Below, piece after piece: positions 1 through 64,000 of a stretch of DNA of 64,000 nt. Under the pieces are notes generated by a model. That model did no database searches. It was not told the origin of the DNA and worked only from the letters and a program-made list of their open reading frames with translations. Each line of letters begins with the position of its first letter. Within the stretch, counting starts at the first letter, position 1. The DNA comes from Georgenia thermotolerans (GTDB lineage Bacteria; Actinomycetota; Actinomycetes; Actinomycetales; Actinomycetaceae): the NCBI RefSeq assembly GCF_009193185.1, contig NZ_VUKF01000004.1:62001-126000 (forward strand), given 5' to 3'. Both the position numbers and the translations under genes were made by a program.

Positions 1-900
1 CTCCACCCACCGGAAGTCCTCCCGGTACCCGGTGCACCACAGCACGTTGCGGACGTCGAGGACCCGCCCGTCGTCCAGCAGCGGCAGCCCGTCGCGGGTG
101 CCGACCGTGCGCGCCGGCGTCAGCTCCACGCCCGCCTCGGCGAGATGCCGGCGCTTGACGCGGATCAGCGGCGCGGCGCCGCCGCGGCGCACCGCGGGCG
201 CGATCTTCCGCCCGATCGGGGTGCGCAGCGTCAGGAGGTGCTGGAACACGATCGGGACGACGACGTTGGCCACCCGGGCCGACGGGCGGCCGAGGGTGTA
301 CGGCACCTCCCCACGGATCCGCCCCGACAGCACGGTGCGGTGGGTGGCCGCCACCTCGAGGGCGAGGTCCGCGCCGGAGTGGGAGGCGCCGACGACGAGC
401 ACCGGGCCGTCCTGCAGCTGGGCGGGGTTGCGGTATCCGGCGGAATGGATCTGCACGATGCCCGGGTCGAGGTCGGCGGCGAAGCCCGGGACGTGCGGGC
501 GCTTGTGCGCGCCGGTGGCCACCACCACCTGCGCGGCGTCGATCGACCCGCCGTCGTCGGTGATCACCACGAACCCGCCCTGACGGGCCAGGACGCGCTC
601 GACGTGCACGCCGAGGCGGACCGGCAGGTCCATGGCGGCGGCGTAGCCCGCGAGGAAGTCGCCCATCGCGGCGCCGGTGGGATAGGTGCCGCGCGGCGCC
701 GGGAAGGCCATCCCCGGCAGCCCGTCGCCCTGGGCGGGCGAGAAGAGCTGGAGCGAGTCGTACCGCTCCCGCCACACGTCGCCCACCCGGGCGCGGCCCT
801 CGAGCACCAGCACCGGCACGCCCCGCCGGCGCAGGTGGTACGCCGTGGCCAGGCCGGCCTGCCCGGCGCCGATGATGACGGTCTCGACCTGCTCGCTCAT
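1..900 (-). CDS. FAD/NAD(P)-dependent flavoprotein oxidoreductase, 3' end cut by window edge
   Basis: Reading leftwards from an ATG at 900, 300 codons stay open to the window edge, so the C-terminus is missing. The N-terminus carries a dinucleotide-binding motif (IIGAGQAGLATAYHLRRRG), and a second Rossmann motif (VVGASHSGADLA) lies near the middle, as in flavin-containing monooxygenases and related flavoprotein oxidoreductases. An ATG preceded by GGGAGGGAC sets the start. It lies downstream of a LuxR-type regulator on the same strand, 143 bp away. The family oxidises varied small substrates with NADPH. The substrate cannot be read from sequence. Confidence 0.85.
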   Translation of the reverse strand, partial: MSEQVETVIIGAGQAGLATAYHLRRRGVPVLVLEGRARVGDVWRERYDSLQLFSPAQGDGLPGMAFPAPRGTYPTGAAMGDFLAGYAAAMDLPVRLGVHVERVLARQGGFVVITDDGGSIDAAQVVVATGAHKRPHVPGFAADLDPGIVQIHSAGYRNPAQLQDGPVLVVGASHSGADLALEVAATHRTVLSGRIRGEVPYTLGRPSARVANVVVPIVFQHLLTLRTPIGRKIAPAVRRGGAAPLIRVKRRHLAEAGVELTPARTVGTRDGLPLLDDGRVLDVRNVLWCTGYREDFRWVE

Positions 901-1043
901 GGCTGTCCCTCCCGGCCCCCGGTCGGGGCCTTCACCCACGACGCTAGGTTCGGGCCGGCGGGACGACGTCGGGCGGCCTACCCATCCGGCCGCGAGCGCC
1001 ATGGGTAGTTCTGTGCAGGCGGGCAGCCGCGCCCGCCAGGCCC

Positions 1044-2675
1044 TCACACCAGGTGGTGCTCGTAGGCGTACGCCGTGGCGGCGGCCCGTGAGGGCAGGTC
1101 GAGCTTGGTGAAGATGTTGCTCAGGTGCCGCGCCACCGTCTTCTCGCTGAGGAAGAGCTCGGCGGCGATGGCCCGGTTGGTCCGCCCGGTCGCCACCAGC
1201 CGCAGCACCTCGACCTCGCGGGGCGTCAGCCCGCCGGGCGCGACGGGCGCCCGGCGGCTCAGCGCCTCCACCCGGGCGAGGTCCTGGCGGGCGCCGAGCT
1301 GGGTGAACGCCCACCGGGCGGCGTCGAGCTCGAGCTGGGCGGCGTCCTCGTCCCCGGCGGCCCGGTACGCCGCGCCCATGGCCGCCCGGGTCCGGGCCGC
1401 CTCGTACGGCACGCCCAGCTCCTGCCACAGTCCCCAGGCACGGCGCAGCACCGCCAGCGCCGCGTCGGGGCGGCCCTCGGCGAGCAGCACCGCCCCGTGC
1501 GCCCCGGCGGCGACGGCGTGCAGCCAGGGGTTGTCGCGGCGGGACGCCATGTCGGCGAGCTCGGCAGCGGCCCGCCGCGCCTGCGCGACGTCGCCGGCCG
1601 CGACCAGCACCTCGACGACGGCGGGCAGCACCTGGCACCGGGCCAGGGAGTGCGGTGCGCCGTCGAGCACGCGGCGGACGGCGGCGGCCGCGTCCTCCAC
1701 GCGGCCCTGCTCGAGCCGCAGCAGGGCCAGGCCGGGCTGCGGCTCCTCCCCCAGCTGGTTGGCGCGGCGGTAGGCGGTCTCCGCCTCGTCGGGGCGCCCG
1801 AGCAGGCGGAGGATCTCGGCCTGCTGGTACACCGCCTGGCCGAGCTCGGGCTGGCCGGGCGGGTCGGTGAGGCGCTCGACGGCGCGCTCGGCCTCGGCGA
1901 GGGCGTCGGCCCAGTCCCCGTGGGCGAGCATGATGTGGGCGCGGTTGACCAGGCACTCGCCGCGGAAGGGCACGAGGTCCGGCTGCTGCTCGCACCACCG
2001 GCTCAGCGCCGCCGTCCACTCCCGGGCCCGGGGCAGGTCGAAGGTCTCCCGGCACACCCCGATGACCGCGCAGTACACGATGCCCGAGGGGATCTCGGAC
2101 ACCTGCCCCGCGGTGACGTCCACCATCACCTCGTCCAGCAGCGTGGCGCCGTCGGCCATCTGGCCGAGCAGCACGCGGGTGCCGCCGATCCCCAGGCGCG
2201 CCAGGGCCAGCAGGTCGGGGTCGTGCCATCGCACCCCGACCTCGCGCGCCGCGGTGAAGCCGTCGAGCGCCGCGGTGTAGTCGCCCGCGCGCATCGCCCG
2301 GAGGGCGGCCGGGATGCGCAGGTATCCGTGCACGACGGCGTCCGCCGGGCCATCTTCAGCGGCCCGGGCGGCGCGGGCGAGCCACCCGTTGGCCTGGGCG
2401 TGGCCGCCGTGGCCGACGAGGATCATCCCCGCCCAGAAGGCGCACCGGGCGGCGTTCTCGACGTCTCCCTGCTCGAGGTAGGCGTGGTGCGCGCGCCCGA
2501 ACAGGTCGCTGCCCTCGACGTCGCGGGCGAGCAGCACGGCGGCGGTGGCCAGCCGGGCGAGGTCGTCGGCACCGAGCGCGCCGGCCTGGTCGGCGGCGGC
2601 CAGGCGCGCGTAGGCCTCCGTCCACCGCTGCTGCGCGAAGGACGTCCTCCCCTGGTCGAGCAGGTCCACGCTCAT
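1044..2675 (-). CDS. LuxR-type transcriptional regulator with TPR-like helical repeats
   Basis: This 543-residue protein is mostly Ala/Leu/Arg-rich helical repeats resembling tetratricopeptide units. It ends in a clear LuxR/FixJ helix-turn-helix (LTPREVEVLRLVATGRTN, then AIAAELFLSEKTVARHLSNI). The large body probably senses a ligand or partner while the last 60 residues bind DNA. No Walker A motif is visible, so it is not a full MalT/LAL ATPase regulator. The reading frame stays open upstream to 2750, but the ATG at 2675 has an AAGGAG box 6 nt upstream and is preferred. It may control the flavoprotein gene beside it. That link is inferred from position only. Confidence 0.85.
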   Translation of the reverse strand: MSVDLLDQGRTSFAQQRWTEAYARLAAADQAGALGADDLARLATAAVLLARDVEGSDLFGRAHHAYLEQGDVENAARCAFWAGMILVGHGGHAQANGWLARAARAAEDGPADAVVHGYLRIPAALRAMRAGDYTAALDGFTAAREVGVRWHDPDLLALARLGIGGTRVLLGQMADGATLLDEVMVDVTAGQVSEIPSGIVYCAVIGVCRETFDLPRAREWTAALSRWCEQQPDLVPFRGECLVNRAHIMLAHGDWADALAEAERAVERLTDPPGQPELGQAVYQQAEILRLLGRPDEAETAYRRANQLGEEPQPGLALLRLEQGRVEDAAAAVRRVLDGAPHSLARCQVLPAVVEVLVAAGDVAQARRAAAELADMASRRDNPWLHAVAAGAHGAVLLAEGRPDAALAVLRRAWGLWQELGVPYEAARTRAAMGAAYRAAGDEDAAQLELDAARWAFTQLGARQDLARVEALSRRAPVAPGGLTPREVEVLRLVATGRTNRAIAAELFLSEKTVARHLSNIFTKLDLPSRAAATAYAYEHHLV

Positions 2676-2781
2676 GCCGCTCCTTCGCGGGCCGGGCGGA
2701 GGCACCCGGCGCGGCCCGTCATCGCAGAGGCTACCCCCGTGCCGCCGCACCGAGCTCCGTCGACGGTCGTTGTCCCTCCCC

Positions 2782-2787
2782 TACGCT
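2782..2787 (+). promoter_or_regulatory. -10 box of a putative leaderless promoter
   Basis: TACGCT ends 6 nt before the ATG at 2794, which places the expected transcription start on the A of the ATG. A TCGACG hexamer about 16 bp upstream could act as -35. No ribosome binding site is visible, which fits a leaderless message. Confidence 0.5.
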
Positions 2788-2793
2788 CGCTCC

Positions 2794-3063
2794 ATGGCAC
2801 GCGAGGACGCCGTCGGCCGCGTCGCGGCAGTGCTGGGCATGGTGCTCATGCTCGTCGCGCTGCCCTTCTTCCTCTCCGCCGGCCTGCTGGCGCCGCTGTG
2901 GGCGGTCGTCGTGCTCGACGCGTGCTGGCTCGCGCTCTTCGCGCTCGGCCTGTGGTGGTTCCGCACCCACCCCTTCCGGGTGCTGGTTCTGCCTTTCGTC
3001 GCGGGCACCCTGTGGCTGAGCGCGTTGGCCGCCGGCGAGAGCCTCCTGGGCTGGACCGCGTAG
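2794..3063 (+). CDS. Small membrane protein of unknown function
   Basis: The 89-residue product has three hydrophobic stretches (roughly residues 8-30, 32-52 and 60-80) separated by short polar turns, including RTHPFR. It is therefore probably an integral membrane protein with three helices. No family is recognised. The start lacks a Shine-Dalgarno sequence but has a TAnnnT box at leaderless spacing. It precedes the HtrA-like gene by 53 bp on the same strand and may share a transcript with it. Confidence 0.7.
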   Translation: MAREDAVGRVAAVLGMVLMLVALPFFLSAGLLAPLWAVVVLDACWLALFALGLWWFRTHPFRVLVLPFVAGTLWLSALAAGESLLGWTA

Positions 3064-3116
3064 GCAGGCGTCAGCGGGCGCGGGCATGCCAGGGCGGGCG
3101 CGAGCGTTGAGGGAAC

Positions 3117-4055
3117 ATGGTCGATCCGCGCGGCGCCGATCCGCTCGACGCCTACTCCCAGGTGGTCACCACCGTGGCCGCCGCCCTGCAGCCGTCCGTG
3201 CTGTCGGTTCTCGTCCGCAGCCGGCGCGGCGGCGGCGCCGGCTCCGCCGTCGCGTTCACCGACGACGGGCTCCTGCTCACCAGCGCGCACGTCGTCGACG
3301 GCGTCAGCGGCGGCGGCGTCATCGGGGCCGACGGCGAGGAGGCCCCCTTCGAGGTCCTCGGCGCCGACCGGCTCTCCGAGCTCGCCGTCCTGCGCACCCG
3401 CGGGCGCCTCGCCCCCGCCGCCCAGCTCGGCGACGCGGACCGCCTCCGGGTCGGGCAGCTCGTCGTCGCCGTCGGCAACCCCATGGGCTTCGCCGGCTCG
3501 GTGACCGCCGGGGTGGTCAGCGCCCTGGGGCGCTCGCTGCCGGTGCGCACCAGCCTCGGCGCCCACTCGATCGACGACGTCATCCAGACCGACGCCGCGC
3601 TCAACCCCGGCAACAGCGGCGGTGCGCTCGCCGACGCCACGGGCACCGTGGTCGGGGTGAACACCGCCGTGGCCGGCATCGGGCTCGGGCTGGCCGTGCC
3701 GGTCAACGCCACCACCCGCCGGATCCTCACCGAGCTGGTGAGCACCGGGAAGGTGCGGCGCGCCTGGCTGGGCATCGCCGGGGCGGCGATGGCGATCCCG
3801 CCCACGCTGGCCGAGCGGCTGGGCCGGCGCACCGGGCTGCGGGTGGCCGAGGTGGTGCCGGGCAGCCCGGCCGCCGCCGCGGGGATCTTCCTGGGCGACA
3901 TCGTCATCGCCTCGGGCGAGACCCCGGTGCGCTCGCCGCAGGACCTCCAGCGCCTCATGCTCAGCACCGCCGTCGGGCGCCAGTTCCCGGTGACGGTCTA
4001 TCGCCGCGGCGCGCTGGTCGACGTCGTCGCCACGCTGGCCGAACTCGTCGCCTGA
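3117..4055 (+). CDS. HtrA/DegP-like trypsin-fold protein with one PDZ domain
   Basis: The 312-residue protein aligns with the S1C (HtrA) protease core: His58 in TSAHVV, nucleophile Ser167 in NPGNSGGA, and a C-terminal PDZ domain from about residue 210. The position of the catalytic Asp (family motif T/S-D-I/L-A-L/V-L) holds Glu88 in SELAVLRT, so activity may be altered. Unlike classical HtrA there is no signal peptide or membrane anchor, so it appears cytoplasmic unless a partner recruits it. The ATG follows a GAGGGAA sequence. It converges on the S4-domain gene. Confidence 0.85.
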   Translation: MVDPRGADPLDAYSQVVTTVAAALQPSVLSVLVRSRRGGGAGSAVAFTDDGLLLTSAHVVDGVSGGGVIGADGEEAPFEVLGADRLSELAVLRTRGRLAPAAQLGDADRLRVGQLVVAVGNPMGFAGSVTAGVVSALGRSLPVRTSLGAHSIDDVIQTDAALNPGNSGGALADATGTVVGVNTAVAGIGLGLAVPVNATTRRILTELVSTGKVRRAWLGIAGAAMAIPPTLAERLGRRTGLRVAEVVPGSPAAAAGIFLGDIVIASGETPVRSPQDLQRLMLSTAVGRQFPVTVYRRGALVDVVATLAELVA

Positions 4056-4088
4056 CCCCCACCGCCCGCCCCTACCTGGCGGAGCGCT

Positions 4089-4469
4089 CTAGTATCCGCG
4101 CAGGCGCTCGAGCGCCCGCCGCTCGCGCTTGGTGGGCCGCCCCGTCCCCCGGTCCCGCTGCGCGACGACCCCCCGCGCGACGGGCGGCGGGGGCGGCGGG
4201 CTCTCGTCGAGCAGCGCCTCGGCGGCCACGGGCGCGCCGACGCGCTTGACCAGGATGCGTCGGACGACGACCACCCGCTCGCGCTCCCCGCCCCGCACGA
4301 CCACCCGGTCGCCGACCCTGACGGCGGTGGCCGGCTTCGCCCGTTCGCCGTTGACCCGCACGTGCCCCGCCTTGCAGGCCGAGGTCGCCTGGGACCGGCT
4401 CTTGAACAGGCGCACGGCCCAGAGCCAGCTGTCCACGCGCGCCTCCGGCGCCTCGGTCACCGCCACCAC
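4089..4469 (-). CDS. S4-domain RNA-binding protein (Hsp15-like)
   Basis: The 126-residue protein opens with an S4 domain (VDSWLWAVRLFKSRSQATSA followed by CKAGHVRVNGERAK), the fold that binds structured RNA. It ends in a basic tail. Hsp15 in Escherichia coli, the closest described type, rescues stalled 50S subunits carrying nascent chains. By family this protein probably binds rRNA or ribosomal subunits. The proline run (six residues) between domain and tail is unusual. The GTG start at 4469 has no ribosome binding site, but a TAGGGT box sits at leaderless spacing. Confidence 0.85.
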   Translation of the reverse strand: MVAVTEAPEARVDSWLWAVRLFKSRSQATSACKAGHVRVNGERAKPATAVRVGDRVVVRGGERERVVVVRRILVKRVGAPVAAEALLDESPPPPPPVARGVVAQRDRGTGRPTKRERRALERLRGY

Positions 4470-4475
4470 GCCACG

Positions 4476-4481
4476 ACCCTA
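4476..4481 (-). promoter_or_regulatory. -10 box of a putative leaderless promoter
   Basis: Read on the minus strand the hexamer is TAGGGT. Its first base lies 12 nt upstream of the GTG at 4469, so transcription would begin on the start codon of the S4-domain gene. Confidence 0.45.
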
Positions 4482-4565
4482 CGACGCCCTCTCCCGACGG
4501 TCCGCCGCGACGAAGGGGTGCGGCCCGCCGTGGCGCCCGCGCGGGTGCGCAGCGTCGACGAGCCG

Positions 4566-4624
4566 GCCCGGTCTCGCGCGGTCTCAGCCCCGCCCGCCCG
4601 GTCTCGCGCGGTCTCAGCCCCGCC
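4566..4624. repeat. 30-bp direct tandem repeat, two copies
   Basis: Two adjacent copies with a 30-bp period (4566-4595 and 4596-4624) are identical apart from the last base. The TGA stop of hrpB (4614-4616) lies inside the second copy, so the duplication has shaped the 3' end of the gene or arisen next to it. Confidence 0.8.
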
Positions 4625-7130
4625 GGCCCCGCCCGGTGCCGCGGACCGCCTCGGCGGTCAGCGGGTCCTCGGGCCACGCGTGCTTGGGGTACCGCCCCCG
4701 CAGCTCCGCGCGCACCTGCGGATACCCGGTGCGCCAGAACGACGCGAGATCGGTGGTCACGGCGGCGGGGCGGCGCGCGGGCGAGAGCAGGTGCAGCACG
4801 AGCGGCACCCGCCCGCCGGCGATCCGCGGGGTCTCGTGCCACCCGAACACCTCCTGGAGGCGGACGGCGAGCACCGGCTCCTCCGCGTCGTAGTCGACGC
4901 GCACCTGCGACCCGCTGGGCACGGTCACCCGCTCGGGGGCCAGCTCGTCGAGGCGGGTCGCCTCCGGCCACGGCAGCAGCCGGCGCAGTGCCTGGAGCAC
5001 GTCGATGCGCCGGAGGTCCTGCGCGCGTCGCACGCGTGCCAGGTCCGGGCCGAGCCAGGCCTCCACGCCGGCGAGCAGTGCCTCGTCGGACACCTCCGGC
5101 CACGGCCCGCCGAGCGCCCGGTGGAGAAAGGCCAGCCGCTCGCGCAGCGCGGTGGCGGCGGGCGTCCACGGCAGCGCGGCCAGGCCGTCCTGGGCCAGGC
5201 CCTCGCGCACCGCCGCCGCGACGAGGGCCGGGTCGGGCTCGGCGATCGGGGCGGAGGCCAGCTCGATCGCCCCGAGCCACCGCCCCCGCCGGGCCACCAC
5301 CGCGCCGTCGGCCCAGGTCACGCTCTCCCCCTCCCGCAGCAGCGCGGGCGCCGACTCCACCGCGACGGTCTCGTCGATGGGAGCGGCGGAGCGGATGGTG
5401 GCGTCGCGGCGGCCCGCGCCCCGGTCGGCGTCGGCGACGGCGAGCCAGGGCATCCCGGCCAGCGGCGAGCCCGGCGGCAGCGCGGCGCCGGTGCCCGAGG
5501 CCATGAGGTAGGTGCCGCCGCCCGGGCGGCGCCGGGCGATGCGGTCGGGGTGGGCCAGGGCGGCCACGGCGCCGACGGCGAGGTCCTCGGGCAGGTCGGT
5601 GCCGGCCCCGCCGGCCGGCGCGCCGGCCCCCTCGGGCAGCGCCGCCCGTAGCCGGCGTGCCTCCGCGGCCCACGCCGCGCCGTCCGGGCCGCCGCGGCGC
5701 AGGTCGCGCAGCCCCGCGACCAGGTCCGCGCCCGGCGCACGGGCGTCGAGGGACAGCAGGGCGACCACCTCCGCCGCCCGGCGCGCCCCCACGACGTCGA
5801 CGCCGTCGAGCAGGGCGCGTGCCAGGCGAGGGTCGGCGCCGACGGCGGAGATGCGGCGGCCGCGCGGGGTGACGGTGCCGTCGGGGCGCACCGCCCCCAG
5901 GCCGGCGAGGGTCTCGTGGGCGGCGGCCATCGCGGCGGCGGGCGGCGGGTCCGGCAGGGTGAGGCCGGCGCCGCCGGGACTGCCCCAGCAGGCCAGCTCG
6001 AGCGCGAAGGCGGTGAGGTCCGCGGTGGCGATCTCGGGCTGGGCGTGCCCGGGCAGATGGGCGTGGTCCGCCTCCGACCAGCACCGGTACACCGCGCCGG
6101 GGCCCTCGCGGCCGGCCCGCCCCGCCCGTTGCTCGGCCGCCGCCCGGCTCACGCTCACCGTCACCAGCCCGGCCAGGCCGCGGCGGTGGTCGGTGCGGGG
6201 CTCGCGGGAGAAGCCGGCATCCACGACGACCCGCACGCCGGGCACCGTCAGGGACGACTCGGCCACCGCCGTCGCGACGACCACGCGGCGCCGCGGGCCT
6301 TCGGTCAGCGCCAGGTCCTGCTCGGGGTGCGGCAGCCGGCCGTGCAGCGGCCGCACGTCGGCGTCCACCCCGGCGAGACGGCGCGCGACCGCGGCCACCT
6401 CCCCGGCGCCGGGCACGAAGACGAGCACGTCGCCGGGGCGCTCGGCCAGGGCCCGGCGGGTCGTGGCCGCGACGTGGTCGAGGAAGGCGGGCGTGACGCC
6501 GCGCGCGTCGGTGCGCGGCGACGCCGCCGGGCACCAGACCGCCTCCACCGGGTGCAGCACCCCGGGGATCTCGACCACCGGCGCCGGCGCCGGGCCGCCG
6601 ACCAGCGCCGCGACCCGCTCGGCCGCCACCGTCGCCGACATGGCCACCAGCGGCAGGTCCTCGCGCAGGTTCGTGCGCACGTCGACGAGCAGGGCGAGGA
6701 CGAGGTCGGCATCGAGGTGGCGCTCGTGGACCTCGTCGAGGACGACGGCGCCGACCCCGGGCAGGTCGGGGTCGCGCTGGAGCCGGCGCAGCAGCACCCC
6801 GGTGGTGACGACCTCCACCCGGGTGGCGGCGCTGCGCCGTCGTTCCCCGCGCACCGCGTACCCGACCGTGCGCCCCACCGGCTCCCCCAGCAGCGCCGCG
6901 AGGCGCCGGGCCGCCGCCCGCGCCGCCAGCCGCCGCGGCTGGGTGACCACCACGGTGCCGCCCACGGCGGCCGCGAGCGCCGGCGGGACGAGGGTGGTCT
7001 TCCCGGTGCCCGGCGGGGCCTGGACCACCGCCGCGCCGTGGTCGCGCACGGCCCGCACCACGTCGGTCAGGCCCGCGCGGACGGGCAGGTCGGGCGGGTC
7101 GGCGAGCAGGCGGGCGAGGGGGTCGGGCAC
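4614..7130 (-). CDS. hrpB: ATP-dependent helicase HrpB (DEAH-box)
   Basis: The 838-residue protein matches HrpB in size and order: Walker A (APPGTGKTT, residues 38-46), DEVH Walker B (132-135), the SAT motif (165-167), then helicase C, HA2/ratchet regions and the HrpB-specific C-terminal domain. HrpB is a DExH-box superfamily 2 ATPase presumed to act on RNA; its physiological role in bacteria is poorly defined. The frame is open back to 7298, but that would place the start inside the divergent VOC gene's promoter. The GTG at 7130, giving VPDPLARLLADPP, matches family N-termini. No strong ribosome binding site precedes it. Confidence 0.9.
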   Translation of the reverse strand: MPDPLARLLADPPDLPVRAGLTDVVRAVRDHGAAVVQAPPGTGKTTLVPPALAAAVGGTVVVTQPRRLAARAAARRLAALLGEPVGRTVGYAVRGERRRSAATRVEVVTTGVLLRRLQRDPDLPGVGAVVLDEVHERHLDADLVLALLVDVRTNLREDLPLVAMSATVAAERVAALVGGPAPAPVVEIPGVLHPVEAVWCPAASPRTDARGVTPAFLDHVAATTRRALAERPGDVLVFVPGAGEVAAVARRLAGVDADVRPLHGRLPHPEQDLALTEGPRRRVVVATAVAESSLTVPGVRVVVDAGFSREPRTDHRRGLAGLVTVSVSRAAAEQRAGRAGREGPGAVYRCWSEADHAHLPGHAQPEIATADLTAFALELACWGSPGGAGLTLPDPPPAAAMAAAHETLAGLGAVRPDGTVTPRGRRISAVGADPRLARALLDGVDVVGARRAAEVVALLSLDARAPGADLVAGLRDLRRGGPDGAAWAAEARRLRAALPEGAGAPAGGAGTDLPEDLAVGAVAALAHPDRIARRRPGGGTYLMASGTGAALPPGSPLAGMPWLAVADADRGAGRRDATIRSAAPIDETVAVESAPALLREGESVTWADGAVVARRGRWLGAIELASAPIAEPDPALVAAAVREGLAQDGLAALPWTPAATALRERLAFLHRALGGPWPEVSDEALLAGVEAWLGPDLARVRRAQDLRRIDVLQALRRLLPWPEATRLDELAPERVTVPSGSQVRVDYDAEEPVLAVRLQEVFGWHETPRIAGGRVPLVLHLLSPARRPAAVTTDLASFWRTGYPQVRAELRGRYPKHAWPEDPLTAEAVRGTGRGRRG

Positions 7131-7235
7131 GCCACGCAGTCTGCCGCAGCCGGGTGGGGCGAGGACGGCCCGTCCCGGCCGCGGCGCCTGTGGGAAGGCA
7201 CGGCCCGCGGGGCCCGCCGCTGTGCGGCAGCGACC

Positions 7236-7264
7236 TTGACGGTCCCTGGGAGCCGCCTTACCGT
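7236..7264 (+). promoter_or_regulatory. Sigma-70-type promoter for the VOC gene
   Basis: TTGACG (7236-7241), a 17-bp spacer and TACCGT (7259-7264) match the -35/-10 pattern. The predicted transcription start near 7271 leaves a leader of about 43 nt containing a GGAGG box before the ATG at 7314. Confidence 0.6.
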
Positions 7265-7313
7265 CGTGCTGCTGATCGACCGAGGGTCGTTCGATCATGC
7301 CCTGGAGGCCGCC

Positions 7314-7694
7314 ATGCTCTCCGCCTACAACCCGGTTCCCACGCTCGCGGTCAAGGACCTGGACGCCGCTCGGAAGTTCTACGAGGACACCCTGGGTCTG
7401 ACCCCGTCCGAGGAGGAGATGCCGGACGGGGTGATGTACACCGCCGGCTCGGGACGGGTGTTCGTCTACCCCTCCTCCTACGCCGGCAGCAACAAGGCCA
7501 CCTACGTCTCCTTCGACGTCCCCACGGAGAAGTTCGACGAGGAGGTCGCGGCCCTGCGCGGCAAGGTCGACTTCCAGACGTTCGACCTGCCCGGGGCGAC
7601 CTGGGAGGACGGCGTCGCCCGGAGCGACGAGATGAAGTCCGTCTGGTTCGCCGACCCGGACGGCAACATCCTCAACATCAGCGTCCGGCTGTAG
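7314..7694 (+). CDS. VOC-superfamily (glyoxalase/bleomycin-resistance fold) protein
   Basis: The 126-residue protein has the paired beta-alpha-beta-beta-beta pattern of the vicinal oxygen chelate fold. It opens with PVPTLAVKDLDAARKFYEDT and ends with WFADPDGNILNISV. Members act as metal-dependent lyases, dioxygenases or drug-binding proteins. Here few classic metal ligands (His/Glu at both strand ends) are obvious, so catalytic function is uncertain. GGAGG precedes the ATG and a good promoter lies upstream. The nitroreductase-like gene follows 17 bp later. Confidence 0.8.
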   Translation: MLSAYNPVPTLAVKDLDAARKFYEDTLGLTPSEEEMPDGVMYTAGSGRVFVYPSSYAGSNKATYVSFDVPTEKFDEEVAALRGKVDFQTFDLPGATWEDGVARSDEMKSVWFADPDGNILNISVRL

Positions 7695-7711
7695 GCGACG
7701 CGCCGCCCATC

Positions 7712-8260
7712 GTGCCCAGCCGCCTCACCTTCGCGGCCCTGAACGGGGTGCACCGCGCGTTGCAGCGCGTCAGTGGCGGGCGGCTCGGGTGGCGGGTGGC
7801 GCGGATGGACGTCGTCGAGCTGACCACGACCGGCCGGCGCTCGGGCCGGCCGCACACCGTGCTGCTCACCGTCCCGCTGCGGGTCGACGGGCGCGCGGTG
7901 CTCGTCGCCTCCCGCGGCGGGGACGACCGCCCGCCCGACTGGCTGCTCAACCTTCAGGCCGACCCCGTCGTGCGTGTGCGTGAGGGCACGGCGCGACATG
8001 GCGAGGGCGCGGGACGAGGAGACGGCGGCACGGCACCACGCGGCGAGGGCGCGGGACGAGGTGGCGGCGGCACGCACGTGCGCGACGGTGAGGGGCGGCG
8101 GATGCGGGCCCGGGTCGCGACGGCGGCGGAGCGGGCCGCCTGGTGGCCGCGGGTCACCGCGGTCTACCGGGGCTACCGCGGGTACCAGGAGCGCACGGCA
8201 CGCGAGATCGCGCTCGTGGTGCTCGAGCCGGAGGGGCCCGGGCGGCCCGCTGATGACTAG
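7712..8260 (+). CDS. Deazaflavin (F420)-dependent nitroreductase family protein with tandem insertion
   Basis: The flanks (VELTTTGRRSGRPHTVLLTV and, after the insert, RMRARVATAAERAAWWPRVT) match the Ddn-type split beta-barrel family that binds F420. Between strands the protein carries a Gly/Arg/Glu-rich insert of about 35 residues that includes two 14-residue tandem units (7988-8029 and 8030-8071) plus part of a third. The family normally has a short loop there. The GTG at 7712 lacks a clear ribosome binding site and probably relies on translation from the VOC gene 17 bp upstream. A substrate cannot be assigned. Confidence 0.8.
   Translation: MPSRLTFAALNGVHRALQRVSGGRLGWRVARMDVVELTTTGRRSGRPHTVLLTVPLRVDGRAVLVASRGGDDRPPDWLLNLQADPVVRVREGTARHGEGAGRGDGGTAPRGEGAGRGGGGTHVRDGEGRRMRARVATAAERAAWWPRVTAVYRGYRGYQERTAREIALVVLEPEGPGRPADD
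7988..8071 (+). repeat. 42-bp in-frame tandem duplication
   Basis: Two consecutive 42-nt units encode 14-residue repeats beginning TARHGEGAGRG and TAPRGEGAGRG inside the nitroreductase-family gene. The nucleotide copies differ at a few positions, so the event is not brand new. Confidence 0.8.
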
Positions 8261-8263
8261 CCT
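8258..8263 (+). promoter_or_regulatory. -10 box of a putative leaderless promoter (nhaA)
   Basis: TAGCCT begins 12 nt before the GTG at 8270. It overlaps the stop codon of the preceding gene. The lack of a ribosome binding site before the GTG agrees with leaderless translation. Confidence 0.5.
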
Positions 8264-8269
8264 GTCCGG

Positions 8270-10150
8270 GTGAGGCGCAACCGCGACGGCGGCGGCCAGA
8301 CCCGCCGACGGCAGCTCCTGGGCCAGCTCTCCGAACCGCTGCGCCGCTACCTGCGCACCGAGTCCGGCGGCGCCACGCTGCTGCTGGGGGCCACCGTCGT
8401 CGCCCTGCTCTGGGCCAACTCGCCCTGGTCCGGCGCCTACGAGGGGCTGTGGGCCACCCCGGTCGCGCTGCGGGTGGGCGAGGCCACGCTGGCGATGGAC
8501 CTGGGCCACTGGGTCAACGACGGCCTCATGGCGGTGTTCTTCCTCGTCATCGGGCTGGAGGTGCGCCGCGACCTGGCCGTCGGGGAGCTCACGGACCGCC
8601 GCCGGGTCGTCCTGCCGCTCGTCGCCGGGATCGGCGGGATGGTCGTCCCCGCCCTGCTGTACCTGCTCGTCGTGCGCGGCGGGGAGGCGGCGGCCGGGTG
8701 GGGCATCGTCATCGGCACCGACACCGCCTTCCTGCTCGGCACGCTCGCCCTCGTGGGCCCGAGCGCGTCGACCCAGCTGCGCGTCTTCCTCCTGACCCTC
8801 ACCGTCGTCGACGACATCGTCGCGGTGACCGTCATCGCCGTGGCCTACTCCGGCCCGCCGGAGGTCGGCGGGCTCGCCGCGGCGGCCGCGTGCGTCGTCG
8901 CCCTGGCGGTCATGGCCCGGATCGGGGTCTGGCGCACCTGGCCCTACGCCCTGGCCACCCTGGCGCTGTGGGGCGCCACGCTGGCCGCGGGCGTGCACGG
9001 GTCGCTCGCCGGCATGGTCGCCGGGCTGCTCATCCCCGCCTACCCGCCGCGCCGCGCCGAGGTGGAGACGGCGGCCGGGCGGTTCCGGGCCTTCCGGCAG
9101 TCCCCGCTGGCCGACGTCGGACGCTCGGCCCAGGTCGCCCTCGCCCGGGCCGTGCCGGTCAACGAGCGGCTCCAGCTCGTGCTGCACCCGTGGGCGAGCT
9201 ACGTCGTCGTGCCGCTCTTCGCCCTGGCCAACGCCGGGGTGGACCTGCGCGGCGGCGTGCTCGGTGCGGCGCTGACCTCGGCCCTGACGTGGGCCGTCGT
9301 CGTCGGGCTGGTCGTGGGCAAGTTCGTGGGCATCGGGGCGACGACGCTCGGCGGGTCGGCCCTCGGCCTCGGGCGCCTGCCCCAGGGCGTGGGGCCGGGC
9401 CAGGCGCTGGGCGGGGCGGCCCTGTCCGGCATCGGGTTCACCGTCGCCCTGCTCATCGCCGGCCTCGCCTTCGACCGGACCGCGCTGCGCGACGACGCCA
9501 CGGTCGGCGTCCTGCTCGCCCTGCCGCTGGCCACCGGGCTGGGCTGGCTGGTGTTCAGGCTCGCGGCCGTCCTCCACGGGGAGACGACGGCGGACCTGCC
9601 CACGGCCCTCGACCGGCCGGTGGACCCCGCCCGCGACCACGTCCGCGGCCCGGCGGCCGCGCCGGTCACGCTCGTCGAGTACGGCGACTTCGAGTGCCCG
9701 TTCTGCGCCAAGGCCACCGGCGCGGCCCGGGAGGTGCGCGCCCACTTCGGCGCCGACCTGCGCTACGTCTTCCGGCACCTGCCCCTGCCGGACGTCCACC
9801 CGCACGCCGAGCTAGCCGCCGCGGCGGCCGAGGCGGCCGGCGCCCAGGGGATGTTCTGGGAGATGCACGACCTCCTCTTCGCCCACCAGGACGAGCTCGA
9901 GCTCGCCGACCTCGCCGGGTACGCGGGCGAGCTGGGCCTCGACGTCGAGGCGTTCCTCCGCGACGTGGACGGGCAGCGCCACGCCGCCCAGATCCGCGAG
10001 GACGTGGCCAGCGCGGAGGCGAGCGGCGCGCGCGGGACCCCGACCTTCTTCGTCGGTGACCGGCGCCACGTGGGGCCCTACGACGCCCAGACCCTCATCG
10101 CCGCGCTCGAGGCCGCGCGTGCCCCGGTCGGCGCGTCCCCACCCGGCTGA
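8270..10150 (+). CDS. nhaA: Na+/H+ antiporter NhaA fused to a DsbA-like thioredoxin domain
   Basis: Residues 1 to about 430 are an NhaA antiporter with about twelve membrane helices and the paired aspartates (TVVDDIVAV, near residues 182-183) that bind Na+/H+. The remaining 190 residues form a DsbA-type thioredoxin domain with a CPFC active site (residues 476-479) and cis-Pro loop GTPTFFVG. Such fusions are known in actinobacteria. The oxidoreductase domain may sense redox state or fold partner proteins. The antiporter exports Na+ in exchange for H+ at the plasma membrane. The GTG start has a TAnnnT box at leaderless spacing. Confidence 0.93.
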
Positions 10151-10174
10151 CGAGCAGGGCGCAGCACCGGCGGC

Positions 10175-10210
10175 GCCGCACCACACCCCGGGGCCGCACC
10201 ACACCCCGGG
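10175..10210. repeat. 18-bp perfect tandem repeat
   Basis: Two identical 18-bp copies (10175-10192, 10193-10210) lie between the nhaA fusion and the rsbQ-like gene. They contain no obvious hairpin or start codon, and their role is unknown. Confidence 0.85.
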
Positions 10211-10258
10211 CCGCGCCCGGCTCGCCAGGCCGCCGCGAGCCGAGCCGGATTTGTCCCG

Positions 10259-10264
10259 TAACCT
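10259..10264 (+). promoter_or_regulatory. -10 box of a putative leaderless promoter (rsbQ-like)
   Basis: TAACCT starts exactly 12 nt before the ATG at 10271, and no Shine-Dalgarno sequence is present in the gap. Transcription would start on the ATG of the rsbQ-rsbP pair. Confidence 0.5.
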
Positions 10265-10270
10265 CACCCC

Positions 10271-11068
10271 ATGAACGCGCTGGCACGCCACAACGTCCGG
10301 TCGAGCGGGCGGGCCGACGGCCCGACGATGCTCTTCGCCCACGGCTTCGGCTGCGACCAGGGCATGTGGCGCTACGTCGCGCCGGAGTTCGAGGCCAGCC
10401 ACCGGGTGGTGCTGTTCGACCACGTCGGCGCCGGCGGCTCCGACGCCACCGCCTTCGACCCCGTGCGCTACAGCAGCCTGGACGGGTACGCCGCCGACGT
10501 CGTCGAGATCCTCGACGCCCTCGACGCCGGCCCGGTGACCTTCGTGGGCCACTCGGTCAGCGCGATGATCGGCGTGCTGGCGGCGCGCGAGCGCCCGGAA
10601 CTGTTCGACCGGCTCGTGCTGGTCGGCCCCAGCCCGCGCTACATCGACGACGACGGGTACCGCGGCGGGTTCACCCAGGCCGAGATCGACGAGCTGCTCG
10701 AGACGATGGACGACAACTACCTCGGCTGGTCCGCCCACGTGGCCCCGCTGATCATGGGCCGTCCGGACCGGCCCGACCTCGGCGAGGAGCTCACGTCGAG
10801 CTTCTGCGCCATGGACCCGGCCATCGCCCGCCGCTTCGCGCGCACCACGTTCCTCTCGGACAACCGCCGCGACCTGCCCGACGTGCAGACCCCCGCCCTC
10901 GTGGTCCAGTGCCGCGAGGACATCATCGCCCCGGTCGAGGTGGGCACCTACGTCCACGAGAACCTCACCGCGAGCGACTTCGTGATGCTCGACGCGGTCG
11001 GCCACTGCCCCAACCTCAGCGCGCCCGACCAGCTGACCCGGGCGATGCGCGAGTACCTCGCCGCGTGA
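10271..11068 (+). CDS. rsbQ: RsbQ-like alpha/beta hydrolase
   Basis: The 265-residue protein shows the RsbQ signature: LFAHGFGCDQGMWRYV near the N-terminus, nucleophile Ser95 in GHSVS, a catalytic Asp in CREDIIAPVE and a His in VGHCPNLSAPD. In Bacillus subtilis, RsbQ makes or processes a small hydrophobic ligand for the PAS domain of RsbP and so triggers sigma-B under energy stress. The neighbouring gene, overlapping by 4 nt, encodes a PAS-GAF-PP2C phosphatase, which strongly supports the same partnership here. No anti-sigma factor or sigma gene is within the window. Confidence 0.88.
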   Translation: MNALARHNVRSSGRADGPTMLFAHGFGCDQGMWRYVAPEFEASHRVVLFDHVGAGGSDATAFDPVRYSSLDGYAADVVEILDALDAGPVTFVGHSVSAMIGVLAARERPELFDRLVLVGPSPRYIDDDGYRGGFTQAEIDELLETMDDNYLGWSAHVAPLIMGRPDRPDLGEELTSSFCAMDPAIARRFARTTFLSDNRRDLPDVQTPALVVQCREDIIAPVEVGTYVHENLTASDFVMLDAVGHCPNLSAPDQLTRAMREYLAA

Positions 11069-12627
11069 GCGTCGACCGCGAGCACGCCTGGGACGAGGCG
11101 CCGACGGCGCTGCTCACCCTGGACCGCGACGGCACCGTCGTCGACGCCAACGCCACCTTCCTGGAGTGGGTGGGCCGGGCACGCGCCGACGTCGTCGGCC
11201 GGGCCCGGCTGAGCCAGCTGCTGTCGGTGGGCGGCCGGATCTACTGGGAGACCCACCTGGCGCCGATGCTGCACGCCGACGGCCGGGCCGAGGAGGTGGC
11301 CCTCGAGCTGCGCGGCCCGGACGGGCGCCTGCCGGTGCTGCTCACGGCGGTCGTCACGCCCTTCCCCGCGCCGCCGGGCACCGCCCCGGTCGTCCAGGTC
11401 GCGCTGTCCAGCGCCCGCGAGCGGTCACGGTACGAGCGCGAGCTGCTCGCCGCCCGCCGCGCCGCCGAGGACGCGGCCGGCCGCACCCGCGTGCTGCAGG
11501 AGGTCACCTCGGCGCTGTCGGGCGCCGTCGGCGTGGCCGGGGTGGTCCAGGCCCTGCTCGACGCGGCCACCACCCGGCTGGGGGCCGCGGCCGCGACCTT
11601 CTGGCGCTGGGACCGCAGCGCCGGGCCGGTGGCCTACGCCACCTCGGGCGAGGAGCCGGGGGACGCGCCGCCCCCGGCGGTCGACCCGGGTCTGCGGATG
11701 GCGACGGCGGACGGCGAGCGCGTCGTGGTGCCCGCGCACGGCCAGTCGCGGCTGCGCGGGCTGCTCTCGCTCGCCCCGCGCCGGGACCCCGGCATGGACC
11801 CGCTGGACCTGGACTTCCTCACCGCCGTCGGCCAGCAGGCGGGCCTCGCCCTGGACCGGGCGCAGATGTTCGAGCGTCACGCCGCCGTGGCGCACGAGCT
11901 GCAGCGCTCGCTCCTGGCCACCACGGTCCCGCAGGACCCGCGCTTCGACGTCGCCACCTCCTACCGGCCGGGCGTGGAGACGCTCGAGGTCGGCGGGGAC
12001 TTCTACGACGCCTTCCTCGTCGACGACGACGTCCTCGCCGTGGTCGTCGGCGACGTGGTGGGGCGCGGCCTGCCGGCGGCCAGCGCGATGGGGCAGCTGC
12101 GCAGCGCGGTGCGGGCCGTCGCCGGGCCCGACGTCGGCCCGGCGGCGCTGGTCTCCCGCCTGGACCGGTTCGTCCACCAGGTGCCGGCGGCCGCGTCGGC
12201 GACCCTCGCCTACGCCGAGGTCCGGCTGAGCACCGGGCACGTGCGGCTCGCCTGCGCCGGGCACCTGCCGCCGGTGCTGCTGCCGGCCCGCGGCGCCCCG
12301 GGGCTGGTGTGGGAGGGCCGCTCGACGCCGCTCGGGCTGGTCCTGCCGTCCGGGCGCAGCGAGGCCGAGCTGCGGCTCGAGCCGGGCGACCGTGTGCTGC
12401 TGTACACCGACGGGCTGGTCGAGCGCCGGCACCAGTCCCTGCGCGACGGGCTCGGCGTGCTGGTCGGCCGGGCTGCGGCCGCGGGCGCGCTCGCCCCCGC
12501 GGAGGCCGTGCAGACCCTCACCGACGGGTTCCTGCAGGACCAGCGCGGCCACGACGACGTCTGCGTCCTGCTGCTCACCTGGCACGGGGAGGGCGGCGCG
12601 CCGACCGCGGCCCCGACCGCCGGCTAG
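11065..12627 (+). CDS. RsbP-like PAS-GAF-PP2C (SpoIIE) serine phosphatase
   Basis: The 520-residue protein has an N-terminal PAS domain (about 8-110), a short coiled linker, a GAF domain (about 150-275) and a SpoIIE-type PP2C phosphatase domain (about 300-510). The last carries the metal-binding motifs GGDFYD and VGDVVGRG and, near the end, GHDDVCVLLL. Such phosphatases dephosphorylate anti-anti-sigma factors. The GTG start overlaps the stop of the RsbQ-like gene (GTGA), so the two are translationally coupled. The added GAF domain differs from B. subtilis RsbP (PAS-coil-PP2C) and may sense a second signal. Confidence 0.9.
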   Translation: MSVDREHAWDEAPTALLTLDRDGTVVDANATFLEWVGRARADVVGRARLSQLLSVGGRIYWETHLAPMLHADGRAEEVALELRGPDGRLPVLLTAVVTPFPAPPGTAPVVQVALSSARERSRYERELLAARRAAEDAAGRTRVLQEVTSALSGAVGVAGVVQALLDAATTRLGAAAATFWRWDRSAGPVAYATSGEEPGDAPPPAVDPGLRMATADGERVVVPAHGQSRLRGLLSLAPRRDPGMDPLDLDFLTAVGQQAGLALDRAQMFERHAAVAHELQRSLLATTVPQDPRFDVATSYRPGVETLEVGGDFYDAFLVDDDVLAVVVGDVVGRGLPAASAMGQLRSAVRAVAGPDVGPAALVSRLDRFVHQVPAAASATLAYAEVRLSTGHVRLACAGHLPPVLLPARGAPGLVWEGRSTPLGLVLPSGRSEAELRLEPGDRVLLYTDGLVERRHQSLRDGLGVLVGRAAAAGALAPAEAVQTLTDGFLQDQRGHDDVCVLLLTWHGEGGAPTAAPTAG

Positions 12628-12634
12628 GGGCGAC

Positions 12635-13645
12635 TCACTCCGCGCTGGTGGTCCCCTGCGCCGCGCCGGCGGCCTCGGGCTGGCCGTTGGCCGCGGTACC
12701 GGGCTGGCCCGCCCCGCCCGTCGGCGCCTGCTGGGGCGCCTGCTGCTGCGGGGCCGGGGCCGGCTGCTGCGGCGCGGGGCTCTGCTCGGGCGCCGGAGTC
12801 TCCCCGGGCGCCGGGCTCGGCTCGGGCGCCTGGGTCGGCGCGGGCGTGGGCTCCCCGGGCGCCGTGGTCGCCGTCGGGGCCGGCGTGGGCGTGCTCCCGG
12901 GCCCCGGGGTGGAGCTGGGCGCCTCGGACGGGCCCTGGCCGGGGGTGGCGGGCGCCGCGGGCGTCTCGCGGGAGGTGGTCCCGGAGCTCACCCCGATCGT
13001 CGTGCCGCTGCCCTGCTCGTTCCGCACGACGTCGCTCAGCGGCTTGCCGGCCGCGACCTCGACGAGCGTGACGGCCCCGATGATCACGACGAAGACCCCG
13101 AGCACCATCGCGACCAGCCGACGGTAGCCGTAGCGCTCGACGACGGCGCGCCACGCGGCGCGCCACTTCCCGTCCTCGGGCTGCGCCGCGGCGCCCGCCT
13201 GCGCAGCGGCGACGGTGGCGCCGTCGTCGACGCGGGTGGGGCTTCCGGTCTCCGACCGGGGCCGGGGGCCGTGGGTGGCGCCCTGACGGCGGGTGCTCAT
13301 CACGGTGGTCGTCCGGGTGCCCAGCGCCCGCGCCCGCACGAGCGGGGCCGCGGCGCTGACCCTGTCCGCCGTGCGACGCAGGGAGGTCGTGTAGATGTAG
13401 CTGCCCAGCACCGTGACGATGCTCGACAGTGCGGCCCCGATGATCGTCCCGGCCACGCCGAGGTAGGAGGCGAGGGACGTCGTGGTCACCGCGGCCAGCG
13501 CACCCGCGGTGAGCTGCGTGGCCGAAGGGCGGTCCGATGTCTTCTTCTCGGGTTCCGGCGTCTCCTTGACGGCGGTCGCCGCGGTGACGGCGCCGTCGGG
13601 CTCCGGCGGGGACGAGGGGCGAGGGCGGTTCTGGTCGTGCGACAT
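12635..13645 (-). CDS. Membrane protein with long Pro/Ala/Thr-rich tail
   Basis: The 336-residue protein has an acidic/proline N-terminus, a hydrophobic stretch near residues 45-85, a basic middle region, a second membrane helix (VAMVLGVFVVIIGAVTLVEV), and a C-terminal tail of about 125 residues built of Pro, Ala, Thr, Gln and Glu. The tail resembles a cell-wall-spanning or surface linker. No enzyme domain is visible. The ATG at 13645 is preceded by TAGCCT 13 nt upstream and no ribosome binding site, so it may also be leaderless. It converges with the phosphatase gene, 7 bp away. Confidence 0.75.
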   Translation of the reverse strand: MSHDQNRPRPSSPPEPDGAVTAATAVKETPEPEKKTSDRPSATQLTAGALAAVTTTSLASYLGVAGTIIGAALSSIVTVLGSYIYTTSLRRTADRVSAAAPLVRARALGTRTTTVMSTRRQGATHGPRPRSETGSPTRVDDGATVAAAQAGAAAQPEDGKWRAAWRAVVERYGYRRLVAMVLGVFVVIIGAVTLVEVAAGKPLSDVVRNEQGSGTTIGVSSGTTSRETPAAPATPGQGPSEAPSSTPGPGSTPTPAPTATTAPGEPTPAPTQAPEPSPAPGETPAPEQSPAPQQPAPAPQQQAPQQAPTGGAGQPGTAANGQPEAAGAAQGTTSAE

Positions 13646-13754
13646 CAGGACCAGGCTAAGTACGCTCCGCCCCCTCGCGGCAGCGGTTGGGGGATGCGAA
13701 CGCGTCACACCGACGGGTGATGCGTCACACCCGCCGGAGCCCTTCACACGGTCG

Positions 13755-13979
13755 CTACACCAGCCGGTCGATGCGCTGCAGCATGTCGATGCTGGGGAAC
13801 CGGTCCGCGCGGACGCGGTCGAGCAGCTCCTCGACGTAGATCGGCACCTCTCGGGGCTCGAGCAGGGACTCGATCATGTCCAGCATGGTCGCCGAGGGGT
13901 ACGGGTCGTCGTGGACCTTCTCCATCAGCGCACGCAGCAGCGCGGACCGGACGTCGTACGTCTTCTGCTCGGAGGGCAT
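13755..13979 (-). CDS. Small conserved-looking hypothetical protein, 74 aa
   Basis: A GAAGGAG ribosome binding site precedes the ATG. The product is helical and charged (MPSEQKTYDVRSALLRALME at the start), and residues such as PREVPIYVEELLDRVRAD suggest a compact alpha-helical domain. I do not recognise a family. It sits alone, 109 bp from the membrane protein gene on the same strand, with which it may be cotranscribed. Confidence 0.65.
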   Translation of the reverse strand: MPSEQKTYDVRSALLRALMEKVHDDPYPSATMLDMIESLLEPREVPIYVEELLDRVRADRFPSIDMLQRIDRLV

Positions 13980-14126
13980 CTCCCACTCCTTCGAGGTGCA
14001 GCCGTGAAATTCGCCGGACGTCCCCAGGCTAGGGACCCGGCCGGGTCCCGTCGCGGCGAGCCGGCGGCCGTCAGCAGCGGCTGCGCGGCGGGCGGGCGTG
14101 AGCAGCCGCGGGGAGGCGGGCGACCG

Positions 14127-15080
14127 TCAGTAGCCGCGGCCCAGGTCCACGGCGGTCTCCGGCACGACACCGGCGGCCAGCAGGTCGCGGTTGCGGACGA
14201 TCTCGGGGGCGACGTCGTCGGGCAGCGTGGGCCCGGAGACGTGCGGGGTGAGGGTCACGCGGGGGTGCGACCAGCGCCAGTCCCCCGCCGGCAGCGGCTC
14301 GGTCTCGACCACGTCGAGGACGGCGCGGCGCACCCGGCCGGCGTCCAGCGCGCCGCGCAGGGCGACCGGGTCCACGCACGCGCCGCGCCCGACGTTGACG
14401 ACCAGGGCGCCGCGCAGGCGCCGGAGCAGCGCCTCCCCCACCAGGCCCCGGGTCGCCGCGGTCAGCGGCAGGGCGCAGACGAGGACGTCGCAGGCCGGCA
14501 GCACCGCGGGCAGCGCGGCGAGCCCGACGACGTCGTCGAACGCCGGGCGGGGCGTGCCGCTGCGGCTGGCGCCGACCACGCGCAGGCCCGCCGCGCGCAG
14601 CGCCGCGGCCACCCCCGCGCCGATGGCGCCGGTGCCGAGCACGACGGCGGTGCGGCCGGGCACGTCGTCCGCGGGCAGCTGGCGCCACTCGCCCCGGTCC
14701 TGCTGCGCGCGGTAGTCACCCAGCCGCAGGACGTCGTCGAGCACGTGCGCGAGGACGTAGGCACCGATGCGGGCCGGCATGGCGCCGATGGTGCGGGTCA
14801 GCACGAGCGGGCCGGGCGCGTCGGCCAGGGCGCCGACGATCGCGTCCACGCCGGCGGCCATGCTGTGCACCCACCGCACCCGGGAGCGGGGCAGGTTGGC
14901 CGGCAGGGCGCTGCCGGACCAGCTGTCGGCCCAGGCCAGGTCCTCGGCCGCGAGCGGGCCCGCGGGCACCACCCGGGTGGCGAGGTCGGGGGCCAGCTCG
15001 GCGAGCCGCTCCGCCACCGGCGCCGCCAGCGGCCCGGACAAGATCATGCGCGCGGCCGGCGCCGTCGTCGTGCCCTCCAC
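14127..15080 (-). CDS. D-isomer-specific 2-hydroxyacid dehydrogenase
   Basis: The 317-residue protein has the NAD-binding motif GTGAIGAGVAAAL in the middle, the conserved Arg in NVGRGACVD, a Glu in VETEPLPAG and the catalytic His in LTPHVSG, in the order of the D-2-hydroxyacid dehydrogenase family. It probably reduces a 2-oxoacid such as glyoxylate or hydroxypyruvate with NAD(P)H. The exact substrate is not clear. The frame extends to 15149, but the GTG at 15080 has a GGAGG box 5 nt upstream and begins just before the typical N-terminus. A TetR-type regulator lies 79 bp upstream on the same strand. Confidence 0.85.
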   Translation of the reverse strand: MEGTTTAPAARMILSGPLAAPVAERLAELAPDLATRVVPAGPLAAEDLAWADSWSGSALPANLPRSRVRWVHSMAAGVDAIVGALADAPGPLVLTRTIGAMPARIGAYVLAHVLDDVLRLGDYRAQQDRGEWRQLPADDVPGRTAVVLGTGAIGAGVAAALRAAGLRVVGASRSGTPRPAFDDVVGLAALPAVLPACDVLVCALPLTAATRGLVGEALLRRLRGALVVNVGRGACVDPVALRGALDAGRVRRAVLDVVETEPLPAGDWRWSHPRVTLTPHVSGPTLPDDVAPEIVRNRDLLAAGVVPETAVDLGRGY

Positions 15081-15159
15081 GTGTCCCTCCGTCCGCGGCC
15101 GGCGGCCGCACCGGGAGTGTAGACGCGCCGGGACCGGCGACGGCGTCACGCCCCCGGCG

Positions 15160-15801
15160 TCAGGCCCCCAGGCCGCGCAGCACGAGGTCCACGAGGCTGG
15201 TGACGTACTCCTCGAGGCCCGCGGCGAGCTCCTCGCGCGGCGCCCCCGCGCGGGCCATGAGGAAGTGGAAGTACACCGTGCCCTCGATGGCGTCCACCAG
15301 CTGCGCGGTCGACGTCGACGGCGGCAGCTCGCCGTCGGCGATGGCCCGGTCGACCCGGGCGACCAGGGCGAGCACCTCGTGGGTGATGCTCTCGTCGCGG
15401 ATCTCGGCGAACTCGGCCGGGTTGGCCACGGCGGCGGAGACGACGTTGGCGATCATCGGCCCGTGCGGGCCGAGCATCAGCTCCGCCCGGCCGCGGGCGT
15501 GGGCGATGAGGTAGTCGCGGATGCCCAGGTCCGGGGCCGGGTTGACGTGCCCGACCTCGAGGTGGCGGACGGCGTCGAGGAGCAGGGCGTGCTTGTCCTT
15601 CCAGCGCAGGTAGATGGAGGACTTGCCGATCCCCGCGTGGGAGGCCACGGCGTCCAGGCTCACGCCGGCCCAGCCGCGCTGGCCGAAGAGGTCCAGGACC
15701 GCCCGGTAGGCGCGATCCTCGGTGTCGGCGTGTCGCGGGCGGCCCGGGCCCCGCTTGGCCGCCTGCGCCGCGTCGTCGGCAACTGCCTGTGGTTGCGTCA
15801 T
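15160..15801 (-). CDS. TetR/AcrR-family transcriptional regulator
   Basis: The 213-residue protein starts with a basic segment (KRGPGRPRH, AT-hook-like) followed by a TetR helix-turn-helix (VSLDAVASHAGIGKSSIYLR). The rest is a helical ligand-binding domain. It lies directly upstream of the 2-hydroxyacid dehydrogenase on the same strand and may repress it or itself. The ligand is unknown. Confidence 0.9.
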   Translation of the reverse strand: MTQPQAVADDAAQAAKRGPGRPRHADTEDRAYRAVLDLFGQRGWAGVSLDAVASHAGIGKSSIYLRWKDKHALLLDAVRHLEVGHVNPAPDLGIRDYLIAHARGRAELMLGPHGPMIANVVSAAVANPAEFAEIRDESITHEVLALVARVDRAIADGELPPSTSTAQLVDAIEGTVYFHFLMARAGAPREELAAGLEEYVTSLVDLVLRGLGA

Positions 15802-15918
15802 GTCCCCGCCCTTTCGTCGGGTGGAGAGTAGATCAGCAACGGCTGTGAGGAGCCTGAATTGCGACGTGTCGCCGCCGGATCTTGTGCTGTGGACCGAAAA
15901 GGGGCTCGGCGGCGCCCG

Positions 15919-17043
15919 TCAGGCCCGCTCCAGCAGCACCATGACCTCGTAGTGCGACGTCTGCGGGAACATGTCCAGCACCCGCGCCCGGAGGGGGCGC
16001 AGGGAGGGTATCGCGGCCAGGTCGCGCGCCAGCGAGGCGGCGTTGCAGCTGGAGTAGACGACGTGCCGCACCGGGGCGGCCTCGAGCCACCCGCTCAGCT
16101 CGGGGCCGATGCCGCGTCGGGGCGGGTTGACGATGACCAGCTCGGGCGGGGCCTGCGCGCCGAGCGCGAAGGCGGTGGCGTCGCCGGCCTCGAAGCGCAC
16201 CCGGTCCAGCCCGGCCTCGCGGGCGCTCAGCCGCCCGCTGGCCACCGCCTCCCGGCTCGTCTCGATGCCGAGCACGTCCCGGCCACCGGCGGCGGCGTGC
16301 AGGGCGAAGCCGCCGACGCCGCAGTACAGGTCCCACACCGACGCCGGCGCCAGCTCCTCCACCCACTCCCGGCCCTGGCGGTACAGCGCCGCGGCGACGT
16401 CGGTGTTGGTCTGGAAGAAGCTCTGCGGGCGCAGGTGCAGGGCGATCCCGTTGACCCGCATGGGCAAGGTGGCCTGCTCGGTCAGGACGATCTCGCGCTC
16501 CCCCTCGAGCACGGCCTTGTGCTCGGGCTGGAGGTTGACGGAGACGACCCGCAGCTGCGGCAGCTCGCGCCGCAGCGCCGGCAGGTGCTTGCGCAGGCGC
16601 CCCAGGGGCTCCTCCGAGCGCAGCACGAACCGGAGCATGAGCTCGCCGTCCGGCGACTCGGTGACCAGCAGGTACTTCAGCTCGCCGCGGCGGCGCGGGA
16701 CGTCGTAGGGGGTGAGCCTGGCCCGGGTGACGAATGCGGCGAGCGTGGGCAGGACCGCCTGGAGGCCAGGGGTGCACAGGCCGCACGCGCGCAGGTCCAC
16801 GCCGCGGCCGTCCCGGTCCAGGATGCCGAGCGTGGGCGCGTCGACGGTGCCGGCCACCACCATCTTGGCCTTGTTGCGGTACCCGGACTCCCGGCTGGCC
16901 ACGGGCGGCAGCCACGCGATGTCGCGGTGGTCCGCGAGCAGGTCCCGGCAGTGGCGCTCCTTGCCGGCAAGCTGCGCGGCGTACGGCTGGCCCATGAGGG
17001 TGCAGGAACGGCAGCGGGCGGCGTCGAAGTAGGAGCACTGCAT
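15919..17043 (-). CDS. rlmC: 23S rRNA (uracil-C5)-methyltransferase RlmC
   Basis: The 374-residue protein begins MQCSYFDAARCRSC, giving three of the four Fe-S cysteines; the fourth ligand region is CGLC further on. It contains the SAM-binding motif DLYCGVGGFALH, the NPPRRGIG motif, and the catalytic Cys in YSSCN. Length and N-terminus match RlmC (RumB), which methylates U747 of 23S rRNA, better than RlmD, which has an extra TRAM domain. The ATG at 17043 is chosen because the cysteine motif follows at once. Confidence 0.9.
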   Translation of the reverse strand: MQCSYFDAARCRSCTLMGQPYAAQLAGKERHCRDLLADHRDIAWLPPVASRESGYRNKAKMVVAGTVDAPTLGILDRDGRGVDLRACGLCTPGLQAVLPTLAAFVTRARLTPYDVPRRRGELKYLLVTESPDGELMLRFVLRSEEPLGRLRKHLPALRRELPQLRVVSVNLQPEHKAVLEGEREIVLTEQATLPMRVNGIALHLRPQSFFQTNTDVAAALYRQGREWVEELAPASVWDLYCGVGGFALHAAAGGRDVLGIETSREAVASGRLSAREAGLDRVRFEAGDATAFALGAQAPPELVIVNPPRRGIGPELSGWLEAAPVRHVVYSSCNAASLARDLAAIPSLRPLRARVLDMFPQTSHYEVMVLLERA

Positions 17044-17060
17044 GGCCCGGCCAGCGTAGT

Positions 17061-17082
17061 GCCGCCGCCCGGGGCGGCGGGC
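17061..17082. terminator. GC-rich inverted repeat between two minus-strand genes
   Basis: CCGCCGCCC faces GGGCGGCGG across a tiny loop just downstream of the DUF1810 gene stop. It has no T-run, as is common in GC-rich actinobacteria, so terminator function is tentative. Confidence 0.35.
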
Positions 17083-17150
17083 GTGAGCCGCACCACGTCG
17101 ACCGGCCCGGCCGCGCGCCGGGCGGTGGCCCGCGAGAGCCGGCGCCGGGC

Positions 17151-17573
17151 TCAGAGCCGGCGCAGGGTCTCCGGGTCGGCCGCGCCGCCGTAGTACTTCT
17201 CGAGCACCTCCTGGAAGACCGGCTCGTCGGGCGCGGCGCGGGCGAACAGCGTCATCGACGAGCGCAGCTTCATCGCGTCGGTGGGGCCGAAGACCTCCTC
17301 CGCCGACGGCGCGTCGCTCCCGGCGACGACGGCGGCGCACTCGCGCAGCCGGGCGCCCAGGACCGGGTGACGCAGGTAGGCACGTGCCTCGTCCAGGGAG
17401 GCGATGGCGTAGCGCTGGGCCATCGGGCTGCGGCCCAGCCCGGCCAGCTGCGGGAAGACGAACCACATCCAGTGGCTGGTCTTGCGCCCGCGCCGCACCT
17501 CCGCCAGCGCCTGGTCGTAGGTGCCGCCGCCGTCCTGGGCGGTGACGAAGCGCTGCAGGTCGTACTCGTCCAC
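17151..17573 (-). CDS. DUF1810 family protein
   Basis: The 140-residue product matches DUF1810 by the segments YDLQRFVTAQ, SHWMWFVFPQLAGLG and YLRHPVLGARL. The family is described as calpastatin-like helical protein of unknown function. The GTG at 17573 is preceded by GGGGGAGGGG. The gene follows the ThDP enzyme gene by 17 bp on the same strand and is probably cotranscribed with it, although no functional link is evident. Confidence 0.85.
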   Translation of the reverse strand: MDEYDLQRFVTAQDGGGTYDQALAEVRRGRKTSHWMWFVFPQLAGLGRSPMAQRYAIASLDEARAYLRHPVLGARLRECAAVVAGSDAPSAEEVFGPTDAMKLRSSMTLFARAAPDEPVFQEVLEKYYGGAADPETLRRL

Positions 17574-17590
17574 GTCCCCTCCCCCGCTCG

Positions 17591-19222
17591 TCAGTGCCCG
17601 AAGGCCTCCGCGAGCCACCACGACGGCTCGTCGGCGACCACCTTGGCATCGACGAGCAGCGGCGTCGCGCGCGGGCCGTCCAGCCACTGCCGGACTCCGG
17701 CGAGGTCGCCCGGGCCGCGCACGGTGACGGCGGTGAACCCGTACCCGCGGCCGACGGCCGCGATGTCGGTGGGCGGGAAGGTCACCGTGTCCAGCGGCTC
17801 CCCGGCGTCGGCGAAGTGGTGCACCTCGGCGCCGTAGGCGTCGTCGTTGTAGACCACGACGACCATCGGCAGGCCCAGGCGCCGCACCGTCTCCAGCTCC
17901 GCGGCCGCCATCAGCGCACCGCCGTCGCCGAGGGCCGCCACCGGGAGCCGGTCGGGCCGGGCCAGGGCGGCGCCGACGGCGGTGGCCAGACCCAGCCCGA
18001 TCGACTGGAACGCCTGGGTGAAGCAGAAGCCCTGCTCGTCGGGCACGGAGAGGAACATGCTCGGGTAGCCCATGAAGTTGCCCGAGTCGACGGCGACGAC
18101 CCGCTCGGCCGGCAGCAGGTCGTCCAGCGCGGTGGTCAGGGTGCGCGGGTCGATGCGCCCGCCGCCGGTGCGGTCCTCGACGGGCACGTCGCGCCAGCGC
18201 CCGCCGGTCGCGAGGCGGTCGAGCACCTCGGGCGTGCGGTAGCCGGTCACCGGTGCCCCCAGGACGGCTAGCGCGGCGTCCGCCGCCGTCGGCACGTCCC
18301 CGAGCACCGCCAGGTCCAGCCGACGCTGGCGGCCGAGCGCCTCGGGGGTGTCGTCGACCTGGACGACCGCGGCGCCCTCGCCGATGAGGCGGCCGTGGCG
18401 CATGGTCCACATGTTCAGCGAGCAGCCCCAGCCGACGATGAGGTCGGCGCCGCGGATGAGGTCGGCCGCCACCGGGGTGGAGAAGCCGCCGGAGACGTCG
18501 AGCGCCCAGGCGTCGTCGTGGAAGAGCCCCTTGGCGACGGCGGAGGTGGCCAGCAGCGCGCCGCAGCGGTGCGCGAGGGCGCCCAGCGCGGCCTTGGCGT
18601 GGGCAGAGCGGGCCCCGCGCCCGGCGACGAACACCGGCCGGCGGGCCGCCCGGAGCAGGTCCACCAGGCGGTCGAGCTCCTCGGCGGGCGGCTCGGCGGG
18701 GACCGGCGGGGCGGGCAGGCGCACCGGCTCGGGCGCCGGGGCGGGCAGGTCCTGGACGTCGAGCGGGAGGTTGAGCAGCACCGTGCGGCGCTGGTGCACC
18801 GCCGTCGCCACGGCCGCCGTCGTCTCCTCGACGGCCCGCTCCGGCGCGGTGACGCGGGCGGGGACGGCGCCGACGGCGCGGGCGAGGGCGTCCTGGTCGA
18901 CGGCGAAGTTCGACGTCGGCGAGGTGGCCTCGGCGGCCAGGACGACCAGCGGGGTGCGGCTCTTCGCGGCCTCGGCGACCCCCGTCATGGCGTTGGTCAG
19001 GCCGCAGCCCTGGTGGACGGTGAGGGCGGCGGGCGCGCCGGCGGTGCGGGCGTAGGCGTCGGCCATGGTGGCCGCGCCACCCTCGTGGCGCGCGGCGACG
19101 AACCGGGCGCCGGCGGCCACCATCGCGTTGGTGACGTGGAAGTTGCCCGAGCCGACGACGCCGAAGACGTGGTCGACGCCGAGCTCGACGAGCGTGCGGC
19201 CGACCGCCTGGCTGACCCGCAC
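17591..19222 (-). CDS. Thiamine diphosphate-dependent enzyme (acetolactate synthase/benzoylformate decarboxylase type)
   Basis: The 543-residue protein has the three-domain ThDP-enzyme layout: catalytic Glu47 in AARHEGGAATMADAYAR, a central FAD/nucleotide-like domain, and a C-terminal ThDP motif beginning ALGDGGALM and ending VVVYNDDAYGAEVHHF. It probably decarboxylates a 2-oxoacid or ligates two carbonyl compounds. A second protein of this type is encoded at 60577-62220, with the same Glu position and C-terminal AYGAEVH signature. The GTG start lies 2 bp after a cyclase-family fragment, so translation is probably coupled to it. Confidence 0.85.
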   Translation of the reverse strand: MRVSQAVGRTLVELGVDHVFGVVGSGNFHVTNAMVAAGARFVAARHEGGAATMADAYARTAGAPAALTVHQGCGLTNAMTGVAEAAKSRTPLVVLAAEATSPTSNFAVDQDALARAVGAVPARVTAPERAVEETTAAVATAVHQRRTVLLNLPLDVQDLPAPAPEPVRLPAPPVPAEPPAEELDRLVDLLRAARRPVFVAGRGARSAHAKAALGALAHRCGALLATSAVAKGLFHDDAWALDVSGGFSTPVAADLIRGADLIVGWGCSLNMWTMRHGRLIGEGAAVVQVDDTPEALGRQRRLDLAVLGDVPTAADAALAVLGAPVTGYRTPEVLDRLATGGRWRDVPVEDRTGGGRIDPRTLTTALDDLLPAERVVAVDSGNFMGYPSMFLSVPDEQGFCFTQAFQSIGLGLATAVGAALARPDRLPVAALGDGGALMAAAELETVRRLGLPMVVVVYNDDAYGAEVHHFADAGEPLDTVTFPPTDIAAVGRGYGFTAVTVRGPGDLAGVRQWLDGPRATPLLVDAKVVADEPSWWLAEAFGH

Positions 19223-19224
19223 GA

Positions 19225-19425
19225 TCAGTCCTCGACGAGGGCGAGCACCCGTGCCGGGGAGCCGGAGCCGCCGACGATCTTCAGCGGGGCGGCGACCACG
19301 ACGGCGCCGGTGGGCGGGAGCTGGTCGAGGTTCTGCAGCTGGGCGAGGCCGTACTTGCCGTTGCCGAGCAGGAAGGCGTGACAGGGGAACTCCGGGTCAA
19401 ACGAGCCGGGGGGCAGGACGGGCAT
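19225..19425 (-). pseudogene. C-terminal fragment of a cyclase/kynurenine-formamidase-family protein
   Basis: The 66 residues match only the last part of cyclase-family (PF04199) proteins: DPEFPCHAFLLG, then LQNLDQLPPTGAVVVAAPLK and GGSGSPARVLALV. A full member has about 200-300 residues with metal-binding HxGTHxD motifs, none of which is encoded upstream on this strand. Yet the ATG at 19425 has an AGGAG box 7 nt upstream, so the remnant may still be translated, perhaps now serving to couple translation of the ThDP enzyme 2 bp downstream. A truncated gene is the simplest reading; a stand-alone small protein is possible. Confidence 0.65.
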
Positions 19426-19639
19426 CGTTGCTCCTGGGGGCGGCGCGTGGGCGGGGCTCGGGGGTCGTGTGACCGAGAACATAGCGGACCGCTGCTCGCG
19501 AGCGTCCCACCGAGCCATGCCGAGCCGCCCGGCCGGCGCGCGGGTGCGGCCGGCGCCCCCGGAAGTGGCCCGTACCGGCGTGACCCGGGCGGGGTTAAGC
19601 TCGACGGACCGCAGCCCCGTCCCGTCGAGGGTGATCCCC

Positions 19640-19927
19640 ATGGCCGTCCTGGTCGTCGCCCGGTTCGCCGGAGATGCCGACAGCCTCGTCGGCCTGATCC
19701 ACGAGCATGTGGAGCCGGTGATGCTCGAGGTCGCCCCCGCGCACGGCGTGCGGTGGCACACCATGTCCAAGACGTCCGAGGGTGTCCTCGTGGTCGACGT
19801 GTGGGACGCCCCGGACGGCCTCCAGCGCGCGATGGCGGAGCCCGCCATCCAGCAGGCCTTCGCCGCGGGCGGCATCCCGCAGCCGCAGATCGACGTCTAC
19901 GAGCTCGTGGACCACCGCAGCTTCTGA
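19640..19927 (+). CDS. Small dimeric alpha/beta-barrel-like protein
   Basis: The 95-residue protein alternates strands and helices (MAVLVVARFAGDADSLVGLI, RWHTMSKTSEGVLVVDVWD), like ABM/stress-responsive ferredoxin-fold barrel proteins of about 100 residues. No catalytic residues can be named. A GAGGGTGAT sequence lies just upstream of the ATG. It is transcribed away from the cyclase fragment and is followed by a strong hairpin at 19998-20058. Confidence 0.65.
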   Translation: MAVLVVARFAGDADSLVGLIHEHVEPVMLEVAPAHGVRWHTMSKTSEGVLVVDVWDAPDGLQRAMAEPAIQQAFAAGGIPQPQIDVYELVDHRSF

Positions 19928-19997
19928 GCTCACGCTCGTCGGCAGTGCCTCCGAGGCACGACGCCGTCTCACCCCCAGCCAGCCCGGTCGCCTGCGA

Positions 19998-20058
19998 GCC
20001 GAAGACTTCGTACGGATAACAACCAAGAGGCTCTGGTTACCCGCACGAATTCTTCGGC
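19998..20058 (+). terminator. Long AT-richer stem-loop after the ABM-like gene
   Basis: Left arm 19998-20024 and right arm 20035-20058 pair almost throughout (outer stem GCCGAAGA/TCTTCGGC) around a 10-nt loop. The segment is visibly AT-richer than its surroundings. Position 71 bp after a stop codon and 147 bp before an operon suits a terminator or a leader structure. Confidence 0.55.
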
Positions 20059-20204
20059 TTGGTCATCCTCGCCTCCCCCGTCCTCCCTCCTGGGCGTTCC
20101 CGACCTCTCGGCGAGCTCGAGGACGCCGAGCCGCCGTCCCACGTCGCGTGCCTCGTCGACACCTGCCCGCCCGATGCGGTAGGAATCGGACGGGGAGGTC
20201 AACA

Positions 20205-21026
20205 GTGGCGAAGTGGAGCGACGCGGCGTCGGACGCCGCCGTCGAGGAGATCCGTCGCTTCTCCCGCTGGCCATGGGTCGTGGGCGCCGTCGCGATGGTT
20301 CTCGTCGTCCTCGCCGTCATCGGGCAGGTGAGCTACGACGCCGCCACCGGCCGGCTCGTCGCCGACCCCGGCTCCTCCGCCGAGACCTATCCGTGGAAGC
20401 TCGAGGACCCGCCCGTCGTCACCGCCGCGGACGGGACGTGGTCGGGCACCGGGAGCGCGCTCATCCAGCTGGACCAGCCGCCCGGCCAGGTCGTCCCGCG
20501 CGAGGTCACCGTCGAGCACGGCCGGGTGAACCTCAGCGTCACCAAGGCCGCGCCCCAGCTGTCGCTCCCGGCCCGGGACCGCGAGTGGCCGCGCTACGTC
20601 GACTACCTCTCCCCCAGCGCCGGGCCGGCGATCGTCGTGCCGCCGGCCCAGGAGCGTGTCGAGCTGTGGGTCCAGGGCGAGGGCGAGTGGGCGCTGAGCA
20701 TCGAGGACCTGCGCCCGCAGCCGCTCGAGACCGCCCACGACGGCACCGGCAACGCCGTCCTGCAGTACACCGGGGACTCCCTCAGCGCCCGGTTCGTCCA
20801 CCGGGGGAACGGCGTCTTCACCGTGACGGTCCACACCGACGACGGCGCCGACACCGCGATCATCGAGTCCGGCGACGTCGACCGGCGCCTGTCGTGGGAC
20901 GAGTCCTCCAGCGTGCTCTTCGCGATCGAGTCCACCGGCGAGGGCGCGTGGACCGTCGCCGTCGACCAGCTCGCCGCCGCCCCGGCCGCGACGGCCGGCA
21001 GCCCCGAGGAAGGAACCGCCCCATGA
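20205..21026 (+). CDS. Single-pass membrane protein heading the DUF1257/AAA operon
   Basis: The 273-residue product has a cytoplasmic N-terminus of about 20 residues, one membrane helix (PWVVGAVAMVLVVLAVIGQV), and an exported part of about 230 residues rich in beta strands, ending in an Ala/Pro tail. No catalytic motif is recognised. The GTG is preceded by GGGGAGG. Its stop overlaps the start of the AAA ATPase gene (ATGA), so it belongs to the same operon. It may be the membrane anchor or sensor for the ATPase system. That role is inference from coupling only. Confidence 0.75.
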   Translation: MAKWSDAASDAAVEEIRRFSRWPWVVGAVAMVLVVLAVIGQVSYDAATGRLVADPGSSAETYPWKLEDPPVVTAADGTWSGTGSALIQLDQPPGQVVPREVTVEHGRVNLSVTKAAPQLSLPARDREWPRYVDYLSPSAGPAIVVPPAQERVELWVQGEGEWALSIEDLRPQPLETAHDGTGNAVLQYTGDSLSARFVHRGNGVFTVTVHTDDGADTAIIESGDVDRRLSWDESSSVLFAIESTGEGAWTVAVDQLAAAPAATAGSPEEGTAP

Positions 21027-22660
21027 CGGCGCCGCCGTTCGCCCACACGCTCGACCAGGTCTTCAAGGCCCGGCTCCCCCTGCTCTACGTCGAGACCAGC
21101 GAGGAGGTGCGGGTCCAGCAGGCCATCGCCGCGGCGGCCGCCGGGCTGCGCCGCCCCCGCCAGGTGTGGACCTGGACGGCGGCCACCGGCCTGGCCGACC
21201 CCGCCGGGACGATCCAGGCGGGCACCACCCAGCCCGCCCGGGCCCTCGAGCACGCGGTCGGCGTGCAGGAGAACGCCGTCTTCGTCTTCTGCGACCTGCA
21301 CGCCTGGTTCGGCACGGAGCACCGCCCCGCCGACCCGGCGGTGGTGCGCAAGGTCCGCGAGACCGCCCTGGAGTTCCGGCACGGCGAGGCCTCCCGAGCG
21401 CTGATCGTCACGTCCCCGGTCCGGGCCATCCCGCCCGAGCTGGACAAGCTCGTCCACCTGCTCGACTTCCCCCTGCCCACCCGCGACGAGCTGCGCGACC
21501 TGCTGCGCGCCATGATCGAGAACAACACCTCCGGCGACGGCGGCATCACCGTCGGGGCGGACGACGCCGAGCTCGAGACGCTCGTGCAGGCGGCCCTCGG
21601 GCTGACGATGTCGGAGGCGGAGGACGCCTTCGCGCGCGCCATGGTCGACGACGGCCGCCTCACCGGCGCCGACGCCGACGTCGTGCTCGACGAGAAGCGG
21701 CAGGCGGTGCGCAAGTCCGGGCTGCTGGAGTTCCTCGACCCCGGCCTCGACCTCGACAAGGTCGGCGGGCTCAACAACATCAAGCGGTGGCTGGGCCGGC
21801 GCCAGGGCACCTGGCGCTCCGAGGCCGAGCGGTTCGGGCTGCCCGCCCCCCGCGGCGTGCTCATCACCGGCGTGCCCGGGTGCGGGAAGTCGCTGACGGC
21901 CAAGGCCACCGCGGCCTCGTGGGGCCTGCCGCTGCTGCGCCTCGACATCGGTCGGGTGTTCCAGGGTCTGGTCGGCTCCAGCGAGCAGAACCTGCGCACC
22001 GCCATCGCCACCGCCGAGGCCGTGGCGCCGTGCGTGCTGTGGGTCGACGAGATCGAGAAGGGCTTCTCGAACACCACCGGCACCGGCGACTCCGGCACGA
22101 CCGCCCGCGTCTTCGGCACGTTCCTCACCTGGCTGCAGGAGAAGGAGAAGTCCGTGTTCGTCGTCGCGACGGCGAACGCCATCGACGTCCTTCCCCCGGA
22201 GTTCCTGCGCAAGGGCCGCTTCGACGAGATCTTCTTCGTCGACCTGCCCACCGTCGCCGAGCGCGAGGCGATCTGGGCGATCCAGATGCGCTCGCGCGCC
22301 ACCGCCGAGAACGGGCTGGAGGCGGTGGCCGCAGACCCCGACGCGCTGGCCCGGCTCGTGGCGGCCAGCGAGAACTACTCCGGCGCCGAGATCGCCCAGG
22401 CGGTGGTGGTCGCCCTGTACGAGGCCTTTACGGACCGCCGGGCGGTCACGGTGGGGGACCTCGAGCAGGCGGTGACCGACATGATCCCGCTCGCCGTGAC
22501 CCAGGCCGAGGACGTCCAGGCGATCCGTGACTGGGCAGCCACCCGCGCGGTGCGCGCCACCGGCGGGGAGGACCTCGACGCCACCGAGGTGGGCGAGCGG
22601 CGCGAGCCGGCCGGGCGGGCGCTGTCGACCGGCCGCGGCGGCCGCACGGTGGACTTCTGA
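21023..22660 (+). CDS. Ycf46-like AAA+ ATPase
   Basis: The 545-residue protein has an N-terminal domain typical of Ycf46 proteins ([18 protein letters not shown]), and a C-terminal AAA+ core with Walker A GVPGCGKS (about 283-290), Walker B WVDEIEKG (about 340-347), a sensor-1 region ([11 protein letters not shown]) and the arginine stretch [15 protein letters not shown]. Ycf46 family proteins are found in plastids, cyanobacteria and bacteria, and their molecular job is poorly known. They recur with DUF2997 and DUF1257 (Ycf35), as here. It may remodel a partner, possibly the DUF1257 or Fe-S protein. ATGA overlap with the upstream gene indicates coupling. Confidence 0.9.
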
Positions 22661-22674
22661 GAGGCGGAGGGTCC

Positions 22675-22881
22675 ATGGACAAGCAGCTCATCGTGCAGGT
22701 GCGCCCGGACGGGACCGTCCGGGCCGAGACCGTCGGCATGGCCGGGGAGGAGTGCCTGGACTACATCACCGCCCTCGAAGACCTGCTCGACGCCGAGACG
22801 ACGGAGTCGGCCTTCACCGCCGACTACCACCGGGTGGCCGCGGAGCAGTCCGTCGAGGGCCGGCAGTGGGAGACCACGTGA
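22675..22881 (+). CDS. DUF2997 protein
   Basis: The 68 residues fit DUF2997: an N-terminal strand pair (QLIVQVRPDGTVRAETVGMAG), the conserved ECLDYITALEDLL helix and an aromatic tail (FTADYHRV). Family members are 60-80 residues and of unknown function. A GAGGCGGAGGG segment precedes the ATG. The stop overlaps the start of the Fe-S gene by 4 nt (GTGA), so both are coupled in the AAA/DUF1257 operon. Confidence 0.88.
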   Translation: MDKQLIVQVRPDGTVRAETVGMAGEECLDYITALEDLLDAETTESAFTADYHRVAAEQSVEGRQWETT

Positions 22882-23684
22882 CGGTGCCCGCGGCCACCCC
22901 GGCACCCGTCTCCCCCGGCGCCGCGTCGACGACCCCGCTCGCGCCGGCCGCCCCGCCCGCCGCGGCCACGCCTCCGCCGGCGTCCCCGGCGGGGCGGCTG
23001 CGCTGGGCCCGGTTCCTGCCCGCCACCGTGGCCGAGGGGCCCGGGCGCCGCGCCGCGCTGTGGGTCCAGGGCTGTCGCATCCACTGCCCCGGCTGCTTCA
23101 ACCCCGAGCTGTGGGCAGCCCGGGGCGGGCGCGTGGACGACCCCGCCGCGCTCGCCGCCCGGCTGCTCGCCCAGGCACAGGACGGCGGCGTCGAGGGGCT
23201 CACCCTGCTCGGCGGCGAGCCGTTCGACCAGGCCGCCGCGCTCGCCGTCGTCGCCCGCGCCTTCCGGGAGGCCGGGCTGACGGTGATGACCTTCACCGGG
23301 TACCGCCACCCCTCGCTGACCGCGTGGGCCGACGACGGCCGCGAGGACGTGGCCGCGCTCCTCGCGGCCACGGATCTGCTCGTCGACGGGCCGTACCTGC
23401 GCGACCATCCCGACCGGCGCCGCCCATGGCTCGGCTCGACCAACCAGGGCCTGCGGGCCCTGACGCCCGCCTACGCCGCGGAGGTTGCCCGCCTCGAGCG
23501 GGAGGGCGGGGCCGACCGCGTCGAGCTGCGGCTGACGCGCGACGGCGGGATCGAGGTCAACGGCTGGGCGGAGGTCGCCGCCCTGGAAGAGCTGCTCGAC
23601 GGGCTCGACGGCGCCCGGCTCGCCCGGCTCCGCCGTCCGACCGGCCCTCACCTCACCCGGACGACGGAAGGAGCTCCGCGATGA
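22878..23684 (+). CDS. 4Fe-4S single-cluster, radical-SAM activase-like protein
   Basis: After an Ala/Pro-rich segment of about 45 residues, the protein has the radical-SAM cluster motif CxxxCxxC at Cys66, Cys70 and Cys73 (WVQGCRIHCPGCFNPELW), and a GGEPFDQ motif that resembles the SAM amino-group-binding GGE. Its size (268 aa) and layout are those of NrdG/PflA-type activases. No ribonucleotide reductase or pyruvate formate-lyase lies nearby, so the target is unknown and may be a member of this operon. Overlaps at both ends (GTGA upstream, ATGA downstream) show tight coupling. Confidence 0.88.
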   Translation: MTVPAATPAPVSPGAASTTPLAPAAPPAAATPPPASPAGRLRWARFLPATVAEGPGRRAALWVQGCRIHCPGCFNPELWAARGGRVDDPAALAARLLAQAQDGGVEGLTLLGGEPFDQAAALAVVARAFREAGLTVMTFTGYRHPSLTAWADDGREDVAALLAATDLLVDGPYLRDHPDRRRPWLGSTNQGLRALTPAYAAEVARLEREGGADRVELRLTRDGGIEVNGWAEVAALEELLDGLDGARLARLRRPTGPHLTRTTEGAPR

Positions 23685-24175
23685 GCGTGTCCCTGATCCT
23701 GCTGCCCATCGGCCTGCTGGCCGCGGCCGCCGGCGGCGTGGCCGAGGTCGCTGCGGCCGGCGCCCGGGCCGTGGAGGACGCCGAGGCCGCCGCGCACCGG
23801 CCGGTGCGCGTGCGGACGCGCATGAAGGACGTCGGGCTGCTCGCCGCGGCGCTGCGGTCCCTCGGGGCGGTCGACGTCACCACCGACCACGGGGAGGTGA
23901 GCGGCACGGTGGGCGACGCCGTGGTGACGATGCGGCTGACCGAGGCAGAGGTCTGGGAGGCCCACGTGGCCGGCGCGGCCGGGCAGGAGGTCAGCGAGGC
24001 AGAGGCCACGGCGCTCGTCCAGGAGCTCGACGGCGCCTATGCCGCCATGGTGCAGCAGGCGGTCGCGCGCAAGATCCGGGAACGGGCGGACGCCGCCGGA
24101 TTCGAGCTGACCTCCGAGCACGTCGAGCGCGACGACACCCTCACCATGGTGCTCACCGTGAAGGACCACGCATGA
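23681..24175 (+). CDS. DUF1257 (Ycf35-like) protein with hydrophobic N-terminal extension
   Basis: Residues about 45-164 match DUF1257: RTRMKDVGLLAAALRSLGAV, a central strand region, and VVTMRLTEAEVWE. The first 30 residues (VSLILLPIGLLAAAAGGVAE) form a hydrophobic helix that plastid Ycf35 and most bacterial DUF1257 proteins do not have, so this one is probably membrane-attached. DUF1257 function is unknown. It commonly occurs beside Ycf46 ATPases and DUF2997. The ATG overlaps the previous stop codon and GGAAGGAG precedes it. Confidence 0.85.
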   Translation: MSVSLILLPIGLLAAAAGGVAEVAAAGARAVEDAEAAAHRPVRVRTRMKDVGLLAAALRSLGAVDVTTDHGEVSGTVGDAVVTMRLTEAEVWEAHVAGAAGQEVSEAEATALVQELDGAYAAMVQQAVARKIRERADAAGFELTSEHVERDDTLTMVLTVKDHA

Positions 24176-24191
24176 CCGCCGGCGGCGTGCG

Positions 24192-24938
24192 GTGAGCGTG
24201 CAGCTGGTGCCACCACGGGCCTGGCTGTGGTGGATGAGCTCGTGGATCGTCTTCACGTTCTTCGCCGGGCACACCACCTGGGTCGCGTTCGGGATCGTGG
24301 GGCTGGCCGCCCGCCGCGGACGATGGGTGGTGGCGGCGGTCGCCTACCTCGTCGCGACGCTGGTCCTCGGCAGCGGCGAGCTGGGCGCCTGGGGCATCGT
24401 CGCCCGCGGCGTCCTCTGCCTCATCGGGATCGTGCACGCCCTCGTGGTGAACCGCCGCTGGCTGGCCATCATGTGGGGCCGGCGCGAGGCCCGGGCGACG
24501 GACGAGGCGCGCAAGCAGGCCCGGCCACGCTCGCGCCGCCAGGGGCGAGGCGGCGCCGGCACCTCCCGGCGCCAGAACCAGGCAGGGGCGGAGCCCGTTG
24601 CCTCGCCCGCGCGCGCCCGGACCGCGGCCACCGTGCCGGCCGGGGCCGAGGGGCTGCTCGACCAGCCCGGCACCAGCCGCTCCGACTACCTCGCCGACGC
24701 GCCCGTGGACGTCAACACCGCCTCGGCCGCCCAGCTGGCGCGGTTGCCGAGCCTGAGCCAGAGCCGTGCCCGGCGGCTGGTCAAGGAGCGCAACCGACGC
24801 GGTGGCTTCGCCTCGCTCGAGGCCTTCGCCGCCGCGGCCGAGATCCAGCCGCACCAGCTCGTGCGGCTGCGCGAGGCCGCCACCTGCTCCCCGCCGCCAC
24901 GCAAGCCGCGCACCTTCGGGCGACGCGTGGACCTCTGA
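24192..24938 (+). CDS. Membrane protein with C-terminal helix-hairpin-helix domain
   Basis: The 248-residue protein has two or three N-terminal membrane helices (within residues 8-85), a basic linker rich in Arg, Gln and Ala, and a C-terminal ComEA-like helix-hairpin-helix segment (VDVNTASAAQLARLPSLSQS, then RARRLVKERNRRGGF). Such domains bind DNA or act as protein-protein modules. It starts with GTG at 24192, 16 bp after the DUF1257 stop, and closes the operon. The combination suggests a membrane platform for the AAA system. No direct function can be stated. Confidence 0.8.
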   Translation: MSVQLVPPRAWLWWMSSWIVFTFFAGHTTWVAFGIVGLAARRGRWVVAAVAYLVATLVLGSGELGAWGIVARGVLCLIGIVHALVVNRRWLAIMWGRREARATDEARKQARPRSRRQGRGGAGTSRRQNQAGAEPVASPARARTAATVPAGAEGLLDQPGTSRSDYLADAPVDVNTASAAQLARLPSLSQSRARRLVKERNRRGGFASLEAFAAAAEIQPHQLVRLREAATCSPPPRKPRTFGRRVDL

Positions 24939-25196
24939 GTACCCACGTCCACGATCTCAGCATGCGGACGCCCGGTAGAGCCGCGAGCCCTGAGAAATCG
25001 GCACGGTTCCGCCGTTCTCGCCTGCTCGGAAGGCCGTGTCGGAAGCGCCCGTAGACGACACACCGAGCGATCCGCGTCACCGCGCGGATCGAGTCGTCCC
25101 GCTCGAAATCTCCACTTTCGCCGCCTCGCGTCCGTATCTAACGTGCTGCGCGGCCGGTCACCGTGGCCGGCCGAACTGAGAGAGGGAGAACAACCC
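24939..25196. other. Intergenic region before the acidic repeat protein
   Basis: This 258-bp stretch is less GC-rich than its flanks and contains no open frame with a ribosome binding site. TATCTA near 25133-25138 could be a -10 box, but no convincing -35 box is spaced to it. Confidence 0.4.
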
Positions 25197-26120
25197 TTGA
25201 ACAGCAGCAAGAAGCTCTGGCTCATCAGTGGTCTGTCCGCCGCGACCATCATCGGCGGCGCGAGCGGTGCGGCGGCCTCGCCGGCGCACGGCCCCCACGA
25301 CGAGAACTTCAAGCACGGCGCGTTCCACGCGACGCCCACGGACAAGCAGGACGACGACGGCGAGGGGCACGACGGCCCGGGGCGCAAGCTCGGCCACGTG
25401 CGCGGGCTGGGGCACCACTTCAGCCACGGCGTCGGCCACCTGAACCACCAGCACGCCCCGATCACCCAGCCGCCGGTCGACGAGCAGCCCCCGGCCGAGG
25501 AGCCCGACGCCGAGGAGCCCCCGGTCGACGAGCAGCCCCCGGCCGAGGAGCCCGACGCCGACGAGCCTGACGCCGAGGAGCCCGAGGCCGACGAGCCTGA
25601 CGCCGAGGAGCCCCCGGTCGACGAGCAGCCCCCGGCCGAGGAGCCCGAGGCCGACGAGCCTGACGCCGAGCAGCCCGACACCGAGGAGCCCACGGCGGAC
25701 CTGCCGCCGGCTGACGAGCCGCCCATGGACTGGCCGGTCGGTGAGGAGCCGCCCATGGACTGGCCGGTCGGTGAGGAGCCGCCCGGTGAGCTGACCCCGG
25801 GCGACGAGCCGGTCACGGACGAGCCCACCGCGGAGGAGCCCGTCGCCGACGAGCCGACCACGGAGGAGCCCGTCGCCGACGAGCCGCCGGTGACCGTGCC
25901 GGGTGACGACGTCACCACGCCGGACGATGCCGCGACCGACGAGAACATCCTGCTCCAGATCGTCACCGCGACCCTGTCCTTCCCGGCCATCGAGGGCGCC
26001 GTCGATGCGGTGACGGACATCGCCACCACGGTGATGGACCAGGCCGCCGTCGACCCGGCCTCGCTCGACACAGCCGACGTCACCGACTCCGTGCCGGTTC
26101 CCCTGGACGCTGTGAGCTAA
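25197..26120 (+). CDS. Secreted acidic proline-rich repeat protein
   Basis: From a TTG at 25197 with GGGAG upstream, the 307-residue protein opens with a Sec signal peptide (KKLWLISGLSAATIIGGASG, cut probably after AAAS). A His-rich segment follows (HHFSHGVGHLNHQH), then about 130 residues of degenerate repeats of the type PPVDEQPPAEEP and EADEPDAEEP, including a duplicated EPPMDWPVGE unit, then an Ala/Asp/Val-rich C-terminus without an LPxTG anchor. The extreme negative charge suggests cation binding or cell-wall interaction, but no family is recognised. A stem-loop terminator follows at 26144. Confidence 0.75.
   Translation: MNSSKKLWLISGLSAATIIGGASGAAASPAHGPHDENFKHGAFHATPTDKQDDDGEGHDGPGRKLGHVRGLGHHFSHGVGHLNHQHAPITQPPVDEQPPAEEPDAEEPPVDEQPPAEEPDADEPDAEEPEADEPDAEEPPVDEQPPAEEPEADEPDAEQPDTEEPTADLPPADEPPMDWPVGEEPPMDWPVGEEPPGELTPGDEPVTDEPTAEEPVADEPTTEEPVADEPPVTVPGDDVTTPDDAATDENILLQIVTATLSFPAIEGAVDAVTDIATTVMDQAAVDPASLDTADVTDSVPVPLDAVS
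25471..25890 (+). repeat. Degenerate Glu/Asp/Pro-coding repeats
   Basis: Blocks encoding PPVDEQPPAEEP recur three times, and shorter DEPDAEEP-type units and a duplicated block encoding EPPMDWPVGE fill the rest. The near-identical DNA of several blocks indicates recent slippage or recombination. Confidence 0.8.
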
Positions 26121-26143
26121 CCCGCCAGGACCTGGCCACAGCC

Positions 26144-26181
26144 GCGGCCGCACACCGGACCCCCCTCCGGTGCGCGGCCGC
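26144..26181 (+). terminator. Rho-independent-like terminator hairpin
   Basis: A 16-bp stem (arms 26144-26159 and 26166-26181, one mismatch) closes on a short C-rich loop 23 bp after the stop codon of the acidic repeat protein gene. No T-run follows. Confidence 0.65.
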
Positions 26182-26212
26182 CTTCCTGTGCCGGCGCCGC
26201 CGTGCCCCCGCG

Positions 26213-26626
26213 CTATGCCGAGCCGGACTCCTCCGCGCCGACGACCGTCAGCGGGTACCCCTCCACGCCGCGGTGGACCAGCCGGGCCGAGAACCGGGTG
26301 AAGGACGCGTCGACGAACGCGAGGAGATCGGCCACCTGCACCCGGAAGCGCACGACCGGCAGGTGCCCGAGCCGAGCCGCGAGCGCCATGAGCTCGTCGG
26401 GGTCGCTCACGCCGTACTTCGCCCGGTCCAGGGCGTAGACGATGACGCTGTCGCCACCCCTCCACCGCCGGAGGTCGACGGCGAGGATCGCCCACCGTGT
26501 CCGGTCGAGTCCCGCGAGCTCGTACATGCCCGCGGGATCCTGGGCGTCGACGCCGTCGGCCGCGGCGGTGCCCCCGAAGTCGCCGTGGTGCACCCACGCC
26601 GACTGGGCGCCGTGCTGGTCACTCAC
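26213..26626 (-). CDS. Hypothetical protein, 137 aa
   Basis: The product contains MYELAGLDRTRWAILAVDLR, then SVIVYALDRAKYGVSDPDEL and a C-terminal strand-rich segment. It looks like a soluble alpha/beta protein. No motif or family is recognised. A GTG start follows a G-rich stretch (GGGGAGGGGG). It is convergent with the acidic repeat protein gene and 79 bp downstream of another hypothetical gene on the same strand. Confidence 0.6.
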   Translation of the reverse strand: MSDQHGAQSAWVHHGDFGGTAAADGVDAQDPAGMYELAGLDRTRWAILAVDLRRWRGGDSVIVYALDRAKYGVSDPDELMALAARLGHLPVVRFRVQVADLLAFVDASFTRFSARLVHRGVEGYPLTVVGAEESGSA

Positions 26627-26705
26627 CCCGTCCCCCTCCCCACTCCCACCAGCCTCTCCTGCGGGGAAACTCGGGACCGCCGTGACCGCGGGACGGCGCC
26701 GCCGC

Positions 26706-27062
26706 TCAGGCGGCCCGGGCGGGCGAGACGCCCGCCGCCCACGCCAGGGTGAGCGCCTCGTGCTGGGCGTCGGTCAGCTCCTCGCGGAAGGCCTCGGCGA
26801 GGACCGCCCAGCGGAACGCGACCCGCACGTCCTGGGGCAGGTCCGGCCGGGCTCCGCGTGCCGCCTCGTCCGCCGCCGCGAGCGCTGCGCCGTGCTGCCC
26901 GGCCACCAGGGCGCGGCGTCCGCCGTTGAACGCCTGGGGGAAGGCCGACCCCATCCGCAGCGTGGCGGCGGCGTGCGCGGCGCGGATGGCGTCGACGCCG
27001 GTGTCGGTGAGGTCGTCGAGCTGGGCGACGTGGTCGGCCAGGACGGTCTCGAAATCATTCAT
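26706..27062 (-). CDS. Hypothetical all-alpha protein, 118 aa
   Basis: The sequence is rich in Ala, Leu, Glu and Arg, with predicted amphipathic helices (FETVLADHVAQLDDLTDTGV, VRVAFRWAVLAEAFREEL). The ATG is preceded by GGGGAGAG. There is no recognised family and no signal peptide. It is divergent from the NRPS-like gene, separated by 404 bp that must contain both promoters. Confidence 0.6.
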   Translation of the reverse strand: MNDFETVLADHVAQLDDLTDTGVDAIRAAHAAATLRMGSAFPQAFNGGRRALVAGQHGAALAAADEAARGARPDLPQDVRVAFRWAVLAEAFREELTDAQHEALTLAWAAGVSPARAA

Positions 27063-27466
27063 GGCGGCTCTCCCCTCCTGTTGCTCCGGCCGCCGTCGTT
27101 GGCGGTCACGAGATGGAGCCCGATACCAGCGTCGAGCCGCGCGCCGGGTTCCACAAGGGGTTTGCCCGACCGGCTGTGGTCCGGCCGGTCCTCGGGGCCG
27201 CAACCGCCCTCCACCGGACGTCACGTCGGTCAAACCCTCGAGCGCTTGATCGGTCAGCTGCTGGAGTGATCCGGTCCGCGAGGGACGGGCCGATCGCGAA
27301 CCGCCCGCCACGAGCAGGGAGAGGTCTGGAGGGTGGGCGAGGATGACCTGCCGATTCACCCCATACCACCCCGGAGTTTCCACCGAGGATCATCCGGACG
27401 CCCGTCCACCGTCCCGTGGCAGCCCTGTTGGACTCGGTCCAAGCGCTGTTCCGCAGGGGGGAAGGC
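27063..27466. other. 404-bp divergent intergenic region
   Basis: It separates the alpha-helical hypothetical gene from the Pls/PosA-type operon. I see no gene, no clear stem-loop and no well-spaced -35/-10 pair on either strand. The region should hold two divergent promoters, which are not recognisable by eye. Confidence 0.5.
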
Positions 27467-30400
27467 ATGACGGACCTTCACGACGCGTCGGGCATCCTCG
27501 ACGACGAGCGGCAACGCGCGCCAACCGTCGCCCGAGCCACCCACGCGGGCGCCGGCACGGAGCGGCTCGCCCGCTTCCACCACTACTTCGAGCGCACCGT
27601 CGACGCCGTTCCCGCCGCGATCGCCCTGGAGTGCGACGGCCGGGCCCTGACCTACGCCGAGCTCGACGAGCAGGCCAACCGCCTCGCCAACCACCTCCTG
27701 ACCCGCGTGCTCCGGCCCGGAGCCCGCGTGGGCGTCATGATCGGCCGGTCGGTGGACATGTACGTGGCGCTCCTGGCGACCCTCAAGACCGGGGCGACGT
27801 TCGTGCCGATCGACCCCGGAGCGCCGGCCGACCGCGTGGCGTACATGGCGGAGGACGCCGCCCTCGACGTCGTCCTGTCCACGTCCGACCTCGCGGCCGT
27901 GAGCGACCACCTGCCGTGCCCGGCGCTGCACGTCGACCGTGCGGCCGCCCAGGTCCGGGCGGCCTCGCCCCAGCGGCCACAGGTGAGGATCGAGGGCGAC
28001 CCGGTCGCGTACATCATCTACACGTCCGGGTCGAGCGGGCGGCCCAAGGGCGTGGAGGTCTGCCAGTCCAGCATCTGCAACTACGTCCCCATGATCACGA
28101 GCGTGTACGACGTGCGGCCCACCGACCGCGTCTACCAGGGCATCACCATCTCCTTCGACTTCTCCATCGAAGAGATGTGGACCCCGTGGGCAGTGGGCGC
28201 CACGGTGGTGGCCGGCCCCACCGACGGACGGCGCATCGGCCCGGCGCTGGCGGACTTCCTCGAGGAGTCCGCGATCACGATGCTCTTCTGCGTCCCGACG
28301 GTGCTCGCCACCCTGGACCGCACGATCCCCTCCATCCGCACGGTGAACATGGGCGGCGAGGCGTGCCCGCCCGAGCTCGTCGAGCGGTGGGCCGGACCGG
28401 GCCGCCGCATCCTCAACACCTACGGCCCCACCGAGACGACGGTGACGTGCACATTGGCGGAGCTCGAGCCCGGCCAGCCCGTGACGATCGGGCGGCCGCT
28501 GCCCACCTACCGCGTCATCCTGCTCGACGAGGCACGCCGACCGGTGCCGGACGGCCAGGTCGGCGAGATCTGCGTGGGCGGTGTCGGCGTCGCCCGCGGG
28601 TACGTGGGCCGTCCGGACCTCACCGCCGAGAGGTTCATCCCCGACCCGGACCGGCCCGACGGGGCGCGCATCTACCGCACCGGCGACCTGGGGCGCGTGC
28701 TGCCCGACGGGCAGATCGAGTACCTCGGCCGGGCCGACAGCGAGGTGAAGGTCCGCGGCCACCGCATCGACCTGCAGGAGATCGAGAGCGTTCTCCTCGA
28801 GGACCCGGACGTCGTCGGCGCCGTGGTCAAGGTGCTCACCGCCCCCGGGGCCGCGGCGGAGCTGGCGGGATACGTGGTGCCCGCCGCCTCGGTCGCGGAC
28901 GTGAACGACCTCGTCCCGCGCCTGCACGGCACGCTGCGGGACAAGCTGCCCGGGTACATGGTGCCCGCCTACCTCGAGGTCGTGGACAGCATCCCGATGA
29001 TGATCAGCGGCAAGGCCGACCGGAAGGCCCTGCCCGACCCCGTCGGCCCCCGCCTCGTGAGCGGCGGCGTCGAGTACGTCGCGCCGGCGACCCCCACCGA
29101 GGAACGGGTCGCCGCGGCGTGGGAGACGGTGCTGCGCCTGGAGCCCGGCACGGTTTCCGTCACGGCGGACTTCTTCGACGACCTCGGCGGCCACTCCCTC
29201 CTCGCCGCCACCGCCGTCTCCCGGCTCCGGGCGGAGATCGGCGACTCCGGCCTGTCGATCGTCGACCTCTACTCGCACCCGACCATCCGCACGCTGGCCC
29301 GGCGCCAGGACGACCTCCTGTGCGAGCACGCCGCGGACGGTGCCGTGACCGCGGCGGCCCCGACGCGACCGGCGCCGCCGCGGGGCTGGCGCATCGCGCT
29401 CTTCGGCACCACCCAGGTGGCCTGGCTCTACACGGTGCTCGTCGTGTTCATGCTGCCGATCGCCGTCGTCTACAGCATCCACGGGGGCCAGCCCTCGCTG
29501 CTCATGGTCGCCCAGCTCGCGCTGACCTTTCCGGTCAGCTACCTGGTCGGGCGCTGGGTGCTGCCGCTGGCCACCGTCCGGGTGCTGTCCGCCGGGCTGC
29601 GCGAAGGCACCTACCCGCTGTGGGGCCAGGTACACCTGCGCGTGTGGGCGGCGTCGAAGGCCATGTCGCTCGCGCCGCTCAACATGCTCTCAGGCTCGCC
29701 GTGGGCGGCGCCCTACCTGCGCGCCGTCGGCGCCCGCGTGGGCGACGCCTGCCACATCGGCACCGACCAGGTCCCGCTCCCGCGATTCGTGCGGCTGGGC
29801 GAGGGCGCGACCGTCGGCTACGCCGTCCATCTCAACGCCTACGACCTCGCCGAGGGGGTCCTGACCCTCGGCCACATCGACATCGGGGCCGGCGCGATGG
29901 TCGGGGCCAACAGCGTCCTCCAGGGCCCCTGCGAGATCGGGGCCGGGGCGAGCCTGCGGGAGCAGTCGTTGCTCCAGGCCGGCCAGCACGTCCCCGAGGG
30001 GCAGACCTGGGCGGGATCGCCGGCCAAGGCGGCCGGGACCACCGCGGACCCGGTGCTCGAGCTCATGCGCGGCTGCCCCCTCGCGCCGCGGACCTGGCCG
30101 GCCCGGCTGCTGCCCGGCTTCGCCGTCGGGCTGGTCATCCTCGAGCTGATGCCGCTGGCGGCGCTCGTCCCGGTGGTCGCCCTCGTGTGGTGGGCCCTGC
30201 TGACCCACGGCCAGCTGGCCGGCCTGGCGGTCACGGCCGCGACCGGGCCGGTGTTCGTGGTCACCACGTGCGTGCTGGTCCTGGGCGTGCGCCGCCTGGC
30301 GCTGCCCGCGACGCCGGTGGGCGTGCACCACCTCCGCTCCCAGCTCGGCCTGGAGAAGTGGTTCGGCGACAAGCTCCTGGAGCTGAGCGTGGACCTGAAC

Positions 30401-31525
30401 AACACCATGTACTCCACGCTCTACACGCCCGTGTGGCTGCGTGCGCTCGGGGCGCGGGTGGGGCGGGGGGCAGAGGTCTCGACCATCGGCCACATCGACC
30501 CGGACCTGCTCACCCTCGAGGACGGCACCTTCGTGGCGGACATGGCGAGCGTGGGCAGCGCGACCTACTGCAACGGGCACGTGGCCCTGCGCGCCACGGA
30601 GGTCGGCGCCCGGGCCTTCGTCGGCAACGCGTCCTTCGTCCCGTCCGGGACGCACCTGGAGGAGGGCTCGCTCCTCGGCGTCCAGAGCGTGCCGCCGGCC
30701 ACGGGGGTGCCCCGCGGGACGAGCTGGCTCGGCTCGCCCGCGTTCTTCCTCCCGCGGCGGGAGATGTACGACGAGTTCACCGAGGCCCAGACCTACCGGC
30801 CCTCGCGCCGCCAGGTCCGCCGCCGGTACGTCATCGAGTTCTTCCGCGTCGTCGTGCCCGCGTCGGTGCTCTCCCTCTCGACGTTCGGCACCCTGTACAC
30901 GCTCACCTTCGTCGCCGCCTTCCTGACGACGCCGCCCACCGTGCTGCTGACCCCGCTCGTCGCGCTCACCTTCAGCCTCCTCGTCGTGCTGTTCGTCGCC
31001 GCCCTCAAGTGGTTGCTCGTGGGCCGGTACCGGCCCCGCGTCGAGCCGCTGTGGAGCGGGTTCGTGCGCCGCACCGAGCTCGTCACCGGCATCTACGAGG
31101 CGGCCGCCGTGCCCGCGCTGCTGGAGGCCCTGACCGGCACGCCGGTCCTGGGCCCGCTGCTGCGCCTGTTCGGCACGAAGGTCGGACGCCGCACCCTGGT
31201 GGAGAGCACCTACCTCTCGGAGTTCGACCTCGTCCGCATCAGCGACGACGTCGTCGTCGGCCCGCACGCCTCCCTGCAGACCCACCTCTTCGAGGACCGT
31301 GTCATGAAGATGTCCACGGTCACCCTGCGGGACCGCGCCAGCGTCGGCGGCCGCGCGGTGGTGCTCTACGACTCCGAGGTCGGCGTGGACGCCACGCTCG
31401 CCCCGCTCTCCCTGGTGATGAAGGGCGAGCGGCTGCCGCCCCGGACGGCCTGGTGCGGCATCCCGGCCCAGCCCGGCCGGCCCCGCCTCCGTCCGGGAGC
31501 GGACCGGGCGTTGGTGACACCGTGA
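27467..31525 (+). CDS. Pls/PosA-type single-module NRPS (A-T plus membrane/beta-helix C-terminal domain)
   Basis: The 1352-residue protein has one adenylation domain (about 40-535) with core motifs YIIYTSGSSGRPKGV, NTYGPTETT, YRTGDLGR and GKADRKALP, followed by a carrier domain with the phosphopantetheine Ser577 (DDLGGHSLLA). The remaining 750 residues alternate three pairs of membrane helices with three soluble hexapeptide-type (left-handed beta-helix) domains, the layout of poly-epsilon-lysine synthetase Pls (TIGR02353 class). It lacks condensation and thioesterase domains. The specificity-pocket Asp (FDFSIEEMW) and invariant Lys are kept, so it should activate an amino acid. The ATG at 27467 with GGGGGAAGG is preferred over the in-frame GTG at 27416. 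Confidence 0.92.
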   Translation: MTDLHDASGILDDERQRAPTVARATHAGAGTERLARFHHYFERTVDAVPAAIALECDGRALTYAELDEQANRLANHLLTRVLRPGARVGVMIGRSVDMYVALLATLKTGATFVPIDPGAPADRVAYMAEDAALDVVLSTSDLAAVSDHLPCPALHVDRAAAQVRAASPQRPQVRIEGDPVAYIIYTSGSSGRPKGVEVCQSSICNYVPMITSVYDVRPTDRVYQGITISFDFSIEEMWTPWAVGATVVAGPTDGRRIGPALADFLEESAITMLFCVPTVLATLDRTIPSIRTVNMGGEACPPELVERWAGPGRRILNTYGPTETTVTCTLAELEPGQPVTIGRPLPTYRVILLDEARRPVPDGQVGEICVGGVGVARGYVGRPDLTAERFIPDPDRPDGARIYRTGDLGRVLPDGQIEYLGRADSEVKVRGHRIDLQEIESVLLEDPDVVGAVVKVLTAPGAAAELAGYVVPAASVADVNDLVPRLHGTLRDKLPGYMVPAYLEVVDSIPMMISGKADRKALPDPVGPRLVSGGVEYVAPATPTEERVAAAWETVLRLEPGTVSVTADFFDDLGGHSLLAATAVSRLRAEIGDSGLSIVDLYSHPTIRTLARRQDDLLCEHAADGAVTAAAPTRPAPPRGWRIALFGTTQVAWLYTVLVVFMLPIAVVYSIHGGQPSLLMVAQLALTFPVSYLVGRWVLPLATVRVLSAGLREGTYPLWGQVHLRVWAASKAMSLAPLNMLSGSPWAAPYLRAVGARVGDACHIGTDQVPLPRFVRLGEGATVGYAVHLNAYDLAEGVLTLGHIDIGAGAMVGANSVLQGPCEIGAGASLREQSLLQAGQHVPEGQTWAGSPAKAAGTTADPVLELMRGCPLAPRTWPARLLPGFAVGLVILELMPLAALVPVVALVWWALLTHGQLAGLAVTAATGPVFVVTTCVLVLGVRRLALPATPVGVHHLRSQLGLEKWFGDKLLELSVDLNNTMYSTLYTPVWLRALGARVGRGAEVSTIGHIDPDLLTLEDGTFVADMASVGSATYCNGHVALRATEVGARAFVGNASFVPSGTHLEEGSLLGVQSVPPATGVPRGTSWLGSPAFFLPRREMYDEFTEAQTYRPSRRQVRRRYVIEFFRVVVPASVLSLSTFGTLYTLTFVAAFLTTPPTVLLTPLVALTFSLLVVLFVAALKWLLVGRYRPRVEPLWSGFVRRTELVTGIYEAAAVPALLEALTGTPVLGPLLRLFGTKVGRRTLVESTYLSEFDLVRISDDVVVGPHASLQTHLFEDRVMKMSTVTLRDRASVGGRAVVLYDSEVGVDATLAPLSLVMKGERLPPRTAWCGIPAQPGRPRLRPGADRALVTP

Positions 31526-32811
31526 CGGCGCCCGCGGGGCAGATGACCGCGCCCGTCCCGGCGGTGGACCTCCCGCACGCGTGCGAGCCGGCGACGCTGC
31601 GGCCGGTCGCCGCCCCACCGGTCGGGCGCGGGCGGCGGCTGATCGGCGTGGACGCGGCCCGCGGGGTCGCGCTGCTCGGGATGATGACGGTGCACATCCT
31701 CCCCCCGGCCACCGCCAAGGGGGACATGACGCTGCCGTGGATCCTGGCGTCCGGCAAGGCCGCGGCCCTGTTCGCGGTGCTGGCCGGGGTCGGCATCGCC
31801 TTCAGCGCCGGCCGCGAGCGGCTGCGCGGTCGGGGGCATGTGGCCGCGGCGGCGTCCCTGGCGGTGCGCGCGATCCTCATCGGCGCCGTCGGCCTGCTGG
31901 TGGGCCCGGTGGTCTTCTACGACGACGCCCGCGTGATCCTGCCCTACTACGCGGTGCTGTTCGTGCTGGCGATCCCGCTGCTCCGCCTCCGGGCGGGCGC
32001 CCTGGCCTGGCTGGCGGCGGCCGCGGTGGTGGTCATGCCGCTGGTCAGCCACCTGGTGCGGCGCGACCTGCCGGTGCCGCCGCTGGCCAACCCGGGGCTG
32101 GACCGGGTGCTGCACGACGGCGTGGGCCTGCTCACCGAGCTGTCCCTCACCGGGGTGTACCCGGCGCTGCCGTGGCTCGCGTACCTGTGCGTGGGCATGG
32201 CGGTGGGCCGCTCGCGGCTGACCTCCCGCGGCGTCGTCATCCGCCTCACCCTCGCCGGGGTGGTCGTGACGGCGGCGGCCAGCACCGCCTCGTACCTCGC
32301 GCTCGACGTCCTCGGCGGTCGCCCGGAGCTGGAGTCGGTGGCGCTGACGTCGATGACCGCCGGGGAGTACACGGACCTGCTCGTGTGGGGCGGGGAGGGC
32401 ACCACGCCCACCGACACCCTCTGGTGGCTCGCCGTGCTCGCCCCCCACACCTCCACGCCCGCCGACCTGGCGTTCACCATCGGCACGTCCCTGGTGGTGC
32501 TGGGCGTGGCCATCCTGCTGGGCCGGGTCGCGGCGACGGCGCTGACGCCGCTCACCCGGGCGGGCAGCATGCCGCTCACCCTCTACGTCGCCCACCTGCT
32601 CATGGTCGCCGCGCCGGTGACCACCGGCAGCGCGGTGGGCGACTACGCCGCCCAGGTCGCGATCCTCGTGACGTTCGCCCTCCTGTGGCGCCGCCGCTTC
32701 AGCCGCGGCCCCCTGGAGCACCTGGTGTGGTGGGCGACCAGCCGGACCAGGGCGTCCGTCCTGGCCGCTGCCGGCCCGCCCCCCGGGAGGCACGTGGCGA
32801 TGCGCACATGA
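31522..32811 (+). CDS. Multi-pass membrane acyltransferase-like protein (HGSNAT/DUF418 type)
   Basis: The 429-residue protein has about ten membrane helices. It starts with the motif RRLIGVDAARGVALLGMMTV, typical of heparan-alpha-glucosaminide N-acetyltransferase-like (DUF1624) and DUF418 membrane proteins. A C-terminal segment (AGSMPLTLYVAHLLMV) also matches that class. These proteins may transfer acyl groups across the membrane. Its GTG overlaps the NRPS stop (GTGA), so it could modify or export the NRPS product. Direct evidence of activity is lacking. Confidence 0.82.
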   Translation: MTAPAGQMTAPVPAVDLPHACEPATLRPVAAPPVGRGRRLIGVDAARGVALLGMMTVHILPPATAKGDMTLPWILASGKAAALFAVLAGVGIAFSAGRERLRGRGHVAAAASLAVRAILIGAVGLLVGPVVFYDDARVILPYYAVLFVLAIPLLRLRAGALAWLAAAAVVVMPLVSHLVRRDLPVPPLANPGLDRVLHDGVGLLTELSLTGVYPALPWLAYLCVGMAVGRSRLTSRGVVIRLTLAGVVVTAAASTASYLALDVLGGRPELESVALTSMTAGEYTDLLVWGGEGTTPTDTLWWLAVLAPHTSTPADLAFTIGTSLVVLGVAILLGRVAATALTPLTRAGSMPLTLYVAHLLMVAAPVTTGSAVGDYAAQVAILVTFALLWRRRFSRGPLEHLVWWATSRTRASVLAAAGPPPGRHVAMRT

Positions 32812-33467
32812 GCGGCGGACTGGCCCTGGTCTATCGCGGGCCCGCCTCGCTCCCGGGCTGCCCCGAGGCCGTCGCCCAGCTCCTGGAGCGCTCCGGGCGC
32901 TTCGACCGGGTGCGGTACGTGGGCCCGCACGCCGCCACGCCGCTGGGCGCCGCCGTCCTCGGCGGGGCCACCCTGTACGCCCAGCCCGGGGGCGGCGACC
33001 TGCGCCCGGCGTACCGCCGGCTGCGCCGCCACGCCGCCGCGGTGCGGGACTTCGTCGTCTCGGGCGGGCGGTACCTGGGCTTCTGCCTCGGGGCATACCT
33101 GGCCGGGCGGCCCGGCTTCGGGTTGCTGCCCGGCGACGCCGACCAGTACATCGCCTCCGACGGCGCCACGGTGCGCCACGCGGACGACACGATCGTGACC
33201 GTGCGGTGGCGGGGGCGGCCCCGTCAGGTGTTCTTCCAGGACGGGCCCTGCTTCCTGCTCGCGCCGGGCGGGGACGCCGTCGTGCTGGCCGAGTACGACA
33301 ACGGGCGGCCCGCCGCCGTCGTGGCCCGGTACGGCCGGGGCGTGGTCGGCGTCGTCGGCCCGCATCCCGAGGCGACGCCGGACTGGTTCACCGACGCCGG
33401 CCTGCCGGTGCCCCCGCCGGCCACCGACCTCGGCCTCGACCTCCTCGAGGCGGTGCTGTCGACGTGA
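32808..33467 (+). CDS. BPL-N / class I glutamine-amidotransferase-like protein
   Basis: The 219-residue protein matches the biotin-protein-ligase N-terminal-domain family: YRGPASLPGCPEAVAQLL, the nucleophile-elbow Cys in YLGFCLGAYLAG, and a His-Glu pair in GPHPEATPDW. Members resemble class I glutamine amidotransferases, and their substrates are unknown. It overlaps both neighbours by 4 nt within the NRPS operon, suggesting it alters the amino acid polymer or a precursor. That is inference. Confidence 0.82.
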   Translation: MSGGLALVYRGPASLPGCPEAVAQLLERSGRFDRVRYVGPHAATPLGAAVLGGATLYAQPGGGDLRPAYRRLRRHAAAVRDFVVSGGRYLGFCLGAYLAGRPGFGLLPGDADQYIASDGATVRHADDTIVTVRWRGRPRQVFFQDGPCFLLAPGGDAVVLAEYDNGRPAAVVARYGRGVVGVVGPHPEATPDWFTDAGLPVPPPATDLGLDLLEAVLST

Positions 33468-34237
33468 CGACCTGCCACGTGTGGTGGGCCGACGCGTCCA
33501 CGGCCCCCGCCCTCGGCGGTCTGCTGGACCGCGGCGAGCAGGCGCGCGCCGCCCGGCTGGACAGCCCCGACCGGCGCCGGTTCGTCACCGCCCACGCGCT
33601 CGCGCGGATCGTGCTCGCGAGCCCGACCGGGCTCCACCCGGCCGCGGTGCGCCTCGTCGCCCGCTGCCCCCGGTGCGGCGGCGCCCACGGCAAGCCCGCG
33701 CTCCCGGACCATCCGCGGCTGGCCTTCAGCATCTCCTCCTCCGGCCGGCGGGTCGTCGTCGCACTCGCCCAGGCCGCGGGCGTGGGCGTCGACGTCGAGC
33801 GCCTCGCCTCCGCGCGGGTGCTGGCCGCGGCGGTGGACGACGGCGCCACCGCCGCCGTGCTGGCCCCGGCCGAGCTCGCCGCGTACCAGGCGCTGCCCGA
33901 GAGGTCGCGGCACGGGGCCCTGCTGCGCTGGTGGACCCGCAAGGAGGCGATCCTCAAGGCCACGGGCGACGGGCTCGCCGTCGACCCGGCGGCGGTCGAG
34001 CTCAGCGCCCCGGGGGCGCCGCCCGCCCTCACCGGCTGGTCCGGGCCCGGCCCCGCCCCGCGGGTGCGGCTCGTCGACCTCGACGCCGGACCGGGGTACG
34101 CCGCGGCCCTGGCGGTCCTCGGGTCCGCGGACGTCTCCGTGGTCGAGCACGACGCCGGCCCGGTGCTGCGGGCGGCCGCCGCCGCCCGGCGGACGGGACC
34201 GGCGTCCGGCCGGCGTCCGCGGGACGGGCTGCGGTGA
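33464..34237 (+). CDS. 4'-phosphopantetheinyl transferase (Sfp type)
   Basis: The 257-residue protein has the two signature motifs of Sfp-type enzymes, GVGVDVERLAS and WWTRKEAILKATGDG, and a preceding N-terminal half of the pseudo-dimer fold. It would attach phosphopantetheine from CoA to Ser577 of the carrier domain encoded first in the same operon. The GTG overlaps the stop of the BPL-N-like gene. Co-transcription of a dedicated transferase supports a functional NRPS-like system rather than a relic. Confidence 0.9.
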   Translation: MTTCHVWWADASTAPALGGLLDRGEQARAARLDSPDRRRFVTAHALARIVLASPTGLHPAAVRLVARCPRCGGAHGKPALPDHPRLAFSISSSGRRVVVALAQAAGVGVDVERLASARVLAAAVDDGATAAVLAPAELAAYQALPERSRHGALLRWWTRKEAILKATGDGLAVDPAAVELSAPGAPPALTGWSGPGPAPRVRLVDLDAGPGYAAALAVLGSADVSVVEHDAGPVLRAAAAARRTGPASGRRPRDGLR

Positions 34238-34262
34238 GACGGGCCGTCGGAGGGGGACCGCG

Positions 34263-35687
34263 GTGCGGGCGGCCGAGGCGCGCGAGGCGCCCGTGAGGCG
34301 GGCGGCGGTGACGGCCCTCGCCGCGGTGCTGGCCGCCTGCACCGCCGCCGACGGCCCGGGCGACATCGACGCCGCGCCGTGGCCGAAGCCGCGCCCCGAC
34401 CGTCCGGTGGTCGAGCTCGAGCTCGACGTCGCCGACGACCTCCGGATCGTGACCGGCACCGAGCACGTGGTCTTCACTCCCGACCTGCCCGTCTGCGAGC
34501 TGGTCTTCCGCGCCTGGCCCAACAAGCCCGTCACCGCCCGCGCGGGCAACCGCCTGGAGGTCGAGACCGTCACCGTGGAGGGCCAGCGGTCGGCGTTCAC
34601 CGTCGCCGCGTCCGGCGCGCCGGACGGGGCGCCGGGCACCCTCGTGGAGGTGCCGCTGGCGTCCTGCGTCCCGGCGGGCACGCCGGTGCAGACCACGCTC
34701 ACCTTCACCCTGGACCTCGCCGAGGAGACGGACGAGCGGGTGGGGGTCGCCGCCGAGGAGCAGGTGGCCTGGTTCGGTTCCGCGTTCCCGCTGCTCGCCT
34801 GGGAGGCGGGCCGGGGCTGGGCGCGGGAGGAGGCCGTCGACGTGGCCGGCGAGATGGCCACCTCGGAGACCTTCGCCCTGCGGTCGCTGGAGGTGCGGGC
34901 GCCCGCGGGGCTGGAGGTGCTGGCCGCCGGCGCGACGCTCGGGCAGGTGCCGGCCGGCGAGGACGTCGTGCACCGCTTCACCGCCCCGGCGGTGCGGGAC
35001 CTCACCGTGACGGTCGGGCGCCTCGCCGTCGTCCACCGTGAGGTCGACGGCGTCCGGGTCCACGTCGGCGCCCCGGCCGGCACCACCACCTCGCCGGAGG
35101 CGTGGGCGGAGCAGGTCGAGGCCTCCCTGACGCGACTCACCGCGCAGCTCGGTCCGCTGCCGTACGCGGACCTGTGGGTGTCGGTCCTGCCCGGCACCAC
35201 GGAAGGGGTGGAGTTCCCCGGCGCGGTGCAGATGGGTGACACCGACCCGCGGGAGGACGCCTGGCTCGTCACCCACGAGCTGGCCCACATGTGGTTCTAC
35301 GGCCTGGTCGGCAACAACCAGGCCCGCGACCCGTGGCTGGACGAGTCGCTCGCCTCGTTCGTCCAGCAGGTGGTCGACGACCCGGACCGCGACCCCGACC
35401 CGGGGGAACCGGGGCGGCTGGCGACCCAGGTCGGTCGCCCCATGACGCACTGGACCGAGTTCGACCACCCCTCCGCCGCGTACGTGCGAGCGGTGTACGT
35501 CGAGGGCGCCGACGCACTGCTGCGGGCGCGCCGGCGCGCCGGGGCGGAGCCGTTCGACGCCGCCCTGCGCGTCTACCTGCGGGACAACGGCCACCGGGTG
35601 GCCGCCCCCGACGACCTCGCGCGGGCGTTCGGGCACCTGCCCACCGTGCTGGAGGAGCTGCGCGCGGCCGGGGCCCTCCCGCAGTGA
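34263..35687 (+). CDS. Lipoprotein M1-family zinc metallopeptidase
   Basis: The 474-residue protein begins with a lipoprotein signal peptide (AAVTALAAVLAACTAADGPG; lipobox LAAC) and contains the gluzincin motif HELAHMW followed by the third zinc-ligand Glu in DPWLDESLAS. The N-terminal half is the beta-rich saddle domain of M1 enzymes. It would sit outside the plasma membrane and trim peptides. Beginning 25 bp after the phosphopantetheinyl transferase stop, it is the last gene of the NRPS operon and could process the secreted product or protect the cell from it. Confidence 0.88.
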   Translation: MRAAEAREAPVRRAAVTALAAVLAACTAADGPGDIDAAPWPKPRPDRPVVELELDVADDLRIVTGTEHVVFTPDLPVCELVFRAWPNKPVTARAGNRLEVETVTVEGQRSAFTVAASGAPDGAPGTLVEVPLASCVPAGTPVQTTLTFTLDLAEETDERVGVAAEEQVAWFGSAFPLLAWEAGRGWAREEAVDVAGEMATSETFALRSLEVRAPAGLEVLAAGATLGQVPAGEDVVHRFTAPAVRDLTVTVGRLAVVHREVDGVRVHVGAPAGTTTSPEAWAEQVEASLTRLTAQLGPLPYADLWVSVLPGTTEGVEFPGAVQMGDTDPREDAWLVTHELAHMWFYGLVGNNQARDPWLDESLASFVQQVVDDPDRDPDPGEPGRLATQVGRPMTHWTEFDHPSAAYVRAVYVEGADALLRARRRAGAEPFDAALRVYLRDNGHRVAAPDDLARAFGHLPTVLEELRAAGALPQ

Positions 35688-35697
35688 GGGTGCCGGG

Positions 35698-36363
35698 TCA
35701 GGGCACCACCTTGAGCTCGAGCGAGCCGTCGTACTCCGCGATGAGCCAGCTGGGCCCGTACCCCGCCGGCGCGGGGCGGAGCCGGTACGTCAGCGGCTTG
35801 ACCGCCCTGATCTCGTAGGAGACGCCGTCCTCGACGTACCGCAGCGTCGCGTCCAGCCGGCAGCTCACCTCCAGCCGGTCGGGCACCGCCTCGGTCCCGG
35901 GCAGGAGCCGGATCTCGCCCTCGGTGAGGTGCTGCTTCGTCACGACCTCCCCCGCGGCCGGCAGCCGGGAGGCGGGCGCCTCGATGTCGTAGAACCGCAG
36001 CAGCCGCACCGCGTCTTGCGCCGCCGCGTCTCCCCCGAGCGCCGCGTCGACCTGCGCCATCCAGGCCTGCGCCGCCGCGGCGGTCATGCGCTCCACCACC
36101 CCCACGGTGAGGTCCCGCCGCGTGTACGTCGTCCGCTGCGGGTCGATGAGGTCCTCGCGGAAGGACTCGCGCAGGGTGAAGGCGGAGACCTCCTCCCACG
36201 CGGCGGCCACCCGGTCGGCCCCGAAGACCTCCTCGGCCCCGCCGCGCACGAGCGGGTCCTCGACGTAGCGGGCGGGCGCCACCTGGGCGGGGCTGGTGGC
36301 CACGCCGCAGCCGGCCAGCAGGACGGCGGCCAGCAGCGGCAGGACGAGCCGGCGGAACACCAC
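35698..36363 (-). CDS. Putative lipoprotein, 221 aa
   Basis: From a GTG at 36363 with GGAGG upstream, the protein opens with a lipoprotein signal peptide (FRRLVLPLLAAVLLAGCGVA). The mature part is mixed alpha/beta with YVEDPLVRGGAEEVFGADRV and strand-rich repeats near the end. No enzyme motif is visible. An in-frame ATG lies at 36393, but a TAGGCT box would start transcription at about 36391, downstream of the A of that ATG, so the GTG is favoured. It ends 10 bp from the convergent M1 peptidase gene. Confidence 0.72.
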   Translation of the reverse strand: MVFRRLVLPLLAAVLLAGCGVATSPAQVAPARYVEDPLVRGGAEEVFGADRVAAAWEEVSAFTLRESFREDLIDPQRTTYTRRDLTVGVVERMTAAAAQAWMAQVDAALGGDAAAQDAVRLLRFYDIEAPASRLPAAGEVVTKQHLTEGEIRLLPGTEAVPDRLEVSCRLDATLRYVEDGVSYEIRAVKPLTYRLRPAPAGYGPSWLIAEYDGSLELKVVP

Positions 36364-36397
36364 GCGGACCTCCGGTGGGTCGGGGGACGGCATCGCC

Positions 36398-36403
36398 AGC
36401 CTA
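36398..36403 (-). promoter_or_regulatory. -10 box for the lipoprotein gene
   Basis: TAGGCT on the minus strand predicts a transcript start near 36391 and a leader of about 28 nt carrying GGAGG before the GTG at 36363. Confidence 0.45.
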
Positions 36404-36537
36404 GGGGCGGCCCGTCCCACGTACCGGAGGTTTCGCGGTCGCAACCCCGGGATCCCGGTGGTTTCACCGGCGCGAGGGCGGTGGCACCGACGGGAGCCTG
36501 GCACCATCACCGACCGCCACCCCGAGGAGCGACCACC

Positions 36538-37062
36538 GTGACCACCACCCCCAGCCGGGCGCCCGAGCCGCCCGCCGACCCGGTCGTCGTCCGCCGCGCC
36601 ACCCCGGCCGACGCCGCCACCGTCCACACGCTGGTGCGGGAGATCGCCGCGCACGAGGACTCCCTGGACCACGTGCGGGTCACCGCCGCGCGGTGGACCG
36701 AGCTGCTCGAGCGCGACGACGTCGTCGTGCTGCTGGCCGAGCGCGCCGGCCGGGCGCTCGGGTACACCTCGGCCGTGCGGCGCCTGCACCTGTGGACCGG
36801 GGGCGACGTGCTCGCCGTCGACGACGTCTACGTGCGACCCGGCGAGCGCGACGCCGGCCTGGGACGCCGCCTGCTCACCGCGATGGCCGGGCTGGCCGAC
36901 CCCGACGGCCTGACCCTCACGTGGGGCGTCGAGCCGGACAACGCCGCCGCGCAGCGGTTCTACGCCCGCCTCGGGGCGACCCTGCGGGCGAAGGTCCTGG
37001 CCGGCTGGACCCCCGCGGCCTACCGGCGCTGCCTGGCCACCCCGGCGGCGGTGACCCGGTGA
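36538..37062 (+). CDS. GNAT-family N-acetyltransferase
   Basis: The 174-residue protein has the acetyl-CoA-binding core of GNAT enzymes (DDVYVRPGERDAGLGRRLLT) and the C-terminal NAAAQRFYARLGA segment. Substrate is not deducible. A GTG start follows GAGGAG. Its stop overlaps the start of the MFS transporter gene by 4 nt, so the two may act together in resistance or export of an acetylated compound. Confidence 0.88.
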   Translation: MTTTPSRAPEPPADPVVVRRATPADAATVHTLVREIAAHEDSLDHVRVTAARWTELLERDDVVVLLAERAGRALGYTSAVRRLHLWTGGDVLAVDDVYVRPGERDAGLGRRLLTAMAGLADPDGLTLTWGVEPDNAAAQRFYARLGATLRAKVLAGWTPAAYRRCLATPAAVTR

Positions 37063-38483
37063 GCGCGCTGACGGCGCGGCCCGCCGCCCCCGCCGTCGCC
37101 GGCACGACCGGGGGCTCGCTGCGGCGCCGGGCGGCCCTGGCGGTGCTCGTCTCGGCCCAGTTCGTCGTCATGCTCGACACCTCGATCGTCAACGTCGCCC
37201 TTCCCTCGGTCCAGCACGACCTGGGCCTGAGCGCCGCCGGGCTCGCGTGGGTGGTCAACGCCTACGTGCTCACCTTCGGGGCCCTGCTGCTGCTCGCCGG
37301 CCGCGCCGCCGACGTGGTGGGGCGGCGCCGCATGTTCCTCGCCGGATCGGCCGTGTTCACGGCAGGCACCCTCCTGGCCGGCCTCGCGCCGGGCGAGGGC
37401 GTGCTCGTCGCGGCCCGGGTGGTCCAGGGCGCCGGCGCCGCGGCCCTCAGCCCCGCCGCGATGTCCCTCCTCCTGGTCATGTTCCCCGGCGGGCAGCGCG
37501 CCCGGGCGATGAGCGCGTGGGGGGCCGCCTCGACGCTCGGCGGCGCCACCGGCGTCGTCGCCGGCGGGCTGGTGACCGGGACGCTGGGCTGGTCGTGGGT
37601 GTTCTTCGTGTCCGTGCCCGTGACCCTGGCCGGCCTCGTCCTGGCGCCCCGCCTGCTCGACGGCACCCGCGGCGGGGCCCGCCGCCGCTTCGACGCCCTC
37701 GGCGCCGCCACGATCACCGGCGCCGTGCTGGCCCTCATCCGCGCCGCGCTCGCCGTCCCGGAGCAGGGCTGGGCCTCCACGACGGTGCTCTCCAGCGCCG
37801 CCCTGGCCGCGGTGCTGCTGGCGGCGTTCGTGCTCGTCGAGCGGGTCGTCGCCGACCCGCTCGTGCCGCTGGAGCTCTTCCGCTCCCGCACGGTCTCCCT
37901 CGGCGTCGCCCTCGGCGTCCTTGGCGGGGCGGCGCGCGCCACGACGTTCGTGCTGGTCGCCCTCTACCTCCAGCAGGCGCTGGGCATGGCGCCCGCGGTG
38001 GCGGGCCTGGCGATGGTGCCGACCTCCCTCGCCGGGTTCGCGGTCTCGCTCGCCCTCCTTCCCCGCGTGCTCCGGGCGCTCGGGCCGCGGCGCAGCATGG
38101 TTGTCGGCCTGGTGGTGCTGGCCGCCGGCCACCTGTGGCTCGCCCGCTCGCCCGTGGAGGCGCTGTACGCCGTCGACGTGCTGCCCGCGCTGCTGCTCGT
38201 GGCCACCGGTGTGGCGCTGAGCTTCACCCCGACCACCATGGTGATCGCCGCCGGCGTCCCGGCACCGCACACTGGCCTGGCCTCCGGGCTGGCCGGCTCG
38301 GGCACCCAGGTGGGCGCCGCCCTGGGGCTGGCGGCCTTCACGGCCGTGGCCACGGCGGCCGGGGGCGTGGGGGCGGGCCCGGCGGCGGGCCTGTCGGCGC
38401 CGGGGTTCGCCGCCGCCTTCACCGCCGCCGCGGTGGTCGCCCTGGTCACCGCCGCCCTGGCCGTGGCGCTGCCGCGGCGGTGA
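37059..38483 (+). CDS. MFS drug-efflux transporter, DHA2 (14-helix) type
   Basis: The 474-residue protein has fourteen predicted helices and the DHA2-family features QFVVMLDTSIVNVALPSVQ in the first helix, the motif A loop (GRAADVVGRRRMF) and VVQGAGAAALSPAAMSLL. It probably exports drugs or metabolites using the proton gradient. The coupled acetyltransferase gene upstream hints at a two-step detoxification. Substrate is unknown. Confidence 0.9.
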   Translation: MSALTARPAAPAVAGTTGGSLRRRAALAVLVSAQFVVMLDTSIVNVALPSVQHDLGLSAAGLAWVVNAYVLTFGALLLLAGRAADVVGRRRMFLAGSAVFTAGTLLAGLAPGEGVLVAARVVQGAGAAALSPAAMSLLLVMFPGGQRARAMSAWGAASTLGGATGVVAGGLVTGTLGWSWVFFVSVPVTLAGLVLAPRLLDGTRGGARRRFDALGAATITGAVLALIRAALAVPEQGWASTTVLSSAALAAVLLAAFVLVERVVADPLVPLELFRSRTVSLGVALGVLGGAARATTFVLVALYLQQALGMAPAVAGLAMVPTSLAGFAVSLALLPRVLRALGPRRSMVVGLVVLAAGHLWLARSPVEALYAVDVLPALLLVATGVALSFTPTTMVIAAGVPAPHTGLASGLAGSGTQVGAALGLAAFTAVATAAGGVGAGPAAGLSAPGFAAAFTAAAVVALVTAALAVALPRR

Positions 38484-38490
38484 GCGGTGC

Positions 38491-38979
38491 TCACGCCTCG
38501 TCGAGCAGGGCGCGCAGGTACTTCGCGTGAAGGAGGTGCATGCGGTCGTCCAGGCCGGCCATCGGCCCCTCGACCGGGACCCCCGGGGCGACCTCCTGGA
38601 TGGGCAGCGGGTTCACGCGCGGCTGCGGCAGGTCGAAGGCCCGCCGCCACTCGACAAGCTGGGCCGAGGAGTGGATGTAGACGATCGGCCCGAGGCCCAC
38701 CAGACCGTGCGCGGCCGAGCACATGGGGCAGTGCTCGCCCGACGTGTACACCGTCGCCGCGGCGCGCTCCGCGGGCGAGAGGTGGATCGCGGCCCACCGG
38801 GCCAGCGCCAGCTCGGGGTGGGCCGTGGGATCGGCCCGCGTGACCACCCGGTTGCGGTCCTCGGCCAGGGCCTGGCCGTCCCCGCCGACCAGGACGGAGC
38901 CGAAAGGCTCGTCCCCGGCCGCGACCGCCTCGGCGGCGAGCTCGATGCAGCGTTCGAGGTGGTCGGTCTCCGTGGCCAT
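38491..38979 (-). CDS. Nucleoside/guanine deaminase-family protein (CMP/dCMP deaminase fold)
   Basis: The 162-residue protein has the zinc motifs HPE (AHPELALARW) and CxxC (SGEHCPMCSAAHG) of cytidine-deaminase-fold enzymes, arranged as in guanine deaminase and related nucleobase deaminases. The C-terminal extension (LDDRMHLLHAKYLRALLDEA) is unlike tRNA adenosine deaminase. The usual His-Ala-Glu is His-Pro-Glu, also seen in this subgroup. The ATG at 38979 has no ribosome binding site but a GACAAT box ends 6 nt upstream, so translation may be leaderless. Confidence 0.83.
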   Translation of the reverse strand: MATETDHLERCIELAAEAVAAGDEPFGSVLVGGDGQALAEDRNRVVTRADPTAHPELALARWAAIHLSPAERAAATVYTSGEHCPMCSAAHGLVGLGPIVYIHSSAQLVEWRRAFDLPQPRVNPLPIQEVAPGVPVEGPMAGLDDRMHLLHAKYLRALLDEA

Positions 38980-39096
38980 GCCGCGATTGTCCCCGACCGA
39001 GGACGGGCCGGCCTCCCGACTGCGAGCCGCCGGCCGGCGAGGCGAGCGCCGAGGGGCCGAGCGCCGAGGGCCGCGGGCCGAGAGACCGCACCGTTG

Positions 39097-39125
39097 TGAA
39101 CCAATGCCGTCCGATGAGGCATACT
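39097..39125 (+). promoter_or_regulatory. Possible promoter of the glycine-riboswitch transcript
   Basis: TGAACC, a 17-bp spacer and CATACT (39120-39125) lie about 33 bp ahead of the riboswitch. Match to consensus is modest, but position and local AT content are suitable. Confidence 0.35.
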
Positions 39126-39157
39126 GATGAGCGACAAGTGAACATGCCACCGAACCG

Positions 39158-39331
39158 CGGCGGGAGAGTCCCGCGCGAGCGGGCGCCGAAGGAGCAACCT
39201 CCCCGGGAATCTCTCAGGCCCCCAGACCGCCGCCGGCGAGGCTCCTCTGGAAAGCAACCCTGCGGGGTTCACCGACGGTGTAAGCGGGTCCGGCCCGCGA
39301 AAGCTCTCAGGTCCGATGACAGAGCGGGGAG
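39158..39331 (+). promoter_or_regulatory. Tandem glycine riboswitch
   Basis: Two aptamers in series are recognisable. The first (about 39158-39255) contains CGGGAGAG, CGCCGAAGGAGCAA and AATCTCTCAGGC, closing at CTCTGGAAAGC. The second (about 39256-39331) contains CACCGACGG, AAGCTCTCAGGT and ATGACAGAG. These are the conserved core elements of the glycine (gcvT) RNA. It ends 46 nt before the GTG of the EamA transporter gene and should control it in response to glycine, either by termination or by access to the ribosome binding site. Confidence 0.92.
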
Positions 39332-39377
39332 ACACCATCCCCCGGTGCGCTCGCCGCACCCTGTCCCGAGGAGTTCT

Positions 39378-40340
39378 GTGGCTCTCTCCACCGACGCGCC
39401 CGCGCGCGTCCACGCACCTCGTGCCGTCTCCACCGCCCCCGCCGCGCCGCGGACCAGCCGTCGTCTCGGCGTCGTGGCCATCGTCGTCTCCGCGACCGCC
39501 ATGGGCGCCGCCGGGCTCTTCGGCCGGATGGCCACCCCGCCCGGCGCGGTGCTCGGCGAGGCCCTCACGCTGGGCCGGATGCTCGTCGGCGCGCTGGGCA
39601 TGCTGGTCATGCTCGCGCTGTCGCGGCACCTCGGCCTGCTGCGCCGCACCCGCCTGTCCTGGTCGGTCGTGCTCGGCGGGGTCTTCCTCGGCGTCTCCCT
39701 CGCCACGTACCTGTCCGCGACGGTGCTCATCGATCTCTCGCTCGCCGTCGTCCTGCACTACATCGGCCCGGTCCTCGCGACGCTGCTCGCCCGGGTCCTG
39801 CTCAAGGAGCGCGTCTCGCGCCCCGACCTCGTCTCCCTGGGCGCCAGCTTCCTCGGCATGATGTTCGCCGCCGGCCTCGTCGGCGGGGAGCCGACGGTGG
39901 TCTCCGACCAGTACGCGCTCGGCGTGGTGCTCGGCACCGTCTCCGGGATCTTCTACGGCGCGGCCCTGCTGTGCTACCGCTACCGCACGGACATGCCGGC
40001 CGACGTGCGCAGCTTCTGGAACTTCGCCTTCGGCACGCTGGCCACCGCGGCGATGGTGGCCCTCGCCCGCCCCGACCTGTCCGGGATGACGACGGCCAAC
40101 TGGATGTGGGCCGTCGGGTTCTTCCTCGTGTGCGGGCTGGTGGCGCTGGCCCTGCTGGTCGTCGCCGGCAAGCACCTGCGCGCCGCCGAGCTCTCGGGGC
40201 TGTCGTACTGGGAGGTGGTCGTGGCGATGATGATCGGTACGGCGGCCTTCGGCGAGCCGCTCTCCCTCCTCGCCGTCCTCGGCGCCGGGCTCATCGTCGT
40301 CGGCGCCGTGGTCCCGGTGGTGTCCGGCCGGTCCCGCTGA
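39378..40340 (+). CDS. EamA/DMT-superfamily transporter under glycine riboswitch control
   Basis: The 320-residue protein has ten membrane helices in two EamA repeats (helix 1 VAIVVSATAMGAAGLFGRMA; second repeat from about residue 180). DMT carriers often export amino acids or small metabolites. The riboswitch upstream implies a role in glycine or one-carbon balance, most simply glycine export when it is in excess. The GTG at 39378 has GAGGAG five nt upstream. Confidence 0.88.
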   Translation: MALSTDAPARVHAPRAVSTAPAAPRTSRRLGVVAIVVSATAMGAAGLFGRMATPPGAVLGEALTLGRMLVGALGMLVMLALSRHLGLLRRTRLSWSVVLGGVFLGVSLATYLSATVLIDLSLAVVLHYIGPVLATLLARVLLKERVSRPDLVSLGASFLGMMFAAGLVGGEPTVVSDQYALGVVLGTVSGIFYGAALLCYRYRTDMPADVRSFWNFAFGTLATAAMVALARPDLSGMTTANWMWAVGFFLVCGLVALALLVVAGKHLRAAELSGLSYWEVVVAMMIGTAAFGEPLSLLAVLGAGLIVVGAVVPVVSGRSR

Positions 40341-40347
40341 CGCCGGT

Positions 40348-40386
40348 GCCGGCCGGCGGGTGTCGCGGACCTCGACGCCGGCCGGC
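40348..40386. terminator. Bidirectional terminator hairpin
   Basis: An 11-bp perfect stem (GCCGGCCGGCG with CGCCGGCCGGC) spans a 17-nt loop between the convergent EamA transporter and TRIC channel genes. Confidence 0.55.
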
Positions 40387-40399
40387 CCGCTGACGCCGG

Positions 40400-41044
40400 T
40401 CAGCCGTGCCGCTCCCCGCGGCGCAGGCCGGTGGGGGCGTCGACGTTGTACCGCAGGCCGAGCATCCGGATCACGAAGCACACCACGGCCCCCACGACCG
40501 CGCCCCAGACCGCCAGGCGTGGGTCGTACGCGACGGTCAGGACGGTGATGGTGGCGCCGATGATGGCCGGGATCGCGTACAGGCCGCTGCTGAGCACCGA
40601 CGGGACCTCCCGGATGAGGACGTCGCGGATGGTCCCTCCGCCCACCGCCGTCACGGCACCGAGGAGGATCGCGGGGGCCGGAGAGAGCCCGAAGGCGAGG
40701 GCCTTCTGGGCGCCCGACACGGCGAACACGCTCAGGCCGATGGCGTCGAGCACGAGCATGGGGCGTTGCAGCAGCCGGGGCAGCCTGCTGACGAAGAAGG
40801 CGAGCAGCGCGCCCCCGGCGGCGATGCCGAGGTAGTAGCGGTCGGTGAACGCCGCCGGTGGGACGGAGCCGATGCACAGGTCGCGGATGATGCCACCACC
40901 CAGCGCGGTGATGATGCCCAGGCTGAGGATGCCGACGATGTCGACCCGGGTCTTCTCCACCGCGGTGAACGCGCCGTTGACGGCGAAGGCGAAGACGCCG
41001 AGCAGGTCCAGCGCCCGGGCGACCTCAGCGACGTGCAGGACCAC
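40400..41044 (-). CDS. TRIC-type (UPF0126/YadS) cation channel protein
   Basis: The 214-residue protein has seven helices in two inverted repeats, each with the family's glycine-rich motif: GGGIIRD in the first half and GGGTIRD in the second. Bacterial TRIC homologues form trimeric monovalent cation (K+) channels. The GTG at 41044 follows GGAGGTCGT and is preferred. Confidence 0.9.
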   Translation of the reverse strand: MVLHVAEVARALDLLGVFAFAVNGAFTAVEKTRVDIVGILSLGIITALGGGIIRDLCIGSVPPAAFTDRYYLGIAAGGALLAFFVSRLPRLLQRPMLVLDAIGLSVFAVSGAQKALAFGLSPAPAILLGAVTAVGGGTIRDVLIREVPSVLSSGLYAIPAIIGATITVLTVAYDPRLAVWGAVVGAVVCFVIRMLGLRYNVDAPTGLRRGERHG

Positions 41045-41166
41045 ACGACCTCCATCTCCTGGGACGACGACCCTGCGGGACCGCCGTCGACAACTGTGGG
41101 ACCGCCGGCGAGGCAGCCGCCGCGATCTCGCGGCACGTCGCGGCCCGGCGCCGTGGGTGACGCCGC

Positions 41167-42465
41167 TCAGCTCTCGGCTGACGACGTGTCTCCATCCTGG
41201 CCGGACGGCGCCAGCCAGGCCAGGGCCGCCACGACGGCGGCGGCGGTCCCCGTCTCCAGCGTCGGCTCGATCACCGGCGCGAACTTCGGCGAGTGGTTGC
41301 CCGGGATCTCCTCCAGCAGCGCCCCCCGGGCGGCCGCGTCCCGGTAGAGGTCGGGGTCGATGCCACCGATCGCCCAGTACAGGTAGGGCACGCCGAGGGC
41401 GTTGGGCACGGCCGAGAAGTCCTCGCTGGCGGTCTGCCGCCCGTAGTCCTGCACCGCGTCCCCGAAGTGCGCCCGGAACGCCGCCGCGACCCGGGCGGTG
41501 ACCGCCGGGTCGTTGTCGGTCAGCGGGTAGCGGTCGTAGGTCTCGAACTCCGGCTCCTTCGGCGAGCCCGACGCCTGGCACTCCGCCCGGACGATCCGCT
41601 CGATGGCGGCGACCATGCGGGAGCGCGTCTCCTCGCTGTAGGCCCGCAGGTTCAGCTCGAGCACGGCGTGGTCACCGATGATGTTGCTCTTCGAGCCGAC
41701 GGCGACCCTGCCCACGGTCAGCACGGCGAACTCCCCCGGCGGCAGCTCGCGGGAGACCACCGCCTGCAGGCGGACGACGATCATCGCGGCGAGGACGACG
41801 GGGTCGACGGCCAGGTGCGGCATCGACCCGTGGCTGCCGCGCCCGTGGACCGTCACGCGCATGCTCTCCGCGAGGGAGAGGAACGGGCCGGGGTGGGCGC
41901 CGACGGTGCCGGCGGGATAGGCCAGGACGTGCTGGGCGAAGGCCACGTCCGGCTTGGGGACGAGTCGCGCCAGCCCGTCGTCGACCATGCGGTCGGCGCC
42001 GTCGGCGAGCTCCTCCGCCGGCTGGAACAGCGCGATGAAGGTGCCCGACCACCCGTCCCGGGCCCCCGCGAGCAGGCGGGCCGCGCCGAGCAGGCAGGCG
42101 ACGTGGACGTCGTGCCCGCACGCGTGCATCACCGGCACCTCGTGGCCGTCGGCGTCGGTGGTGCGCACGGTGCTGGCGTAGGGCAGCCCGGTCGCCTCGG
42201 CGACGGGGAGGGCGTCCATGTCGGCGCGCATGAGCACCACCGGCCCGTCGCCGTTGGCCAGCACGCCCACGACGCCGGTGCCGCCGACCCGCTCGTGCAC
42301 CTCGAAGCCCCGTTCGCGCAGCTCGGCGGCGACCATCCCCGCGGTCCGGGTCTCCTGGTGGCCAAGCTCAGGGTGCGCGTGCAGGTCGCGGTACACCCCC
42401 TCCTGCCACTCCTTGAGGTCCGCCTGTCCCTGGAGAACCGTCTCGACGGTCGGCGCAGCACTCAT
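41167..42465 (-). CDS. M20-family amidohydrolase
   Basis: The 432-residue protein shows the dinuclear-metal amidohydrolase signature: HAHPELGHQE, MRADMDALPV, HACGHDVH and FQPAEE, then a dimerisation domain with HGSMPHLAVDPV. Family members (hippurate hydrolase, IAA-amino acid hydrolase, N-acetyl-diaminopimelate deacetylase) split N-acyl amino acids. The exact substrate is not readable. The ATG at 42465 has an AGAGGA box 7 nt upstream and is preferred over the in-frame GTG at 42483. Confidence 0.9.
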   Translation of the reverse strand: MSAAPTVETVLQGQADLKEWQEGVYRDLHAHPELGHQETRTAGMVAAELRERGFEVHERVGGTGVVGVLANGDGPVVLMRADMDALPVAEATGLPYASTVRTTDADGHEVPVMHACGHDVHVACLLGAARLLAGARDGWSGTFIALFQPAEELADGADRMVDDGLARLVPKPDVAFAQHVLAYPAGTVGAHPGPFLSLAESMRVTVHGRGSHGSMPHLAVDPVVLAAMIVVRLQAVVSRELPPGEFAVLTVGRVAVGSKSNIIGDHAVLELNLRAYSEETRSRMVAAIERIVRAECQASGSPKEPEFETYDRYPLTDNDPAVTARVAAAFRAHFGDAVQDYGRQTASEDFSAVPNALGVPYLYWAIGGIDPDLYRDAAARGALLEEIPGNHSPKFAPVIEPTLETGTAAAVVAALAWLAPSGQDGDTSSAES

Positions 42466-42631
42466 TCGACATCCTCTCGACACCTCGACCGCGTGACCGC
42501 GTTCCGGGCAGGGCCGCGCGGGACGGCGACGACAGCATCTCTCGCCCGCCGGTGGCCTGCATGCCGGGGCGCCTCGCGGTGGCCCGCGTGCCGAGCGCCG
42601 TCGGCCTGCCTGCCGGGCGCCGTCGGGAGGC

Positions 42632-43993
42632 CTAGAGGCCGAGCACGACCCGGGCGATGAGGAAGTAGATGATCAGCCCCGTGGCGTCGACGAAGGTGGT
42701 GATGAACGGGTTGGAGAACACGGCCGGGTCGACGTGCAGCGTCCGGGCGACCAGCGGCATCACCCCTCCCACCGTGGCGGCCAGCGTGCAGATGGCCAGC
42801 AGCGTCAGCCCGACGACGGCGCCCACCGACGCGCCGTAGAACAGCGACGTCACGGCGAAGCCGACGCCGCCGAGGATGAGCCCGAGGCTCAGCCCGGTCC
42901 GCACCTCCCGGGCGACGACCCGCAGGGCGTCGCGCGGGGAGACGTCGTCCAGCGCCAGGGCCCGCGTCAGGGTCGCGGCCGCCTGGTTGCCCGTGTTGCC
43001 GCCGGTGCCGATCAGCAGCGGGATGAACACCGACAGGACCACCATCTGCGAGAGCGTGGCCTCGAAGACCTCGAGCACCTGGACGGTGAGCGTCGCGCCG
43101 ACGGCCAGCACGAGCAGCCAGACCACCCGGGAGCGCACCAGGGTGCGCACCGGGGTGGACAGGTAGGGGCGGCGCAGCGGTTCGGACCCGGCGCTGCGGG
43201 CCTGGTCCTCGCTCTCGGCGTCCTCGAGGATCCGCAGGGCGTCGTCCACGGTGAGGATGCCCACCAGCCGGCCCTCCTCGTCGACGACGAGGAGCGCGAG
43301 CAGCTTCAGGTCCGCGCAGCGCCGCGCCGCGGTCTCGGCGTCGGCGGTGGCGAGGGCGGCGTAGGGCGGCTGCATGAGCTCGCCCACCGCGCGCTCGGTT
43401 CCCTCCGCCCGCATGAGGTCGCGGAGGCTGACGACGCCGACCAGCCGTCGCTCGTCGTCGACGACAGGCAGGGTGTACACCGTCTCCGCGTCGTCGAGGC
43501 GGGAGCGGACGCGGTGCAGGGCCGCGGACACGGACATCTCCGGATGGAGGGTGATGTAGCCCGGGCTCATCCGCCGGCCGAGCGAGCCCGCGGGGTAGCC
43601 CAGCACGACGGCGGTCAGCTCGCGCTCGCGCGGGGCGAGCCCGCGCAGCAGCCGGCTGGCCACCGAGGCCGGGAGCTCGTCGAGGAGGCCGACCCGGTCG
43701 TCCGGGCTCAGCCGCGCGAAGACCTGGGCGACCTCCTCGTCCTGCAGCCCGTGGACGAGGTCGCCCTGCAGCGCCGGGTCCAGCCCCTCGAAGACCTCCA
43801 GCGCCACGTCCTTGGGCAGCAGCCGGTAGGCCACCGCCCCGTCCCGCCGGCCCAGCCGCTCCAGGACGCCGACGACCTCCGGGACCGGCAGCGGGGCGAG
43901 CACCCGGGTGAGCTGGCCGAGGTCCGGCTCCCGGAGGGCCCGCTCGACGTCCCGCGTGACCTGCTCGAGCTCCACGTCGCCGACGTGCGCCAT
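42632..43993 (-). CDS. mgtE: Magnesium transporter MgtE
   Basis: The 453-residue protein has the full MgtE layout: an N-terminal superhelical domain with repeated short helices (about 1-125), a pair of CBS domains (about 135-260) and five membrane helices. The pore signature is PLLIGTGGNTGNQAAATLTR. It imports Mg2+ and is gated by cytosolic Mg2+ bound to the N and CBS domains. GAGGAGG precedes the ATG. I looked for an M-box riboswitch in the leader and did not find the conserved blocks. Confidence 0.93.
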   Translation of the reverse strand: MAHVGDVELEQVTRDVERALREPDLGQLTRVLAPLPVPEVVGVLERLGRRDGAVAYRLLPKDVALEVFEGLDPALQGDLVHGLQDEEVAQVFARLSPDDRVGLLDELPASVASRLLRGLAPRERELTAVVLGYPAGSLGRRMSPGYITLHPEMSVSAALHRVRSRLDDAETVYTLPVVDDERRLVGVVSLRDLMRAEGTERAVGELMQPPYAALATADAETAARRCADLKLLALLVVDEEGRLVGILTVDDALRILEDAESEDQARSAGSEPLRRPYLSTPVRTLVRSRVVWLLVLAVGATLTVQVLEVFEATLSQMVVLSVFIPLLIGTGGNTGNQAAATLTRALALDDVSPRDALRVVAREVRTGLSLGLILGGVGFAVTSLFYGASVGAVVGLTLLAICTLAATVGGVMPLVARTLHVDPAVFSNPFITTFVDATGLIIYFLIARVVLGL

Positions 43994-44180
43994 GGGCGTG
44001 CCTCCTCACCGCTCGACCGTTCAGCTCCTCACACACCACCACATGCCGACGCGGTCGGCGGCGCCCGGGCACGCGGAGGTCGCCAACATCACGCGCGGCC
44101 GCGGCGGCCGCGGCGGCGCCCCTGCCACGCGCCTGCACCGCGATGCGGGCGGTCGCCCTGCGCCCGCGCCGCGGCGCGGG

Positions 44181-46235
44181 CTACACCGCGACCAGGGCCG
44201 CGGACTCCGTGAGCGCGTCCGTGAGCAGGGCGACGAGCGCGTCGAGCTGGACGTCGGCGGAGGCGGACGCCTCCTCGTCGGACCCGTCGAGCGCCCGGGC
44301 GGCGAGCCCGGCCTTGCTGTCGATGAGCTCGGCGATGCGCGCGTCGAGGGTCTGCGCGGCGATGATGCGCCAGGCCGTGACCGGCTCCTCCTGCCCGATG
44401 CGGTGGATGCGGTCGATGGCCTGGGTCTGCTCGGCGTCGGTCCACGACAGCTCGGCCAGCACCAGGTTGGAGGCGACCTGCAGGTTGAGCCCCACCCCGG
44501 CGGCGGTCAGCGAGCACACCGCGACGGCGACGTCCGGGTCCTTGGTGAAGGCGTCGATGTTCTTCTGCCGGGCCGACGGCGTCTGGTCGCCCCGGATCGA
44601 CGCGAAGCGCAGGCCGCGCCGGGCGAAGACCTTCTCGGCGGCGTCCATCACGTCGACGTGCTTGGCGAAGAACACCACCTTGCCGACGTTGTGCGCCAGC
44701 TCCGCGGCGTAGTCGGCGGCGAGGCCGGCCTTCGCCTGGCCGATGCGCCGCATCATGCTGAAGACGTTCTCGCCGGACTCCGGGCCGGACTTGCCGGCCC
44801 GCTCCCACCGGGCGACCTGGAGCACGAGGTCGTGGTCGATGCCGTCGACGAGGCCGCCGGGGTGGCGGGCCTCGAGCGCCATCTCGTAGCGCGACACCAG
44901 GCGCCGGGTGAGCTTGCGCTCGGCCTCGCGGACGGAGCGCCCGGCCTCGCCGTCGAGCTCGACGGGCAGGTCGGCGACGCGCCGGGCGGGGATGTCGGCG
45001 GCGACGTCGATCTTGCGCCGGCGCACGATGCCGCGCTCGATCACGCACGTGCGGGCCGCGGCGTAGAAGCCGTGGTCGGCGGGGCTCAGGCCGGTCTCCT
45101 CCAGCGCCTCCATGAGCTCACCGACCGGCTTGGTGTCGTCGATCCAGCCGAGGAACTGCCAGATGGCGCGGAAGTCCTCGACGTCGTTGATCAGCGGGGT
45201 GCCGGTCAGGGCCATGAGCAGCGGGTCGCCGGCGCGGAGGCGGAGGTTGTCGGCGATGTGCAGCACGTGCTGGGAGCGCTGGGACTTCTTGTTCTTGATG
45301 TAGTGCGCCTCGTCGACCACCATGCCGCGGAACCCGAACTCGCCGAGCCAGCCCGCGTGCCGGTCGAGCACGTCGTAGTTGACGATGATGATGTCGGCGA
45401 AGCCGTCGACGTTCTCCCCGTCGCCGTCGATGACGCTGGCGGTGCGCTGGGGGGTCCAGCGCCCGGCCTCGCGCGCCCAGCTGGTCTTGACGACGTTCGG
45501 GACGACGACGAGCAGCGGGTAGGCGTGGGCCGCCTCGGCCGCCAGCAGCGCCTGCGCCGTCTTGCCCAGACCCGGCTCGTCGGCGAGCAGGAAGGTCCGC
45601 TGGCCCGCCGCGGCGGCCGCGACCAGGCGCGCCTGGTGCGGCATGAGCGTCAGGCCGGCCGGCGCGAAGCCCGCGGTGGGCTCGGGCAGGTCCATGCACG
45701 ACGACGCCCCGCCCAGCTCGAACGCCCGGAACAGGGGCCCGAGCAGCTCCCAGCCGGCCAGGCGGCGGGGCCGGCTCAGCCGCTTCTGCACGGCGGAGAA
45801 GTCCGGGGCCAGGAAGGGGTTGGCGAGCTGGCGGGACACCACCGACGGCGGCACCACCTGGCGCCCCGTGGTCTCGACCGTCTCCACCGGCTCCGGCGGC
45901 GCGACGTCCTCGGGCGCCGGGTCCAGCCCGGCGTCGTGCAGGAGCTCGACCTTGAGCGCCCGGGCGTGCTCGGAGACGACGGCGTCGTCGTCGAGCAGCC
46001 CCAGCAGGGACGTGTCGCGGGCCGCGGTCTTGGCGAGGATGACGGCGATGCCGTCGAGGCGCTTGAGCTGCTCGGCGCGTCGGGCCTCGGTGAGGGTGTC
46101 GTCCGCCTTCACCCGGGCGCGCTCCTCGCGCACGAGCAGCGCGACCACCTGGAACTTGGTGCGCACCGACGGTGCCACCCGGCGGCGTTGCACGGCCGCC
46201 TCGACCTCGCGCACGACCCGCGCGAGCACCGGCAT
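44181..46235 (-). CDS. SNF2-family DEAD/DEAH-box helicase
   Basis: The 684-residue protein has an N-terminal region of about 190 residues of unknown function, then a Swi2/Snf2 ATPase: LADEPGLGKTAQALLAAEAA (Walker A variant), VVDEAHYIKN (DEAH), ALTGTPLINDVEDF, and in the second lobe ASIRGDQTP and SWTDAEQTQAIDRIHRIGQ. It translocates on double-stranded DNA. No methyltransferase, nuclease or defence partner lies beside it. A TTG at 46319 in the same frame has a GGAGG box and is an alternative start adding 28 basic residues. Confidence 0.88.
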   Translation of the reverse strand: MPVLARVVREVEAAVQRRRVAPSVRTKFQVVALLVREERARVKADDTLTEARRAEQLKRLDGIAVILAKTAARDTSLLGLLDDDAVVSEHARALKVELLHDAGLDPAPEDVAPPEPVETVETTGRQVVPPSVVSRQLANPFLAPDFSAVQKRLSRPRRLAGWELLGPLFRAFELGGASSCMDLPEPTAGFAPAGLTLMPHQARLVAAAAAGQRTFLLADEPGLGKTAQALLAAEAAHAYPLLVVVPNVVKTSWAREAGRWTPQRTASVIDGDGENVDGFADIIIVNYDVLDRHAGWLGEFGFRGMVVDEAHYIKNKKSQRSQHVLHIADNLRLRAGDPLLMALTGTPLINDVEDFRAIWQFLGWIDDTKPVGELMEALEETGLSPADHGFYAAARTCVIERGIVRRRKIDVAADIPARRVADLPVELDGEAGRSVREAERKLTRRLVSRYEMALEARHPGGLVDGIDHDLVLQVARWERAGKSGPESGENVFSMMRRIGQAKAGLAADYAAELAHNVGKVVFFAKHVDVMDAAEKVFARRGLRFASIRGDQTPSARQKNIDAFTKDPDVAVAVCSLTAAGVGLNLQVASNLVLAELSWTDAEQTQAIDRIHRIGQEEPVTAWRIIAAQTLDARIAELIDSKAGLAARALDGSDEEASASADVQLDALVALLTDALTESAALVAV

Positions 46236-46904
46236 GATGCCGTCCTCGTCGTGGTGACGTGCCCGCCGCTGACGTGTGGCGGGGCGGCGTGTGCCTGCCT
46301 TCTGGGCTGCTCGACCCAAACGGTCCTCCTCTAGGTCTGGCGACGGACGCCAGAGACGTTGACGCGGGCGCCCGTGCGGGGCACGGACGCACACCGGAGC
46401 GAGCGGCGCGGGGCCCTCGGCGGGACCCGCGGGGTCCGCCGGAGCGTGAACCGACCGTCGACGCGCGATCACCGCACACCCGAGCCGGCCATCCCGGAGC
46501 CGCAGCTCCTCCGACCAAGGGCCGCTCACCGGCCTCGACACGCGACGGCGTCGAGAGACGAGCACGGCGGAAAGCCCTTGACACGTCCATGCTAGCGCGT
46601 CGACCGGCCAGATCCGCCTGCGGTCGCGGATCTCACCATCGTGGCGACGCCCCGTGTCCATCCCAACACCGGAGGGACGGCGTCTGTTCCGCGGCGGACG
46701 ACGTCGCCCCGCCGCGGCCGGTCCGCCGTCCGGGCGTGTCCTCTCCCCCGGCGCTCACCGCGCCACCTCGCGGGCGGTGCGCGGCGAGCCGGACGACGCC
46801 GGCCCCGCCCGTCCCCGCCCGGACGCGGTCGGATACGATGGCCGGTGCTGTGAGCACGACCAGAGATGGCCGGTGCTGTGAGCACGACCAGATGGGAATG
46901 AACC
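46236..46904. other. Large intergenic region between divergent genes
   Basis: This 669-bp stretch lies between the SNF2 helicase and GntR-regulator genes. It contains no frame with coding character and a ribosome binding site apart from the possible 28-residue helicase extension. A TTGACA at 46578-46583 has no matching -10 box. The last 68 bp hold the tandem repeat that precedes the GntR gene. The rest has no recognisable feature. Confidence 0.5.
46837..46892 (+). repeat. Two perfect 28-bp tandem repeats, probable GntR operators
   Basis: Copies at 46837-46864 and 46865-46892 are identical. Each contains the dyad GTGCT-GTG-AGCAC, which suits dimer binding, and the array ends 12 bp before the ATG of the GntR-family gene. 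A TACGAT sequence (46834-46839) at the edge of the first copy could be the -10 box. Autoregulation is likely but inferred. Confidence 0.7.
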
Positions 46905-47588
46905 ATGGCGCAGGCGACTGCCCCGGGAACCGTGTCGAAGTCGGAGATGGTCTACCGGGAGCTGCGCTCCCACATCCTCTCCGGGCAGTACTCCGCGGGA
47001 TACCGGCTCGTGCTCGACCAGGTGGCCCGTGACCTCGGTGTCAGCCCGGTGCCGGTGCGCGAGGCGGTCCGACGCCTCGAGGCCGAGGGCCTGGTGACCT
47101 TCACCCGGAACGTGGGCGCGGAGGTCGCCGGCATCGACACCGAGGACTACGCGGACACCATGCAGGTGCTCGCCTACCTCGAGGGCGCCGCGACCAGCGT
47201 CGGCGCGCCGCACCTGGGCACGGAGGAGCTGGAGCGGGCGCGCGAGCTCAACGAGCGGATGCGCGACCTGCGCGGCGCCGACTTCAACCCGGTGCGCTTC
47301 ACCGAGCTCAACGAGCAGTTCCACCAGGTGCTGTGCGGTGCATGCCCCAACGGGCGCCTGCTCGAGCTGCTGCAGCGGGAGTGGCAGCGGATGTCCTTCA
47401 TCCGCCGCTCGAGCTTCGTCATCATGCCCAACCGCAGCCACGCCTCGGTGGCCGAGCACGACGAGATCCTGCGGCTGATCAGCACCGGCGCGCCGGTCGA
47501 CCAGGTCGAGCGCGCCGCCCGGGCGCACAAGCTCCGCACGCTGGACGAGTACCTGGCCGCCCGGGCCGCCCAGAGCGCGCCCGCCTGA
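46905..47588 (+). CDS. GntR-family (FCD domain) transcriptional regulator
   Basis: The 227-residue protein has an N-terminal winged helix (LDQVARDLGVSPVPVREAVR) and a C-terminal FCD ligand-binding domain with metal-ligand-like residues (FTELNEQFHQVL, AEHDEIL). FCD regulators usually bind organic acids. It is a paralogue of the regulator at 55095, and both flank the catabolic island. It probably controls the dehydrogenase/monooxygenase genes or the hpa operon. The tandem operator upstream suggests it also regulates itself. Confidence 0.9.
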   Translation: MAQATAPGTVSKSEMVYRELRSHILSGQYSAGYRLVLDQVARDLGVSPVPVREAVRRLEAEGLVTFTRNVGAEVAGIDTEDYADTMQVLAYLEGAATSVGAPHLGTEELERARELNERMRDLRGADFNPVRFTELNEQFHQVLCGACPNGRLLELLQREWQRMSFIRRSSFVIMPNRSHASVAEHDEILRLISTGAPVDQVERAARAHKLRTLDEYLAARAAQSAPA

Positions 47589-47613
47589 CCCCGCGACCGG
47601 CCGGACGCCGGGT

Positions 47614-47656
47614 GGCCGTCATCCGCGCCGGCGAGCGCCGGGCGCGGATGACGGCC
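47614..47656. terminator. Perfect 16-bp inverted repeat, bidirectional terminator
   Basis: Arms 47614-47629 and 47641-47656 are perfectly complementary, and the 11-nt loop can pair further. It sits between the convergent GntR and succinate-semialdehyde dehydrogenase genes. Confidence 0.75.
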
Positions 47657-47658
47657 AC

Positions 47659-47684
47659 GCAGGGGCGCGGATGACGGCCCCTGC
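47659..47684. terminator. Second hairpin in the convergent terminator region
   Basis: GCAGGGGC and GCCCCTGC pair around a loop that repeats the GCGGATGACG core found in the stem of the neighbouring hairpin, 3 bp away. Confidence 0.55.
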
Positions 47685-47690
47685 GGCCCC

Positions 47691-49181
47691 TCAGAACGGG
47701 TTCGGCGTCAGCGTGTACTTCGTCTGCAGGTACTCGTGGATGCCCTCCGCGCCGCCCTCGCGGCCCAGCCCGGACATCTTCCACCCGCCGAACGGGGCGG
47801 CGGCGTTGGAGACGACGCCGACGTTGAGCCCCATCATCCCGGTCTCGAGCCGCTCGATCATGCGCTGCCCGCGGGCGAGGTTCTCGGTGTAGACGTAGGA
47901 GACCAGGCCGTACTCGGTGTCGTTGGCGAGGCGCACGGCGTCGTCCTCGGTGTCGAACGGCACGATCGCGAGCACCGGCCCGAAGATCTCCTCGCGCAGG
48001 ATGTCGCTGCCCGGCTGGACGTCGGTGAGCACGGTGGGCTCGTAGAAGGTGCCGGGCCCCTCGACCGGGCGGCCCCCGGTGCGCACGCTCGCGCCGCGCT
48101 CGACGGCGTCGTCCACCAGCGCGGCGGCCTTGTCGACGGCGGACTGGTTGATGAGCGGGCCGATCGTCACCCCGTCCTCGGTGCCGCGGCCGATGCCGAA
48201 GCCCTGGACACGCTCGGTGACCCGGCGGGCGAACTCCTCGGCGACGGCGCGGTGCACGATCAGCCGGTTGGCGGCGGTGCACGCCTGGCCGATGTTGCGG
48301 AACTTCGCCGCGATCGCGCCGTCGACCGCCTTGTCCAGGTCCGCGTCGTCGAAGACGACGAAGGGCGCGTTGCCGCCGAGCTCCATCGACGTGCGCAGGA
48401 CCCCCTGCGCCGCCTGCTCGAGGAGGCGCTGGCCCACGCCCGTCGAGCCGGTGAAGGAGAGCTTGCGCAGCCGCGGGTCGCGGATGATCGGCTCCGACAC
48501 CGCGCCCGAGCTGGAGGTGGTCACGACGTTGACCACGCCCTTCGGCAGCCCGGCGTCCTCGAGCAGCTTGGCGAAGTACAGGGTCGTCAGCGGGGTCAGC
48601 GCGGCGGGCTTGACGACCACGGTGCAGCCGGCGGCGAGGGCCGGGCCGATCTTGCGGGTCGCCATCGCGAGGGGGAAGTTCCAGGGCGTGATGAGGAAGC
48701 ACGGGCCCACCGGGTGCTGGGACACGATCATGCGACCGGTGCCCTCCGGGTTGGGCCCGTAGCGGCCCTGGATGCGCGCGGCCTCCTCGCCGAACCAGCG
48801 CAGGAACTCCCCGCCGTAGGCGACCTCCCCGCGTGCCTCGGCGAGCGGCTTGCCCATCTCGATGGTCATGAGGAGCGCGAACTCCTCCTTGCGCTCCTGG
48901 AGGAGGTCGAAGGCCCGCCGCAGCAGCTCACCCCGCTCCCGGGCCGGCGTGGCGGCCCAGGCCGGGAAGGCGTCGCAGGCGGCGTCCAGCGCCGCGCGGC
49001 CGTCGGCGGCCGAGGCGTCGGCGATGGTCTTGACGACCTGACCGGTCGCCGGGTCGGTGACGTCGAGCGTGCCGCGCTCGCCGGCGCGCCACTGGCCGGC
49101 GATGAACAGGCCGTCGGGCACGCCCGCGAGGAGCTCGGCCTCGCGGGCGTCGAGCAGCTGGGTCTGGCGGTTGTCGGTCAT
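47691..49181 (-). CDS. gabD: NAD(P)-dependent succinate-semialdehyde dehydrogenase
   Basis: The 496-residue protein is an aldehyde dehydrogenase with Glu267 in MELGGNAP and catalytic Cys301 in FRNIGQACTAANR, matching the succinate-semialdehyde dehydrogenase subgroup. In the homoprotocatechuate pathway the HpaI aldolase releases succinic semialdehyde, and this enzyme would oxidise it to succinate for the TCA cycle. It lies 9 bp downstream of the flavin monooxygenase gene on the same strand, which fits a common transcript. Confidence 0.9.
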   Translation of the reverse strand: MTDNRQTQLLDAREAELLAGVPDGLFIAGQWRAGERGTLDVTDPATGQVVKTIADASAADGRAALDAACDAFPAWAATPARERGELLRRAFDLLQERKEEFALLMTIEMGKPLAEARGEVAYGGEFLRWFGEEAARIQGRYGPNPEGTGRMIVSQHPVGPCFLITPWNFPLAMATRKIGPALAAGCTVVVKPAALTPLTTLYFAKLLEDAGLPKGVVNVVTTSSSGAVSEPIIRDPRLRKLSFTGSTGVGQRLLEQAAQGVLRTSMELGGNAPFVVFDDADLDKAVDGAIAAKFRNIGQACTAANRLIVHRAVAEEFARRVTERVQGFGIGRGTEDGVTIGPLINQSAVDKAAALVDDAVERGASVRTGGRPVEGPGTFYEPTVLTDVQPGSDILREEIFGPVLAIVPFDTEDDAVRLANDTEYGLVSYVYTENLARGQRMIERLETGMMGLNVGVVSNAAAPFGGWKMSGLGREGGAEGIHEYLQTKYTLTPNPF

Positions 49182-49190
49182 GGGACTCCT

Positions 49191-51101
49191 TTACGCGCCC
49201 ACCGGCTGCGGGGCCGGGACGAGCAGGTGCTGGCGGAAGAAGGCGGCGAGCTCGGCGGTGGCGTCGAGCGGGAGGACGGCCGCGACGTACTGGTCGGGCC
49301 GGACCACGACGACGCACCCGGCGCGGTCGATGCCGCGCAGGTCGAAGATGTCCTGCTCGGGGTCGGCGGCGTAGACCTTCTCGTAGTCGACGAGCTGGAA
49401 CGGCCCGCTGCGCGGGAGGAACAGGTCGGGCACCGCGGTGATGTCGAAGGCGGTGTGCGGCTGCTGGTAGACCACCTTGACGTCGAAGAGGCTGTCGAGG
49501 TCGGCGCCCGTGGGGGTGTGCGTGACGACCGGGGAGTCCGGCGCGCCGGCCATCCAGGCCGCCCAGTCGGTCAGGGCCGAGGCCTGGCCCGGGGCCGCGG
49601 CGTCGGCGAAGGCGTAGACGCGCCAGCGGCCGTCGGCCCGGTGGTGGTGGCCCAGGTGCACGGAGTTGGCGTCGCCCACCCGGGTCACCGGGGCGGACTT
49701 GAAGCGCTTGCCGACCGGGAAGCCGGTGGCGAGGTCCTGGTGGACCGGCTCGGCGACGAGCATCGACGGCGGGTACTGGGTCATGAAGCCGGCAGGGAAC
49801 TCGGCGGTCCGGACGTAGAAGTCCGCGAGCTCGGCCGGGTCGGCGAACTCCTCGGGCTTCTTCGCCATGAGCGTGGACCACTCCTTGTCGAAGTCGATGA
49901 GGTTCTGCGCGATGACCTGCCGCTCGGCCGAGTAGGTGGCCAGCAGGCTCTCCGGGCTGCGGCCCGAGAGCACGTAGCCGAGCTTCCAGCCGATGTTGAA
50001 CCCGTCCTGCATCGAGACGTTCATGCCCTGGCCGGCCTTGGCGCTGTGGGTGTGGCAGGCGTCGCCGGCGATGAAGACCCGCGGCGTGCGGGTGCCGACC
50101 TCCGCGGCGGGCACGTCGTCGAAGCGGTCGGTGACCCGGTGGCCGACCTCGTACACGCTGTGCCAGGCGACGTGGCGCACGTCGAGGGTGTAGGGGTGCA
50201 GGATCTCGTTGGCCTTGGCGATGATCTGCTCGATCGTCGTGCGGCGGACGGCGCCGTTGTCCTTCGGGTCCACCTCGCCCAGGTCGACGTACATGCGGAA
50301 CAGGTGCCCGCCCTCGCGGGGGATGTGCAGGATGCTGCCGCCGGTGTGCGACTGGATCGCGCACTTGGTGCGGATGTCGGGGAAGTCGGTGACCGCCAGG
50401 ACGTCCATGACGCCCCAGGCGTGGAAGGCCTGGTCGCCCTTCATCGTGCAGCCGATGGACTGGCGCACGCCGCTGTGGGCGCCGTCCGCGCCGACCACGT
50501 ACTTGGCCCGCACGACGCGGTCCTGGCCCAGTCGCTCGCCCGCGGTGTGGGTGAGGGTCACGGCGACGGGGTACTCGCCCTCGCCGGTGACCTCGAGGCC
50601 GCGGAACTCGTACCCGTAGTCCGGCTTCATCCGGCTGGGCGAGTTGACCATGAACTCCGCGAAGTAGTCCAGCACGCGGGCCTGGTTGACGATGAGGTGG
50701 GGGAACTCGCTGATCCCGTGCGGGTCGTCCTTGGGGCGGTCGCCGCGGACGATGCGGGTGGGGTCGCTCGGGTCCGGCCGCCAGAAGCACATCTCCGTGA
50801 TCCGGTACGCCTCCTCGATGATGCGGTTGGCGAACCCGAAGGCCTGGAAGGTCTCCACGCTGCGCGCCTGGATGCCGTCGGCCTGCCCGATCTCCAGCCG
50901 GCCGGGCCGGCGATCGATGATCCGGGTGGTGACGTCCGGGAACTGGGAGAGCTGGGCCGCCGCGATCATCCCGGCCGGGCCGGTGCCGACGATGAGGACG
51001 TCGACCTCGTCGGGCAGCTCGTCGGGACGGTCGAGGCCGACCCCCGCGGCGGGCTGGACGCGCGGCTCGCCGGAGACATAGCCGTAGTGGTGGAACTGCA
51101 T
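49191..51101 (-). CDS. FAD-dependent aromatic monooxygenase (MobA / phenol hydroxylase type)
   Basis: The 636-residue flavoprotein has the FAD motif VLIVGTGPAGMIAAAQL, the DG motif YVVGADGAHSGVRQSIG, the GD motif FIAGDACHTHSAKAGQGMN, and a C-terminal thioredoxin-like domain as in phenol 2-monooxygenase and 3-hydroxybenzoate 4-monooxygenase (about 640 aa). It would add an ortho hydroxyl to a phenolic acid. In this island the logical substrate is a hydroxyphenylacetate, giving homoprotocatechuate, but 3-hydroxybenzoate is possible. The ATG at 51101 follows AGAGGG and replaces an upstream in-frame start at 51170. Confidence 0.85.
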   Translation of the reverse strand: MQFHHYGYVSGEPRVQPAAGVGLDRPDELPDEVDVLIVGTGPAGMIAAAQLSQFPDVTTRIIDRRPGRLEIGQADGIQARSVETFQAFGFANRIIEEAYRITEMCFWRPDPSDPTRIVRGDRPKDDPHGISEFPHLIVNQARVLDYFAEFMVNSPSRMKPDYGYEFRGLEVTGEGEYPVAVTLTHTAGERLGQDRVVRAKYVVGADGAHSGVRQSIGCTMKGDQAFHAWGVMDVLAVTDFPDIRTKCAIQSHTGGSILHIPREGGHLFRMYVDLGEVDPKDNGAVRRTTIEQIIAKANEILHPYTLDVRHVAWHSVYEVGHRVTDRFDDVPAAEVGTRTPRVFIAGDACHTHSAKAGQGMNVSMQDGFNIGWKLGYVLSGRSPESLLATYSAERQVIAQNLIDFDKEWSTLMAKKPEEFADPAELADFYVRTAEFPAGFMTQYPPSMLVAEPVHQDLATGFPVGKRFKSAPVTRVGDANSVHLGHHHRADGRWRVYAFADAAAPGQASALTDWAAWMAGAPDSPVVTHTPTGADLDSLFDVKVVYQQPHTAFDITAVPDLFLPRSGPFQLVDYEKVYAADPEQDIFDLRGIDRAGCVVVVRPDQYVAAVLPLDATAELAAFFRQHLLVPAPQPVGA

Positions 51102-51151
51102 GGCGATTCCCTCTCGGACATCGGTGTCGAGGTGTGTCGGACCGAACCACT

Positions 51152-51189
51152 GTGTTCTATAGTCGAACACGCAACTCTACTATCGAACG
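51152..51189. promoter_or_regulatory. IclR-type operator over divergent promoters
   Basis: GTGTTC (51152-51157) and GAACAC (51165-51170) form a perfect dyad with a 7-bp spacer. A second half-like element (CTATCGAAC) follows at 51180-51188. The dyad overlaps the -35 of a candidate plus-strand promoter (TTCTAT, 17 bp, TACTAT) and a candidate minus-strand -10 (TATAGA). It could let the IclR protein regulate its own gene and the monooxygenase gene. Confidence 0.5.
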
Positions 51190-51239
51190 GAAACGTATAC
51201 GATGATGTGTGACGCGCGCAACCGCCCTGGGGGCCGGGG

Positions 51240-51965
51240 ATGAGCGCCGGGCCGGGAAAGGTGCGCCAGGCGAGCGCGCCGGCGTCGCAGACGCTGAGCC
51301 GGGGCATCCGCGTGCTCGAGCTGCTTGCCGACGGGCGCGAGCCGCTGACGATCGACGAGCTCGCCGAGCGCCTGGGCGTCCATCGCTCCATCGCCTACCG
51401 GCTGGTGCGCACGCTCGAGGACCACGGCCTGGTCACCCGCGACCAGGCGGGTCGGGTCGCGCTGGGTGCGCGGATGGCGTCGCTCGCCGCCGGGGTGGCC
51501 CCCGACCTCCAGGCCGAGGCCCTGCCCGAGCTCACCGCGGTCGCCAACGAGCTCGGCATGACGTGCTTCCTGGCCGTGCTCGACCACGACGAGTGCGTCA
51601 CCCTCGTCAGCGTCGAGCCGCGGCACGCGGTGGCCTCGGTGGCGCAGCGGCCGGGGACGCGGCACCCCGTGAGCGTCGGGGCGCCCGGCAAGGCGATCCT
51701 CGCGGCGCTCCCCCAGTCCGAGTGGCCGTCCGGGGTCTCCGCCCAGCTCGCCGCCGAGGTGGCCGCGGCGGGCCCCCGGGGCTACGCGCAGAGCCACGAC
51801 GAGGTCATCCCCAGCGTGAAGTCGGTCGCGGTGCCCCTGCGGCTGCGCGGGCGCTCCCCCTCCGCCGTCGCGGTCGTCTACGTCGCCAGCGGCACCGAGC
51901 CGGCGGCGATCGGGGCACGGCTCGCGGCGAGCGCGACGTCGATCCGCGAGGCGCTGGGCGACTGA
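51240..51965 (+). CDS. IclR-family transcriptional regulator
   Basis: The 241-residue protein has an N-terminal winged helix (TIDELAERLGVHRSIAYRLV) and a C-terminal IclR effector domain with GAPGKAILAALPQSEWP and a PRGYAQSHDE segment. IclR proteins frequently control aromatic catabolism. It is divergent from the monooxygenase-dehydrogenase pair and separated from it by a region with a GAACAC dyad, so it probably regulates them in response to a hydroxyaromatic acid. Confidence 0.9.
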   Translation: MSAGPGKVRQASAPASQTLSRGIRVLELLADGREPLTIDELAERLGVHRSIAYRLVRTLEDHGLVTRDQAGRVALGARMASLAAGVAPDLQAEALPELTAVANELGMTCFLAVLDHDECVTLVSVEPRHAVASVAQRPGTRHPVSVGAPGKAILAALPQSEWPSGVSAQLAAEVAAAGPRGYAQSHDEVIPSVKSVAVPLRLRGRSPSAVAVVYVASGTEPAAIGARLAASATSIREALGD

Positions 51966-52031
51966 CGGCGGCCGGGACCGGCCCGAGAGTCAGGGCGCGC
52001 GCCACGCCGGCACGATCCGGCGCCGGACGAA

Positions 52032-52069
52032 CGACAGGGGCGGGGCCGACGTCGGCCCCGCCCCTGTCG
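52032..52069. terminator. Perfect 38-bp palindrome, bidirectional terminator
   Basis: The two 19-bp arms (52032-52050, 52051-52069) are exactly complementary and lie between the convergent IclR and MHS-transporter genes. Such a GC-only structure is expected to stop transcription from both sides. Confidence 0.75.
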
Positions 52070-52084
52070 CGGTTCGTCGGAGGA

Positions 52085-53485
52085 TCAGGCCTGCGCGAGC
52101 CCGCGGATCGGGCTGACCTGCTGCTCCGCCTCGTGGTCGGGCCCGAGCGGGATGCCCGAGCGGTCACGCAGCAGCAGCGTGGCGAGGAGGCCGACGATCG
52201 TCATCGCGGCGAGGTACGTCGTCACGCCCGCGGTCCCGCCCGTCGCCTTGACGATGGCCGTCGCGATCATCGGCGCGAAGGCGCCGCCGAGGATCGCACC
52301 GATGGCGTAGGAGACCGACACGCCGGAGAACCGGATCGAGGCCGGGAAGAGCTCCGAGTAGAGCGCCGCCTGCGGGCCGTAGGTGAAGCCCAGGCCGATC
52401 GTGAGCAGGGCGAGGCCCGCGAACAGCAGCGCCACGTTGCCGGTGTTGACCAGCGGGAACAGGGCGAAGACCCCGCCGAGCTGCATCGCCCAGCCGAGGA
52501 CGTAGGTCGTGCGCCGCCCCAGGTAGTCCGAGGCCCAGCCGGCGACGATCGTCGAGAGCAGCCACGTGACGGCGGAGCCGGTCACCGCCCACAGCACCGG
52601 GCTGCGGTCGAGCGCGAGCGGCCCGTCGGGGTTGGTCGCGTAGTTCTGGATGTATCCACCGGTCGTCATGTAGCCGACCGCGTTGTTGCCGGCGAAGACG
52701 AGCGCGGTGACGATGACCAGCACCGTGTGCTTGCGGAAGAGCCGCAGGATCGGCATCTGCGCCTCCTGCTTGCGCTCGGCCAGCTCGGCGAAGACCGGGC
52801 TCTCCTCGACCTTCCGGCGCACGTAGTACCCGACGAGGATGAGGACGACGCTGAGCAGGAACGGCACGCGCCAGCCCCACTGGATGAAGGCGTCGCCGGG
52901 GGCGATCATCGCCATGAGGGCCATGACGCCGGAGGCGAGCAGCAGCCCCAGCGGGACACCGGTCTGCGGGCCCGCGCCGAACAGGCCGCGCTTCTTGTCC
53001 GGGGCGTGCTCGACGGCCATGAGGACCGCACCGCCCCACTCGCCGCCGGCGGAGATGCCCTGGACGATCCGCAGGAGGATGAGCAGGGTCGGCGCCGCCA
53101 CCCCGATCGCCGCGTAGGTCGGCAGCACGCCGATGAGGGCGGTGGCCGCGCCCATCATGATCAGGGTGACCATGAGGACGAGCTTGCGGCCGTACTTGTC
53201 GCCGAGGTGGCCCGCCAGGAACGCGCCGAAGGGGCGGAAGAGGAAGCTCACGCCGACGGTGGCGAACGAGAGCAGCACGCTGTTCTCCCCGAGCCCGGAG
53301 AAGAAGGCGGGGCCGAACACGAGCCCGGCGGCGAAGGCGTAAGTGAAGAAGTCGTACCACTCGACGGTGGTGCCGATGACGGTCGCGAAGACGACCCGCC
53401 TGCGGTCCCGCGTCTCGTCGACGGCGGTGAGGGTGGTGGTCCCCGCGGGCGTCGCGCCCGGGGGAACGGTGGGAGAGGAACTCAT
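52085..53485 (-). CDS. MHS-family MFS transporter
   Basis: The 466-residue protein has twelve helices and the metabolite:H+ symporter signatures: VIGTTVEWYDFFTYAFAAGL at helix 1, GHLGDKYGRK in the motif A loop and RIVQGISAGGEWGGAVL. MHS carriers import organic acids such as shikimate, alpha-ketoglutarate or aromatic acids. Divergent from the hpa genes and inside the island, it probably takes up the aromatic growth substrate. The ATG has AAGAG close upstream, with AGGAG further off. Confidence 0.9.
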   Translation of the reverse strand: MSSSPTVPPGATPAGTTTLTAVDETRDRRRVVFATVIGTTVEWYDFFTYAFAAGLVFGPAFFSGLGENSVLLSFATVGVSFLFRPFGAFLAGHLGDKYGRKLVLMVTLIMMGAATALIGVLPTYAAIGVAAPTLLILLRIVQGISAGGEWGGAVLMAVEHAPDKKRGLFGAGPQTGVPLGLLLASGVMALMAMIAPGDAFIQWGWRVPFLLSVVLILVGYYVRRKVEESPVFAELAERKQEAQMPILRLFRKHTVLVIVTALVFAGNNAVGYMTTGGYIQNYATNPDGPLALDRSPVLWAVTGSAVTWLLSTIVAGWASDYLGRRTTYVLGWAMQLGGVFALFPLVNTGNVALLFAGLALLTIGLGFTYGPQAALYSELFPASIRFSGVSVSYAIGAILGGAFAPMIATAIVKATGGTAGVTTYLAAMTIVGLLATLLLRDRSGIPLGPDHEAEQQVSPIRGLAQA

Positions 53486-53551
53486 CTCTTGCTGACTCCT
53501 GTGTCGATACGACGTCGCTGTCTTCTCGAGACCCGCTGGACGGTTCCAGGC

Positions 53552-53580
53552 TTGCCTCGCAGGATGCCATCGTATATGTT
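53552..53580 (+). promoter_or_regulatory. Promoter of the hpa operon
   Basis: TTGCCT (53552-53557), a 17-bp spacer and TATGTT (53575-53580) place the transcript start near 53587, 24 nt before the ATG of the FAH-RraA fusion gene. Confidence 0.5.
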
Positions 53581-53589
53581 TTCAGATAC
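53572..53589. promoter_or_regulatory. Operator-like dyad overlapping the -10 box
   Basis: GTATATG, a TTTT spacer and CAGATAC form an inverted repeat with one mismatch. It covers the -10 element of the hpa promoter. A related CGTATACGAT sequence lies at 51193-51202 region upstream of the IclR gene. A GntR-FCD protein of the island is a likely ligand. Confidence 0.45.
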
Positions 53590-53610
53590 TACGCAAGGGC
53601 GAGGGAGCTC

Positions 53611-55113
53611 ATGACTGACAACACCCTGATCGCGCAGAGTGCGGACCCCCGGTTCTCGGCTCTCCCCGGCCGTCCGGGCAAGATCATCGCGATCCATCTC
53701 AGCTACGCATCGCGCGCCGACCAGCGGGGCCGCCGCCCGGCGCACCCGTCGTACTTCTTCAAGCCGTCGAGCTCGGTCGCGCCGTCCGGCGGGACCATCG
53801 AGCGTCCGGCCGGGACCGAGCTGCTGGCCTTCGAGGGCGAGGTCGCGCTCGTCATCGGCGCGGCGGCCCGCCGCGTGCCGCTCGCGGACGCGTGGAGCCA
53901 CGTGGCATGGGTGACGGCGGGGAACGACTTCGGCCTGTACGACCTGCGGTCCAACGACAAGGGCTCCAACGTCCGCTCCAAGGGCGGCGACGGGTTCACC
54001 CCGATCGGCCGGGCCCTCATCGACGCCCGCACGGTCGACCCGGCCGCGCTGCGGCTGCGCACCTGGGTCAACGGCGAGCTCCGGCAGGACGACACGACGG
54101 CGGGGCTCATCTTCCCCCTCGCCCAGCTCGTCGCCGACCTCTCCCAGCACTTCACGCTCGAGCCGGGCGACGTGATCCTCACCGGCACCCCGGCCGGGTC
54201 CTCCGTCGTCGTCCCCGGGGACGTCGTCGAGGTCGAGGTGGACGCCCCCGGCGCGCCCGGGGCCCCGAGCTCGGGCCGGCTCGTCACCACCGTGACGCAG
54301 GGCGAGCACGGGTTCGACGACGCGGTGGGCTCGCTGCCCGCGGTCGACGACGTCCAGCGCGCCGAGGCGTGGGGCTCGCGGGCCGCCGCCGGGCTGGAGC
54401 CGGAGGCGGAGCCGTTCCGGCTCACGGCGGCCCTGCGCGACAAGCTCCACCGGGTCCCGGTGGCCGGGCTGAGCGCGCAGCTGCGCAAGCGGGGCCTCAA
54501 CAACGTCACCGTCGACGGCGTCCGGCCGATGCACCCCGAGGCCAAGGTCGTCGGCACCGCCCGCACCCTGCGGTTCGTGCCGAACCGGGAGGACCTGTTC
54601 ACCAGCCACGGCGGGGGCTACAACGCCCAGAAGCGCGTCTTCGACGCCGTCGGCGAGGGCGAGGTCATCGTCATCGAGGCTCGCGGCGAGGAGGGGTCGG
54701 GCACGCTCGGCGACATCCTGGCGCTGCGGGCGCAGGCGCGCCGCGCCGCCGGCATCGTCACCGACGGCGGCGTGCGCGACTACGACGCCGTGGCCGCCGT
54801 GGGCATCCCCGTGTACACCAAGGGCGCGCACCCCGCGGTCCTGGGCCGCAAGCACGTGCCCTGGGAGGCGGACGTGGCGGTCGGCTGCGGCGGCACCACC
54901 GTGCAGCCCGGCGACGTCATCGTCGGCGACCGCGACGGCGTCATCGTCATCCCCCCGGCCCTCGTCGAGGAGGTCGTCGACGCGGCCCTCGCCCAGGAGG
55001 ACGAGGACGCCTGGATCGCCGAGCAGGTCACCGCCGGGCACCCGGTCGACGGCCTCTTCCCCATGAACGCCGAGTGGCGTCAGAGGTACGAGGCATGGCG
55101 CGCCAGCCGGTGA
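53611..55113 (+). CDS. Fused FAH-domain / RraA-like protein (homoprotocatechuate pathway decarboxylase-isomerase candidate)
   Basis: The 500-residue protein joins two enzymes. Residues about 20-230 are a fumarylacetoacetate-hydrolase-fold domain with metal ligands Glu75 and Glu77 (AFEGEVALVIG), Asp106, and Lys124/Asp127 (RSKGGDGFTPIG), as in HpaG/HpcE. Residues about 283-480 are an RraA/HMG-aldolase-like domain with the signature Asp368-X20-Arg389-Asp390 (LGDIL ... TDGGVRD). Normally two FAH domains decarboxylate and isomerise the ring-fission product. Here the RraA-like domain, whose relatives decarboxylate oxaloacetate, may supply the decarboxylase. That is inference. It is the first gene of the plus-strand hpa operon. 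Confidence 0.88.
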   Translation: MTDNTLIAQSADPRFSALPGRPGKIIAIHLSYASRADQRGRRPAHPSYFFKPSSSVAPSGGTIERPAGTELLAFEGEVALVIGAAARRVPLADAWSHVAWVTAGNDFGLYDLRSNDKGSNVRSKGGDGFTPIGRALIDARTVDPAALRLRTWVNGELRQDDTTAGLIFPLAQLVADLSQHFTLEPGDVILTGTPAGSSVVVPGDVVEVEVDAPGAPGAPSSGRLVTTVTQGEHGFDDAVGSLPAVDDVQRAEAWGSRAAAGLEPEAEPFRLTAALRDKLHRVPVAGLSAQLRKRGLNNVTVDGVRPMHPEAKVVGTARTLRFVPNREDLFTSHGGGYNAQKRVFDAVGEGEVIVIEARGEEGSGTLGDILALRAQARRAAGIVTDGGVRDYDAVAAVGIPVYTKGAHPAVLGRKHVPWEADVAVGCGGTTVQPGDVIVGDRDGVIVIPPALVEEVVDAALAQEDEDAWIAEQVTAGHPVDGLFPMNAEWRQRYEAWRASR

Positions 55114-55862
55114 CGGCCGCCGCCACCGCGGCGGCCCCCGCCTCCTGGAGCAAGTCGCAGCAGGCCTACCACTGGCTCAAGGAGCGGATCTCCAGCCACG
55201 AGTTCACCCCGGGCTACCGCCTGGTGCTGGCCACCATCGCGGCCGAGCTCGGGATGAGCGTGGTGCCGGTGCGCGAGGCCATCCGCCAGCTCGAGGCCGA
55301 GGGCCTGGTGACCTTCACCCGCAACGTGGGCGCGCAGGTCTCGATGATCGACAACGGGCAGTACCGGCACAGCATGGAGGCCCTCGCCATCCTCGAGGGG
55401 GCGGCCACCGCCCTCGCGGCCCCCGGGCTGACCGCCGACGACGTCCGCCGGGCGCGCGAGATCAACGCGCTGATGATCGACACGCTCGACCACTTCGACC
55501 CCCGGGCCTTCACGACGCTCAACCAGAAGTTCCACTCCATCCTGTTCGCGCCGTGCGGGAACCCGCGCATGCTGGAGCTCGTCAACGCCGAGTGGGCACG
55601 CCTGGGACACCTGCGCGACTCGACGTTCAGCTTCGTGCCGGGCCGCGCGCAGGAGTCCGTGCGCGAGCACGAGCGCATCCTGCAGCTCATCGAGGCCGGC
55701 GCTCCCCCGGCGGAGATCGAGAGGGCGGCCCGGGGCCACCGCTCGGCCACCCTCGCCGCCTACCTCAGCCACCAGCACCCCGACGACCACCCCGAGCACC
55801 CCGCCGGCACGCCGGGCGACACCGCTCACTCGGCCGCAGCGCCGAGCCGGCCCACACCCTGA
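55095..55862 (+). CDS. GntR-family (FCD domain) regulator of the hpa island
   Basis: The 255-residue protein resembles the regulator at 46905 throughout: winged helix with MSVVPVREAIRQLEAEGLVT, and FCD domain with TTLNQKFHSILF and VREHERILQLIEAG. A Pro/His-rich tail of about 35 residues is added. Its start overlaps the FAH-RraA stop by 19 nt and it lies 22 bp before hpaE, so it is encoded inside the operon it probably controls. It likely responds to a pathway intermediate. Confidence 0.9.
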   Translation: MARQPVTAAATAAAPASWSKSQQAYHWLKERISSHEFTPGYRLVLATIAAELGMSVVPVREAIRQLEAEGLVTFTRNVGAQVSMIDNGQYRHSMEALAILEGAATALAAPGLTADDVRRAREINALMIDTLDHFDPRAFTTLNQKFHSILFAPCGNPRMLELVNAEWARLGHLRDSTFSFVPGRAQESVREHERILQLIEAGAPPAEIERAARGHRSATLAAYLSHQHPDDHPEHPAGTPGDTAHSAAAPSRPTP

Positions 55863-55884
55863 CCGCACCCCACCGGAGGCATCC

Positions 55885-57453
55885 ATGAGTGACACCAGGA
55901 CCGCATCGACCGCGACGGCCGCCCACCACGTGCCGGCCGACCTGCCCGACCGCATCCAGCACTACATCGACGGCGAGTTCGTCGACTCCGCCGACGGCGA
56001 CACGTTCGAGGTGCTCGACCCGGTGTCGAACACCACCTACCTGCGTGCCGCCGCCGGCAAGAAGGCCGACATCGACCGCGCCGTCGCGGCCGCCCGGCGC
56101 GCCTTCGAGGAGGGCCCGTGGCCGCGGCTGCTGCCGCGCGAGCGCTCGCGCGTGCTGCACCGCATCGCCGACATCGTCGAGTCGCGCGACGCCCGCCTCG
56201 CCGAGCTCGAGAGCTTCGACTCCGGCCTCCCGATCACCCAGGCGCTCGGCCAGGCCCGCCGCGCCGCGGAGAACTTCCGGTTCTTCGCCGACCTGGTCGT
56301 GGCGCAGGCCGATGACACCTTCAAGGTGCCCGGCCGCCAGATCAACTACGTCAACCGCAAGCCGATCGGCGTCGCCGGGCTCATCACGCCCTGGAACACC
56401 CCGTTCATGCTCGAGTCCTGGAAGCTCGGCCCGGCCCTCGCCACCGGCAACACGGTCGTGCTCAAGCCCGCCGAGTTCACGCCGCTGTCGGCGTCGCTGT
56501 GGGCCGGCATCTTCGAGGAGGCGGGCCTGCCGCAGGGCGTCTTCAACCTCGTCAACGGGCTCGGCGAGGAGGCCGGCGACGCTCTGGTGAAGCACCCTGA
56601 CGTGCCGCTCATCTCCTTCACCGGCGAGAGCCGCACCGGGCAGATCATCTTCGCCAACGCCGCCCCGTACCTCAAGGGCCTGTCGATGGAGCTCGGCGGC
56701 AAGTCCCCCGCCGTCGTCTTCGCCGACGCCGACCTCGACGCCGCCATCGACGCGACGATCTTCGGGGTGTTCTCCCTCAACGGCGAGCGCTGCACCGCGG
56801 GCAGCCGCATCCTCGTCCAGCGCGAGGTGTACGACGAGTTCGTCGAGCGCTACGCCGCGCAGGCCAAGCGCGTGATCGTGGGCGACCCGCACGACCCCAA
56901 GACCGAGGTCGGCGCGCTGGTGCACCCCGAGCACTACGAGAAGGTCATGAGCTACATCGAGATCGGCAAGTCCGAGGGACGCCTGGTCGCCGGCGGCGGC
57001 CGGCCGGAGGGCTTCCCGACCGGCAACTACGTCGCCCCGACCGTGTTCGCCGACGTCGCCCCGGACGCCCGCATCTTCCAGGAGGAGATTTTCGGCCCGG
57101 TCGTCGCGATCACGCCGTTCGACACCGACGAGGAGGCGTTGGCCCTCGCCAACGGCGTCAAGTACGGCCTCGCCGCCTACGTGTGGACCAACGACCTCAA
57201 GCGGGCGCACAACTTCGCCCAGTCGATCGAGGCGGGCATGGTGTGGCTGAACAGCAACAACGTGCGTGACCTGCGCACGCCGTTCGGCGGGGTCAAGGCC
57301 TCGGGTCTCGGCCACGAGGGCGGCTACCGCTCGATCGACTTCTACACCGACCAGCAGGCCGTGCACATCACGCTCGGCAAGGTGCACAACCCCACCTTCG
57401 GCAAGGTCGAGACCCACGAGCCGACCGACCTGGACGACCCGGACCCCCGCTGA
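55885..57453 (+). CDS. hpaE: 5-carboxymethyl-2-hydroxymuconate semialdehyde dehydrogenase
   Basis: The 522-residue aldehyde dehydrogenase has Glu269 (MELGGKSP) and catalytic Cys303 (LNGERCTAGSR), in the pattern of HpaE/HpcC. It oxidises the aldehyde produced by HpaD to 5-carboxymethyl-2-hydroxymuconate using NAD. Location directly before hpaD, and the rest of the pathway following, supports the assignment over other hydroxymuconate semialdehyde dehydrogenases. GGAGG precedes the ATG. A hairpin after the gene could attenuate transcription into hpaD. Confidence 0.92.
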   Translation: MSDTRTASTATAAHHVPADLPDRIQHYIDGEFVDSADGDTFEVLDPVSNTTYLRAAAGKKADIDRAVAAARRAFEEGPWPRLLPRERSRVLHRIADIVESRDARLAELESFDSGLPITQALGQARRAAENFRFFADLVVAQADDTFKVPGRQINYVNRKPIGVAGLITPWNTPFMLESWKLGPALATGNTVVLKPAEFTPLSASLWAGIFEEAGLPQGVFNLVNGLGEEAGDALVKHPDVPLISFTGESRTGQIIFANAAPYLKGLSMELGGKSPAVVFADADLDAAIDATIFGVFSLNGERCTAGSRILVQREVYDEFVERYAAQAKRVIVGDPHDPKTEVGALVHPEHYEKVMSYIEIGKSEGRLVAGGGRPEGFPTGNYVAPTVFADVAPDARIFQEEIFGPVVAITPFDTDEEALALANGVKYGLAAYVWTNDLKRAHNFAQSIEAGMVWLNSNNVRDLRTPFGGVKASGLGHEGGYRSIDFYTDQQAVHITLGKVHNPTFGKVETHEPTDLDDPDPR

Positions 57454-57461
57454 GCCGACGC

Positions 57462-57490
57462 GGGCGCGCCGGGCCCGGCTCGGCGCGCCC
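57462..57490 (+). terminator. Intra-operon hairpin between hpaE and hpaD
   Basis: A 10-bp perfect stem (GGGCGCGCCG with CGGCGCGCCC) around a 9-nt loop lies 9 bp after the hpaE stop. Inside an operon it more likely stabilises the 3' end of the message or attenuates than terminates fully. Confidence 0.5.
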
Positions 57491-57540
57491 CGCACCCATC
57501 AACCCCGATACCCGAACCGCAGAGAAGCAAGGACGCTGAC

Positions 57541-58701
57541 GTGAGCACTCCCCTCAGCCAGAACTCCCCCGAGCCGGTCGTCACCGCGCAGGACCCGATC
57601 CGCACCAGCGACCCCATCCCCACCCCGAAGGCGGCGCCGCCGGACATCCTGCGCTGCGCTTACATGGAGCTGGTCGTCACCGACCTGCAGGCCTCCCGCA
57701 ACTTCTACGTCGACGTGCTCGACCTCGTGGTGACCGAGGAGGACGAGGAGACCGTCTACCTGCGGAGCTTCGAGGAGTTCATCCACCACAACCTCGTGCT
57801 GCGCAAGGGCCCGGTCGCCGCGGTCGCCGCGTTCTCCTACCGCGTGCGCACCCCCGAGGACCTCGACAAGGCGGTGGCCTTCTACACCGAGCTCGGCTGC
57901 CGGGTCGAGCGGCGCCCCGAGGGCTTCACCAAGGGCATCGGCGACTCGGTCCGCGTGGAGGACCCGCTGGGCTTCCCCTACGAGTTCTTTCACGACGTCG
58001 AGCACGTCGAGCGGCTCGCGTGGCGCTACGACCTCTACACGCCCGGCGCGCTCGTCCGCCTGGACCACTTCAACCAGGTCACCCCGGACGTGCCGCGGGC
58101 CGTGAAGTACATGGAGGACCTCGGCTTCCGCGTGACCGAGGACATCCAGGACGCCGAGGGCACCACCTACGCCGCCTGGATGCGCCGCAAGCCCACCGTG
58201 CACGACACCGCGATGACCGGCGGCGACGGACCGCGCATGCACCACGTCGCCTTCGCCACCCACGAGAAGCACAACATCATCGCCATCTGCGACAAGCTGG
58301 GCGCGCTGCGCCTGTCGGACCACATCGAGCGCGGCCCCGGCCGCCACGGGGTCTCCAACGCGTTCTACCTGTACCTGCGCGACCCCGACGGCCACCGCGT
58401 GGAGATCTACACGCAGGACTACTACACCGGCGACCCCGACAACCCGGTCGTCACGTGGGATGTGCACGACAACCAGCGCCGGGACTGGTGGGGCAGCCCC
58501 GTCGTCCCGTCCTGGTACACCGAGGCCTCCCTCGTCCTCGACCTCGACGGCGAGCCCCAGCCGGTCATCGCCCGCACCGACTCGAGCGAGATGGCCGTGA
58601 CCATCGGGGCCGACGGCTTCTCCTACACCCGCAAGGGCGACGAGCCCGACGCGCTGCCCAGCTGGAAGCAGGGCGAGTACAAGCTCGGGCACCAGCTGTG
58701 A
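57541..58701 (+). CDS. hpaD: 3,4-dihydroxyphenylacetate 2,3-dioxygenase
   Basis: The 386-residue type I extradiol dioxygenase is very similar to the Brevibacterium/Arthrobacter homoprotocatechuate enzymes across its whole length after a 30-residue N-terminal extension. Metal ligands are His176 (RLDHFNQV), His235 (PRMHHVAF) and Glu288 (HRVEIYTQDYY). The second-shell residues His221 and His269 that bind substrate and oxygen are also kept. It cleaves homoprotocatechuate between C2 and C3. The GTG start follows AAGGA. This is the key enzyme that fixes the identity of the pathway. Confidence 0.95.
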   Translation: MSTPLSQNSPEPVVTAQDPIRTSDPIPTPKAAPPDILRCAYMELVVTDLQASRNFYVDVLDLVVTEEDEETVYLRSFEEFIHHNLVLRKGPVAAVAAFSYRVRTPEDLDKAVAFYTELGCRVERRPEGFTKGIGDSVRVEDPLGFPYEFFHDVEHVERLAWRYDLYTPGALVRLDHFNQVTPDVPRAVKYMEDLGFRVTEDIQDAEGTTYAAWMRRKPTVHDTAMTGGDGPRMHHVAFATHEKHNIIAICDKLGALRLSDHIERGPGRHGVSNAFYLYLRDPDGHRVEIYTQDYYTGDPDNPVVTWDVHDNQRRDWWGSPVVPSWYTEASLVLDLDGEPQPVIARTDSSEMAVTIGADGFSYTRKGDEPDALPSWKQGEYKLGHQL

Positions 58702-58761
58702 CCTCACTCTTCCCGCCGCATACGCGCGGACCCGACACGATGGACAGACCAGGAGGACCGG

Positions 58762-59547
58762 ATGCTCTCGCCTGAGACCATAGCCGCGATCGCCGACGAG
58801 CTCGCCGAGGCCGAACGCGACCGCACTGCAGTCCCGCCGCTGAGCGGCCGGCACACCGAGATGACGATCGAGGATGCCTACGCCGTCCAGAACGAGTGGC
58901 GTCGCCGAGCGATCGAGGCCGGTCGACGGCCGGTGGGCCGCAAGATCGGGCTGACCTCCAAGGTGATGCAGGCGGCGACCGGCATCGACGAGCCGGACTA
59001 CGGGGCGATCTTCGCCGACATGGTCCTCGAGAACGGTGCGGTCATCGAGCACGCGAGGTTCTCGACCGTGCGGATCGAGGTCGAGCTCGCCTTCGTGCTC
59101 GCCGAGGCGATCGACGGTCCGCACGCGACGGTCTTCGACGTCCTCCGGGCGACCGAGTACGTCGTGCCGGCGCTGGAGGTCCTCTCCTCGCGCATCGAGC
59201 TCCAGAACAAGACGATCGTCGACAACATCAGCGACAACGCCGCCATGGGGGCGATGGTCTATGGCGGGAACCCGGTCAAGCCCGGCGAGGTGGACCTGCG
59301 CTGGGTCTCGGCGCTGCTGTACCGCAACGAGACGATCGAGGAGTCCGGCGTCGCCGCGGCCGTGCTCAACCACCCCGCCATGGGCGTCGCGTGGCTGGCG
59401 AACAAGCTTGCCCAGCACGGCGACCGGCTCGAGGCCGGCGAAATCGTGCTCGCGGGCTCGTTCACGCGCCCGATGTGGGTGCACCCGGGCGACACGGTGC
59501 TCGCCGACTTCCGAGAGCTGGGGACCGTCTCGTGCCGCTTCGTCTGA
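58762..59547 (+). CDS. hpaH: 2-oxo-hept-4-ene-1,7-dioate hydratase
   Basis: The 261-residue protein belongs to the FAH-like hydratase/decarboxylase group (MhpD, HpaH), shown by GRKIGLTSKVMQAATGIDEP and VEVELAFVLAEA-type metal-binding Glu residues, here IEVELAFVLAEAI. It adds water to 2-oxo-hept-4-ene-1,7-dioate to give 4-hydroxy-2-oxoheptanedioate. AGGAGG precedes the ATG. It overlaps hpaI by 16 nt. Confidence 0.92.
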   Translation: MLSPETIAAIADELAEAERDRTAVPPLSGRHTEMTIEDAYAVQNEWRRRAIEAGRRPVGRKIGLTSKVMQAATGIDEPDYGAIFADMVLENGAVIEHARFSTVRIEVELAFVLAEAIDGPHATVFDVLRATEYVVPALEVLSSRIELQNKTIVDNISDNAAMGAMVYGGNPVKPGEVDLRWVSALLYRNETIEESGVAAAVLNHPAMGVAWLANKLAQHGDRLEAGEIVLAGSFTRPMWVHPGDTVLADFRELGTVSCRFV

Positions 59548-60353
59548 CGCCGACCTTCCGCGACGCCCTGGCGACCCAGCGCGAGCGGGGCGCGGCGGCG
59601 CGCCCCCTCGCGGGCATCTGGGTGTGCTCGGGCAGCCCCCTCGTCGCCGAGATCTGCGCCGGGTCGGGGCTGGACTGGGTGCTCATCGACATGGAGCACT
59701 CCCCCAACGGCCTCGAGTCCGTCCTCGCCCAGCTCCAGGCGGTCGCCCCCTACCCGGTGACCCCGCTGGTGCGCGTCCCGATCGGCGACGTCGTGACCAT
59801 CAAGCAGGTGCTCGACCTCGGGGCGCAGAACCTGCTGGTGCCGATGATCTCCTCCGCCGACGAGGCGCGCGCCGTCGTCGAGGCCGTGCGGTACCCCCCG
59901 CGCGGGCGCCGCGGGGTCGGCTCGGCCCTCGCCCGCTCGGCGCGGTGGAACCGCGTCGACGGGTACCTCCCGGACGCCGACGCGCACGTGTCGCTGTTCG
60001 TGCAGATCGAGACCGCGGAGGGCGTGGAGGCCGCGGCCGAGATCGCCGCGGTGGACGGCGTCGACGGCGTCTTCGTCGGACCGTCCGACCTCGCCGCGTC
60101 CATGGGGGTCCTCGGTCAGCAGAGCCACCCGGACGTCGTCGCCGCCGTCGGGCGCGCCTTCGCGGCCGTGCGCGCGGCCGGCAAGCCGGTCGGCGTCAAC
60201 GCGTTCGACCCCGCCGTCGCGCGCGCGTACCTGGAGGCCGGCGCCTCCTTCGTGCTCGTGGGCGCCGACGTGGCGCTGCTCGCCCGCGGCTCGGAGGCCC
60301 TCGCGGCCGCGTTCGTGCCCGCCGCCGACGACGGCGCCCGCGCGAGCTACTGA
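59532..60353 (+). CDS. hpaI: 4-hydroxy-2-oxoheptanedioate aldolase
   Basis: The 273-residue class II aldolase of the HpcH/HpaI family has the signature VLIDMEHSP (Asp, Glu and His of the active site), metal ligand Glu in QIETAEGVEAA and the GPSDLAASMG motif. It splits 4-hydroxy-2-oxoheptanedioate into pyruvate and succinic semialdehyde. The GTG at 59532 lies within the end of hpaH (overlap 16 nt), so translation is coupled. A strong terminator follows the stop. Confidence 0.93.
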   Translation: MPLRLTPTFRDALATQRERGAAARPLAGIWVCSGSPLVAEICAGSGLDWVLIDMEHSPNGLESVLAQLQAVAPYPVTPLVRVPIGDVVTIKQVLDLGAQNLLVPMISSADEARAVVEAVRYPPRGRRGVGSALARSARWNRVDGYLPDADAHVSLFVQIETAEGVEAAAEIAAVDGVDGVFVGPSDLAASMGVLGQQSHPDVVAAVGRAFAAVRAAGKPVGVNAFDPAVARAYLEAGASFVLVGADVALLARGSEALAAAFVPAADDGARASY

Positions 60354-60358
60354 ACGAC

Positions 60359-60386
60359 GCCGGCGCGCCCACCCGGGCGCGCCGGC
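60359..60386 (+). terminator. Terminator of the hpa operon
   Basis: A perfect 12-bp stem with a 4-nt loop (ACCC) begins 5 nt after the hpaI stop, and a T-containing segment follows (CCATACTTCCTC). This is the cleanest terminator in the window and probably ends the hpa transcript. Confidence 0.8.
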
Positions 60387-60480
60387 CCATACTTCCTCGA
60401 CGAGCTCCCGGTCACCCGGCCCGGCGGGGCGCGCGCAGCCCCCTCCGGGCCGGGCCCGGCTCCGCTCCCCGCACCGCCGC

Positions 60481-60554
60481 CGACAGCCCCGCGCTCTCCG
60501 CACCGTCGCGGAAGCCACGACAGCCCCATCCGCTCCGCACCGTCGCGGAGCCCC
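60481..60554 (+). repeat. 37-bp imperfect tandem repeat with internal hairpins
   Basis: Units 60481-60517 and 60518-60554 share CGACAGCCCC at the start and CTCCGCACCGTCGCGGA near the end. Each contains a small hairpin (TCCGC/GCGGA). The array ends 22 bp before the ThDP enzyme gene and may be a regulatory leader. Confidence 0.65.
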
Positions 60555-60576
60555 GGACAGAAAGGCCACTCCCCGC

Positions 60577-62220
60577 ATGAGCACCGTCTCCGAGGTCGTC
60601 GCCACCGCCGTCGCCTCGCTCGCCGACGACGTCTTCGCCCTCATGGGCAACGGCAACGCCTACCTGCTCGACGCCCTCGCGCGCACGCCCGTGCGCGTCA
60701 CGACCGTGCGCCACGAGGCGGCCACCGTCGCCTCGGCCGACGCCTACCACCGGGTCTCCGGACGCCTGGCGGTGGCGACGACCACCTACGGACCGGGGTT
60801 CACCAACACCATCACCTCCCTGGCGGAGGCCGCCCAGGCGGCCACCCCGCTCGTTCTCGTCGTCGGGGACGCGCCCGCGGCCGGGCCTAGGCCCTGGGAC
60901 GTGGACCAGATCCAGCTGGCCGCCGCGGTCGGGGCCGTGACGATGGTCCTGGACGCCGCCGCCCCGGGCCGCACCACCGTCGAGGCGGCGGCGCACGCGC
61001 TCGCCCACCGGGTGCCGGTCGTGCTCGCCCTGCCCTACGACCTCGCGACCGCGCCCGCCGCGGACGACGACGTCCCGGCCATGCCGCTGCTGCCCGAGCC
61101 CGTGACGCCGGACCCCGCGGCGCTCGCGCAGGCCGTGCGCCTGCTCCAGGAGGCCGAGCGCCCGCTGGTCCTGGCCGGCCGTGGCGCGAAGGCCGCCGCG
61201 GCGCAGCTGCGCACGCTCGCCGACCGGCTGGGGGCGCTGACCGCCACGAGCGCCCCGGCGCGCGGGCTGTTCGCCGGCCGGCCCTACGACCTCGGCGTGT
61301 GCGGCGGCTTCGCCTCCGAGCCGACGGCGGACCTCGTCCGGCGCGCCGACGTCGTCCTCGTCGTCGGCGCCGGGCTCAACCAGTTCACCACCTCCTTCGG
61401 CTCGGCCTTCGCCCCGGGCGCGCGCGTCGTCCAGGTGGACGTGGCCGAGGGTCCCACGCACCCGGTGGTCGGCCACTACGTCCGCGGCGACGCCGCCCTC
61501 GCCGTCCTCGGCCTGCTCGACAGCCTCGACGGGCGGCCCGCCCCCGTCGAGCCGTGGGGTGGCGCCGCCGCCGAGGCCCAGGACGGCCGGCTCCAGCACG
61601 CCCGGCCGGCCGGCGACGACGCCGCCCCCGACGGCCGGCTCGACCCGCGCACGGTGACGCGGCGCCTCGACGCGCTCCTGCCCGCGAACCGGCTCGTGGT
61701 CTGCGACGGCGGGCACTTCATCGGCTGGCCCAACACCTATCTCGAGCTGCCCGCCGCGGACTCCATCACCCTCGTCGGCACCGCGTTCCAGGCGATCGGC
61801 CTGGGCTTCCCGTCCGCGCCCGGCGCGGCCGTGGCCCGCCCGGACGCGCTGACCGTCGTCGTCACCGGCGACGGCGGCGGCCTCATGGGCCTGGCCGACC
61901 TCGACACCCTCGTGCGGTGCGCCCGCAGCGCCCTCGTGGTGGTGTTCAACGACGCCGCCTACGGCGCGGAGGTCCACCAGTACGGCTCCCAGGGGCTCGA
62001 CCGCACCGCGATGGCCATCGACGAGATCGACTTCGCGACCATCGCGCGCGGCCTGGGCGCCGCGGCGGCCACCATCGACCGGCTCGAGGACCTCCGGGCC
62101 GTGGAGGAGTGGCTCGGCGCGGGCGCCCTGGGCACGTTCCTCGCCGACCTGCGCGTCTCTCAGGGCGTCGTCGCCCCCTACATCCAGGAGATCGTCGAGC
62201 GGAGCCTGTCGCGGCGCTGA
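60577..62220 (+). CDS. Thiamine diphosphate-dependent enzyme, second paralogue
   Basis: The 547-residue protein has catalytic Glu47 (TVRHEAATVASADAYHR), a central domain and the C-terminal ThDP motif running from VVTGDGGGLM to VVVFNDAAYGAEVHQY. It shares the AYGAEVH signature and the AFQAIGLG motif with the enzyme at 17591-19222. Being directly downstream of the hpa operon, it could decarboxylate an aromatic 2-oxoacid such as 4-hydroxyphenylpyruvate to feed the pathway, but no residue in the sequence proves that. AAAGG precedes the ATG. A terminator separates it from hpaI. Confidence 0.85.
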   Translation: MSTVSEVVATAVASLADDVFALMGNGNAYLLDALARTPVRVTTVRHEAATVASADAYHRVSGRLAVATTTYGPGFTNTITSLAEAAQAATPLVLVVGDAPAAGPRPWDVDQIQLAAAVGAVTMVLDAAAPGRTTVEAAAHALAHRVPVVLALPYDLATAPAADDDVPAMPLLPEPVTPDPAALAQAVRLLQEAERPLVLAGRGAKAAAAQLRTLADRLGALTATSAPARGLFAGRPYDLGVCGGFASEPTADLVRRADVVLVVGAGLNQFTTSFGSAFAPGARVVQVDVAEGPTHPVVGHYVRGDAALAVLGLLDSLDGRPAPVEPWGGAAAEAQDGRLQHARPAGDDAAPDGRLDPRTVTRRLDALLPANRLVVCDGGHFIGWPNTYLELPAADSITLVGTAFQAIGLGFPSAPGAAVARPDALTVVVTGDGGGLMGLADLDTLVRCARSALVVVFNDAAYGAEVHQYGSQGLDRTAMAIDEIDFATIARGLGAAAATIDRLEDLRAVEEWLGAGALGTFLADLRVSQGVVAPYIQEIVERSLSRR

Positions 62221-62232
62221 GCGACGGCGTCA

Positions 62233-62261
62233 CCGGCCGGCGGGCAGACCCCGCCGGCCGG
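62233..62261. terminator. Terminator after the second ThDP enzyme gene
   Basis: A perfect 12-bp stem (CCGGCCGGCGGG with CCCGCCGGCCGG) and 5-nt loop start 13 nt after the stop. It lies between convergent genes. Confidence 0.7.
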
Positions 62262-62306
62262 GCCACCCACGCCCTGGAGAGCGGGTGAGCCGATCCGAAG
62301 AACGCT

Positions 62307-62645
62307 CTAGGTCCGTTCGACGACGTTCAGCCGCCGCACGGTGAGCTCGTCCACCTCGAGCTGCTGGATCCTGAGCCGGCGGATCACCGCCCTGTTGACC
62401 GACAGGCGCCAAACCGCGACCACGCCGAGCGCCGATGCGCCCATCGCCGTGCCGAGCAGGCTGGCGAAGGCAATGCTCCTCGCGCCCGTCGCGAACGCGC
62501 CGATCGCGAGCGCCGGCAGGGCCTGGGGGCCGCTCACGGTGGGCGTCATCGCCGCCCGCCGCATCATCCAGGGTGCCCCTCGCATCGCGCCGTGCCCCAT
62601 CACGCCGTGTCGCATCGGGCCGTGCCCCATCACGCCGTGCCCCAT
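62307..62645 (-). CDS. Small membrane protein with Met-Gly-His-Gly repeats
   Basis: From an ATG at 62645 with GGAGGT five nt upstream, the 112-residue product begins with four 5-residue repeats (MGHGV, MGHGP, MRHGV, MGHGA), continues with one or two hydrophobic helices (IGAFATGARSIAFASLLGTA, GALGVVAVWRL-like) and ends with a strand-like LxVxxLxV pattern (LRIQQLEVDELTVRRLNVVE). Met and His clusters suggest binding of copper or another soft metal. No family is recognised. Every repeat starts with an in-frame ATG, so internal starts are conceivable. Confidence 0.68.
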   Translation of the reverse strand: MGHGVMGHGPMRHGVMGHGAMRGAPWMMRRAAMTPTVSGPQALPALAIGAFATGARSIAFASLLGTAMGASALGVVAVWRLSVNRAVIRRLRIQQLEVDELTVRRLNVVERT

Positions 62646-62783
62646 CGCGCACCTCCGTGCATCGCGTGCGTTCACTGCCAGGTTCCCCTCACGCAACCCG
62701 GCGACGGTAGAGCCGTGTCTACTCCGGTCGGCCGCCCCGGTCAGGCCCCCGGACGGGGGACGCTCCGGCCGCCGCGCCCTCGC

Positions 62784-64000
62784 CTACCTGCCCTCGGGCC
62801 GGTTGCGCCGGGCGACGGCGTCGATCGTCACGGCGATCACCAGCACGATCGCGGTGACGATGTACTTGGCCGCCGCGCTGAACCCGAGCAGCCCCATGCC
62901 GTTGTCGATAGCGGCGATGACCACGCCGCCGAGCACCCCGTGCAGCGCCTTGCCGCGCCCGCCGAACAGGCTCGTCCCGCCGATGACGGCCGCGGCGACC
63001 GCGTAGAGCACGAGGGTGCCGCCGTCGAGCGCCGTCGAGATCGAGCGCAGCCGAGAGGCGTAGACGATCCCGCCGATGCCCGCGGTGAGCGAGCACAGCA
63101 TGAAGGCGAGGGTGCGGATGCGCGGGAGGCGGATGCCGGCGCGGCGGGCCGCCTCGGCGTTGCCGCCGATGGCGTAGACGTACAGGCCGAAGCGCGTGCG
63201 CCCCAGCAGGTAGGTCCACGCGGCCAGGACCGCGAAGACGAGCACCACGACCCACGGCATCCCGTACACCGGGGCCAGCACCCCGCGGTCGGCGTTGCAC
63301 AGCAGGACCAGCGCCACCCCGCCGGCGAGGGCGGCGAGGATCTTGGCCACGGTCAGCTGGGGCGGCGGGGCCACGAGGCCGGACTCGCGCCGTCGCCGGT
63401 CGTGCCGCCAGGTCTGCCGCGCGAAGACCCCGACGATGACGAGCATGACGACCCAGCCCCCCACCCGGGTGAGGGTGCCGGAGCCGATCGCGTTGATGAT
63501 GGGGTCCTGGATGAGGATCGACCCGCCGTTGCCCAGCACCCAGAGCATGACGCCCTGCCAGAACAGCAGGCCGGCGAGCGTCACCACGAAGGAGGGCAGG
63601 CCCAGCCGGGTGATGAGGGTGCCCTGGAGGAGGCCGATCAGCGCGGTCACGACCAGCGCCGTGGCGATCGCCGCCCACCACGGGAAGCCGGGGCCCGGCA
63701 GGACCAGCTCGGTCATGACGACGGCGCCCACGCCGGCCACGAACCCGATGGACAGGTCGATCTCGCCGAGCAGGAGCGCGAAGACCTCCCCCATCGCCAG
63801 CAGGCTGAAGACGGCCGCCTGCACGAGGAGGTTGACGAGGTTGCCCGCGGTCAGGAAGTGGCTGTTCAGCGACTGGAACAGGATCGCGACGAGGACGAGC
63901 CCGCCCACCACCGGCAGCACGCCCGTCTCGCCGCCCCGGATCCGTTGCAGGGACAGGCGCAGGTACTCCCCGGCCGACGGCGGCGCGGCGGGCCCGGCCA
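62784..64000 (-). CDS. Sugar ABC transporter permease (XylH/RbsC type), 5' end cut by window edge
   Basis: The frame is open from the right edge. Upstream of the GTG at 63920 it continues with YLRLSLQRIRGGETG, so the true start is outside the window. The visible part has about ten helices and the family signature LLGEIDLSIGFVAGVGAV, plus the EAA-like loop AIGGNAEAARRAGIRLPRIR. It matches permeases for xylose, ribose or other monosaccharides. No partner ATPase or binding protein is visible, and these are presumably beyond the edge. Confidence 0.9.
   Translation of the reverse strand, partial: AGPAAPPSAGEYLRLSLQRIRGGETGVLPVVGGLVLVAILFQSLNSHFLTAGNLVNLLVQAAVFSLLAMGEVFALLLGEIDLSIGFVAGVGAVVMTELVLPGPGFPWWAAIATALVVTALIGLLQGTLITRLGLPSFVVTLAGLLFWQGVMLWVLGNGGSILIQDPIINAIGSGTLTRVGGWVVMLVIVGVFARQTWRHDRRRRESGLVAPPPQLTVAKILAALAGGVALVLLCNADRGVLAPVYGMPWVVVLVFAVLAAWTYLLGRTRFGLYVYAIGGNAEAARRAGIRLPRIRTLAFMLCSLTAGIGGIVYASRLRSISTALDGGTLVLYAVAAAVIGGTSLFGGRGKALHGVLGGVVIAAIDNGMGLLGFSAAAKYIVTAIVLVIAVTIDAVARRNRPEGR

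Follow-up and report, generated by a model that had tools for sequence, protein, structure and literature searches.

A C-terminal peptide common to an AAA+ ATPase and a membrane helix-hairpin-helix protein in a conserved five-gene DUF2997/radical SAM cluster

The window analyzed here is a stretch of 64,000 nucleotides from Georgenia thermotolerans (contig NZ_VUKF01000004.1), and ORF reading of this window places six ORFs, all on one strand, at positions 20205-24938. These genes, referred to as A to F, and the segments within them that are discussed later are as follows:

20205..21026, + strand: A, single-pass membrane protein, a clade-specific partner (GTG start, 273 aa, one strong hydrophobic segment)
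21023..22660, + strand: B, AAA+ ATPase (545 aa; PF00004, E value 1e-28; phrog_8638, E value 8.8e-136)
22634..22657, + strand: C-terminal tail of B, RGGRTVDF (tail pattern)
22675..22881, + strand: C, DUF2997 protein (68 aa; PF11211, E value 3.6e-15)
22878..23684, + strand: D, small radical SAM protein (GTG start, 268 aa; Fer4_12, E value 5.6e-31; PF13353/PF04055; CxxxCxxC and GGEP)
23681..24175, + strand: E, remote DUF1257 relative with a hydrophobic N-terminus (164 aa; hhalign, hydropathy)
23681..23758, + strand: hydrophobic N-terminal segment of E, residues 1-26 (hydropathy; low model confidence)
24192..24938, + strand: F, membrane protein with a helix-hairpin-helix (HhH) domain (GTG start, 248 aa; HHH_3, E value 1.3e-12; two hydrophobic segments)
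24918..24935, + strand: C-terminal tail of F, GRRVDL (tail pattern)

Each of the pairs A/B, C/D, and D/E shares 4 bases, and the gaps between B and C and between E and F are 14 and 16 bases, respectively, which confirms the six overlapping or nearly touching genes described in the sequence-only reading. A scan of positions 19900-25300 returned no promoter-like sites and one terminator-like site, with 0.9 expected. A Pfam search with A gave no match.

The PF00004 match (E value 1e-28) identifies B as a classical AAA member of the AAA+ ATPases; among B sequences over 450 aa, all 108 contain Walker A and 106 the Walker B pattern, and one B (in G610) carries an in-frame TGA. The likeness of B to Ycf46, a name also used in the sequence-only reading, is presumed. 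Of 104 B proteins of the bacterial set, 9 are off the pore loop 1 pattern; 4 of the other 95 have an aromatic residue in this loop, a scarcity that argues against strong threading by B. C belongs to the DUF2997 family (56 bits compared with a cut-off of 24.1), and its residues G13 and C27 are invariant in 38 aligned rows; a fold search with C against the PDB returned nothing at an E value of 0.001 or less.

All 88 D proteins contain both CxxxCxxC and GGEP. The best named match of D is NrdG (TIGR02491, E value 1.9e-25), D also matches structures of PFL-activating enzymes (E value about 1e-20), and PF01228 proteins are present in G000, G457, and G678, all of which would suit a D that is the ordinary activase of a glycyl-radical enzyme encoded elsewhere in the genome, with the cluster serving anaerobic metabolism. 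However, D scores 89.6 bits against NrdG, short of the cut-off of 126.1; G000 has no match to PF13597, the family of the partner NrdD; of eight genomes with the system or with B, four that have D (G733, G705, G767, and G610, the last being the one whose B has the in-frame TGA) contain neither PF01228 nor PF13597; and no glycyl-radical gene was seen among the top conserved neighbors (top 45 clusters). We therefore consider the activase explanation improbable. The earlier suggestion that the target of D is not one of the usual glycyl-radical enzymes is indirectly supported by the genomes without both families, whereas in the window's own genome a classical activase role is possible because one PF01228 protein is encoded there.

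E had been described as a DUF1257 (Ycf35-like) protein with a membrane helix. In Pfam it does not match PF06868 even at an E value of 1, well short of the curated cut-off; the window's own genome has no PF06868 match at all, and among 32 aligned members of the E family just 2 match at an E value of 1 or less (best E value 0.0027). By contrast, hhalign relates E to a DUF1257-type profile with a probability of 93.3 and an E value of 2.6e-7, the DUF1257 side consisting of four proteins, two annotated as DUF1257 and two assigned by position. The E fold search against the PDB gave nothing at an E value of 0.001 or less, and the search against viral structure models gave one match at that threshold, to an unnamed model and with a TM score of about 0.4. 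Where the locus has F, 86 of 87 E proteins carry a hydrophobic N-terminus, compared with 1 of 24 viral DUF1257 proteins; the E protein of locus L104 also has one, though no F lies in that locus. AlphaFold2 models this N-terminus with no confident helix (pLDDT about 50). The DUF1257 relationship and the hydrophobic segment thus stand, the former by profile comparison and not by Pfam, while the helix itself is poorly modeled. The co-occurrence of the hydrophobic N-terminus with F supports a membrane-associated form of E.

HHH_3 was detected in all 34 scanned F members, and a hydrophobic segment is present in 87 of 89 F proteins read from the first start codon and in 76 of 89 with a trimmed start. 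F also matches comEA weakly (E value 2.2e-5), and some viral relatives adjoin ORFs that we named by eye as ParB-like and RecA/KaiC-like. One could therefore imagine a membrane DNA-handling system in which F would serve as an anchor that binds DNA in the manner of ComEA, with B moving or remodeling a protein on that DNA, but we regard this as very improbable: F scores 24.4 bits against the NCBIfam comE cut-off of 152.35, the glycine hairpin of the HhH domain in the window's F is degenerate (LPSLS), and no nuclease, pilus, or ComEC gene is kept alongside (top 45 clusters).

We collected 105 loci by similarity to B or C. B, C, D, E, and F form a conserved five-gene unit that occurs in six gene orders in Actinomycetota, Clostridia, Gastranaerophilales, a planctomycete, and Paenibacillus. 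Among the 104 loci with B, the order is BECFD in 24, FDBEC in 18, and of the A-containing ABCDEF types in 28, with CFDBE (8), BCEFD (2), and DEFBC (1) being rarer. F lies beside C or E in 86 of the 105 loci and beside B alone in 3 more. Relatives of A were found upstream of B in 29 of the 30 loci of a Microbacteriaceae-type clade that includes the window, 18 of these 29 having A twice, and in none of the other loci examined. This neighborhood comparison is the check that the sequence-only reading had proposed for the flanking membrane genes. Because F recurs across gene orders and A is confined to its own clade, F is a core member and A a clade-specific addition; of the two extra membrane genes that the sequence-only reading assigned to the system, only F belongs to it generally. 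When the 7,642 ORFs lying up to 8.5 kb from B were compared all against all, there was no cluster among the top 45 that we judged to be a further conserved operon gene across groups; the widest of them were antisense frames, alternative frames, and housekeeping genes.

The distribution of the system is patchy: 12 of 347 genomes of the order match at an E value of 1e-60 or less, none of the 8 other genus members matches at 1e-40 or less, and the operon is absent from the equivalent place in the sister genome G502. Conjugative plasmids carry relatives of the system, and a viral contig (L121) holds one five-gene copy. An HMM places F-like genes next to B on four plasmids; tblastn of F against plasmids gave no match and is therefore too weak a method here. 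A mobile-element or anti-phage module would account for such a distribution. Against it, the only PADLOC matches at E values up to 0.1 are generic AAA models (IetA, TRIP13, mads_8) and a weak pVip, with no specific model reached, and no nuclease or toxin is kept alongside (top 45 clusters), making this explanation quite unlikely. Members of the AAA/DUF1257/DUF2997 group occur in cyanobacteria, phages, and plasmids, and the passages available from the literature searched assign it neither a function nor a mechanism, in agreement with the sequence-only account of a known grouping of unassigned function. The genes ycf46 and ycf35 are plastid genes of red algae; no paper in the literature searched treats Ycf46 together with radical SAM.

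B and F have their C-terminal peptide in common, a new finding that the sequence-only reading did not foresee; nor did it foresee the phage branch described below or the remoteness of E from DUF1257. We defined the tail pattern as R-x-hydrophobic-acidic-hydrophobic at the C-terminus. It is present in 82 of 86 F proteins with a complete C-terminus; among B proteins, 80 of 89 have it where the locus contains F and 6 of 15 where it does not, whereas none of 316 other components has it (A 0/47, C 0/91, D 0/88, E 0/90), and shuffling of the last 20 residues yields it at a frequency of 0.0005-0.0006. In the 34-row alignment of F (A8), R244 is invariant and D247 is conserved in at least 90% of rows, yet the mean column identity of the family is 17%. 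Five of 18 Micromonosporaceae B proteins lack the tail and their F proteins retain it, so the copy on B is dispensable. In loci L036 and L037, where B ends in RGRRVAY, off the pattern, B is followed by a protein that ends in SGRVLDL, has hydrophobic segments by eye, and matches nothing in Pfam; no DUF2997 was found in these genomes. L104 and L032 have a tailed B and no tailed partner that we could see.

A phage branch of the AAA family of B is also tailed, and an unrelated neighboring family, P, carries copies of the peptide. By a looser pattern, the tail is present in 24 of 28 viral B proteins from loci with P; of the 52 from loci lacking P, 3 have it, and F occurs in the locus of one of these three. 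The last 110 residues of P contain 23 tail motifs in 20 of 28 proteins (mean 2.2 and maximum 8 in 500 shuffles), compared with one motif outside this region. The phage AAA with its P partner corresponds to phrog_11021 and, judged by eye, is of the Corndog gp98/gp97 type. The Fisher test of the viral association gives a p value of 3e-13. On a tree of 183 B proteins, with L104 and L032 scored as unknown, the tailed-partner state changes only twice, and an independent-pairs test of tail against tailed partner finds 1-2 pairs, where the sign test needs six; the Fisher value is therefore not evidence of repeated co-evolution and was set aside as such. The link between tail and partner rests on about two independent origins. 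The common peptide probably lets B and F dock together.

In one study, a cyanobacterial cluster consists of the three genes DUF2997-ycf35-fed7, Fed7 being a 4Fe-4S ferredoxin; two-hybrid tests showed Fed7 binding to a DnaJ-like protein, and cells without Fed7 tolerate oxidative, metal, and salt stress less well (PMC4284462). In addition, a Pseudanabaena plasmid has genes for GrpE, Hsp70, DUF1257, two other proteins, DUF2997, and AAA one after another. These loci would suit a redox-linked protein-quality-control module, in which D would sense or move electrons, the AAA and DUF proteins would have a chaperone role during oxidative or metal stress, and the membrane parts and tails would only place the module. 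Yet the Fe-S member here is not a Fed7-type ferredoxin but a radical SAM protein, with its motifs intact in 88 of 88 sequences, and no chaperone gene is kept beside the five-gene form (top 45 clusters). An Hsp70-type cluster covers three Gastranaerophilales loci and L012, with one of the four genes on the strand of B; we judged Hsp70 at the three Gastranaerophilales loci to be there by chance. On balance, this alternative seems unlikely, though it deserves more weight than those considered above.

Our preferred reading, with a probability of roughly 0.45, is that of a membrane-bound AAA machine that is docked through the tail peptide and in which D modifies a protein of the complex rather than a classical glycyl-radical enzyme. 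From the conserved genes, the domains of B, C, D, and F, and the common tails, we infer membrane location, docking, and the following order of events. B, presumably a hexamer, would be held at the membrane by F, and the tails of B and F would dock in pockets of a single type. The simplest site for these is the B ring, since no protein other than B is common to the bacterial and phage loci with the peptide. E, in membrane-associated form, and C would be adaptor or substrate subunits, and D would alter one of the complex's own proteins by a radical reaction; our first guess at the substrate is C, in which a cysteine and a glycine are invariant. B would spend ATP to load or release the substrate protein. 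A broader and more tentative proposal, which we would not expect to hold in full, is that the peptide could be a transferable docking code used by one AAA+ family in bacteria and phages, separately arisen or kept, whose carriers (F, the HhH-less protein of L036/L037, and phage P) would be tethered to the AAA ring, turning the bacterial AAA/DUF1257/DUF2997 group into a membrane-bound, ATP-driven radical modifier of its own subunit. The common tail offers a starting point for work on a widespread gene group, to which the five-gene form adds a radical enzyme.

Several known systems resemble parts of this one. The phage AAA/P loci have relatives of the window's B, the same C-terminal peptide, and a peptide-bearing partner; however, the F HMM does not hit P, and a search of these loci for C, D, E, and DUF1257 found none of them. 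Conversely, viral loci such as L134, L136, and L159 hold B, C, and D together with a DUF1257 protein, but F was not found and B is tailless. The cyanobacterial DUF2997-ycf35-fed7 cluster likewise sets both DUF families next to a 4Fe-4S protein, which is a ferredoxin there and a radical SAM protein here, and no F is listed for that cluster (PMC4284462). The DUF1257 protein of the Pseudanabaena plasmid is without the hydrophobic N-terminus of the window's E. NrdG and the PFL-activating enzymes belong, as D does, to the radical SAM family and resemble it in CxxxCxxC and GGEP; D differs in falling under the NrdG cut-off and in occurring in genomes without PF01228 and PF13597. Proteasome ATPases are AAA rings with conserved docking tails at the extreme C-terminus (HbYX), and in having an AAA ring with a conserved C-terminal peptide they are similar to B; the motif, however, is another one, and here a second, membrane protein bears the peptide of B.

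The sequence-only reading had proposed a run of six coupled genes at 20205-24938, and our analysis bears this out: genes A to F follow one another on the plus strand. The pairs A/B, C/D and D/E each share 4 bases, B and C stand 14 bases apart, and E and F 16. B is a putative Ycf46-like protein.

Genes of the operon in order (20205-24938, plus strand), with Pfam E values
A: membrane protein; no Pfam match
B: AAA+ ATPase; AAA (1e-28)
C: DUF2997 protein; DUF2997 (3.6e-15)
D: small radical SAM protein; Fer4_12 (5.6e-31) and Radical_SAM (1.4e-7)
E: DUF1257-like protein
F: membrane helix-hairpin-helix protein; HHH_3 (1.3e-12)

Loci for comparison were collected mainly by similarity to B from plasmid and phage records and from genomes of the order and family, with two genomes added through DUF2997. 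The best 80 of 373 genome-contig relatives of B were taken, and the sample represents the nearest relatives rather than a random set. After removal of 16 short loci (in the window or refetched longer), 105 loci including the window remained, in which HMMs built from the window proteins detected B 104 times, C in 91 loci, D in 88, E and F in 89 each, and A in 29. Gene orders include BECFD (24), FDBEC (18), AABCDEF (18), ABCDEF (8), CFDBE (8), BCEFD (2), and DEFBC (1); with the same HMMs, B was found alone in eight loci and with F alone in three, one of these at a contig end. Of the 30 loci that make up the window's clade, 29 carry A, 18 of them in duplicate; in the remaining one, B starts right at a contig end. 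None of the loci examined outside this clade has A. Among the top 45 clusters of neighboring ORFs, no further neighbor was conserved like the operon genes. Duplicated components occur in L089 and L121 (two F) and in L103 (two E).

E has no Pfam match to DUF1257. In a profile-profile comparison, however, 32 E proteins match four DUF1257-type sequences, two bearing that annotation and two included by position (probability 93.3, E value 2.6e-7), and we therefore call E a remote relative of DUF1257. F is a real component of the unit, and HHH_3 was found in all 34 members scanned. Reading the F ORF from its first start codon, and so possibly through untranslated residues, gives a membrane-type segment in 87 of 89 proteins; with a trimmed start the count is 76 of 89. 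Of 87 E proteins from F-bearing loci, 86 have a hydrophobic N-terminus (a 15-residue mean reaching 1.6 or more within the first 40 residues), versus 1 of 24 viral DUF1257 proteins, the single viral case probably reflecting a wrong start. Among the three E proteins without F in the locus, those of L104 and L041 have such an N-terminus and that of L012 does not. AlphaFold2 gave the core of E high confidence (pLDDT about 95) and the hydrophobic N-terminal stretch low confidence. The membrane location previously suggested for this machinery is, judging from hydropathy, plausible.

The new finding is a C-terminal peptide that B and F have in common. In the window B ends in RGGRTVDF and F in GRRVDL, and the pattern R.[VIL][DE][FYLIVM] at the extreme C-terminus fits 82 of 86 complete F proteins, the other four being near misses. 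Among B proteins it fits 80 of 89 where the locus has F and 6 of 15 where it does not, and it is absent from A (0/47), C (0/91), D (0/88), and E (0/90); shuffled tails matched at rates of 0.0006 and 0.0005. Within the F alignment (34 rows, 17% mean column identity) every row has the tail arginine, and at least 90% have the aspartate. A slightly stricter pattern ends four of 7,987 other ORFs, which are mostly unreal frames, and two of these four are the gene directly after B in L036 and L037. Its product ends in SGRVLDL, shows hydrophobic stretches on inspection by eye and, for the L036 member tested, has no Pfam match; B in both loci ends in RGRRVAY, missing the pattern, and DUF2997 was not found in either genome. 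In L011 (Treponema plasmid pTRESU01, 5345-7506), D adjoins a B ending in VRKLEM, which fits the pattern, followed directly by a gene annotated as phage baseplate assembly protein V.

The viral branch repeats this picture with a different partner. Searching viral sequences with the B alignment gave 435 relatives, and among the best 80, which were kept, 28 loci encode a protein family, P, whose gene directly follows B in 24 loci (the member in L183 is phrog_11021). The last 110 residues of P contain 23 copies of R.[VIL][DE][FYLIVM] spread over 20 of the 28 proteins, where 500 shuffles of this end average 2.2 and never exceed 8, and the remaining 5,387 residues contain one. In viral B a looser tail pattern is present in 24 of the 28 P-bearing loci versus 3 of the 52 others, and one of these three, L121, has F. 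By eye, the Corndog-type phage Smooch has the same B/P arrangement of tails. Where a viral locus combines B, C, D, and DUF1257 but has no F, B has no tail, the nearest being AATLDL in L149 and L155. Four viral loci (L123, L134, L136, and L159) share a row of ParB-like ORF, B, RecA/KaiC-like ATPase ORF, C, D, and DUF1257, with ParB and RecA/KaiC named by eye and an extra small ORF in some. In L153, two ORFs 2-4 kb past a tailed viral B (7815-8759 and 9899-10705) end in PRTIEI and NRALEL, which fit the tail, possibly by chance, as the loose pattern fits 11 of 5,572 ORFs.

Among 179 B proteins for which both states are known, 106 have tail and tailed partner, 56 neither, 14 the partner only, and 3 the tail only. 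On the B tree, partner state changes twice and the tail 12 times; an independent-pairs test yields one or two pairs, short of the number that significance would need, and given the relatedness among B proteins the Fisher value is not what supports the case. The case rests instead on two separated clades with unrelated partner families. B alone was found in both clades, which would make it the simplest receptor of the peptide. Against this reading, 5 of 18 Micromonosporaceae B proteins lack the tail while their F proteins keep theirs, and L104 and L032 have a tailed B with no tailed partner seen in either locus. The first pore loop of B is mostly LV or IV and aromatic in only 4 of the 95 proteins fitting the pore-loop pattern (bacterial set); therefore, B may not thread clients strongly.

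The conserved residues of D mark it as a true small radical SAM protein, with CxxxCxxC and GGEP in 88 of 88 proteins and 22 invariant columns in 39 rows. It resembles PFL-activating enzyme structures and scores 89.6 bits against NrdG (cut-off 126.1). The sequence-only reading had suggested that the target of the whole machine lies outside the usual glycyl-radical enzymes. In eight genomes searched, PF01228 is present in the window's own genome, G457, and G678, and PF13597 in G457, G678, and G034; both are absent from G733, G705, G767, and G610, all of which have the D gene (G610 has an in-frame TGA in B). Thus, at least in three or four genomes, the target of D would have to lie outside these two families. 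C, with an invariant cysteine and glycine (38 rows), is our guess for this target.

Near home the unit is rare and patchy: DUF2997 turned up in 3 of 396 phylum genomes (in one under the curated cut-off), and the AAA protein B in 12 of 347 order genomes (E≤1e-60), 3 of 151 family genomes (E≤1e-40), and 0 of 8 other genus members (E≤1e-40), the first three counts including the window's own genome. In the sister genome G502 the operon flanks align at 89% and 82%, and window 19406-24948 is matched by only ~0.8 kb. This aligns only in short pieces, the longest two at 19410-19539 and 20152-20231, so at this site G502 lacks the operon from 20232 on. The window's B falls inside a Microbacteriaceae set on a FastTree phylogeny of 183 B proteins (local support 100 for the 30 rows), from which we infer that the operon probably arrived horizontally from that side. 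Directly after the operon, 25143-26120 encodes a proline/glutamate-rich repeat protein with units of the type 'EEPPVDEQPPAEEP', the start of which G502 keeps. G502 also lacks a nearby second stretch of ~9.3 kb (27165-36445) encoding a 1369-aa adenylation/acyltransferase-like protein (27416-31525, named by eye).

Among plasmids, 715 records matched the AAA protein, 251 of them from Klebsiella. A Pseudanabaena plasmid (L012, 577-6521) encodes in a row GrpE, Hsp70, DUF1257, an ATP-binding protein, a hypothetical protein, DUF2997, and AAA, with F and D not found by HMMs. A Citrobacter IncA plasmid (L014, 4839-6999) encodes AAA, a protein in the DUF1257 position, and DUF2997. The excerpted text of one source describes ycf35 and ycf46 as red-algal plastid genes, gives no function for them, and reports that their presence varies between marine and freshwater species (PMC5940233); excerpts of two others are relevant to AAA names only (PMC10954446; PMC5874918). 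In Synechocystis, DUF2997, ycf35, and the 4Fe-4S ferredoxin gene fed7 are clustered; two-hybrid tests show Fed7 binding to a DnaJ-like protein, and stress tolerance requires Fed7 (PMC4284462). We class the system as a variant of the AAA-DUF1257-DUF2997 kind.
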